Source: Bacteroidota bacterium
GTDB taxonomy: Bacteria > Verrucomicrobiota > Verrucomicrobiia > Methylacidiphilales > UBA1321
Assembly (NCBI GenBank): GCA_903970335.1
Contig: CAJCII010000131.1
Location: 1-36,267 of the forward strand
Length of the DNA stretch: 36,267 bases
Direction of reading: 5' to 3'
The notes below the pieces were generated by a model. It saw only the letters and a program-made list of their open reading frames with translations. It ran no database searches and was not told the DNA's origin. The number at the start of each line of letters is the position of its first letter. Within the stretch, counting starts at the first letter, position 1. A program made the position numbers and the translations under genes. Below, piece after piece: positions 1 through 36,267 of this stretch.

Positions 1-592
1 ACCCGCCATTATCTCCCGATGGCGTGCCGGAAACCGGATTCGGTCGGAACATGCAACCGATGGTCCCGGACGGTGCGCCATAATCACGGATATAAGAGAG
101 CCATTCATCCCGGCGCTTGGTAATTCCCTGCCCATGCTCCGGGGCGAAATTAACCAGGTCATCGCCATAATAAAGCCCCGCCAAGAGCGGGAGAGCGTCG
201 AAGGCCCGATCTTCTAACGGACGCCAGGGCGAAGCGTGCCACACATCCGCCTCGTCGCATCGGAATGACTTTAAAAATCGCTCCACGCCGGCGGTCGCGC
301 TTTCTGCGGTGACTGGCTGAGCTGGCCGGGGGGCGGGCGAATTGTGATAGCGGTTGCTGTATCCGCTTGGCTGGGGATTTTTACTCTGTGCCCCTTTGAT
401 TAGATTCCAGATTTCAGCATCCTTAAAGTCCGGGCCGTACATTCTGCGAACCTGAACAAAGATGGCTTCTCCGCAAAATCCTTGTGCGACAAGAGAGAAG
501 ATGATGCGACGGGCTTGCTCGTGCCGACCGCCGGGCGCGGCAGGGCTGGCAAGTTCCGCGCAAGTCCGCCGTGGGATGGATGGCGGTTTCAA
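1..592 (-). CDS. Probable replication/primase-like protein of the integrated element (N-terminal part, cut by left edge)
   Basis: An open frame runs from a TTG at 592 leftward off the window, giving about 197 residues without a stop. The TTG is preceded by GGAGGT with 5-nt spacing and its TTGA overlaps the stop of the upstream HTH gene, which argues for translational coupling and decides this start. The N-terminal part contains HEQARRIIFSLVAQGF and VRRMYGPDFKDAEIWNLI, followed by a Pro/Ser-rich linker. The last visible residues, GTIGCMFRPNPVSGTPSG, resemble the 'NPxxG' segment that opens primase/NTPase proteins of phages and integrative elements. That resemblance is the only basis for the functional suggestion. 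The position next to the integrase and the HTH gene fits a replication role. The reading frame itself is well supported; the function is a guess. Confidence 0.5.
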   Translation of the reverse strand, partial: MKPPSIPRRTCAELASPAAPGGRHEQARRIIFSLVAQGFCGEAIFVQVRRMYGPDFKDAEIWNLIKGAQSKNPQPSGYSNRYHNSPAPRPAQPVTAESATAGVERFLKSFRCDEADVWHASPWRPLEDRAFDALPLLAGLYYGDDLVNFAPEHGQGITKRRDEWLSYIRDYGAPSGTIGCMFRPNPVSGTPSGDNGG

Positions 593-804
593 GGACCACC
601 TCCGATCATCTTTTCCAGTTGATCGCGCGGGATCAGTGGATGCCGAAAGGCTCGGCAGGGTTTAAGCAATCCACGATCAATAGCCCGGCGGATCGTGATC
701 GGAGACACGCCACAGATTTGCGCGGCCTCTTTGATTTTGTAACCGATGCGCGGCAGCGGTTTTTCCGCTCCGTGCCCATCTTGAACGACCATGCGTGTTC
801 TCAT
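589..804 (-). CDS. Excisionase-like small helix-turn-helix protein
   Basis: A 71-residue protein of the excisionase/MerR-type winged-helix class. Residues about 22-66 read YKIKEAAQICGVSPITIRR, then AIDRGLLKPCRAFRHPLIPRDQLEKMI, which is the usual 'EAA..LGVS..TIRRAI..G.L.....G..RI....LE' pattern of proteins that bind att or promoter DNA. I chose the ATG at 804. A longer in-frame extension up to 1014 reads through the end of the neighbouring gene with unlikely composition. A second ATG at 792 is possible. The gene starts 49 bp after the 409-aa gene and its stop overlaps the TTG start of the next gene. In context it probably controls excision or transcription of the element. Confidence 0.65.
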   Translation of the reverse strand: MRTRMVVQDGHGAEKPLPRIGYKIKEAAQICGVSPITIRRAIDRGLLKPCRAFRHPLIPRDQLEKMIGGGP

Positions 805-853
805 GAGCGCAAATTGCGCCCGCTGAGACCAAGAAGCAAAAACGCCGTCCCCG

Positions 854-2083
854 CTACGCCAGTTTGCGGCGCTTTTTTGAATCACCGTACTTTCCCGGAA
901 TGTCGTGAGACTTGTTCGGCTCGTTCCGCAACTCGATGTAAGCTCTCTGGATGGCATAGCGCATACGTCTTGATTTGGGATCAGCAGCCGAAACTCCCTT
1001 TTTCCTTCGTCCACTACCTATTTTTTTTAAGTCAGGCCAAAAGGCGGAAAGAATCCTTTCGGCAACTTCTTTCCAAAGCTTTTCCGAGGGCACAAGCGAA
1101 GATTGCTCCTTTATCAATTGAACCAATTCAGGATCACAGGAAACAACAAGCTCCACCGAAAACCTCATGGGCCAAAGAATCCTCGACGTATCCCATAAGC
1201 ACCGAGACTCAATTTGGAGGTTCGGGAGCTTGATCGCACCGCCATCGTCCGTGAGCACGCATGGGAACGAAGATGTAATTTGACCATCCGGATTTTCGGC
1301 GGCCCGTTCTTTGAGTCCGTAAATCATGACAATAACGTCATGGATATGATTCGCCCGCGCACGAGCGAGTGAATCACTTTTACCGCCAGACGCATTAACT
1401 CGCCCGATCAACGCGAGGGAACCCAAGCCTTTTCTATTTTGGTTCAGGATGGAAACAACTCTCTTATGATACCGGGGATCTTTTGGGTGAAGGGAAACAA
1501 CGACCGGCCAAGCTACAGATTGCTTGATCGTCTCATCTAAAATCCCCGTCGTTGTGACTTGTTCCAGCCAGTGGAGACATTCGCCGGTTATTTGGAGAAT
1601 TTGCACCGCCGCTGCCAATCGCACGTCTTTATTTTTCCCGTGGATCACCGTCCCAGCCAAGACATCGCATCCATAACTCATGGATTGCAACAGAGGCACG
1701 ACGGCGGTATCTCCACGACGATGCTTTATGGTTTTTCGTAGCATTTGAAGGCACAAGTCCATTACAGTGATTAGCGGGGCAGAATCCAAAATTTCCGGCG
1801 CGTAATTGGAGACCTTGAACAATTCCTTTGCCGTCTTCTCGAAAGCGGCCATCTCAGATTTGGCTTCCTTTTGCATCGCTGGAAGTTGGTCGCGTTTCCA
1901 TAATTGTTCCTTGCGGTAGTCGTCCTCCAAAAAGCGAATCTCCTCCTCATTTGCTTTATCAGGACGGGTGTCCTGTTGCGCTGGGCTTTCCGCTGCGGCC
2001 TTAGCCGCGTCGGCAGAGGGCGTGACTGCGGCGGACTTCTTCGCCTTGCCTACGGGCTTCTTACGCGTTTGATTCGCGCTCAT
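854..2083 (-). CDS. Hypothetical protein cotranscribed with the integrase
   Basis: A 409-residue soluble protein of unrecognised family. I set the start at the ATG at 2083 because it overlaps the integrase stop as ATGA, the usual sign of translational coupling; an upstream in-frame ATG at 2218 lies wholly inside the integrase. The first 50 residues are low-complexity and Lys/Ala-rich (MSANQTRKKPVGKAKKSA), probably disordered and basic. They are followed by a charged helical stretch (NEEEIRFLEDDYRKEQLWKR) and a mostly helical body. The C-terminus is again strongly basic (GSGRRKKG, SKKRRKLA). No signal peptide or membrane segment is visible. The basic tails suggest nucleic-acid binding, but that is inference. 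Placed between integrase and HTH genes, it is probably an accessory protein of the mobile element. Confidence 0.75.
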   Translation of the reverse strand: MSANQTRKKPVGKAKKSAAVTPSADAAKAAAESPAQQDTRPDKANEEEIRFLEDDYRKEQLWKRDQLPAMQKEAKSEMAAFEKTAKELFKVSNYAPEILDSAPLITVMDLCLQMLRKTIKHRRGDTAVVPLLQSMSYGCDVLAGTVIHGKNKDVRLAAAVQILQITGECLHWLEQVTTTGILDETIKQSVAWPVVVSLHPKDPRYHKRVVSILNQNRKGLGSLALIGRVNASGGKSDSLARARANHIHDVIVMIYGLKERAAENPDGQITSSFPCVLTDDGGAIKLPNLQIESRCLWDTSRILWPMRFSVELVVSCDPELVQLIKEQSSLVPSEKLWKEVAERILSAFWPDLKKIGSGRRKKGVSAADPKSRRMRYAIQRAYIELRNEPNKSHDIPGKYGDSKKRRKLA

Positions 2084-3171
2084 GCCGCGCCCGCCATCGG
2101 GACCACGTTGAACGGCTTTTCCATCGTCATTAGCTTGGCCATCTGCTCGGAATGAACCGGGCGGACGTGACTGTAGGTATCGAGGATCAGTTTTCCGCCG
2201 TCTTTGTGCCCTTGCCACTGTGCGACAACCTTCACGTCAACGCCACGCTCGATTGCCGACGTAATGAAGGTGCGGCGGAAGGATCGGCTCGTATAACCCG
2301 GAAGATTCAACCGCTTGCAAGCTGCCTCGATTGCCTTTTTCGCGTTCGCCACCGTGAACACCTTTGCGGTCGGTGACGGGACCTTTCCCCCGTTGTGATC
2401 CATGACAAGCGCCAGCCGCTTTTCGAGCAGTGGCCTAAGCTGGGGAAAAATCGGGACGGCGAATCCCTGTTTCGTTTTGTGCCGGAAGGTGACGATCTGG
2501 CCTCGCTCAAGATTCACGTCGCCCCATGTCAGGGCCGATGCCTCCGCCAACCCCAGGCCGGCCAACCCCAGAAACTCCACAAAGTCGGCAGACTCCTCGC
2601 GAGTATCGGCTTGAGGCTGGGACCGGATGCTATCCACGATGGATTGAAATTCCGCCAAGCTGGGGGTGTGTCGAATCGGCCTCTCTGTCTTTTCCTCCTT
2701 CACGCCATCAACGGGCGAATGAGCGAGAATACGATCCTCGACCGCCAGCTTGAACATGGCGCGGACAACCCGCAAATGCTTGTTCCGGCTCCCTGTTCCA
2801 AAGGTGAAGGATGCCAGCCAGCCCATGACCTGCGATTTTTTCAGGTCTTTGGCCTGAAGCGCACCCCATTGGTCTTTCACGCGCTGGGCAATATCCTTCT
2901 TCTTTCGGATCGTCGCCGGGGCCTGATGCTGCACGGTGGCGAGGTAACGGTCGGCAAGGGCCTCGATGGTGATCTTACCGGCGTCGAGGTCCACCCGGCC
3001 AAGGTCATTGCGGAAGTCCCTTAGCTTTCGACGGGCCACGGCCAGCTTATCAGTCTTGAGACTGGCCTTGAATTGCTTGCCCCTTACGCGGACCACGGCG
3101 TAGTATCGATCACTCGCCGGATTCCGATAGAGGCATTCGCCGACTCTCTTCAATGATGGACTTGTACTCAT
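2080..3171 (-). CDS. Tyrosine recombinase/phage-type integrase
   Basis: A 363-residue site-specific recombinase, the usual length. Residues about 65-160 form an SAM-like core-binding domain (ITIEALADRYLATV, then SRNKHLRVVRAMFKLAVED). The catalytic domain occupies about 165-345. Visible catalytic elements are a beta-hairpin Lys (RHKTKQG, about 232), R299 in the RSFRRTF box, H322 in WQGHKDGG and the Tyr nucleophile Y333 in DTYSHV. The first arginine of the RHR triad is missing: the box that normally reads TGLRxxE is AGLGLAE, with Gly at 207. The HxxR histidine is Arg. Its ATG at 3171 faces tRNA-Val 120 bp away, and its stop overlaps the next gene. It is likely the integrase that placed this element beside the tRNA. 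Confidence 0.93.
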   Translation of the reverse strand: MSTSPSLKRVGECLYRNPASDRYYAVVRVRGKQFKASLKTDKLAVARRKLRDFRNDLGRVDLDAGKITIEALADRYLATVQHQAPATIRKKKDIAQRVKDQWGALQAKDLKKSQVMGWLASFTFGTGSRNKHLRVVRAMFKLAVEDRILAHSPVDGVKEEKTERPIRHTPSLAEFQSIVDSIRSQPQADTREESADFVEFLGLAGLGLAEASALTWGDVNLERGQIVTFRHKTKQGFAVPIFPQLRPLLEKRLALVMDHNGGKVPSPTAKVFTVANAKKAIEAACKRLNLPGYTSRSFRRTFITSAIERGVDVKVVAQWQGHKDGGKLILDTYSHVRPVHSEQMAKLMTMEKPFNVVPMAGAA

Positions 3172-3215
3172 ATAGCCTATCTGTTTCTCACGCTCTCCAA
3201 CGTGATCTAAACGTA

Positions 3216-3236
3216 CAGGTTACCAATTCAGGTTAC
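3216..3236. repeat. Paired CAGGTTAC direct repeats between integrase and tRNA
   Basis: CAGGTTAC occurs at 3216-3223 and again at 3229-3236, 13 bp apart start to start, in the 120-bp gap between the integrase start and tRNA-Val. Short direct repeats beside an integrase gene are typical of arm-type integrase or excisionase binding sites. They also lie where the integrase promoter should be. The function is inferred from position only. Confidence 0.35.
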
Positions 3237-3291
3237 AAGCCCATAATTGAAGAAAATATCTCACACGTAAGTCATTTGTAGATAAGTAATT

Positions 3292-3366
3292 GCGGAGTTA
3301 GCTTAGCGGTAGAGCAGGTCCTTTACACGGACAAGGTCGGGGGTTCGATCCCCTCACTCCGCACCA
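3292..3366 (+). tRNA. tRNA-Val, anticodon TAC, CCA encoded
   Basis: The sequence folds into a full cloverleaf. The acceptor is GCGGAGT pairing with ACTCCGC, and the D arm is GCTTAGCGGTAGAGC. The anticodon arm is GGTCC-TTTACAC-GGACA (the outermost pair is mismatched), with TAC at positions 34-36. The variable loop is short, and the T arm is GGGGG-TTCGATC-CCCTC. The discriminator A is followed by an encoded CCA at 3364-3366. The TAC anticodon reads GUA and related valine codons. The integrated element lies on the 5' side of the tRNA, whereas most tRNA-targeting elements lie on the 3' side. Confidence 0.95.
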
Positions 3367-3697
3367 TTTTCCGTTGACAATGTCCGAATCCGGGCAATTT
3401 GAACGGGGAGATGGGATCAATCCTGCCCGTTTCCACACGCACAAATTGGGGTCAGGGTTTGAGTTAACCTCGACTTCGGAAATTGCCTCTTGTTAGCGAC
3501 AAGCTCCTGGCTGACCAAGTTATCTCGGAAATTATCTATTGATTCGATAGACTTACTACGTCTACGCTCGATTCAGCTTCAAAAACAGATTATTAAATAA
3601 GTGAAACGTCGATTAAGTGGCTATCTATCAATGTCTAAGGAACCTTCTTTTGCCCAGTGCCTCGGTGGCGAGGGCAGAGCGACTGGCAGTGGAGTGA
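3367..3697 (+). promoter_or_regulatory. Intergenic region and probable promoter of the porin/exoprotein operon
   Basis: No gene is visible in these 331 bases. The central part is AT-rich (about 3520-3610), as expected for a promoter. It contains a short palindrome, TAGAC-TTACTAC-GTCTA, at 3548-3564. The nine bases GACTTACTA inside it recur in the promoter region at 18136-18144, which may be chance. No convincing -35/-10 pair could be assigned. Confidence 0.3.
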
Positions 3698-5677
3698 ATG
3701 GAAGCACCCTTCGTCATGAGTGATTCCATGTTCAGGGCAGGTCCTCTTTACCGGCAAAGACGTCGCACCGTTTTCCTGGTGTTCTGGTGTGCGATGGGTG
3801 CCGTGTCCGCGTTGGCTGACGATTCTGCCGCGCAGGTTCAGCGGCCGGACTTTAAAATGTCTTCCCCCACTCCTGTCCAAGCCCCGACTGGTTCAAACGA
3901 TCCAAACCCAGCTACGACTTCGGCAAACCCACCTCCCGTAAGCCCTTCGACCGACGCTGCCGCATCAGATCCACCCTCACAGAATGCAATGGTGAATCTA
4001 ATCAATCTGCTCGTGGCCCAACGTGTCATCACGAAGGACGCGGGCGACCGGCTGATCACTCAGGCCAATCAAGAGGCCGACTTGGCCCGCGCGCAAGCCG
4101 CAGCGACGCAAGCGACCGCGCAACGGGCTTTGGTCGCCCAAGAGACGCAACCTGCCCCCAGCCCTCCTCCGGTCCAGCCCACGGACGATGAGGTCCGCGT
4201 GACCTACGTTCCCGATGTGGTCAAGCAACAGATCACCGATCAAGTCACACAGAATGTTCTGCATGAGACACGGGAGGAGCAATCGAATCCGCCGGACACG
4301 ACCCCGGACTGGGTGAAACGCTTCCGCGTTACGGGCGACATCCGGGTCCGTTCCGAGGAGGACCTTTATCCCTCGGGAAATGCCATCGGTAACTTTACCA
4401 ATTTCAACTCCATCAACACGGGTTCCGGCTTTAACGTCAATAGCCTTACTCCTCTCTTGCCGCAGTATAATGCCGATCAGGACCGGACCCGGTTTCGGTT
4501 GCGTGCGCGGGTGGGTGCGGAAGTCGATTTGGGTAACGGTTTTACCTCGGGATTACGGATTGCGACCGGGTCCGACGATTCGCCGGTCTCGGAAAACCAG
4601 ACTCTCGGTGGGGCCAACTCGGTCCAAGGGGGTGATTTCGGCAAATATCAAATCTGGCTTGATCGGGGGTTTATCCGGTACGAACTGGGTAGCGATCCCA
4701 ACACAAATTTTGCCGTTACCATCGGTCGTTTCGACAATCCGTTTTTTCACACGAGCATGATCTGGTCGGACGACGTGGCCTTCGATGGCGCCGCTATCCA
4801 AGGCCGCTATCAGGTTGTGCCGGGAGTGACGCCATTCCTGACTGCCGGAGCCTTCCCCGTATTCAATACCGATCTCAACTTCTCCACGAACAGCTCGGCC
4901 AAATTCCAGAGTGAAGATAAATATCTTTTCGCGACGCAGGGCGGAACGACTTGGAAAATCAACCAGGACTTCAGCTTGAAGGGGGCGGCCGCCTATTACG
5001 ATTTCGAGAATATCCAAGGCCAGGTTTCCAGCCCGATTCTCAACGCAGGACTCAATGCGGGAAACACGGACGACAGCCGCCCGGCCTTTGCACAATATGG
5101 AAATACCTATATCGCGCTGCGCGACTTCGAGGATACGACGGTGGTTTCCGGCGGTACGGCCGAAAACGAATACTACGGCCTGGCCACTCCATTTCACGAA
5201 TTGGCCCTGACTGGGCAACTCGATTTTAGTCGCTTCGATCCATTCCACCTGTCTCTGGTTGGCGAAGTCGTGAAGAATCTCGCTTTCGACCGGAACGCGA
5301 TCATCGATAACGGTCCGGCATTTGACCCAGGACCGCAAAACAACACTCTCAACTCCGATCCCAATTCCTTTGTCGGAGGCGATACCGGATACCTGATTCG
5401 CCTGAATCTCGGCAAGGTCGATCTCGAAAAGCTCTGGGACTGGAACTTCAATCTGAGCTATCGCTACGTCGAATCCGACGCAACGGTCGATGGCTTTACC
5501 GATTCCGATTTCGGCGGAAGTCTCGCCGGAACCAATCTCAAAGGATACGTCCTGGGTGGCAATCTTGCCCTGTCCCCCCGCGTGTGGGCCAGTCTCCGCT
5601 GGATGAGCGCCGATGATGTGGCGGGTGCCGTTTACAAGAGCGATCTCATCCAATTCGATGTGAATGCCAAATTCTGA
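3698..5677 (+). CDS. Putative outer-membrane porin (Porin_5 type)
   Basis: A 659-residue exported beta-barrel protein. The N-terminus has a basic stretch and a hydrophobic core (RRRTVFLVFWCAMGAVSALA), with likely cleavage before DDSAAQ. A Pro/Ser/Thr-rich linker follows. Next comes a helical segment (MVNLINLLVAQRVITKDAGDRL), an Ala/Gln-rich coiled stretch and the segment VRVTYVPDVVKQQITDQV, an order typical of Porin_5 proteins. The rest, from about residue 205 (WVKRFRVTGDIRVRSE), shows alternating beta-strand patterns and ends in a terminal Phe (DVNAKF), the usual Bam recognition signal. It is longer than classical porins. ATG 3698 has GGAG only 3 nt upstream; in-frame ATGs at 3716 and 3728 are alternatives. 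It starts a three-gene operon with the coiled-coil protein 14 bp downstream. It could serve as a diffusion channel or help the exoprotein leave the cell; the latter is speculation. Confidence 0.85.
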   Translation: MEAPFVMSDSMFRAGPLYRQRRRTVFLVFWCAMGAVSALADDSAAQVQRPDFKMSSPTPVQAPTGSNDPNPATTSANPPPVSPSTDAAASDPPSQNAMVNLINLLVAQRVITKDAGDRLITQANQEADLARAQAAATQATAQRALVAQETQPAPSPPPVQPTDDEVRVTYVPDVVKQQITDQVTQNVLHETREEQSNPPDTTPDWVKRFRVTGDIRVRSEEDLYPSGNAIGNFTNFNSINTGSGFNVNSLTPLLPQYNADQDRTRFRLRARVGAEVDLGNGFTSGLRIATGSDDSPVSENQTLGGANSVQGGDFGKYQIWLDRGFIRYELGSDPNTNFAVTIGRFDNPFFHTSMIWSDDVAFDGAAIQGRYQVVPGVTPFLTAGAFPVFNTDLNFSTNSSAKFQSEDKYLFATQGGTTWKINQDFSLKGAAAYYDFENIQGQVSSPILNAGLNAGNTDDSRPAFAQYGNTYIALRDFEDTTVVSGGTAENEYYGLATPFHELALTGQLDFSRFDPFHLSLVGEVVKNLAFDRNAIIDNGPAFDPGPQNNTLNSDPNSFVGGDTGYLIRLNLGKVDLEKLWDWNFNLSYRYVESDATVDGFTDSDFGGSLAGTNLKGYVLGGNLALSPRVWASLRWMSADDVAGAVYKSDLIQFDVNAKF

Positions 5678-5691
5678 ACGATCCGATCGAC

Positions 5692-6438
5692 ATGCAAAAA
5701 AATCTAACCTTCATCGTTTTCTCGGTTGTTTTGGCTCTTTTTTCGTCCGTCACGACGCGAGCCGACGATTCATCAACGGAGGTGTCCACCACGGAGACTC
5801 GACTGCGGGAAGCTCTTAGAAGCACAACACTCGAGTGGCATCAGGCCCAAGAGCAGATTACATCACTTCAGGCTTCCCAAGCTGAAAACGACAAAGCGAA
5901 GGCCGATTTGCAGGCCAAAGTCGATGCCTTCAGCGCACAACTGGCAACTCTGACCCATCAAGCTAACGACGAGAAAGCGGCCTCGGACAAACTGGTGGCC
6001 GATCTGAACTCTAAAATTACCGAGCAAGCCACGCAGATCGAGCAGCTCAACGAAACGCTGAAACAATGGGAAGACGCCTATAATCGGGCGGTCCAGATCG
6101 CGGCAGCCAAGGAAGCGGAGCGGGTCAAATTCGCCATCAACGCCGCCGATCTCCAGCGAATCGTCGACGACCGGGAGAGCAAGAATTTCGCGCTCTACAA
6201 ACTCGGTAACGAAATCCTCAACCGGTACCAAGAGTATAGCCTCGGGGATGCCATCGAAGCCAAGGAACCGTTTGTCGGCGATACTCGTGCCGAGCTTGAA
6301 AACTTGGTTCAGGAGTACAAGAACAAGCTGCTCGACCAAGCGATTACCTCACGATCTCCGGCACAGGCGTCTCCCCCCACTGCGCCGATCCAAACCGCGT
6401 CGTCGGTTCCACCGGATAAACCGCCTATTCAGCCGTGA
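5692..6438 (+). CDS. Periplasmic coiled-coil protein of the exoprotein operon
   Basis: A 248-residue exported protein. A signal peptide (FIVFSVVLALFSSVTTRA, cleaved before DDSS) is followed by a long coiled coil from about residue 35 to 160, rich in Glu, Gln, Ala and Leu heptads. A more conserved-looking module then reads ALYKLGNEILNRYQEYSLGD and EPFVGDTRAELENLVQEYKN. The last 30 residues are a Pro/Ser/Thr-rich tail (PAQASPPTAPIQTASSVPP). From memory, proteins with the YxLGNEIL...EPFVG...LENLVQ pattern accompany very large haemagglutinin-type exoproteins in several Gram-negative bacteria; their function is not established. Its stop overlaps the GTG start of the giant gene (GTGA). A chaperone or tether role for the exoprotein is inferred from operon position. 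Confidence 0.75.
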   Translation: MQKNLTFIVFSVVLALFSSVTTRADDSSTEVSTTETRLREALRSTTLEWHQAQEQITSLQASQAENDKAKADLQAKVDAFSAQLATLTHQANDEKAASDKLVADLNSKITEQATQIEQLNETLKQWEDAYNRAVQIAAAKEAERVKFAINAADLQRIVDDRESKNFALYKLGNEILNRYQEYSLGDAIEAKEPFVGDTRAELENLVQEYKNKLLDQAITSRSPAQASPPTAPIQTASSVPPDKPPIQP

Positions 6439-9400
6439 AAACCCGAAGTTCATTGCCTCGTGGGTTGCCCCTGTGCGTCGTTGCCGCATTGGTAATGACT
6501 GGCGGCGGAACTGCACTGGCGAGCCCCTCGCTGAGAGGTGGTGCGATGGCGTCGCCACAGGGAGGGACACCGGCGTCACTTTCTCAGACGACCACGGCGG
6601 CTACGTTAGCGAACTCCCAGACGGCCCAGACAGCGGCACTCGTGCAGAATGCGCAGGCTTCGTTACAACACTCGATCCAAGCGCTCCAGGCAATGCAAGC
6701 CGCACAGGCTGCGGCCCGGTCCCAAGCTGGTGGCATCGCCAATTTGGGAATCGCCGGAGGAGCTTTACCCTCGGTTACCGACGGTCTTGCGGCGGGTGGG
6801 TTGGTGCCGGATTCGGGGCTTGCTGGTAACGGGATCGCCAATCCGGTGACGACCTGGGTCAATGCGAACACGCCGACACAAACAACAACGACCGCGAATG
6901 GCCAGACGAAGACGACCGTTACGGTGCAGCAGACCGGCCAGCAAGCGCTGCTCAATTGGACGACATTCAATGTCGGACAAAACACGACACTCTACTTCGA
7001 CCAGACTATGGGCGGGGCAAACGTGAATCAATGGGTTGCCATCAACAAGATCGCCCCATCGATTGCCCCCTCGCAAATTCTCGGTTCGATCGTTGCACCG
7101 GGACAAGTTTATGTGATCAATCAAAACGGCATCATTTTTGGAGAAGCGTCCCAAGTGAATACCGGCACGTTAGTCGCCTCATCGCTGCCGATCAACGACA
7201 ATCTTGTCTCGCGGGGCTTGCTCAACAACCCCGATCTGCAATTCCTTTTCTCCCAAGTAAACATCCCGAGCGGAACCCAAGGTCCCACCCCGGCCTTTAC
7301 CCCTGCGCCTGCGCCGACTGGCGGTAGTGTTCTAACCAAGGATGCCGCCGGTAATCAACAAATCATCGCCGCTGATGGTCAGGATGGAGATGTGGTGGTC
7401 GAACCAGGTGCCCAGCTCAGTTCCCCGGCGAACGCCGAGCAAGTGGGCGGAAGAATGGCGCTGATCGGCCCGAATGTGACCAATGCGGGTACGATTTCAA
7501 CGCCAGACGGTCAGACGATTCTTGCCGCCGGTCTTCAAGTCGGGCTGACCGCACACGACACGAATGACCCGACTTTGCGCGGTCTGGATGTCGCGATTGG
7601 CGAGATTTCCGATCCGTCCTACAACTCGGGCGAAACCGGAGTTGCCGGTACGTCGGCCAATACCGGACTGATCGAAGTACCGCGTGGCGACACGACCATG
7701 GCGGGCATGAACGTCAGCCAGAACGGGGTCATCGACAGCAGCACGTCGGTGGCACTGAACGGTCGAATCGACCTGTTGGCCGATTACAATTCCACTCCGC
7801 TGATCAACGGCCATGGCGGGTTCGCGGGGACGTCGGATTTCTATCCGCGATCTTCCGGCCAAGTTACCCTGGGAACGGACAGCCTCACGCAAATCCTTCC
7901 CGAAGTATCGAGCTCGGATACAGTCGTCGGAGCGCAATTGGCGTTGCCCTCGTTGTTGAATCTGCAAGGACTGAATATCAACCTCGAATCGAATGCCACC
8001 ATCCTTGCCCCCGGCGCGGTGGCCCCCACGACCACTCCGTCCGTCGATTCTGTCGGTGCCACGCTGGCGTCCGGCGTTAATCTACAAGCGGGGAGCTGGC
8101 TTTCCTTCAATAACGCTTATTCGTTCTTTAATGCCAACGGGCAAATCAATCTGGACCAGGGAGCTGCCATCGACGTTTCGGGATCGCAAAATGTCGAGGC
8201 ATCGGTCGCCGAGAATATCGTTTCGGCGCAATTGTTGGGCACGGAATTGGCCAACGATCCGCTCCAACAAAACGGCGCTTTACGGGGACAAACCATCGAG
8301 TTCGACCTTAGACAAACCGGGGTGAATGCCGATGGATCGACTTGGATCGGAACCCCGCTGGCCGATGTCTCCGGATATGCCAATTTGGTGCCGCACACGG
8401 TGGGTGAATTGACCGTCAATGGCGGCACGGTCGCTCTCGCGGCCGGAGATGCCGTAAATGTCGCTCCTGGCGCCATGATCAATGTTTCCGGAGGATGGAT
8501 CGACTACCAGGGCGGAAGGGTCCAGACGACGGAAGTGGTCTCCAATGGGCAGATTTACAATATCTCTGTGGCGCCGTCGAATCTGGTCTACAGCGGAGTC
8601 TATACCGGTTACACGGTGTCCTCGGCAAAATGGAACGTCAGCGAGACCTATCTCAACCCGCTGCTGAGCGGCACTCACTATGACGAAGGCTATCTTCAGG
8701 GTGGCGACAGCGGTTCTCTTTCCATTACCGCTCCGACGATGACGCTGAACGGAAGTATGTTTGCCAACAGCGTCTCGGGCATCTACCAGCGAACTTCCGA
8801 CTCGCAGCTCTCAAGTACCTACGCTGGAGCCAGCTTCCTGTCGATCGTTTTGGCCACCCAAGGCGTACCCGCCACCGGCACGCTTGCTCTCAATTTTCAG
8901 GCCCAAAATGAAGCCGTGGCGAACTACCCGACCTACTCTCCAAGCCCGCCAAAGATCGACTTTGGCGTCAGTCAAGCTGCGGGCGATCTCGTTCTTTCCC
9001 CCGATTTGATCGATACCGACGGTTTCGGTAATGTTACCATCGACAACGGCGATGGCACCATTTTTGTGCCAGCGGGCATTTCCCTGACAACCCCACCCGG
9101 TGGCAAGATTACGTTGGACGGGGCCAATATCGATATTGAGGGCAAGGTAAGCGCCCCCGGTGGAAGCCTGACTTTCGATGTCTACAATTATTCGCCCTAC
9201 GCCGATCAGAATTCACCCTATACGGGTAATCCTTTGTTAAGCACCCCGCCGGTCGATTCTACTCGGGGCCTTTTCAAGCTGGGAGGCTCGGCATCGTTGA
9301 GCGTAGCGGGCCTTATCGTCGATGAGCTCGATACGGCGTCCGGTCCGAATAGTCTGCCGCTACTCACGAATGGCGGAACGATTAAAATCGATAGTTTCAG

Positions 9401-12400
9401 CGCCAACCTCGCCACGGGAAGCTCCATCGATGTCTCCGGCGGTGTGACGGCGAGCGAAACCGGCAAAATCACCTACGGTGGCGGAGGCAGTCTTTCCATC
9501 CTGGCGGGGCAGGACCCGAATCTCCCTAGCCTGGTCGGAGGGAATCTCGTTTTGGGTTCCAGCCTCGAAGGCTATTCCGGCAGTAAAGGTGGCTCCCTCA
9601 CCATTCAAGCGCCGTTGGTTCAGATTGGGGGAACGGCGTCCGACCCGGCCAAGACGCTTTTGCTTGCCCCAGGTTTTTTCGATCAGGGTGGCTTTGCCAG
9701 TTTTACCCTCGACGGGTTGGGAGAAGTCGAACCGAATCAACCGAATGCCTCACTTTACCTTCCGGCGGTTTCCCTTGCACCGGGTACCACAATCGATCCC
9801 ATAGTCCAAGACTGGATGGCCGATTTGGTTAATGGCAATGTCGTCTTGACGCCCACGACTTATCCCATCGCATCGGAACGCACCCCGGCCGGTCTTACTT
9901 TTGGTGCCCTTGGAGTCGCGGGCTTTGGAGGCGGTATCGTCGTTCGGGGGGATTTTGTGGAGGGCCCCGGGGCGGTCATCGAAACCGATCCAAAGGGCAG
10001 CGTAACCATCACCGGAAATACGGTGAACGTGCAGGGAGATATCATCACACCCGGTGGTTCTATCTCAATTAGTGGCTCCAAAAACTCGACCGGCCTTTTC
10101 ACCTCCGATCCGCTCGATCCTCTGGTGACGGTCGATCTGGGGCCGAACAGCCTGTTGTCCGCCGCCGGTATCGTCGAGCCGACGGCCAATGCCTACGGTT
10201 ACAGTACCGGATCGGTTCTAAATGGCGGATCGATCGGTCTGAGCGGGAATATTCTTGCCGAAAGTGGCGCGGTACTCGATGTCTCCGGATCGAGTGGCGT
10301 TATCGACGTATCGCCGACACAATTGGGCACCGTCGGCAATTCGCTTTTCTCACCGTTTGTCCCCACGCGGGTCGATAGCAGCGGGGGATCGATCACGTTG
10401 GCAGGCGGACAGGAGCTCTATAGCGCAGCAACACTCTTGGGGGCGGCTGGCGGACCCTCGGCACCGGGTGGAAGCCTCACGGTGTCGTCCCAGCTTTTCG
10501 ATCCGTCACAAGGTCTGGTCCCAACCACGCCTTTGGATGCGACTCTGAAAGTGACCCAGAGCGCTCTCGCCTATTCGGCCAATGGCATTGGACACATCGT
10601 CGCGGTGAACGGGACCACCGCTGCATTGGGTTATTTTGACGCCGACAGTTTTGCTTCGAGCGGTCTCGACGCGCTGACTCTAGGCGGAACGGTGCAATTT
10701 TCTGGTCCGGTCACGATTAGCGCGAATCGCAGTTTGAGCTTGGGTGGCAGCGGCGTCATTTATGCCGATAGTGCGGTCGACCTTATCGCTCCCTATGTGA
10801 AACTGGGCCAGGCTTTCCAAGGACCTTTAACTCAGGCGCAACAACAGCTTTCCACTTATTTTGACTCCAACAGTAATGCCGTCGCAGTCGATCCGACCTA
10901 CGGCACCGGCAGCATCGCGGTCACCGCCGGTGGCCTGATCGACGTTGGGAATCTCTCCTTACAGAATATCGGTGGCCTTGGCCTGACGGCGAGCAATGGC
11001 GATATCCGTGGCGACGGCACCTTGGATGTCGCAGGAACCCTTACGCTTACCGCCGGTCAAATCTATCCGACGACCGACACGACCTTCACCATCGCCGCTT
11101 ACGATCACGGTGGGACCCCAGGCTCGGTGACGATTTTGCCCTTCGGTACCCGGCAACTTCCTCTGTCCGCTGGCGGCACTTTGAACGTGTATGCATCCGA
11201 CATCATCCAGGAAGGAGTTTTGCGGGCACCGATTGGGACAATCAATCTCGGTAGCGGCATCAGGAGTACCAGTCCGATCGATCCGCTTTCGGGGCAAGCT
11301 TTCGACTCAACGCAGAGCGTAACGCTGGCCTCGGGCAGCGTCACCTCCGTCTCGGCAGTCGACTCTGCTACCGGACAAGATCTCACGATTCCCTACGGGA
11401 CGCTTCTTGACGGTGTTTCCTGGATCGATCCGGCGGGCAACGACATAACGGTTGCCGGTAATGGGCCAAACGCGGTGCCTGCCAAAGCGATCAACGTCTC
11501 GGGTGCCTCCGTCATTGACCAGGCCGGAGCAATGATCGATATTAGCGGCGGGGGCGATCTCTATGCCTACCGCTTCGTTTCCGGAACGGGCGGAACGAAC
11601 GACATTCTGGCCTCCAACAGCAGCTTTGCGGTTCTTCCAGGTTACTCCGCAGACTACGCACCCTTTTATCAGGCTGCCGGTTCCACGGCGGATTATTCCA
11701 ATCCGACGCTGGCAGTTGGCAGCCAAATCTATCTTAACGCGAGCAACGGATTACCGGCAGGGGTCTATACTCTGCTGCCCGCCCGCTATGCCCTCTTGCC
11801 GGGAGCCTTTCTGGTTACGCCTACCGGTGCCGTACCTCTCGCCCAAAGTGTCCTGCGCCCCGATGGATCGAGCCTTGTTTCCGGCTATCTCTTCAATGGA
11901 CTCGATTCGACGCAGACCGCCGCTCCGTTGTTCACCTCATTCGAAGTCGACTCGCAAGGAGTCGTCAATTCACGGGCCGAGTACGACAGTTACTCTGCCA
12001 ATACGTTTTTGAGCCAGAATGCGGCCGCACAGGGCACTTCGGTTCTGCTCCCCGCAGATGCGGGACAGTTGGTGTTCGCCGCGGCCAACGCCATGACTAT
12101 CCACGGCACGGTATCGTCCCAAGCGCCTGCCGGTGCGCTTGGCAGTCAGGTCGATCTTGCCAGTCCCAGTAACATCCTGATTTCGGGACCAAATACCGAT
12201 TTGAGTAATATCGGTGCGGGTACGCTGGTGCTCGATGCTTCCGATCTGAGTGCGTTTGGCGCCGAAAGCTTATTGATTGGCGGCTACCGCACGACAACCT
12301 CCCAAGGAACAACGGTGACGGTGACGACCAGTGCTGTTACCGTCGATAATGCCGGTGCCGCGCTGACCGGACCCGATGTTATTCTGGCCTCGAACGACAC

Positions 12401-15400
12401 ACTGACGCTGGAGGCAAATGCGCAGGTGGAGCAATCGGGAACGCTTTCCAGTCCAGCCGAAACGCTCCTCTTCGGTAGCTCGACTCGCGCGGGATCCGGA
12501 GACGGCGTTGTGCTGCGGGTCGGCAGCGATGCTTCCGCGCAAATCATCCGCTCCGGCGTTAATGCTTCCCTGGGGCCGACCCTCAGCCTAGGAGCAGACA
12601 CGGAGATTTCGGGCGCGAGCTTGATTCTGGATTCGACTTCCGCGACTTCACTCGACCCCACAGCGGACCTGAGTGGAGATGCGGTATCGATTAATAGCGG
12701 CCAGATTAGTTTGGCGCTCGATGGCAGCCAGCCGACGTCCGGGTTGGTGCTTTCCGGCCCGGCCCTTGCCAGCCTGCAAGCTTCTGTCCAAGCGTTGTCT
12801 TTGCGTAGTTATTCCTCGATCGATATTTATGAAAATGGATCCGGAGTTATCGGCAGCGCGGCGGATGGATCGGGCAATTATCAAGTCAAAAACCTGACCT
12901 TGGATGCGGATGAAATTCGTGGTTTTAATGGGGGATCTGTCACGATCAACGCGCAAAGCGTTACGCTTGAGAACACCCTCGGTGGCTCGCCGCCGGCGCT
13001 TGGTGGCCTTCCTGCCAACGGGGCGTTGACGGTCGATGCCGGTACCATTCAACTCGGCGGCGGCTCCGGGGTGAACGCTCTGAACATCGATGGTTACGCG
13101 AACCTGAATTTGCATGCAAACGGTGGGATTTTGGTTGCGGCAACGCCATCGGCGGCAAAAGACTCGTCCGGCAATCCCATCGAGGGTACCGCCAGTCTCG
13201 CCACCGCAGGCAACCTGCAAATAGACACGCCTGTCATCACCGGTGCGACCGGGGCCAGCCTGACGCTTGCCGCGAACGACGCATTGACCATTAATTCTTT
13301 GGGCAGCGGATCGACAGCGACGGTTGTCGGCGGTCTGGGCGCAACCCTGAATCTGGTCGGTGCGAGCGTAACGGAAAACAGCCTGATTCAAGTACCGAGT
13401 GGACATCTCGGCATCGAAGCGACTGCCGCCGGTGGGAATCTCACGGTGGGAGGAACCCTTCAGGCCGGTGGCACGGCGCAGACCTTCAACGACTTGACCG
13501 AGTATACCTCCGGCGGCCAGATCAGTCTGACTTCGGAGAGCGGTTCGGTTATTCTGAATTCGGGAAGCACGGTTTCGGTTGCGGACAATCCGGAAGGTGG
13601 TAACGCGGGCAGTCTGAAGGTTGGTGCCGCCGATGGTCTCTTCGTCTATCAAGGCAGCGCCGTCGAAGCACATGGCGGCGTGGCCGGACAGGCGGGCGCG
13701 TTTTCTTTGGACGTGGGGAGCATTCCCGGAGGCAGCTTGCTCCCTCTCGATTCATTCCTCGGCGCCGGGGGCTTTACGCAGTCGATTTCAATCCGAGACC
13801 GGAACGACCTCGCTGTCTCGGTCGATGGAACGGTTCGCGCGGGTTCCTATAACCTGTCTGCCGATCAGGGGTCGATCACTGTTACCGGTCTCATCAATGC
13901 CTCGAATGTCGCAGCCACGGATCCGGCTGGAAACCCGATCCTCATCGGTGGCACCATCGATCTCGAAGCCTACGGTAGCGTGACCTTGTCCTCCGGTTCG
14001 GAACTGACCGTGGCGGGACAAAACTTTAGCAATGCAGGCCAGGGCGGCTCGATCACGCTGGCCGCAGGATCGGCAACAGGCGGTAATTTTAGCACGAGCG
14101 CCGTTGTCGATCTTCAGAAAGGTTCCACCCTCGATCTGAAGGTCGCGGACAACTCCAGCGTCAGCGCCGCCGCGGGCGACTTTACCGGTACGGTGCTTAT
14201 CAGCGCACCCCAGAATGCGGGGGGGACCGATCTCCAGGTCACTCCGATCGAGGGTACCATCCTGAATGCCTCGAACATCGTGGTTGAAGGCTACAAGCTT
14301 TACACTCCGGCGGGAGGCTCGATCGACAGCGTGGAGGGAAGCGCAGCCACCAGCACGCCAAACGACGGAACGGTTTATGGCGACGCCGAGGGCTTTGCCG
14401 CCAACACGGACACCATTCTCTCCAGGCTGCTCACCGGAACTCCCAACGCCAGTCAGGCTTCGCTCTTCCGGATAACCCCCGGAGCCGAAATCATCAGCAC
14501 CACCGGCGATCTGACCCTCGCCAACGATTGGGACCTTTCCTCTTTCCGTTTCGGTCCGGACAACACGCCCGGCATTCTTACCATCCGGGCCGCGGGTAAC
14601 TTGATTTTCAACGGCAGCCTGAGCGATGGTTTTAGCGATGCAACGGATACCGCAACCCTATTGCCGCAAAGCACGACGCTTCCGCTCAATGATCAGTCGT
14701 GGTACTATAACCTGGTGGCAGGGGCGGATTTTTCTGCCGCCGATTTTAATCAAGTCCTGCCGAATACCGAAGTTTACGATCCCAACACGGGACTGGCAGA
14801 TCAAGGAACCGCCACCGGTTCGCTGGAACTGGGTAACGTCGTGACGCAAAATGACGGCAATGCCACGGCTTCGGGGGGAGCCAACGCCAAGACCAGCGCG
14901 GCGCTCAGCGGCTATTACCAGGTGATTCGCACCGGCACGGGAAATATCGACGTTGCGACAAGTGGCGATGTCCTTCTGCAAAACCAATTCGCCACGATCT
15001 ATACCGTCGGAGCGCAGGCCTCCGCCTTGGCCAATTTCGACACGCCGCAACTTCAAATTGGTACCAAACAGTATTATCCCGCCCAATACAGCCTGGCGGG
15101 TGGCAACGTCGCCATTTCGGCACTGGGCGATATTGCGCATATTACGGAAAATAGCAGCGGTACCCTCGTTCTCGATTCCGAAAAGGAACTTCCCGACAAC
15201 TGGCTTTATCGCCGGGGCTACGTCGATTCTGCCAGCCAGTTCGGGGCATCCAAGTACGACACCAATGCCTCGACTTCGTGGTGGATCGATTTCAGCAACT
15301 TCTTCGAAGGCATCGGCACCCTGGGAGGCGGCAATGTCACGTTGAGCGCAGGGCATGACGTGAGCAATGTCGATGCGGTGGCGACCACCAATGCCCGCAT

Positions 15401-17948
15401 GACCTGGCAAACCGCAACGGGCGACCAGAATGCTGTCGACCAGACGTTGGTTGAGCTTGGCGGCGGCAATGTTGCGGTGCAGGCGGGCAACGATATAAAT
15501 GGCGGCGTCTATTATGTCGAATGGGGGCAGGGGACGCTTGAAGCGGGCAATAGCATCATTACCAACTTCACCCGTTCCCCTTCTCTCGGCACGATCACGC
15601 TGCCGGCCACCGTCGATAATTCCGCGACGTGGCTACCCACCACGCTTTTCCTCGGCGAAGGCGACTTCGCTGTCTCGGCCGAAAACGAACTGCTCCTCGG
15701 GCCGGTCGCCAATCCCTTCCTTCTGCCCCAGGGTGTGGACAACACCTATTGGGACAAGACCTATTTTTCGACCTATGCCACCACCGATGCCGTGGATGTC
15801 GCCTCGCTCAACGGCTCGGTGACACTCCGGGAAGACGCCACCATGTTCAGTAGCACCACGGCCACGCCTTTGCTGCAAAACTGGCTTCAGTACGTCGATC
15901 TCTTTTCCTCGAGTCCTCGATCGGTTTCCTATTACCAACCCTGGTTGAATATCACCGAGACGAGCGTCGCGCCATTTTCGACGGTGGATGCCTTGGAGCC
16001 TTCCAGCCTGAACGTTACCGCGTTTTCGGGTGCTATCGATACGGTTGGCAACCTGACTCTTTCCCCGTCTCCCACCGGTACGATCAATCTGCTCGCCCAA
16101 GGTTCCATTAACTCCCTTCAGGCAAACGGCACCAGCGGTGTCATCGACAGTTCGACGACAAACAATGTGTCGAACACGACCTGGAGCTCCAGCACCATCG
16201 ATCTCTCCGACGCCAATCCCAGCGCCATCCCCGGCGTTTCTTCGCCCTATGCCTATGAGGAGGTGGCGGGAACGTTGCCAGCCGCGGCTAAGACCACCGG
16301 AGGTTCCATTTCTGTCGGCGGGGTCACGGTTCCCGTTCAACTCGATCTCTCCTTCATCAATGACTTGTTTGCGGAAACGGGTTCGACGGAAGGTTCCAAT
16401 GGCGTCTTGCAGACCAAGTTGAAATTGCATGCCTCGATCGACGGAGAACCGCTCCATGTCAACGATCCCGATCCGGTTCACCTTTATGCTGAGAATGGGG
16501 ACATCTCCGGACTAACGCTTTTCTCGGCTAAAGCGACCCGGGTGGTTGCCGGACAAGACATTACCGACATTGCCCTCTATTTGCAGAACGTCGGCTCGAA
16601 TGACATCAGCCTGGTTACAGCGGGCCGGGACATCGTCGCCTATGACGCCAATTCTCCCCTCTTGGTGGACGCTCAGTCCTCCGGTAACGTCCTCGATTTG
16701 GGAAGCTCCGCCCTGGCGGGAGACATAGCGATCGGCGGCCCCGGCACACTCGAGGTGTTGGCCGGTCGCAATCTCAATCTGGGCGTTGCGCCCAACGACC
16801 CGGATGGCACCGGCGTTGGAATCTCCAGCATCGGCAACCAAAGCAATCCGGTACTCCACTTTGCCGGGGCCGATATCGTTGCCGCAGCCGGCATCGGCCC
16901 ATCGTCCGGTTTGGATTCCAGCCCGCTGGACTTTGCCGCCTTCGAGTCGCAGTTTTTGGTGCCCGGCGCGTTAGCTTCGGCCCTTTATCTGCCCGATCTC
17001 GGTGCGCTTCTGGGGTTGACGGGCGCTTCCGACGATCAGGTCTGGAACGCTTTCGATCAATTGCCAAAGGAGAACCAGGACGACCTGGCGCTCGATCTTT
17101 TCTACCTGGTCCTGCGCGATGCCGGTCGCGATCATAACAACGGCACCGGCAGCGGTTACGCCTCCGGTTTCGCGGCCATTTCGGCGCTCTTCCCGGATAC
17201 CACCGGGCAGGGCGATATTTCGCTGACCTCGCGCGAAATCAAAACGACCAGCGGCGGCAACATCAGTCTCCTTGCGCCGTCCGGACAACTCGAGGTCGGG
17301 TTGAATGTCGCCGGTACCCAGCCGGTCGATCAAGGAATCCTGACCGAGGACGGTGGCAATATCTCGATCTTCACCCAGGGTAATGTCGATGTGGGCACGT
17401 CCCGCATCTTCACGCTAAATGGCGGCAATGAAATAATCTGGTCTTCCCAGGGCGATATCGATGCCGGTGCCTCCTCGAAAACCGTGCAGTCGGCCCCGCC
17501 CACACGCGTTCTCGTCGATCCTCAGAGCGGTGCCATCGAGACCGATCTGGCTGGCCTGGCCACGGGCGGGGGTATCGGCGTCCTGGAAACCGTACCTGGA
17601 GAGCCCCCATCGGACGTCGACTTGATCGCTCCGAATGGCACCATCAACGCCGGTGATGCCGGGATCCGCGTCTCGGGCAATCTCAACATTGCCGCCCTGC
17701 GGGTGCTTAACGCGGGCAATATCCAGGTGGGGGGCAAGTCCTCCGGTGTCCCGACCGTGGCCGCTCCTAATACGGCAGGATTGGCGGCGGCATCCAGTGC
17801 TGCCGGGTCGACGTCCAACGCCAGCGATCAGGCCTCGAATGAGGCCCGCAACCGTGCCACCCAGCAAAATCATCCTGACCTTCCGTCCATCATTACCGTG
17901 CAGGTTCTCGGTTACGGCGGTGGTTCCGATGATGACGGTGGTAACTAG
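6435..17948 (+). CDS. Giant filamentous-haemagglutinin-type exoprotein (3,837 aa)
   Basis: A very large secreted beta-helix protein. I chose the GTG at 6435 because it overlaps the upstream stop by 4 bases and opens directly on a signal peptide (LPLCVVAALVMTGGGTALA, cleaved before SPSLRGG). Residues about 55-100 are an Ala/Gln-rich helix. Residues about 155-260 form the haemagglutination-activity (TPS) domain, with FNVGQNTTLYFDQ, VNQWVAINKI, SQILGSI and GQVYVINQNGIIFG. The rest is a long run of Gly/Ser/Asn/Asp-rich beta-helix repeats with recurring phrases such as LTLAAN, GGSITL and IDVSGG. The extreme C-terminus reads HPDLPSIITVQVLGYGGG followed by an acidic tail. No autotransporter barrel or LPXTG/PEP-CTERM anchor is visible, and no TpsB-type secretion partner is encoded nearby. 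Adhesion or matrix function is likely; the target is unknown. Confidence 0.9.
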   Translation: MKTRSSLPRGLPLCVVAALVMTGGGTALASPSLRGGAMASPQGGTPASLSQTTTAATLANSQTAQTAALVQNAQASLQHSIQALQAMQAAQAAARSQAGGIANLGIAGGALPSVTDGLAAGGLVPDSGLAGNGIANPVTTWVNANTPTQTTTTANGQTKTTVTVQQTGQQALLNWTTFNVGQNTTLYFDQTMGGANVNQWVAINKIAPSIAPSQILGSIVAPGQVYVINQNGIIFGEASQVNTGTLVASSLPINDNLVSRGLLNNPDLQFLFSQVNIPSGTQGPTPAFTPAPAPTGGSVLTKDAAGNQQIIAADGQDGDVVVEPGAQLSSPANAEQVGGRMALIGPNVTNAGTISTPDGQTILAAGLQVGLTAHDTNDPTLRGLDVAIGEISDPSYNSGETGVAGTSANTGLIEVPRGDTTMAGMNVSQNGVIDSSTSVALNGRIDLLADYNSTPLINGHGGFAGTSDFYPRSSGQVTLGTDSLTQILPEVSSSDTVVGAQLALPSLLNLQGLNINLESNATILAPGAVAPTTTPSVDSVGATLASGVNLQAGSWLSFNNAYSFFNANGQINLDQGAAIDVSGSQNVEASVAENIVSAQLLGTELANDPLQQNGALRGQTIEFDLRQTGVNADGSTWIGTPLADVSGYANLVPHTVGELTVNGGTVALAAGDAVNVAPGAMINVSGGWIDYQGGRVQTTEVVSNGQIYNISVAPSNLVYSGVYTGYTVSSAKWNVSETYLNPLLSGTHYDEGYLQGGDSGSLSITAPTMTLNGSMFANSVSGIYQRTSDSQLSSTYAGASFLSIVLATQGVPATGTLALNFQAQNEAVANYPTYSPSPPKIDFGVSQAAGDLVLSPDLIDTDGFGNVTIDNGDGTIFVPAGISLTTPPGGKITLDGANIDIEGKVSAPGGSLTFDVYNYSPYADQNSPYTGNPLLSTPPVDSTRGLFKLGGSASLSVAGLIVDELDTASGPNSLPLLTNGGTIKIDSFSANLATGSSIDVSGGVTASETGKITYGGGGSLSILAGQDPNLPSLVGGNLVLGSSLEGYSGSKGGSLTIQAPLVQIGGTASDPAKTLLLAPGFFDQGGFASFTLDGLGEVEPNQPNASLYLPAVSLAPGTTIDPIVQDWMADLVNGNVVLTPTTYPIASERTPAGLTFGALGVAGFGGGIVVRGDFVEGPGAVIETDPKGSVTITGNTVNVQGDIITPGGSISISGSKNSTGLFTSDPLDPLVTVDLGPNSLLSAAGIVEPTANAYGYSTGSVLNGGSIGLSGNILAESGAVLDVSGSSGVIDVSPTQLGTVGNSLFSPFVPTRVDSSGGSITLAGGQELYSAATLLGAAGGPSAPGGSLTVSSQLFDPSQGLVPTTPLDATLKVTQSALAYSANGIGHIVAVNGTTAALGYFDADSFASSGLDALTLGGTVQFSGPVTISANRSLSLGGSGVIYADSAVDLIAPYVKLGQAFQGPLTQAQQQLSTYFDSNSNAVAVDPTYGTGSIAVTAGGLIDVGNLSLQNIGGLGLTASNGDIRGDGTLDVAGTLTLTAGQIYPTTDTTFTIAAYDHGGTPGSVTILPFGTRQLPLSAGGTLNVYASDIIQEGVLRAPIGTINLGSGIRSTSPIDPLSGQAFDSTQSVTLASGSVTSVSAVDSATGQDLTIPYGTLLDGVSWIDPAGNDITVAGNGPNAVPAKAINVSGASVIDQAGAMIDISGGGDLYAYRFVSGTGGTNDILASNSSFAVLPGYSADYAPFYQAAGSTADYSNPTLAVGSQIYLNASNGLPAGVYTLLPARYALLPGAFLVTPTGAVPLAQSVLRPDGSSLVSGYLFNGLDSTQTAAPLFTSFEVDSQGVVNSRAEYDSYSANTFLSQNAAAQGTSVLLPADAGQLVFAAANAMTIHGTVSSQAPAGALGSQVDLASPSNILISGPNTDLSNIGAGTLVLDASDLSAFGAESLLIGGYRTTTSQGTTVTVTTSAVTVDNAGAALTGPDVILASNDTLTLEANAQVEQSGTLSSPAETLLFGSSTRAGSGDGVVLRVGSDASAQIIRSGVNASLGPTLSLGADTEISGASLILDSTSATSLDPTADLSGDAVSINSGQISLALDGSQPTSGLVLSGPALASLQASVQALSLRSYSSIDIYENGSGVIGSAADGSGNYQVKNLTLDADEIRGFNGGSVTINAQSVTLENTLGGSPPALGGLPANGALTVDAGTIQLGGGSGVNALNIDGYANLNLHANGGILVAATPSAAKDSSGNPIEGTASLATAGNLQIDTPVITGATGASLTLAANDALTINSLGSGSTATVVGGLGATLNLVGASVTENSLIQVPSGHLGIEATAAGGNLTVGGTLQAGGTAQTFNDLTEYTSGGQISLTSESGSVILNSGSTVSVADNPEGGNAGSLKVGAADGLFVYQGSAVEAHGGVAGQAGAFSLDVGSIPGGSLLPLDSFLGAGGFTQSISIRDRNDLAVSVDGTVRAGSYNLSADQGSITVTGLINASNVAATDPAGNPILIGGTIDLEAYGSVTLSSGSELTVAGQNFSNAGQGGSITLAAGSATGGNFSTSAVVDLQKGSTLDLKVADNSSVSAAAGDFTGTVLISAPQNAGGTDLQVTPIEGTILNASNIVVEGYKLYTPAGGSIDSVEGSAATSTPNDGTVYGDAEGFAANTDTILSRLLTGTPNASQASLFRITPGAEIISTTGDLTLANDWDLSSFRFGPDNTPGILTIRAAGNLIFNGSLSDGFSDATDTATLLPQSTTLPLNDQSWYYNLVAGADFSAADFNQVLPNTEVYDPNTGLADQGTATGSLELGNVVTQNDGNATASGGANAKTSAALSGYYQVIRTGTGNIDVATSGDVLLQNQFATIYTVGAQASALANFDTPQLQIGTKQYYPAQYSLAGGNVAISALGDIAHITENSSGTLVLDSEKELPDNWLYRRGYVDSASQFGASKYDTNASTSWWIDFSNFFEGIGTLGGGNVTLSAGHDVSNVDAVATTNARMTWQTATGDQNAVDQTLVELGGGNVAVQAGNDINGGVYYVEWGQGTLEAGNSIITNFTRSPSLGTITLPATVDNSATWLPTTLFLGEGDFAVSAENELLLGPVANPFLLPQGVDNTYWDKTYFSTYATTDAVDVASLNGSVTLREDATMFSSTTATPLLQNWLQYVDLFSSSPRSVSYYQPWLNITETSVAPFSTVDALEPSSLNVTAFSGAIDTVGNLTLSPSPTGTINLLAQGSINSLQANGTSGVIDSSTTNNVSNTTWSSSTIDLSDANPSAIPGVSSPYAYEEVAGTLPAAAKTTGGSISVGGVTVPVQLDLSFINDLFAETGSTEGSNGVLQTKLKLHASIDGEPLHVNDPDPVHLYAENGDISGLTLFSAKATRVVAGQDITDIALYLQNVGSNDISLVTAGRDIVAYDANSPLLVDAQSSGNVLDLGSSALAGDIAIGGPGTLEVLAGRNLNLGVAPNDPDGTGVGISSIGNQSNPVLHFAGADIVAAAGIGPSSGLDSSPLDFAAFESQFLVPGALASALYLPDLGALLGLTGASDDQVWNAFDQLPKENQDDLALDLFYLVLRDAGRDHNNGTGSGYASGFAAISALFPDTTGQGDISLTSREIKTTSGGNISLLAPSGQLEVGLNVAGTQPVDQGILTEDGGNISIFTQGNVDVGTSRIFTLNGGNEIIWSSQGDIDAGASSKTVQSAPPTRVLVDPQSGAIETDLAGLATGGGIGVLETVPGEPPSDVDLIAPNGTINAGDAGIRVSGNLNIAALRVLNAGNIQVGGKSSGVPTVAAPNTAGLAAASSAAGSTSNASDQASNEARNRATQQNHPDLPSIITVQVLGYGGGSDDDGGN

Positions 17949-17971
17949 AAATTGGAGACTCCCGCAATTTT
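17949..17971 (+). terminator. Weak hairpin after the exoprotein gene
   Basis: Immediately after the TAG, AAATTG (17949-17954) pairs with CAATTT (17965-17970) around a 10-nt loop, followed by one further T and then CGG. The stem is short and AT-rich and the U-run is poor, so this is at best a weak terminator or a 3'-end stabiliser. Confidence 0.3.
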
Positions 17972-18135
17972 CGGAATCGAGGTCCGGAAAATAACACATT
18001 AAGTAGATCGATGAACTTGGATAAGCGCCGTATTTCGCTGAAAATGAAAAATTGGAGCTATTCATAAGTAATTGAAAAGCAGATTGATAAATCCAAAATG
18101 TCCCGCTCTTCGATACAATCCACTATTTGCCTATT

Positions 18136-18162
18136 GACTTACTATGGTAATGTCGGTAAGTC
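18136..18162. promoter_or_regulatory. Inverted repeat in the PEP-CTERM gene promoter region
   Basis: GACTTAC (18136-18142) and its exact reverse complement GTAAGTC (18156-18162) are separated by 13 bases. The half-site centres are 20 bp apart, about two helical turns, as for a dimeric regulator. The left half overlaps TTGACT, a good -35 candidate. The site lies 60 bp upstream of the start codon in a 273-bp gene-free stretch (17949-18221) that otherwise holds nothing recognisable. Confidence 0.4.
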
Positions 18163-18221
18163 TGTCCCGTTAAGTTGAAGTGTCTTCGTTAACCAACAAC
18201 CCAACAAAGAAAGAAAACCAA

Positions 18222-19073
18222 ATGAAACTAGCTAAAAAAATGTCTGCAGCCTTGGCCCTGGCCTTGGTCGCAGCTCTGGGAACCTCTGCCCATGCGCAGA
18301 GCGTTTCTTACAATGAAGGGGACTTGCTCCTCGGCTTTAACCAAACCGGTGCCGCCGACAACTACGTGGTCGATCTCGGGGCCGTATCGAATTTTATCAA
18401 TGCTACGGGCTCGCTTACCTTCGATCTCTCGACCAGCGACTTGACCAGCACTTTCGGTTCGAGCTGGGCGAGTAACAGCCAGACCAACCTGGTCAACTGG
18501 GGTGTCATCGGAGGCAGCGATGTGACCAATACCATCACCGTAGGCGGGGACACTCTCCAAGCAAACACGCTTTTCTATACGATTGGCGAGCAAACACTCG
18601 GCAACCAATCGACCGCTCCGACGGAGAAGTCGAATGCCCTACAGAAAAGCTACAACGGCAATATTAATTCCAACTTTGCCACGGGCTCGGGTGGATTCAG
18701 CGGGACTACGCCTACGTCAGGCAGCACGGGCAGTCTCCAAGCGATCAACCAGACCGCTGGCGCGACCAATAGCTGGAGTTATGAATTGAGTAGCAAAACC
18801 TATTTTGGCACTGGCAACAATATCGAGCAACCGACCACGGGTGCGGCTGACGGTCCGACCGACTCGGCCTTGGATCTGTACGAGTTGACGCCGACCAACG
18901 CCTCGATCACTAAGCCTACCACCTATCTGGGGAGCTTCTCCCTTGCCAGTAGTGGGGTCTTGACCTTTACCAATGCTTCCGCCGTTCCGGAGCCTTCCAG
19001 CTATGCGCTGATCGGATTGGGACTTCTCTTCCTGGTCTGGCGTCTTCGCGCAAAAAGCGCCTCTGCCCTCTAA
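18222..19073 (+). CDS. PEP-CTERM sorting domain protein
   Basis: A 283-residue secreted protein. A signal peptide (KKMSAALALALVAALGTSAHA, cut before QSVS) is followed by a Ser/Thr/Asn/Gly-rich beta body. The body opens with YNEGDLLLGFNQTGAADNYV, a pattern seen in many Verrucomicrobiota PEP-CTERM proteins. The C-terminus carries the tripartite sorting signal: VPEPSS, the hydrophobic span YALIGLGLLFLVW and a basic cluster RLRAK. It should be processed by an exosortase in the inner membrane; none is encoded in this window. The ATG at 18222 is preferred over the upstream frame start at 18180 because the signal peptide begins here. The leader is A/C-rich (AACCAACAAC at 18191-18200) without a good Shine-Dalgarno sequence, and the same ten bases precede the next gene. 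Function beyond surface display is unknown. Confidence 0.88.
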   Translation: MKLAKKMSAALALALVAALGTSAHAQSVSYNEGDLLLGFNQTGAADNYVVDLGAVSNFINATGSLTFDLSTSDLTSTFGSSWASNSQTNLVNWGVIGGSDVTNTITVGGDTLQANTLFYTIGEQTLGNQSTAPTEKSNALQKSYNGNINSNFATGSGGFSGTTPTSGSTGSLQAINQTAGATNSWSYELSSKTYFGTGNNIEQPTTGAADGPTDSALDLYELTPTNASITKPTTYLGSFSLASSGVLTFTNASAVPEPSSYALIGLGLLFLVWRLRAKSASAL

Positions 19074-19080
19074 AAAAATC

Positions 19081-19123
19081 TTGGAGCGGGCGAAGGCCTC
19101 CCGTGCCACCTCGCTCGCTCTAA
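19081..19123. other. Intercistronic hairpin between the PEP-CTERM and PstS-like genes
   Basis: TTGGAGCGGGCGA (19081-19093) pairs with TCGCTCGCTCTAA (19111-19123) over 13 positions, two of them G-T, with a 17-nt loop. On the + strand no U-run follows. On the - strand it is followed by a run of seven T (from the A-run at 19073-19079). On the + strand it may be a processing or stabilising hairpin that sets the ratio of the two flanking secreted proteins. Confidence 0.45.
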
Positions 19124-19151
19124 ACCAACAACAACCAAAACAAAAATTAAA

Positions 19152-20504
19152 ATGAAATCATTGAAGTCGGTTTTTGCCGCGAGCCTGCTCGCTGCCGGAT
19201 TCGCCTCTACGGCCTCCGCCAATACCACCCAGTACCTTCACATCGTCGGAGCTCCGGCCTATCGCCAGAATTCCAACGATACCATCTCGGCCATTGTCGC
19301 CACTTATTCCGGTAATGGTGCCGGTTTGATCGCGACCTCGGCCAATGGAACCACCGCCGCAAAAATCGAGTCGGCCAAGCAAAACGAGTGGCTCATTCCC
19401 AATTATGCCTCGGGCGTCGATCTCGTCGTCAACGCCAGTTGGACCGGTTCCACGGCAGGGTTCGCCTCGGTTTCGTCGGGTAGCATCACGCAAAAATTCA
19501 TCCAGGAAAATCCGGCGCCGGGAACGGTGGCCTCGCCTGCGGTCAGCGCGACTGTCGCCACGGCCATCCAGCCCGATATCACCCTCTCGGACACCTTCCA
19601 GTTGACGACGGTCTATAACGGCACCGTCAAGCTGCAGGGCCCCACCAGCGGGACCTATTTCACCAAAGCCTACCAGACCTTGAATGCATCTCCGCTTGGG
19701 GTCGAGGCCTATCGGTTTGTCGCCAGCCCGGGTGCGGCTGCCGCCGGGTTGACCAATATCACCACCTCGCAGGCTCAGTTGCTCTTCTCGAACGGCGCTC
19801 TCCCGCTGGCCTACTTCACCGGGAAGCACTCGGATGAGGGCACGCTGGTCTATCCCTTGTCTCGCGATCCGGGCTCAGGGTCTCGCTTGGTTGCCTTGTC
19901 TGAAACCGGCGTTGGTGCTCAATCGACGATCTACACCTATAAGCCCACCGTTTCGGGTGGCTCGGTCGACTCGGCAGGTAACAATGTCGCTGGAACCATC
20001 ACCAATAGCCCCGGATCTATTCCGGTCTATCCGGCGGGTCTTATCTCCAGCACGGGCGTTTGGGATCCGAATGCGGGTGATACAGGATATCCGAGCTTCG
20101 GCACGACCGATCAGACCGGCCTGCTGCTCGCCATTACCTCCACGCCTCCGGCCAACACGCTATTCGTCACCTATTTGAACATCGACGATTCGACGGAAGC
20201 CGCCGCGTCCGGTGCTCAAATCTTGACCTATAACGGGGTTGCGTTTAATCCCGTCATCGGCACAAGTCCAGCCGATCTCGCTACCCTTCTTCCAGTTGAG
20301 GAAGGCAACTACACCTTCTGGAGCTACGAGCAGTTGTTCTATCCCACCCCTCTCGGCACCAGTGTCGTGACCGGCTACGGCACCAATCAGGCGGCTTTCG
20401 CCAATCAGATTGTGTCGGAGTTCCCGAACTACGCCGAAGTGCCGTTGAACGGTCTGCAAGTCTCACGGTCGGTTGATGGCGGCCAGGTTCTCCAGAACTA
20501 TTAA
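19152..20504 (+). CDS. Exported PstS-like (periplasmic phosphate-binding fold) protein
   Basis: A 450-residue exported protein with signal peptide KSVFAASLLAAGFASTASA, cut before NTTQ. The mature start TQYLHIVGAPAYRQ resembles the first strand and loop of the PstS-like solute-binding fold. LSRDPGSGSR at mid-length matches the 'R..GSGT' anion-binding loop of that fold, and EGNYTFWSYEQ resembles the late PstS segment 'YP...Y'. Loops are longer than in true PstS and no lipobox is present, so this is a distant relative rather than a transport component; no pst permease genes are nearby. It follows the PEP-CTERM gene after a 78-bp gap with a hairpin and shares its A/C-rich leader. It may bind an anion or a surface polymer; the ligand is unknown. 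Confidence 0.6.
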   Translation: MKSLKSVFAASLLAAGFASTASANTTQYLHIVGAPAYRQNSNDTISAIVATYSGNGAGLIATSANGTTAAKIESAKQNEWLIPNYASGVDLVVNASWTGSTAGFASVSSGSITQKFIQENPAPGTVASPAVSATVATAIQPDITLSDTFQLTTVYNGTVKLQGPTSGTYFTKAYQTLNASPLGVEAYRFVASPGAAAAGLTNITTSQAQLLFSNGALPLAYFTGKHSDEGTLVYPLSRDPGSGSRLVALSETGVGAQSTIYTYKPTVSGGSVDSAGNNVAGTITNSPGSIPVYPAGLISSTGVWDPNAGDTGYPSFGTTDQTGLLLAITSTPPANTLFVTYLNIDDSTEAAASGAQILTYNGVAFNPVIGTSPADLATLLPVEEGNYTFWSYEQLFYPTPLGTSVVTGYGTNQAAFANQIVSEFPNYAEVPLNGLQVSRSVDGGQVLQNY

Positions 20505-20562
20505 TCGCCGAAGTTTGATCTAAGTCTGAGTTTCGTAGATTAAGTTGATAAAAATGAGGGCT

Positions 20563-20597
20563 GGCGCGGGTGATTTCACCCGCGCCGGTTTCTCTTT
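20563..20597 (+). terminator. Rho-independent-type terminator
   Basis: GGCGCGGGTG (20563-20572) and CACCCGCGCC (20577-20586) form a perfect 10-bp GC-rich stem with an ATTT loop, followed by GGTTTCTCTTT. It lies 59 bp after the PstS-like gene and 17 bp before the next start codon. It may therefore end most transcripts and let some through to the small exported protein. Confidence 0.75.
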
Positions 20598-20603
20598 GGC
20601 GAA

Positions 20604-21407
20604 ATGATCTTGAGAAAAGAATTTTACCAGAACAGTTGTAAGTTACTGGCGAGCCGAATTCTCGCCCTGCTGGTTTTTGCCGTTTCGCTCGATTTTCGTT
20701 CGGTCACGGCGACCGACCTCTCTCCGACGACCTCGGATTTTTCCCTCGTCGGTATTGCCCGGTTCGATGGAGCCTCTTATGCGTGCCTCTTCGATGCCAA
20801 AACGCAGCGCCATCTTCTCCTCTCCACGAGAGACCCTGAAAGTGGATTGAAGCTCGTTTCCGTTGCCTCCGAAGACGATTCGGTTGGCCCGTCGGCCTTG
20901 ATTCAAGCTAACGGCACCTCGATTTTACTAAAGCTGGGATACGGCACTATTACGGTTTCGGCAGAAGCTGCGACCGATCCTGAGCCTGTTTCCCAAGTCG
21001 ATTCGGCACCATCGACCGCGATACCGTCGTCCGTTTTACCCATGCCCGGTACGCCCAAAAACAAGAAGCTCGTCCCTCCTGCGGGAGCCTCCCTCCCACT
21101 GGTCTGTCGCCCCGTCAATGCGAAGGCGCTCAATCTCACCGAAGCACAACAAGCGACCATCGATCAACTTCGCAAGGACTTCACCGCTGCTGTCACGGGG
21201 ACGGCCCCAGGCAATCCAGGCGCTCAATCAACCACCCCCGGCCCCGCTGGAAATGTGGGTGACTCTGCGGTTGCGCCCCAAGGCACCGTGTCCAGCGACC
21301 AGCAATTACGAAATTGGCAGAGCGCCCAGGAGTTAAGCGACGAAATATTCAAGATGCGGTTTGGCTACCAGGCCTTTACCAGCTATCAAAGGGCTCTTCT
21401 CCCGTAG
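20604..21407 (+). CDS. Exported protein with a GspC/PilP-like beta domain (tentative)
   Basis: A 267-residue protein with an N-terminal hydrophobic segment (LLASRILALLVFAVSLDF) that could be a signal peptide or anchor. Residues about 45-118 read FSLVGIARFDGASYACLFDA, then VASEDDSVGPSALIQANGTSILLKLGYGTITV. The order of short beta strands, a central polar loop and a closing 'V.L..G' resembles the homology region of GspC/PilP secretion proteins; this is a weak visual match. A Pro/Ser-rich linker follows, then a helical tail (NLTEAQQATIDQLRKDF). It sits just after a terminator and converges on the Rrf2 gene with only 8 bases between stops. It could assist export of the upstream surface proteins, but that is speculation. 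Confidence 0.45.
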   Translation: MILRKEFYQNSCKLLASRILALLVFAVSLDFRSVTATDLSPTTSDFSLVGIARFDGASYACLFDAKTQRHLLLSTRDPESGLKLVSVASEDDSVGPSALIQANGTSILLKLGYGTITVSAEAATDPEPVSQVDSAPSTAIPSSVLPMPGTPKNKKLVPPAGASLPLVCRPVNAKALNLTEAQQATIDQLRKDFTAAVTGTAPGNPGAQSTTPGPAGNVGDSAVAPQGTVSSDQQLRNWQSAQELSDEIFKMRFGYQAFTSYQRALLP

Positions 21408-21415
21408 GGCCTGTT

Positions 21416-21868
21416 CTAAATTTGATATTCGAGGGCTGGCGAGTCGATAAGCTGGGACCTCCGCACAAGTTCCTCCAGCGTGGTGTTATCGAGGATTTTA
21501 GCCGTCGAATCGCGAACTTCTTTCATGATCCACCGAATCACACATTGCTTTTCGTTCGGGCAGTCGGTACATCGCGCATACGCGGTCTGACTGACGCAGG
21601 GAACGGCCGCGAGTGGACCATCGATGAAACGAACGATGCGCCCAATCGTGATCGTATCCGGCGAGCGTTCCATGAAATAGCCGCCTTCCTTGCCCTTGCG
21701 ACTTTGGAGAATCCCCTCATTGCGTAAATCGAGTAAAATGGCTTCGAGAAATTTCTTCGGGATATTGAGCGCCTCCGCAATGTCGCGGATCGAAATCAGG
21801 CCCTCTCCCTGTCGTTGGGCCAAATAGACGAGGGCGCGCATGCCGTACTTGGCTCTCATCGAAAGCAT
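21416..21868 (-). CDS. Rrf2-family transcriptional regulator with a probable Fe-S-binding cysteine cluster
   Basis: A 150-residue Rrf2 regulator. The winged helix-turn-helix is clear: MRAKYGMRALVYLAQ, then ISIRDIAEALNIPKKFLEAIL, then the wing RKGKEGGYFMERSP. The C-terminal half carries Cys91, Cys100, Cys103 and Cys109 (CX8CX2CX5C). That spacing is reminiscent of, but not identical to, the three-cysteine clusters of IscR and NsrR. A cluster here would let it sense Fe-S status, sulfur supply or oxidants. Rrf2 proteins also include CymR, the cysteine-metabolism repressor. It lies beside the serine acetyltransferase gene on the same strand, making it the obvious candidate regulator of this sulfur block. 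The ATG at 21868 is used; one at 21859 is also possible. Confidence 0.9.
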   Translation of the reverse strand: MLSMRAKYGMRALVYLAQRQGEGLISIRDIAEALNIPKKFLEAILLDLRNEGILQSRKGKEGGYFMERSPDTITIGRIVRFIDGPLAAVPCVSQTAYARCTDCPNEKQCVIRWIMKEVRDSTAKILDNTTLEELVRRSQLIDSPALEYQI

Positions 21869-22007
21869 TGGGCGAACTTACGAGCTTGCGCAAAAGAGTG
21901 CAAGGTGGAGAAACGACGCCACCCAGCGGATTTTTTAATCTCTTGAGTTGAATTCCCCGAAATTTGCTTCGGCTTTGGTTTTCAGTTTCAGGCTTTCTTC
22001 AGAAATG

Positions 22008-22027
22008 CCCCGGAGCTTGCTCCGGGG
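22008..22027. terminator. Hairpin between the serine acetyltransferase and Rrf2 genes
   Basis: CCCCGGAG (22008-22015), loop CTTG, CTCCGGGG (22020-22027) form a perfect 8-bp GC stem. On the + strand TTCTTTGTT follows; on the - strand CATTTCTG follows, a poor U-run. It lies in the 236-bp gap 21869-22104 downstream of cysE and could end or attenuate its transcript before the Rrf2 gene. Confidence 0.5.
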
Positions 22028-22104
22028 TTCTTTGTTGGGCCGGTTTTCGGAGGGTTTCGATCAATAAGAACTCTGGCGACCGGGGAGTAGCTGGAGCATC
22101 CCGT

Positions 22105-23022
22105 TTAAATACTCCATTCCAAGGGCGCTTCCCTGCCCTTGGCCGATTTATCGAGGATGGAAAGCTGTTTAGGTTCATGCACCACCAAGGAGTTTGGAGG
22201 AACGCTGTGCATCAGAAAAACGTTGGCACCGATGGTCGAATTTTCGCCGATGATGGTTTCGCCGCCCAGTATGGTCGAGTTGGGATAGATCGTCACATTG
22301 TCCCCGACATCGGGATGGCGCTTGCCGCCTTTGACGATCTGACCGTTATCGTCCTTGGCAAAGCTGCGGGCACCGAGGGTCACCCCATGGTAGAGCTTCA
22401 CCCGATGGCCGATCCGGCAGGTTTCGCCCACGACCAGGCCGGTACCATGGTCGATGAAGAAATGGGAACCGATCTTGGCTCCCGGATGAATGTCGATACC
22501 GGTGCGGCTGTGCGCCCATTCGGTCATCATGCGCGGGATGATCGGCACCTCGGCTTGATAAAGTCGATGCGCCAAACGCTGAATGGCGATAGCCTCGATA
22601 CACGGGTACGAGAGAATGATCTCCTCGCGACTCAGCGCAGCCGGATCGCCCTCGTAAGCGGTCTGGATATCGGTGTGCAGAAGCTGGCGCGCTTCCGGCA
22701 AATCCTTGCAGAATTTGAGCAGGATTGGTTTGGTCCGCCCCGTGGGACGATGCGGATTACCGATGCGAACGCTCTTCCGCACTTGGGATTCGAGCCGCCG
22801 GACGACACTCGAGAGCCGTTCCTCCGTTAAATCAAAGACGGTGTGCTTGGGGATCGCATCGTCGTCGTGAAATCCGGGGAAGAGAATGCGCAGCAGATCT
22901 TCGCAAATTACCCCAACCGTCCGCTTGGAAGGCATATTGTGGACATCGTGGTTGTTGAGGCCACCCAACTCGTCGTAAGAAGCCACCACGTCCGAAACAA
23001 TATCTTTCCAGGATTCATCCAT
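22105..23022 (-). CDS. cysE: Serine O-acetyltransferase
   Basis: A 305-residue enzyme that transfers acetyl from acetyl-CoA to L-serine, giving O-acetylserine for cysteine synthesis. The N-terminal helical domain spans about residues 1-160 (ALSREEIILSYPCIEAIAIQ and RLAHRLYQ are typical CysE helix sequences). The left-handed beta-helix of hexapeptide repeats spans about 180-285, with the active-site His in FIDHGTGLVVGE and the GVTLGARS turn. The C-terminus EPKQLSILDKSAKGREAPLEWSI is longer than the E. coli tail. The ATG at 23022 is preferred over a TTG at 23061. Long serine acetyltransferases of this EpsC-like type are known partners in encapsulin family 2/cysteine desulfurase loci, as here. 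It is divergent from the yezD-cysK genes and shares their intergenic region. Confidence 0.92.
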   Translation of the reverse strand: MDESWKDIVSDVVASYDELGGLNNHDVHNMPSKRTVGVICEDLLRILFPGFHDDDAIPKHTVFDLTEERLSSVVRRLESQVRKSVRIGNPHRPTGRTKPILLKFCKDLPEARQLLHTDIQTAYEGDPAALSREEIILSYPCIEAIAIQRLAHRLYQAEVPIIPRMMTEWAHSRTGIDIHPGAKIGSHFFIDHGTGLVVGETCRIGHRVKLYHGVTLGARSFAKDDNGQIVKGGKRHPDVGDNVTIYPNSTILGGETIIGENSTIGANVFLMHSVPPNSLVVHEPKQLSILDKSAKGREAPLEWSI

Positions 23023-23055
23023 CGGTTGGATAGAAATAACGCTTAAAAATGGAGC

Positions 23056-23086
23056 TTGCAATCATAATGATTCCATAGACATTATC
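23056..23086 (+). promoter_or_regulatory. Divergent cysE/yezD promoter region with AT-rich motif copy 1
   Basis: Reading rightward, TTGCAA (23056-23061) and CATTAT (23080-23085) are separated by 18 bases and make a plausible -35/-10 pair for yezD-cysK. Overlapping the -10 is TCCATAGACATTATC (23072-23086), which matches 13 of 15 positions with a sequence at 25710-25724 upstream of the transporter genes. It is thus a candidate operator. The gap between the two divergent start codons is only 136 bp. Confidence 0.45.
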
Positions 23087-23102
23087 AACAAATTCCCGCG
23101 GG

Positions 23103-23119
23103 CCTCTCCAACGGAGAGG
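23103..23119 (+). other. Hairpin in the yezD-cysK leader
   Basis: CCTCTCC (23103-23109), loop AAC, GGAGAGG (23113-23119) form a perfect 7-bp stem between the proposed promoter and the ribosome binding site. The GGAGAGG arm is itself Shine-Dalgarno-like and is sequestered in the stem. No U-run follows, so it is not a simple terminator. Confidence 0.5.
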
Positions 23120-23146
23120 TTGACTCCGGAAAAATCTTGGCTTCTT

Positions 23147-23152
23147 AAGGAG
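23147..23152 (+). promoter_or_regulatory. Ribosome binding site deciding the yezD start
   Basis: AAGGAG followed by 6 bases and TTG at 23159. This is one of the few consensus Shine-Dalgarno sequences in the window. It selects this TTG over an in-frame TTG at 23120, which has no spacing from the nearest purine run. Confidence 0.65.
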
Positions 23153-23158
23153 TACTTT

Positions 23159-23380
23159 TTGCCCCAAAAAATCGATCTCATCGAGCAACCGGTCAAAATC
23201 AAACCGAAGGATCTCACTTCCCTTGCGGATGAAGCTGAGATTGTGCGGCGCATTTTGCGTGCCTTGACCGACTTGGACTATGGCTCGGTGGAAATCATCG
23301 TGCACGATTCCAAGGTGGTGCAAATCGAGAGGACACAACGCTCGCGCTTTCCGCAGCCACTCGAGATACCACGAGTCTGA
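23159..23380 (+). CDS. YezD-like small protein (DUF2292 family)
   Basis: A 73-residue soluble protein started at TTG with AAGGAG upstream. Its core, RILRALTDLDYGSVEIIVHD followed by SKVVQIERTQRSR, matches the DUF2292/YezD signature 'YGSVEIIVHDGKVVQIEKTEK' as I remember it. Members are small, of unknown biochemical function, and commonly sit next to sulfate-assimilation and cysteine genes. Here it lies between cysE and cysK, 36 bp before cysK, and is presumably cotranscribed with it. A regulatory or accessory role in sulfur assimilation is inferred from this conserved company. Confidence 0.8.
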   Translation: MPQKIDLIEQPVKIKPKDLTSLADEAEIVRRILRALTDLDYGSVEIIVHDSKVVQIERTQRSRFPQPLEIPRV

Positions 23381-23416
23381 TCTCGGCTTTTTTCACCCGT
23401 TCTCTAAGCTGTCGTC

Positions 23417-24409
23417 ATGAGCCGTTACCAGGGAGTTTCTCATTTCATCGGTCATACGCCGCTGATCCGTCTCCAACGACTCTCCGAGTTGACCGGAAGC
23501 GAAATTCTGGGCAAGGCCGAATTCATGAATCCGGGAGGATCGGTCAAGGACCGTGCCGCTCTTGGGATTATCGAGGCGGCCGAAGCCAAAGGCGAACTCC
23601 AGCCCGGCGCTACCATCATCGAGGGTACGGCGGGTAACACGGGCATCGGACTTACCGTCGTCGGGCAATCGAAAGGTTATCGCACGGTGATCGTCATCCC
23701 GGACAACCAGTCGCCGGAAAAAATTCAGCTCCTGCGCGCCCTCGGAGCGGAAGTCATCGTTGTCCCGGAAAAGCCTTACAAAGATCCCGGAAATTACAAC
23801 AAGGTCGCGCAACGCCTCGCCGGAGAGCGGGGTTACTTTTGGGCCAATCAATTCGACAATACGGCGAACCGGCAAATTCATTATCACACCACCGGGCCTG
23901 AGATATGGGAGCAGACCGAAGGACGTGTGACAGGCTTCGTTGCCTCGGTCGGGACGGGCGGCACGCTGGCGGGAACGAGCACCTACTTGAAAGAGCGAAA
24001 CCCACAGATCGCATCCGTTTGTGCCGATCCCTACGGGGCCGCCATGTGGTCCTGGTTCAAGAACAATAATCTCGAAACAAACGATGGCGATTCCTTTGCC
24101 GAAGGGATTGGCCAGGGGCGAGTCACGAAGAACATTGAGGGTCTGAACGTGGATGAAGCCTATCGGATCGAAGATCAGGTGGCATTCTCCATCATCCAGC
24201 AGTTACGACGTGAAGAGGGGTTGTTTCTTGGACTGTCTTCCGGAATCAATCTTGCGGGTGCAGTTCGTTTCGCCCGGCAACGTGGACCAGGACAGACCAT
24301 TGTGACCATCCTTTGCGATTCGGGGCATAAGTATATCTCGAAGCTCTATAATCCCGAATGGGTCGGGAAAAGCAGCTTGAAAGATTTGCCTCTCGATTCG
24401 GTGCTTTGA
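23417..24409 (+). CDS. cysK: Cysteine synthase (O-acetylserine sulfhydrylase)
   Basis: A 330-residue fold-type II PLP enzyme that makes L-cysteine from O-acetylserine and sulfide. Visible motifs are the PLP lysine K44 in NPGGSVKDRAA, the substrate loop EGTAGNTGIGL, the phosphate loop SVGTGGTLAGT and the pyridine-nitrogen serine in LCDSGHKY. Length and motif order are normal. The tail LYNPEWVGKSSLKDL is a typical end for this family. It uses the product of the divergent cysE and follows the yezD-like gene. A cystathionine-beta-synthase-like role is less likely because no CBS regulatory domain is present. Confidence 0.95.
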   Translation: MSRYQGVSHFIGHTPLIRLQRLSELTGSEILGKAEFMNPGGSVKDRAALGIIEAAEAKGELQPGATIIEGTAGNTGIGLTVVGQSKGYRTVIVIPDNQSPEKIQLLRALGAEVIVVPEKPYKDPGNYNKVAQRLAGERGYFWANQFDNTANRQIHYHTTGPEIWEQTEGRVTGFVASVGTGGTLAGTSTYLKERNPQIASVCADPYGAAMWSWFKNNNLETNDGDSFAEGIGQGRVTKNIEGLNVDEAYRIEDQVAFSIIQQLRREEGLFLGLSSGINLAGAVRFARQRGPGQTIVTILCDSGHKYISKLYNPEWVGKSSLKDLPLDSVL

Positions 24410-24474
24410 CCTGCTCGACGACCGAACCCGAGGAATAGACCAACGCATCGTTATTTGATTATTTCCCCAAGACC

Positions 24475-25629
24475 ATGCCTGCCACCGCCTCCAGGCTTGC
24501 CATTTTCCAGGAATCGGTCATCCGAGAGATGACCCGCCTGGCCAATCGCCATCAAGCCATCAATCTTGCCCAGGGTTTCCCCGATTTCGATCCTCCTGCC
24601 GCCCTGATCGCGGCCTTGGAACAAAGCGCACGGGGTGCCTTTCACCAATATTCGATCACGTGGGGATCGGCCCGTTTTCGACAGGCCCTCGCCGCAAAAA
24701 TCAATCGCTTCACACGGCTTGCCATCGATCCCGACAAACATCTCGTCACCACCTGCGGAAGCACCGAGGCGATGATGGTCGCCATGATGACCGCGTGTAA
24801 TCCCGGTGACAAAGTGATTGTCTTTTCGCCCTTCTACGAGAACTACGCCGCCGATGCGATCCTGTCCGGCGCGGAGCCGATCTACGTCTCCCTTCGACCT
24901 CCAGGCTTTGGCTTCGATCCCGGCGATCTGCGCCGTGCCTTCCGACAGAATCCGAAGGCCCTCGTTCTCTGTAATCCCTCGAACCCGTGCGGCAAGGTCT
25001 TTACTCGCGAGGAACTGCTCTTCATCCTCGCCTTGGCCCAGGAACATGATGCCTTCGTCATCACCGATGAGGTTTACGAGCACATCGTCTACGCTCCCGC
25101 CGAGCACATCCCCTTTGCCACCTTGCCCGGCGCGTGGGAACGGACTTTGAGTTGCGGCTCGCTCTCCAAGACTTATTCGATCACCGGATGGCGGCTGGGC
25201 TATGTCGCCGCCCCGATGGAAATCATTGCGCAGGCGCGAAAAGTGCACGATTTTCTAACCGTTGGCGCGGCGGCTCCGCTGCAAGAGGCGGCGGCCACGG
25301 CGCTCGAATTTCCCGATACCTACTACGCCGACCTCCTTGCCGAGTATTCCCGCAAGCGCGACATCTTTCTCGGCTACCTGAGGCAGACTGGACTTCCCTT
25401 CACGACGCCCCAGGGTGCCTATTACACGCTGGTCGATATTTCCTCGCTTGGCTTTGCGAGCGACCGCATCGCTGCGGAGGAACTGACTCGGCGCATCGGC
25501 GTGACCGGGGTGCCGGGTTCGAGCTTTTTCCGCGAGCCGGTACATCGCTACATCCGTTTCCATTTTGCCAAGAAGGACGAAACACTTCACGCGGCAGGGG
25601 AACGGCTCGCCTCCAAGTTAAGAGCTTAA
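24475..25629 (+). CDS. Class I/II PLP-dependent aminotransferase
   Basis: A 384-residue fold-type I aminotransferase. The N-terminus has INLAQGFPDFDPP and HQYSITWGSARFRQALA. The cofactor-binding residues are visible in CGSTEAMM, LCNPSNPCGKVF, ITDEVYEHI (D198) and SLSKTYSITGWRLGY (K232). The closing Arg that binds the substrate carboxylate is in YIRFHFAKK. GFPDF and the SITGWRLGY context place it near the methionine/kynurenine/aromatic aminotransferases (YbdL/KAT-like). It starts 65 bp after cysK on the same strand, so a role in sulfur amino acid metabolism (methionine or cysteine transamination) is plausible but not proven. Confidence 0.9.
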   Translation: MPATASRLAIFQESVIREMTRLANRHQAINLAQGFPDFDPPAALIAALEQSARGAFHQYSITWGSARFRQALAAKINRFTRLAIDPDKHLVTTCGSTEAMMVAMMTACNPGDKVIVFSPFYENYAADAILSGAEPIYVSLRPPGFGFDPGDLRRAFRQNPKALVLCNPSNPCGKVFTREELLFILALAQEHDAFVITDEVYEHIVYAPAEHIPFATLPGAWERTLSCGSLSKTYSITGWRLGYVAAPMEIIAQARKVHDFLTVGAAAPLQEAAATALEFPDTYYADLLAEYSRKRDIFLGYLRQTGLPFTTPQGAYYTLVDISSLGFASDRIAAEELTRRIGVTGVPGSSFFREPVHRYIRFHFAKKDETLHAAGERLASKLRA

Positions 25630-25706
25630 GAGCAGCCTCGAAGCTCGATCCCTGAATAGATGGACAAAACTTAGCTTTTTTCTGGACTTGGAAACAATAC
25701 AATAGT

Positions 25707-25724
25707 ATATCCATGGATATTATA
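25707..25724. promoter_or_regulatory. 14-bp palindrome and AT-rich motif copy 2 upstream of the transporter genes
   Basis: ATATCCATGGATAT at 25707-25720 is a perfect palindrome. TCCATGGATATTATA (25710-25724) matches the cysE/yezD promoter motif at 13 of 15 positions and contains TATTAT, a good -10. The gene-free stretch 25630-26072 otherwise holds only a 10-bp CGCCCGGGCG palindrome near 25796 and a low-quality frame. The site is about 350 bp upstream of the first convincing gene, so a long leader or an unrecognised small gene lies between. Confidence 0.45.
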
Positions 25725-26072
25725 TGCTATTTGCGGCGATTGACCCCTTCATGACCGAAGAAATCGTTAGTTGTCGACCGCGCCATCTTTTATCGCCCGG
25801 GCGCGATGCTGGCGCTATGCCGCCAGTGCCCCCATTCCAATCGACTAAAATCCTTTTTCGCAATCCCAATATGAACAGTTTTCAGCCTTTCAGCCATCGA
25901 CCCCCTTCAAAGACAACGCTTTTACACGACCCATGGCCTCCCGAGACCAAGGATCGTCTGCTGCCCAAGGCAAAATTCTATCCCCACCCAATTCTCCAGA
26001 AAGCCCTCCGAGGATTCATCGGCGCGAGGCAGTCGCTGGTTTATGCGCCCGACTGCAATTGAAAAAATTCCC

Positions 26073-26417
26073 ATGAGCGACTCCATGATGAATAAGAGAG
26101 TTCCCGTTAACGGCGACCTTGACGATGTGCATCCACTCCATCAAGGCTTCATCGCCTTTTGCGAAACCAAACTGCGCTACGAAAAAGGCTTCAAAGCGTG
26201 GCTTTTACTTGGCCCATATCTCCTCGGCGCCTTGGGCTTGGAAATCTTTATCGATTCGGGATACGCAAATACCACAAAGGCGATTGGGCCATGGGTCGCT
26301 TTCCTTGCCTACTTGGTCCTGTTTCCTCCTGCTTGGCAGCGAATCCTGAAGCTCGTCGCCGCGAAAAAGTCGGCCCTCTTCGAGCCGGGTGCTTCTTCGG
26401 CAGTGAAGCTGCAATAG
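26073..26417 (+). CDS. Small integral membrane protein preceding the SulP transporter
   Basis: A 114-residue protein of unrecognised family. A hydrophilic N-terminus with PLHQGFIAFCETKLRYEKGF leads into two hydrophobic spans, AWLLLGPYLLGALGLEIFI and AIGPWVAFLAYLVLFPPAW, then a basic segment (RILKLVAAKKSALF). I chose ATG 26073 (sequence context TTCCCATGAGC, identical to that of the SulP start); an ATG at 26043 is also in frame. It lies 104 bp upstream of the SulP gene on the same strand. It may be an accessory subunit of the transporter, inferred from position. Confidence 0.6.
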   Translation: MSDSMMNKRVPVNGDLDDVHPLHQGFIAFCETKLRYEKGFKAWLLLGPYLLGALGLEIFIDSGYANTTKAIGPWVAFLAYLVLFPPAWQRILKLVAAKKSALFEPGASSAVKLQ

Positions 26418-26521
26418 GTCCTATCGGCTTCACCAGCGTCATCCTCATGAAAACGAATCGTTCGATTTCTTTGCACACAGCCCCGCTATCAACCTGATCG
26501 ATTGACCAAGACCAACTTCCC

Positions 26522-28291
26522 ATGAGCTTCGATTACAACTGGAAATTCGCCCGCAACGATGTTCTCGCCGGCCTCACCGTGGCGGCTATTTCCCTACCGC
26601 AAGCCATGGCCTACGCGTTGATTGCAGGCGTCGATCCACGCTTCGGCCTTTACTCAGCCATTATCGTCACGGCGGTCGCGTCCATCTTCGGCTCTTCGTC
26701 GCACCTGATCAACGGGCCAACGAATGCCATTTCGCTCGTCGTCTTCAGCGCGCTGGCGATCTTCGATCCCGATGCCCGGCTTGATGCTTACCAGGCCATG
26801 TTTTTGCTCGGGATCATGGTCGGAATCATCCAGATCCTCATCGCTGTCTTCAAACTGGGCGATCTCACTCGCTATATTTCCGAGTCGGTCGTGATTGGTT
26901 TCATGGCCGGGGCCGGTCTCCTCATCGCCGTGGGACAGGTCGGTAACTTCCTGGGTTTGCACGATGAGGGCAACGGACACCAGCATGTCCTCTTCCGCCT
27001 GTGGGAAACCGTGACACAGGGAGGCCCCGTTAATTTTTACGCACTTGGCATCGGCGCTGCAACGATCGTCGTTGTCCTGCTTCTGCGGCAAATTGTCAGG
27101 AAATTCGGCCTCCCTCAAATCGAGATGCTCACCGCCTTGGTCATTGCCGCCGGCTTTGCCGCATTCTTCGGTTGGTCGATTCCCTCGGCGCAGGGAAAGA
27201 CGCTTCTCTCCGTCGTGGGCAATGTTCCCGCCAGCCTTCCGGCGCCTCACCTTCCCGTCATCAAGTGGGAGTGGATTTCCGATCTGTCGAGCAGCGCTTT
27301 TGCCATTGCCTTCCTCGGTTTGTTGGAGGCACTGGCCATCGCCAAATCGATTGCCCATCAGACCCGCCAAAAACTCGATTACAACCAGCAATGCCTCGCC
27401 GAGGGATTGGCCAATCTGACCGGTGGTTTTTTCCAGTGCCTGCCCGGTTCCGGTTCGCTTACCCGCTCGGCCATTAACCATCAATCGGGCGCATCGACTC
27501 GCGTCTCCGGTTTGTTTGCGGCGGCAGCGGTCGCCATTACACTCCTGATCGCCGCACCCCTGGCGAAGTTCATTCCCAAGGCTGCTCTGGCCGGACTTCT
27601 CTTCGTCATCGCCGTTCGCCTTGTCGATTGGAAACGGCTCCGCTATGCCGTGCGCGCTTCGTGGTACGATGCCGCGCTTGTCTTTATCACCGCCTTCTCC
27701 GCCCTCTTTATTACCGTCGAATTTTCCATCCTCATCGGTGTGGCTCTCTCCATCGTGCTCTTTGTACCGCGCGCGGCGCGCCTCCGGGCTTCCGAGTTGG
27801 TGGTCACCCCCGAAGGCTTGATTCGCGAAAGGCTATCGGATGATCCTCCGGCCAAAGACCTGCTCATTTACGACCTTGAAGGGGAACTCTTCTTTGGCGC
27901 TGCACCTGAACTCGATCGCTACTTCGATGAGATTACTCAACGAACCAAAGAGGGAGGAATTCGATTTGTCGTCCTGCGGGTCAAGCGCACGCGCAATCCC
28001 GATGTCGTCTTCCTCGAACATCTTGAACATTTCCTGCGTGAGTCCGATGCGCACGGCGTGACCGTGTTCCTCGCTGGCGTACGCGCTGATTTTTCTCGTG
28101 GGCTCTCGAATCTTCGCTTTGGTGAGTGGTTGCGCAGTGATCGTGTCTTCTACGAAGAGGATCAAGTCTACTCGGCCACCCTTAAGGCCGTCCGTCATGC
28201 CTACGATCTGCTTGGAAAAGATCCCCGTCACTACAGCGGCGAATTCGAGGTGATCGAAGGTGAAAAAAAAGAACTCTACTATCTCGTTTAG
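26522..28291 (+). CDS. SulP-family anion (probably sulfate) transporter with STAS domain
   Basis: A 589-residue inner-membrane permease. The first helix carries the SulP signature (DVLAGLTVAAISLPQAMAYA, then LIAGVDPRFGLYSA and GPTNAISLV). Ten or more hydrophobic spans follow up to about residue 425, including PGSGSLTRSAINHQSGASTR, a conserved SulP segment. From about 440 to 565 there is a cytoplasmic STAS domain (LLIYDLEGELFFGAAPELDR). SulP members move sulfate, bicarbonate or other anions, and sequence alone does not settle which. The surrounding cysteine-synthesis genes favour sulfate. No sulfate-reduction genes are in the window. Confidence 0.9.
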   Translation: MSFDYNWKFARNDVLAGLTVAAISLPQAMAYALIAGVDPRFGLYSAIIVTAVASIFGSSSHLINGPTNAISLVVFSALAIFDPDARLDAYQAMFLLGIMVGIIQILIAVFKLGDLTRYISESVVIGFMAGAGLLIAVGQVGNFLGLHDEGNGHQHVLFRLWETVTQGGPVNFYALGIGAATIVVVLLLRQIVRKFGLPQIEMLTALVIAAGFAAFFGWSIPSAQGKTLLSVVGNVPASLPAPHLPVIKWEWISDLSSSAFAIAFLGLLEALAIAKSIAHQTRQKLDYNQQCLAEGLANLTGGFFQCLPGSGSLTRSAINHQSGASTRVSGLFAAAAVAITLLIAAPLAKFIPKAALAGLLFVIAVRLVDWKRLRYAVRASWYDAALVFITAFSALFITVEFSILIGVALSIVLFVPRAARLRASELVVTPEGLIRERLSDDPPAKDLLIYDLEGELFFGAAPELDRYFDEITQRTKEGGIRFVVLRVKRTRNPDVVFLEHLEHFLRESDAHGVTVFLAGVRADFSRGLSNLRFGEWLRSDRVFYEEDQVYSATLKAVRHAYDLLGKDPRHYSGEFEVIEGEKKELYYLV

Positions 28292-28602
28292 GTCGGTGGC
28301 GAAAAATCGAGCAAGCAACGTTTCGCACCCAAGTCCAAAAAATCTATTGAGTTTATATAGATATAACTTATTGAAATTGTGGATGTTATAAAAAGTTTTT
28401 TCTTGTCATCGTGCACTCGCTTCTCTAAAAAAACGCAACCTGACCACAGGAAATTGCCCGTTTCGGGCAGTCGTTTGCCGAATCCGTTTCGTGTCGCATC
28501 CCCCGTGGGAACGCTAGAAACCTTCTCACCGCAAAGTCCTCAAGGGACTTATGGCGGGAATCGAAGTCTTCCCAAAACCTATAGAACAATCGCCCCCCTA
28601 TC
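28292..28602 (+). promoter_or_regulatory. Promoter and structured leader of the encapsulin operon
   Basis: This 311-base gap has an AT-rich promoter-like zone (28340-28400) containing TGGATGTTATA at 28380-28390, which differs by one base from the matching part of the motif at 25714-25724. Downstream are successive hairpins: TGCCCG-TTT-CGGGCA (28455-28469), AAGTCC-TCAAG-GGACTT (28534-28550), and GGGAA paired with TTCCC around 28556-28573. The leader would be roughly 200 nt. It does not match any riboswitch consensus I recognise (SAM classes considered). Confidence 0.5.
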
Positions 28603-30030
28603 ATGAGCACGAATTTGAATCCCCAACTGAGCCTCAGCGCCCCAGCCGCGCGCAATCTCGCCACCGCAACTGTTACGGTACCCCAAAACGCCGCGAGGAC
28701 ACCTCGCTGGCTGCACAAGCTTCTCCCCTGGGTCGATGTCGATGGCGGCGTCTATCGCGTCAATCGTCGGAAAATTCTCGTGAACAAAGCTGGCCTGATC
28801 GTGGTCGGTCTCGATGGCAAGAAAGCCCACATCGATCCCAATAGCCTTCGCGGCATACCTCTCTTCAGCGGTCTCGATGACGAAACCCTCAAGACCATCG
28901 CCGGAGAATTCGCCACGGAGCAAGCGGACTTGGGCAAGGTAATTGTCAAAGAGGGAGACGCCGCCAAAAAGCTCTACGTGGTGGCCGGGGGCAAAATCGA
29001 ATTATTCGTCTCTGGACCGCACGGCGACAAGCTCCGCCAAGGTCTTCTCGGTGCAGGCAATTTTTTTGGCGACGACGCATTGCTCGACGACTCGCTTAAA
29101 TCCCCTGCCGCCAAGGCGCTGACGGAAACTACTGTGCTTAGCCTCGACCGCACGAAATTCGACGCCTTGAAGCGCAAGGCCGCTATCCGCGAGGCCATCG
29201 AGCAGTCCATCGAGAAACGCAAGGCAGCTCAGGCCAAGTCCAACGAATACGGCGAAAGCGTGATCGACCTCCTCACCGTGCAACGCGGCGAGCCAAAACT
29301 TCCCACCACCTTCGTCGATTACGAGGAAGATCCTCGCGAGTATCACCTCAACACCATCCAGACCGTGCTGCAGACCCACACCCGCGTCACCGATCTCTAC
29401 AGCAACAAGATCGACCAGTTGCGCGAACAGGTGCGGCTTACGGTCGAGGCGGTCAAGGAATGGGAAGAGTGGGAACTTCTCAACAACCCGGACTTTGGTC
29501 TTCTCCGGGAGGTCGCGCCTTCACAGCGCATTCCCACTCGCAGCGGCCCGCCCACCCCGGACGATTTGGACGAACTGCTGGCCTTGGTCTGGAAGAAGCC
29601 AGCCTTTTTCCTGGCTCATCCCAGGGCCATCGCCGCTTTCGGTCGCGAATGCACCCGCCGTGGTGTGCCGCCGCCGACCGTCAATATTTTTGGTTCTCCG
29701 TTTGTCACCTGGCGCGGCGTGCCTCTGGTTCCGAGCGATAAACTCCTGATTAACGGCAAGTCCAATGTCGGCGGAAGTCTCGGCAGCACCAGCATCTTGC
29801 TGCTGCGTGTCGGCGAAGGCGAACAAGGTGTCGTCGGCCTTCAGAAGACAGGCGTGACGGGCGAAGTCGAACCTGGTCTTTCTGTGCGCTACATGGGCAC
29901 GAACGAAAACTCCATCGCTTCCCATCTGGTCACCCGTTATTTCTCCACCGCCGTTCTTACGGACGATGCCATTGCGCGTCTCGATAATGTTCTCGTTGGC
30001 AACTACCACGACTATGTCTACCCCCGCTAA
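28603..30030 (+). CDS. Encapsulin nanocompartment shell protein, family 2B architecture
   Basis: A 475-residue HK97-fold shell protein (SrpI-like, encapsulin family 2). The N-arm and first strands (WVDVDGGVYRVNRR) are followed by an inserted cyclic-nucleotide-binding-like domain at about 86-200 (IPLFSGLDDETLKTIAGEF, VIVKEGDAAKKLYVVAGGKI, GNFFGDDALL). The capsid fold then resumes from about 220. Residues 250-475 are strongly family-2-like: NTIQTVLQTHTRVTDLYSNK, SQRIPTRSGPPTPDDLDELL, VNIFGSPFVTWRGVPLVPSD, GVVGLQKTGVTGEVEPGLSV, RYMGTNENSIASHLVTRYFS. The inserted domain makes it about 165 residues longer than plain SrpI. In it the Glu and Arg of the cNMP phosphate cassette are not conserved (FGDDALL, then SPAAK). 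Its 3' end overlaps the cysteine desulfurase gene by 17 bases. It should self-assemble in the cytosol into a closed shell around that enzyme. Confidence 0.95.
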   Translation: MSTNLNPQLSLSAPAARNLATATVTVPQNAARTPRWLHKLLPWVDVDGGVYRVNRRKILVNKAGLIVVGLDGKKAHIDPNSLRGIPLFSGLDDETLKTIAGEFATEQADLGKVIVKEGDAAKKLYVVAGGKIELFVSGPHGDKLRQGLLGAGNFFGDDALLDDSLKSPAAKALTETTVLSLDRTKFDALKRKAAIREAIEQSIEKRKAAQAKSNEYGESVIDLLTVQRGEPKLPTTFVDYEEDPREYHLNTIQTVLQTHTRVTDLYSNKIDQLREQVRLTVEAVKEWEEWELLNNPDFGLLREVAPSQRIPTRSGPPTPDDLDELLALVWKKPAFFLAHPRAIAAFGRECTRRGVPPPTVNIFGSPFVTWRGVPLVPSDKLLINGKSNVGGSLGSTSILLLRVGEGEQGVVGLQKTGVTGEVEPGLSVRYMGTNENSIASHLVTRYFSTAVLTDDAIARLDNVLVGNYHDYVYPR

Positions 30031-31672
30031 CCCGGACACCGAGCTGATCGCAGGCTTGTTCAAAGAGTTCTACGCGGATTCCTCTGCTGACGGATCGTCG
30101 TCTCCTTTGACAAGCCACGGAATCAGCGAATACCCCAACGATTCCAAGGAGATTTCTCCGCCGGTCCATCCCGATGCGCAGGTTGCTTCGCCACACGCGA
30201 TCCAGCCTGCGGAGTCGGCTTCCGGCGGTCATTCCGCAGGCTCGGAGGAAGCTTACCCTTTTGGCGAACCCAGTTGTTATCGGGACGAAAATCGTTCCTC
30301 TGGCAAGACCGCAACCAAAGCCACGCCATCCTCCGCTCTTCCCTACACGGACGACTCATTATCCGGGAGTGAATTCTATTTCCTGAAGCATACCGGTACT
30401 TCCGGTAGTGCCCCGCCAGCCACTGCACCCTCGCACCCTGGGCGAGGTGGTGCGCTCTCCGCGCTCGACGTCGAAGCAATTCGCGCCGATTTTCCTGCTC
30501 TGCATCAGAAAACCAATGGTAAGCCGCTCATCTTCCTGGATAACGCCGCAACCACGCAGAAACCACAGTCCGTCATCGACGCCACTTCGCATTTCTACAG
30601 TCGTGACAACGCCAATATCCATCGCGCTGCCTACGAGTTGGCGGAACGCGCGACGCGTGCTTTTGAAGGTGCCAGAGAAAAAGTGCGCGACTTTATTGGT
30701 GCCGCCGACGCAAAGGAAATTGTCTTTCTTCGTGGCACCACGGAAGCGATCAACCTCGTTGCGCAAAGCTACGGTCGCAAACATATCGGAGCGGGCGACG
30801 AGATTGTCATCACGACCATCGAACACCACGCCAATATCGTGCCCTGGCAGCTTCTCGCCGAGCAGACGGGCGCAGTCTTGCGTGTCGCTCCGGTCAACGA
30901 CCGTGGAGAATTGATTCTCGACCAATTTGCCTCCTTGCTCGGTGGACGCACCAAATTGGTCTCGGTTGGACATGTCGCCAACTCCCTCGGCACAATCAAT
31001 CCGATTGAGCAAATCATCGCCATCGCCCATTCCTTCGGGGTGCCGGTCTTGGTCGATGCCGCGCAATCGACGCCGCACATGCCCGTCAACGTTACGGCGC
31101 TCGACGTCGACTTTCTTGTCTTCTCCGGCCACAAGGTTTTCGGCCCCACCGGCATTGGCGCCCTCTATGGCAAGTCCGCGCTCCTCGAAGCCATGCCCCC
31201 CTGGCAGGGCGGGGGTCACATGATCCGCAACGTCACCTTTGCCAAAACGACTTACCAGAATGCGCCTGAAAAATTCGAGGCCGGTACGCCGGACATTGCC
31301 GGTGCCGTGGGTTTCGGCGCTGCCATCGATTATCTCCAGAATATCGGACTGGCTCCGATTGCCGCCTATGAACACGAGCTTCTCGTGTACGCCACCGAGG
31401 CGCTCCAATCTGTCCGCGGTCTGCGCCTCATCGGGACGGCCGCGAACAAGGCCAGCGTTCTTTCCTTTGTCATCGCCGGTCTCGAACCGGAAAAAATCGC
31501 CGAGCACTTGGACCGGCAGGGAATCGCCGCTCGGGCCGGTCATCACTGCGCGCAACCCGCTCTGCGGCGGTTCGGCGTGGAAAAAACCGTCCGTGCTTCC
31601 CTGGCGTTTTACAATACGCTCCAGGAAGTCGATGTCCTGGTGCGGGCCTTGCATCAACTCAAAAAAGCCTGA
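30014..31672 (+). CDS. Encapsulin cargo: SufS-type cysteine desulfurase with disordered N-terminal targeting domain
   Basis: A 552-residue PLP enzyme that removes sulfur from L-cysteine, giving alanine and an enzyme persulfide. Residues 1-150 are low-complexity, rich in Ser/Pro/Gly/Ala. They are interrupted by a short amphipathic helix (TELIAGLFKEFYA, 9-21) and the aromatic motifs AYPFGE (80-85) and SALPYTDDSLSGSEFYFLK (107-125), the kind of N-terminal extension that carries family 2 encapsulin cargo into the shell. The SufS core starts near 150 (LDVEAIRADFPAL). It contains FLDNAATTQKP, TTIEHHANIVPW, K374 in SGHKVFGPTGIG and catalytic C512 in RAGHHCAQP, so it is type II. I chose ATG 30014, inside the end of the shell gene, over an upstream in-frame ATG at 29966. 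No SufE or SufU partner is adjacent. Confidence 0.95.
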   Translation: MSTPANPDTELIAGLFKEFYADSSADGSSSPLTSHGISEYPNDSKEISPPVHPDAQVASPHAIQPAESASGGHSAGSEEAYPFGEPSCYRDENRSSGKTATKATPSSALPYTDDSLSGSEFYFLKHTGTSGSAPPATAPSHPGRGGALSALDVEAIRADFPALHQKTNGKPLIFLDNAATTQKPQSVIDATSHFYSRDNANIHRAAYELAERATRAFEGAREKVRDFIGAADAKEIVFLRGTTEAINLVAQSYGRKHIGAGDEIVITTIEHHANIVPWQLLAEQTGAVLRVAPVNDRGELILDQFASLLGGRTKLVSVGHVANSLGTINPIEQIIAIAHSFGVPVLVDAAQSTPHMPVNVTALDVDFLVFSGHKVFGPTGIGALYGKSALLEAMPPWQGGGHMIRNVTFAKTTYQNAPEKFEAGTPDIAGAVGFGAAIDYLQNIGLAPIAAYEHELLVYATEALQSVRGLRLIGTAANKASVLSFVIAGLEPEKIAEHLDRQGIAARAGHHCAQPALRRFGVEKTVRASLAFYNTLQEVDVLVRALHQLKKA

Positions 31673-31682
31673 AACCAGGCTT
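31665..31682 (+). other. Hairpin at the desulfurase/rhodanese junction
   Basis: AAGCCTG (31665-31671), loop AAAC, CAGGCTT (31676-31682) form a 7-bp stem that includes the desulfurase stop codon. It sits 13 bases before the rhodanese ATG. It may tune expression of the third gene relative to the first two. Confidence 0.4.
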
Positions 31683-31695
31683 GTTCCCCTCTGGC

Positions 31696-32232
31696 ATGAA
31701 AACGATTTCTTCGGATCACCTCAAACGCTTGCTCGATTCCGAATCGGGTTTGACCCTGCTCGACGTCCGCACCCCGGTGGAATTCGCCGAGGTCCATGTC
31801 CCCCAGGCGCAAAACGAACCGCTTGATCGATTCGATCCGAAGAGTCTTCTTGCCGCTGGCCGGTTGTCTCAGGATCGTTCCATCTACCTCCTCTGTCGGT
31901 CCGGCGGTCGCGCCGCTAAAGCCGCCGAAAAATTGGCGCGGGAGGGTTTTGAGAATGCCGTAGTCGTTGAAGGCGGGACCTTGGCCTGGATTGAGGCTGG
32001 CCTGCCCGTCAATCGAAGTGTGGTGAAAGTGATCAGTCTTGAGCGCCAGGTCCGCATCGCCGCCGGATCGCTCGTGCTTACCGGGGTCTTGCTCGCTAAC
32101 TTCATTCATCCCTACTTCATCGGTCTCTCCGCTTTTGTTGGTGCAGGCCTCGTCTTTGCCGGCATTACCGATTGGTGCGGCATGGGCTTGCTGCTCGCGA
32201 AGTTGCCTTGGAATTCGCGCAAGCAGCCTTAA
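31696..32232 (+). CDS. Rhodanese-domain protein with C-terminal membrane domain (DUF2892-like)
   Basis: A 178-residue protein. Residues 1-105 are a single rhodanese domain (LTLLDVRTPVEFAEVHVPQA). The active-site cysteine sits in the loop LLCRSGGRA, a six-residue CRSGGR loop typical of sulfurtransferases. The remainder carries two hydrophobic spans (IAAGSLVLTGVLLANFI and YFIGLSAFVGAGLVFAGI) ending in TDWCGMGLLLAKLPW, the pattern of the DUF2892 membrane domain, whose conserved Cys may receive sulfur. ATG 31696 is preferred over TTG 31681. It is the third gene of the encapsulin operon, 23 bp after the desulfurase. It probably takes persulfide sulfur to or from the inner membrane; substrate and direction are inferred. 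Confidence 0.9.
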   Translation: MKTISSDHLKRLLDSESGLTLLDVRTPVEFAEVHVPQAQNEPLDRFDPKSLLAAGRLSQDRSIYLLCRSGGRAAKAAEKLAREGFENAVVVEGGTLAWIEAGLPVNRSVVKVISLERQVRIAAGSLVLTGVLLANFIHPYFIGLSAFVGAGLVFAGITDWCGMGLLLAKLPWNSRKQP

Positions 32233-32380
32233 TGCCTGCTTGTAGGCCACGGTAACATCTCCTGCTCAATTCATCGCTCAAGGCGGCAATAGAGGCGTTC
32301 GCGGCTTTTTTGTTGAGAATTGATGAGCGAGTCCGCTTAATGTGCTGGGCGGAAAACGAACTTCCTCTTCCGTCCGACTC

Positions 32381-34756
32381 ATGCGCCCTTCGCTCTCCTC
32401 CCTCGTCCGCTTTAGCCTCGTCTTCACGATTGCGGCAACTTGTCTGTCTCTGGCCCTTCCCTCCGTCCGCGCCCAGGACGCACCAGTCTCGACCGCTGCC
32501 CATACCTTCACCATCGGCCCGGATGCCTTCCTCCTCGACGGCAAACCTTTCGTCATCCGCTGCGGTGAACTCCACTCCACCCGCGTTCCCCGCGAATACT
32601 GGAAGCAACGCCTCCAAATGTGCCACGCCATGGGCCTCAATGCCGTCTGCGTTTACCTCTTCTGGAATTACTACGAGCAGGAAGAGGGCAAGTTCGACTG
32701 GACCGGCCAGGCCGATGTCGCCGAGTTCTGCCGCGAGGCCCAGCAGGAAGGTCTCTGGGTCGTTCTCCGTCCCGGCCCCTACGTTTGCGCCGAATGGGAA
32801 ATGGGCGGACTTCCCTGGTGGTTGCTCAAGAACGACGGCATCAAGCTTCGCACCACCGATCCCCTCTTCATGGGCCCGGCCACCGCTTATCTCAAGGAGG
32901 TCGGTCGCGTCCTCGGCCCTCTCCAGGTCACTCACGGCGGTCCGATTCTCATGGTGCAGGTCGAAAACGAATACGGTTCCTACGGCAAGGATGCGGCCTA
33001 CATGGGCGCGCTCCGTCAGGCCATGCTCGATGCCGGATTCGATGTGCCCCTCTTCTCGTGCAACCCCGCAAACGCCATTCAGAACGGGTACCGCGACGAT
33101 ATCTTCCAAGTGGTCAATTTTGGCCCCGGCAATGCGGAGCGCGCCTTCGCTACCCTCAAGAAATACCAGAAAACCGGCCCCCTGATGAACGGTGAATTTT
33201 ACCCCGGATGGTTCGATTCCTGGGGTGTGGCCCATCAGGACAAACCGATCGACCGGGCTCTTTCGGACCTCGATTTCATGCTCAAGAACGGTCACTCCTT
33301 CAGCATCTATATGGCCCATGGCGGAACCACCTTCGGCCTCTGGTCCGGAGCCGACCGACCCTTCAAGCCCGACACCTCCAGCTACGACTACAACGCCCCC
33401 ATTTCGGAGGCAGGCTGGGCCACCGATAAGTTCACCAAAATCCGCACCCTCTTCCAGCAATACCTCCAACCGGGAGAAGCCATTCCCGATCCTCCGGCGG
33501 ACAACCCGGTCGTCGAGGTTCCCTCGTTCGCGCTCAACGAAGTCGCTCCCATCCGCGACAACCTCCCCGCCGCCGTCGCCACCGACGACCAACCCAAGAC
33601 CATGGAGGCCTACGATCAGGGCCACGGCTGCATTATCTACCGCACCACGCTTCCCGCAGGACCTGCCGGCAAACTCGCCGCCACGGACGTCCACGATTTC
33701 GCCTGGATCTCCCTCGACGGTCGCCAGGTCGGCGTGATGGACCGCCGTAGCAAAAAATTCGACATCGACCTGCCCGCGCGCTCCGCTCCGGCTCAACTCG
33801 ACATCCTTATCGAGGCCATGGGACGCGTCAATTTTGGTCAGGGCATCAACGACCGCAAAGGCCTCTACGCCCCCGTCACCTATACCCCCGATCAGGGAAC
33901 CGCTTCCACCTTGAGCGGCTGGCAAGTCTTCTCCCTCCCGCTCGATCAAACCGAATTGGCCGCCCTCAAATACCAACCCGCTCCCGCGAATGGCCCCGCC
34001 TTCTGGCGCGGCTCGTTCGACCTGGATGCCCCCGGCGATACGTTTCTCGATCTACGGAGTTGGGGCAAAGGCGTTGCTTGGGTCAACGGTCACTGTCTCG
34101 GCCGCTTCTGGAACATCGGCCCGACCCAAACGCTCTACTGCCCCGGCCCATGGCTTAACGCCGGAAAGAACGAAGTCGTCCTCCTCGATCTCGTCGGCCC
34201 CAGCGATCCGCATCTCATCGGCCTCAAGACTCCCATCCTCAGCGAACTTCATCTCGATCTCGACTTCACCCGCCACACCCAGTCCGGCGGCGCGTTCGAT
34301 GTCGGCAATCTCTCTCCTGCCGCCTCCGGTAGCTTCACCACCGATCTCGACTGGCAGGTGGTGAAATTCGCCGTCCCCGTCAGCGGTCGCTACCTCTCTT
34401 TCGACGCCCTCGACGCCTTCGACGGCAAACCCGTCGCCTCCGCCGCCGAGCTCGAGGCCCTCGATGCCAACGGCCAGACAATCCCGAACGCCGGTTGGAA
34501 AATCCTCTGGGTCGATAGCGCCGATACCGCCAACGGCGGCAACGCCGAATACGTCCTCGATGGTCAGTCCTCCTCTGCGTGGCAAACCGCCGGTACGGAT
34601 TCCTATCCCCATCGCATCGTCATCGATCTGGGCCAAAGCGTGACCGTCTCCGGCATCCGTTACCTTCCCAAGGAAGGCAATCCTGACGATCCCGGGCGCA
34701 TCAAGGATTACCAAATCTACGTCGGTGATCGGCCCTTCGGTCTTGCCCCTCAATAA
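32381..34756 (+). CDS. Secreted GH35 beta-galactosidase with F5/8-type C domain
   Basis: A 791-residue exported glycosidase. A signal peptide (SLVRFSLVFTIAATCLSLALPSVRA) is followed by a GH35 TIM barrel at about 40-360. Family motifs are FVIRCGELHSTRVPREYW, FWNYYEQEEGKFDW, RPGPYVCAEWEMGGLPWWL, VENEYGSYG with acid/base E197, and NGEFYPGWFDSWG with nucleophile E272. The middle part holds beta-sandwich jelly rolls (WVNGHCLGRFWNIGPTQ). The last 140 residues are a discoidin-like F5/8-type C carbohydrate-binding domain (VLDGQSSSAWQTAG, IVIDLGQSVTVSGIRYLP). ATG 32381 is preferred over an upstream GTG because the signal peptide begins there. GH35 enzymes remove terminal beta-galactose from glycans. 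Codons are strongly C-ending. It is six bases upstream of the GH27 gene. Confidence 0.93.
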   Translation: MRPSLSSLVRFSLVFTIAATCLSLALPSVRAQDAPVSTAAHTFTIGPDAFLLDGKPFVIRCGELHSTRVPREYWKQRLQMCHAMGLNAVCVYLFWNYYEQEEGKFDWTGQADVAEFCREAQQEGLWVVLRPGPYVCAEWEMGGLPWWLLKNDGIKLRTTDPLFMGPATAYLKEVGRVLGPLQVTHGGPILMVQVENEYGSYGKDAAYMGALRQAMLDAGFDVPLFSCNPANAIQNGYRDDIFQVVNFGPGNAERAFATLKKYQKTGPLMNGEFYPGWFDSWGVAHQDKPIDRALSDLDFMLKNGHSFSIYMAHGGTTFGLWSGADRPFKPDTSSYDYNAPISEAGWATDKFTKIRTLFQQYLQPGEAIPDPPADNPVVEVPSFALNEVAPIRDNLPAAVATDDQPKTMEAYDQGHGCIIYRTTLPAGPAGKLAATDVHDFAWISLDGRQVGVMDRRSKKFDIDLPARSAPAQLDILIEAMGRVNFGQGINDRKGLYAPVTYTPDQGTASTLSGWQVFSLPLDQTELAALKYQPAPANGPAFWRGSFDLDAPGDTFLDLRSWGKGVAWVNGHCLGRFWNIGPTQTLYCPGPWLNAGKNEVVLLDLVGPSDPHLIGLKTPILSELHLDLDFTRHTQSGGAFDVGNLSPAASGSFTTDLDWQVVKFAVPVSGRYLSFDALDAFDGKPVASAAELEALDANGQTIPNAGWKILWVDSADTANGGNAEYVLDGQSSSAWQTAGTDSYPHRIVIDLGQSVTVSGIRYLPKEGNPDDPGRIKDYQIYVGDRPFGLAPQ

Positions 34757-34762
34757 TCAATT

Positions 34763-36267
34763 ATGGCCCCAGCACCCGTTCGCGCCTCACTCGTCGTTTG
34801 CCTGGTGCTCACCCTCGCCTCTTCTGCCAAGGGCCAAGCCACGCCTCCGCCAGCTCCTGCCCCCGCTCCACCCAGCCTCACTCCACCCTGCCCGTCGACG
34901 CCACTCATCCACGGAGCCAAAGTCTTCGGCGTCCGCCCCGGTTCGCCTTTCCTCTTTACCGTCGCCGCCACGGGCGATCGTCCTCTCACCTTTTCAGCCG
35001 ATAATCTCCCCAGCGGCCTGACCCTCGATTCCGCCACCGGACGCATCACCGGCACCGCGCCAAAAAAAGGTGATTACGCGGTTACTCTTCATGCGAAAAA
35101 CGCCTTGGGCGAAACCCAACGCCCGCTCCTGATCAAAGCGGGCAACACCCTCGCCCTGACTCCACCGATGGGCTGGAACAGTTGGAACTGTTTCGCCGGT
35201 GCCGTCTCCGACGCCAAAATCCGCGCCGCCGCCGATGCCATGGTCGAGAGCCGCCTCATCGATCACGGCTGGACCTACATCAACATCGACGATTTCTGGC
35301 AGGTGAACCCCACCTCAAAAAACCTCACGCTCCTCGGTCCGGAACGCGACCCCAAGGGCAATATCCTCCCCAACTCCCGCTTCCCCGACATGCAGGCCCT
35401 GGCCCAATACATCCACGCCAAGGGTCTCAAGGCGGGGATCTATTCCTCGCCCGGGCCCTACACCTGTGGTGGCTGCACCGGCAGCTATCGGCATGAAGTG
35501 CAGGACGCCAATCAATACGCCGCCTGGGGTTTCGACTACTTGAAATACGATTGGTGCTCCTACGGCAAAATCTACAAAAAAGAAGACGGCCTCGACGGCA
35601 TGAAAAAGCCCTACCAAATCATGGCCGCTGCCCTGGCCCAGACCCACCGCGATATCGTCTTCAGCTTCTGCCAGTACGGCATGGGCGATGTCTGGCAGTG
35701 GGGCGCGGAAACCGGCGGCAATTCCTGGCGCACCACCGGCGATATCAACGACTCTTGGAAAAGCATGGTCCGCAATGCCGCCCGCGGCAACGGTATCGAG
35801 TCCTACGCCGGTCCCGGCCATTGGAACGACCCCGACATGCTCGTCGTCGGTCAGGTCGGCTGGGGGCCAAAACTTCACGCCACGCGCCTTACCCCCGACG
35901 AGCAGTACACCCACCTCAGCCTCTGGTGCCTCCAGGCCTCCCCGCTCCTCATCGGTTGCGACCTCACTCAACTCGATCCTTTCACTCTCGGCCTCTTGAC
36001 CAACGACGAAGTGATCGACGTCGACCAGGATCCCCTCGGTCAGGCCGCGCACCTCGTCCACCCGACGATGGCGGGCACAACGCCCATCCAAATCTGGGCC
36101 CGCCAGCTCGAAGACGGCTCCACCGCCATCGGCATCTTCAACCTGATCGACGTCCCAACCACTGACTCCATCGCGTGGAGTGACTTCCATCTCTTCGGTC
36201 CGCAAATCGTCCGCGATCTCTGGCGCCAAAAGGATCTCGGTAAATTCGACACGGAATTCACCACCCC
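34763..36267 (+). CDS. Secreted GH27 alpha-galactosidase with N-terminal Ig-like domain (cut by right edge)
   Basis: An open frame from ATG 34763 to the window end, 501 residues and no stop. A signal peptide (ASLVVCLVLTLASSAKG) and Pro-rich linker precede a putative Ig domain at about 45-125 (FTVAATGDRPLTFSADNLPS, GRITGTAPKKGDYAVTLHA). The GH27 barrel starts at LTPPMGWNSWNCF. Catalytic residues are nucleophile D263 in YLKYDWCSYG and acid/base D327 in WRTTGDINDSW; WNDPDMLVVG is also present. The visible part ends in the C-terminal beta domain (IQIWARQLEDGSTAIGIFNL). It releases alpha-linked galactose from oligo- and polysaccharides. With GH35 just upstream it suggests use of galactose-decorated plant or algal glycans. 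No Shine-Dalgarno is visible, so it is probably translated by coupling to the GH35 gene. Confidence 0.93.
   Translation, partial: MAPAPVRASLVVCLVLTLASSAKGQATPPPAPAPAPPSLTPPCPSTPLIHGAKVFGVRPGSPFLFTVAATGDRPLTFSADNLPSGLTLDSATGRITGTAPKKGDYAVTLHAKNALGETQRPLLIKAGNTLALTPPMGWNSWNCFAGAVSDAKIRAAADAMVESRLIDHGWTYINIDDFWQVNPTSKNLTLLGPERDPKGNILPNSRFPDMQALAQYIHAKGLKAGIYSSPGPYTCGGCTGSYRHEVQDANQYAAWGFDYLKYDWCSYGKIYKKEDGLDGMKKPYQIMAAALAQTHRDIVFSFCQYGMGDVWQWGAETGGNSWRTTGDINDSWKSMVRNAARGNGIESYAGPGHWNDPDMLVVGQVGWGPKLHATRLTPDEQYTHLSLWCLQASPLLIGCDLTQLDPFTLGLLTNDEVIDVDQDPLGQAAHLVHPTMAGTTPIQIWARQLEDGSTAIGIFNLIDVPTTDSIAWSDFHLFGPQIVRDLWRQKDLGKFDTEFTT

What the first reader, a model, noticed from the sequence alone, without database searches (positions are those of the whole stretch)
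6435..17948. 3,837-residue TPS-domain exoprotein with no TpsB partner in reach
The haemagglutination-activity domain normally requires a dedicated POTRA-barrel TpsB protein. Here the upstream neighbours are a Porin_5 barrel and a periplasmic coiled-coil protein, both tightly linked (14-bp gap and 4-bp overlap). Either the partner is elsewhere or these two proteins form a different export or anchoring system for giant beta-helix proteins. The conserved-looking C-terminus LPSIITVQVLGYGGG plus acidic tail may be a recognition tag.
Basis: partly seen in the sequence, partly recalled or inferred. Interest (0 to 1): 0.55.

Follow-up and report, generated by a model that had tools for sequence, protein, structure and literature searches.

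The report
Giant adhesin borrowing a distant exporter
This giant surface protein belongs to a known bacterial export pathway whose missing outer-membrane gate is encoded elsewhere in the same genome, and the two genes beside it are regular companions of that gate in relatives, so the locus looks like a partial copy of a larger, poorly understood secretion system rather than a new one.

Summary
In detail: 6435-17948 is an intact 3,837-aa frame with TPS and DUF3739 domains and a conserved C-terminal tail, behind a Porin_5 gene (14-bp gap) and a coiled-coil gene (4-bp overlap), with no TpsB in the window. But the partner exists: the one TpsB found in this genome lies on contig C191, in a full paralogous locus (TpsB, ExbB fusion, ExbD, TonB, Porin_5, coiled coil, giant TpsA). 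In 286 genomes of the class, strong DUF3739 and strong Porin_5 hits occur in the same 43 genomes and none of the other 243; TpsB of this type in 42 of the 43. Among porin/coiled-coil loci held with enough upstream sequence, only the window's lacks TpsB and Ton genes in cis. Most likely it is a satellite TpsA exported in trans. Gene order matches the Pseudomonas aeruginosa Pdt locus, whose Ton, porin and PA0697 genes are in print as uncharacterised. The porin barrel model is closest to OmpM1; the coiled coil is modelled as one long helix. Why a type V system, held to need no energy source, carries a Ton set, a porin and a rod stays open.

The parts
3698..5677 (+). Porin_5 outer-membrane porin, 659 aa; N-terminal helices then about 16 strands in the model
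   Evidence: Pfam E 1.8e-192; AlphaFold2 model of aa 95-659, pLDDT 81.6, pTM 0.74; nearest solved fold OmpM1, Z 26.0 over the barrel
5692..6438 (+). Coiled-coil rod protein, 248 aa; signal peptide judged by eye, so probably periplasmic
   Evidence: one helix of 148 residues in the single-chain model, pLDDT 85.6, pTM 0.44; 46 places in 41 of 286 genomes at >=69 bits, own two included
6435..17948 (+). Giant TpsA exoprotein, 3,837 aa
   Evidence: 40% identical over 2,743 columns of the best local alignment with the C191 TpsA
6588..6719 (+). Pre-TPS Q/A-rich, probably helical, extension of TpsA (about aa 52-95)
   Evidence: motif matched in 67 of 76 distinct N-termini, 0.7% in shuffles; pattern tuned on the same sequences
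6873..7223 (+). TPS secretion domain (aa 147-263)
   Evidence: Pfam E 1.7e-13; matches EtpA, 2odl adhesin and heme/hemopexin-binding protein chains in PDB
17421..17756 (+). DUF3739 domain (aa 3663-3774)
   Evidence: Pfam E 5.4e-33; 55 strong places in 43 of 286 genomes
17880..17945 (+). Conserved C-terminal motif LPSIITVQVLGYGGG plus acidic end
   Evidence: 25 of 30 class C-termini match strictly, 4 are close variants, 1 is cut by a contig end

Best explanation
The window locus is a satellite copy of a Pdt-type two-partner secretion system. Shown: the TpsA frame is intact and carries a TPS domain; the assembly encodes one TpsB of the matching subfamily, in a full seven-gene paralogous locus on contig C191; porin, coiled coil and TpsA of the window group in trees with full loci of congeners. 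Inferred: the TpsA crosses the inner membrane by Sec, its TPS domain is bound by the POTRA domains of the C191 TpsB in trans, it is threaded through the TpsB barrel and folds outside as a beta-helix. The porin and the rod protein are inferred to be envelope accessories that hold, guide or serve the giant protein, helped by the ExbB-ExbD-TonB set encoded on C191. The C-terminal LGYGGG motif is inferred to be the end that leaves last or stays as a recognition or anchoring end; neither TpsA of this genome has a cysteine beyond its N-terminal signal region, so an HMW1-type disulfide anchor is not possible.
For: TpsB on C191: POTRA_2 E 1.7e-14, ShlB E 2.3e-14, match to CdiB 6wim E 1.2e-8. It is the only TpsB found here by a ShlB family search and a protein search. 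C191 order: TpsB, DUF2341-LamG-ExbB, ExbD, TonB, Porin_5, coiled coil, TpsA 4,237 aa. 43 of 43 genomes with strong DUF3739 have strong Porin_5 and 0 of 243 others do; coiled coil in 41 of 43 and 0 of 243. TpsB like that of C191 (E<=1e-70) in 42 of 43. TpsB in 39 of 46 non-own porin loci, the other 7 cut at contig ends; in 58 of 80 named loci, the other 22 having the porin within 3.2 kb of the contig end. 6 of 43 genomes, this one included, have more strong DUF3739 proteins than TpsBs of this type, G147 set aside. The window groups with G217 and G240 loci, support 0.998 (porin), 0.948 (coiled coil), 0.968 (TpsA). A review passage says some TpsBs secrete more than one TpsA (PMC5422565).
Against: No interaction or secretion was tested. 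The assembly is 83.7% complete in 243 contigs, so a second TpsB may be missing, or lie left of the contig end. The two TpsAs are only 40% identical in their best local alignment, and the C191 TpsA does not match the pre-TPS motif. The excess of TpsA over TpsB in other genomes also rests on draft assemblies, and the third DUF3739 place of G217 is a partial frame (1,018 aa). The roles of porin, rod and Ton rest on gene association and single-chain models alone. In P. aeruginosa, transposon mutants of tpsA, tpsB, the tonB homologue PA0695 and PA0696 stayed as virulent as wild type in a zebrafish test (PMC2729926), which shows no function for them there.
Confidence: 0.72

Rival explanations
1. The porin and coiled coil export or anchor the giant protein without any TpsB.
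For: They are tightly coupled to this TpsA and lack a TpsB in cis; here they travel with TpsA without the Ton and TpsB genes.
Against: In the other loci held with enough upstream sequence, porin and coiled coil sit with TpsB; the porin model is an ordinary porin barrel and Pfam finds no POTRA domain in it; the TPS domain is kept.
Confidence: 0.05
2. A dedicated second TpsB exists for this locus, in the unassembled part of the genome or left of the contig end.
For: 83.7% completeness; congener G217 has two full loci, each with its own TpsB.
Against: TonB, ExbD and ExbB, which normally fill the stretch before the porin, are absent from the 3.7 kb held; a tRNA and an integrase gene lie there instead.
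Confidence: 0.15
3. The window locus is a decaying partial duplicate whose protein is no longer exported.
For: The 5' half of the operon is missing and an integrase gene is close by.
Against: The 3,837-aa frame, the TPS domain, DUF3739, the tail motif and the two upstream genes are intact.
Confidence: 0.1
4. The system is mainly for nutrient capture: TpsA is a surface trap, the porin an uptake channel and the Ton set a motor, somewhat as HxuA-HxuB-HxuC serve haem uptake. This can be true together with export in trans.
For: P. aeruginosa Pdt genes are under phosphate-starvation control (PMC7035377, PMC4971064, passages); the nearest porin structure, OmpM1, is both tether and uptake channel (PMC10628300, title and passages); HxuABC precedent (PMC5422565, passage).
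Against: No ligand or substrate is known; no TonB-dependent receptor was seen among the window and C191 genes scanned with Pfam, not all frames of which were scanned; a diffusion porin needs no Ton energy.
Confidence: 0.25

Closest known systems
Pseudomonas aeruginosa Pdt locus (PA0690, PA0692-PA0699; PUMA3/VreI regulon)
   Same: Order tpsB, exbB2, exbD2, tonB4, putative outer-membrane porin PA0696, PA0697 (signal peptide; likened to channel-forming colicins), with a giant TpsA nearby; PMC7035377 calls the Ton set uncharacterised and PA0696-PA0700 unknown. Plasmid loci of Methylosinus, Klebsiella and Cupriavidus show ShlB, ExbB, ExbD, TonB, putative porin and a hypothetical protein in that order by annotation.
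   Different: The window copy lacks tpsB and the Ton genes, and in window and C191 no gene lies between coiled coil and TpsA, where the Methylosinus locus has PPIase and YbjN genes. Sequence homology to PA0692-PA0697, and of the plasmid hypothetical proteins to the coiled coil, was not tested.
FhaB/FhaC and other type Vb systems
   Same: TPS domain, POTRA-barrel TpsB, giant exoprotein; one TpsB for several TpsAs has precedent (PMC5422565).
   Different: Classic pairs have no Ton set, porin or rod (recalled). Here the TPS domain starts at about aa 147 of the frame; in classic TpsAs it follows the signal peptide directly (recalled).
HMW1 and HxuA C-terminal anchors
   Same: A conserved or functional C-terminal end in a TPS exoprotein (PMC5422565).
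   Different: No cysteine pair here, so no disulfide lock.
OmpM1 of Veillonella parvula
   Same: Porin barrel fold, best match by a clear margin (Z 26.0 against 20.5 for the next protein); N-terminal helices before the barrel in the model, as OmpM1 has a coiled-coil stalk.
   Different: The structural match covers the barrel, not the helices; Pfam finds no SLH domain in this porin.

Membership tests
Two-partner secretion (type Vb) | TPS domain in the exoprotein | tested here: met
   Pfam E 1.7e-13, NCBIfam adhes_NPXG E 1.4e-14, PDB chains EtpA, 2odl, 4i84
Two-partner secretion (type Vb) | A TpsB with POTRA and barrel in the genome | tested here: met
   C191 588-aa protein, POTRA_2 and ShlB; one copy found
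Two-partner secretion (type Vb) | tpsB next to tpsA (usual, not required) | tested here: not met
   none in the window
Two-partner secretion (type Vb) | Beta-helical exoprotein | not tested
   the TpsA was not modelled
Two-partner secretion (type Vb) | Secretion of TpsA depends on TpsB | not testable with these tools
   needs mutants
Pdt-type locus | tpsB-exbB-exbD-tonB-porin-coiled coil order, C191 locus of this genome | tested here: met
Pdt-type locus | the same order, window locus | tested here: not met
   only porin, coiled coil and tpsA are present
Pdt-type locus | Sequence homology to PA0690-PA0697 | not tested
   no P. aeruginosa sequence was fetched; the link rests on gene order and annotation in PMC7035377
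Contact-dependent inhibition (CdiA) | Variable C-terminal toxin domain | tested here: not met
   the C-terminus is DUF3739 plus a conserved tail
OmpM | Porin barrel fold | tested here: met
   8bys_A Z 26.0, rmsd 3.3 over 309 residues of a predicted model
OmpM | SLH domain | tested here: not met
   no SLH hit at E 0.01 in Pfam

The most novel reading that the evidence does not exclude
This is one arm of an envelope-spanning, proton-driven variant of type V secretion: a Ton motor, a periplasmic rod of about 22 nm and a stalked porin work with TpsB to export or hold the giant proteins, through the pre-TPS helix at one end and the LGYGGG tail at the other, and one such machine serves several TpsAs, some with their own porin and rod.
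Probability: 0.18. Interest if true: 0.8.

Novelty: new variant of a known kind. Interest (0 to 1): 0.45.

Why it matters
[quoted passage not shown] Here a TPS class comes with its own ExbB-ExbD-TonB set, a porin and a rod: strong porin hits in 43 of 43 genomes that have the class and 0 of 243 others. Either the Ton set energises part of this route, or these genes do a second job on the exported protein. The window locus keeps porin and rod with a TpsA but without TpsB and Ton genes, which hints that porin and rod are tied to TpsA itself. By gene order the same set is in P. aeruginosa with unknown function, so gene removals in a laboratory strain would test it directly.

Tried and rejected
Rejected: a tRNA-bounded insertion. 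tRNA-Val (3292-3366) and an integrase gene (2080-3171, minus) lie left of the locus, but the last 23 bases of the tRNA recur nowhere else in the window within 3 mismatches, and one search found 3 short direct-repeat families and 1 palindrome, none bounding the locus. Rejected: remnants of TpsB or Ton genes in the window. The coiled-coil model found no solved fold at E <= 0.001, as expected for a lone helix; its weak NCBIfam hits, far below their cut-offs, are to coiled-coil proteins. Phmmer found no solved relative of the porin.

Slips and selections. One search read minus-strand loci in the wrong orientation; replace it. The count 38 of 38 was selected by the motif itself; one search gives the fair count on the 30 loci that one search returned, of 55 strong places. 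A first pattern for the pre-TPS helix was built wrongly and matched 1 of 88; the corrected one was tuned on sequences already seen. Of 101 TpsA rows, 11 had no NxNG landmark (some are partial, some long) and 2 began inside the domain; all 13 were dropped, and duplicates merged, to leave 76. 'Strong' cut-offs (DUF3739 >=58 bits, Porin_5 >=311, coiled coil >=69) were set after seeing gaps in the scores. Dropped below them: 18 of 61 genomes with a DUF3739 hit, 99 of 142 with a Porin_5 hit, 3 of 44 with a coiled-coil hit. One strong porin (G048) is half a domain at a contig end. Relatedness was not corrected in the Fisher tests. The trees hold 28 chosen loci of 59, midpoint-rooted. The 14 control genomes had no hit to any of the three families, so they test nothing about linkage.

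A result against a uniform order: in Methylomagnum the porin hit (31% identity over 75% of the query) has no ExbB, ExbD or TonB listed beside it, and its ShlB and haemagglutinin genes lie about 8 kb away on the other strand. The Cupriavidus stretch shows no TpsA; a Tn3 transposase follows. Five of 12 plasmid hits were opened; the Burkholderia stretch bears no annotation.

Print: searches of this library (openly licensed papers only) listed no paper that, by title, abstract start or term counts, ties porin and coiled coil to TPS as a class; unlisted hits were not looked at. PMC2729926, PMC7035377, PMC4971064, PMC5422565 and PMC10628300 were seen as passages only.

Full report
What was claimed and whether it is there. 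Pfam adds a DUF3739 domain near the C-terminus. No TpsB was found in the 36,267-base window, which is G000:C131:1-36267.

The partner. A genome-wide search with the ShlB family found one TpsB, on contig C191. It is a 588-aa protein with a POTRA_2 domain and a ShlB barrel match. A protein search with it found no second copy in this genome. C191 holds a paralogous full locus on its minus strand: TpsB 19995-21761, a DUF2341-LamG-ExbB fusion 18161-19987, ExbD 17718-18131, TonB 16998-17699, Porin_5 about 14935-16959, coiled coil 14232-14921 and a 4,237-aa TpsA 1443-14156. The two TpsAs are 40% identical over 2,743 columns of the best local alignment; the coiled coils 38% over 226. Both TpsAs end in LPSIITV[QD]VLGYGGG and an acidic end.

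How general it is. In 286 genomes of the class, strong DUF3739 hits lie in 43 genomes (55 places), strong Porin_5 hits in 43 (48 places) and the coiled coil in 41 (46 places). The DUF3739 and porin sets are the same 43 genomes; the coiled coil was not found in two of them, G048 and G090, where the porin lies at a contig end. In 46 of 48 porin places the coiled coil follows directly, at -1 to 187 bp. TpsB like that of C191 was found in 42 of 43; the exception, G147, has its porin locus cut inside ExbB at a contig end. The 43 genomes span 21 genera. A close relative of the C191 ExbB was found in all 6 genomes tested, partial at a contig end in G147; in G121 it lies about 32 kb from TpsB on the same contig. 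Weaker hits that I set aside are listed under Tried and rejected.

Gene order. Among 46 non-own porin loci, 39 have TpsB and 7 are cut at contig ends. A scan of GTDB genomes with the porin alignment gave 214 relatives, of which the best 80 were kept. Of these 80, 58 have TpsB, and the 22 without have the porin within 3.2 kb of the contig end; the coiled coil is in 77, and the other 3 have at most 250 bases after the porin; TonB is missing in four loci cut at the porin and in L104, which is G121. The named set overlaps the first. The window locus, with 3.7 kb upstream, is the only one of these that shows porin and coiled coil with neither TpsB nor Ton genes despite the room for Ton genes. By record title 5 of the 80 are Alphaproteobacteria, one is called Betaproteobacteria and the rest are Verrucomicrobiota.

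One TpsB for several TpsAs. Six of 43 genomes have more strong DUF3739 places than TpsBs of this type: G000, G086, G123, G240 and G272 with 2 to 1, G217 with 3 to 2, one of the three being partial. G147, with two TpsAs and its TpsB not assembled, is set aside. Ten TpsA stretches were fetched in which no porin or coiled coil was seen (L090-L099); some start at contig ends. In trees of porin, coiled coil and TpsA the window groups with loci of G217 and G240 (support 0.998, 0.948, 0.968); in the TpsA tree that clade holds one of the two G217 loci and also the lone TpsA of G240. So it most likely descends from a full locus that lost its 5' half. No remnant was found.

Structures. The porin model (aa 95-659; pLDDT 81.6, pTM 0.74) has N-terminal helices and, by my count of the DSSP line, 16 barrel strands. 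The best solved match is OmpM1 of Veillonella parvula, Z 26.0, clear of the next protein at 20.5; it covers the barrel. OmpM1 is a trimeric porin with a periplasmic coiled-coil stalk (PMC10628300, passages). Whether the helices here form such a stalk was not tested. The coiled-coil protein is modelled as one helix of 148 residues, about 22 nm if straight, and short helices behind it; pTM is low (0.44) and its oligomer was not modelled.

Two further marks of the class. Between signal peptide and TPS domain the TpsAs have a Q/A-rich, probably helical, extension; the motif fits 67 of 76 distinct N-termini, the window's included and the C191 one not. The C-terminal motif fits 25 of 30 examined class C-termini strictly and 4 loosely, one being cut, and both plasmid TpsAs examined. 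The 30 are those that the tool returned of 55 strong places.

What is known. P. aeruginosa has pdtB, exbB2, exbD2, tonB4, PA0696 (putative porin), PA0697, PA0698 (YbjN) and PA0699 (PpiC) with the giant PdtA nearby; PdtA and PdtB are called a functional TPS system, the Ton set uncharacterised and PA0696-PA0700 unknown (PMC7035377, passages). One promoter serves phdA to PA0701 (PMC4971064, passage). Llamas et al. note genomes with several tpsA clusters and one tpsB cluster with exbBD and PA0696 homologues, and saw no loss of virulence in mutants of four of these genes in zebrafish (PMC2729926, passages). Annotated plasmid loci in Methylosinus, Klebsiella and Cupriavidus have the same core order; the TpsA gene lies after the porin end in the first, before tpsB in the second, and is not in the stretch in the third. 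Methylomagnum differs. So the locus class is in print for P. aeruginosa; its mechanism is not, as far as my searches reach.

Verdict. The TpsA belongs to type Vb secretion by its domain and is most likely exported in trans. The porin and coiled coil probably do not replace TpsB, yet they are regular parts of this TPS class. Their role, and that of the Ton set, is the open question.

Noticed in passing
28603-30030 and 29966-31672: Type 2A encapsulin shell gene (SrpI-like, with cNMP-binding domain) whose frame overlaps an aminotransferase class V gene (cysteine desulfurase by recall), near a sulfate permease gene at 26522-28291.
   Followed up: no
2080-3366: Integrase gene (minus strand) next to tRNA-Val, just left of the porin operon; no second copy of the tRNA end in the window.
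   Followed up: partly
18180-19073: A PEP-CTERM protein gene follows the giant gene.
   Followed up: no
G000:C100 (L011:6374-14216) and G000:C124 (L005): Two other TPS-domain proteins, divergent from a CHASE2-cyclase gene and from a frame that looks FecR-like by eye; they are another type than the DUF3739 proteins, and no second TpsB for them was found in this assembly.
   Followed up: partly
L182:481-21904: A haemagglutinin-ShlB-ExbB-ExbD-TonB-porin-hypothetical-YbjN-PPIase locus on a plasmid typed as conjugative in Klebsiella quasipneumoniae, with arsenic resistance genes further along.
   Followed up: no
L104 / G121 C156: A congener has TpsB directly before porin and coiled coil, with its ExbB about 32 kb away near the TpsA.
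   Followed up: partly
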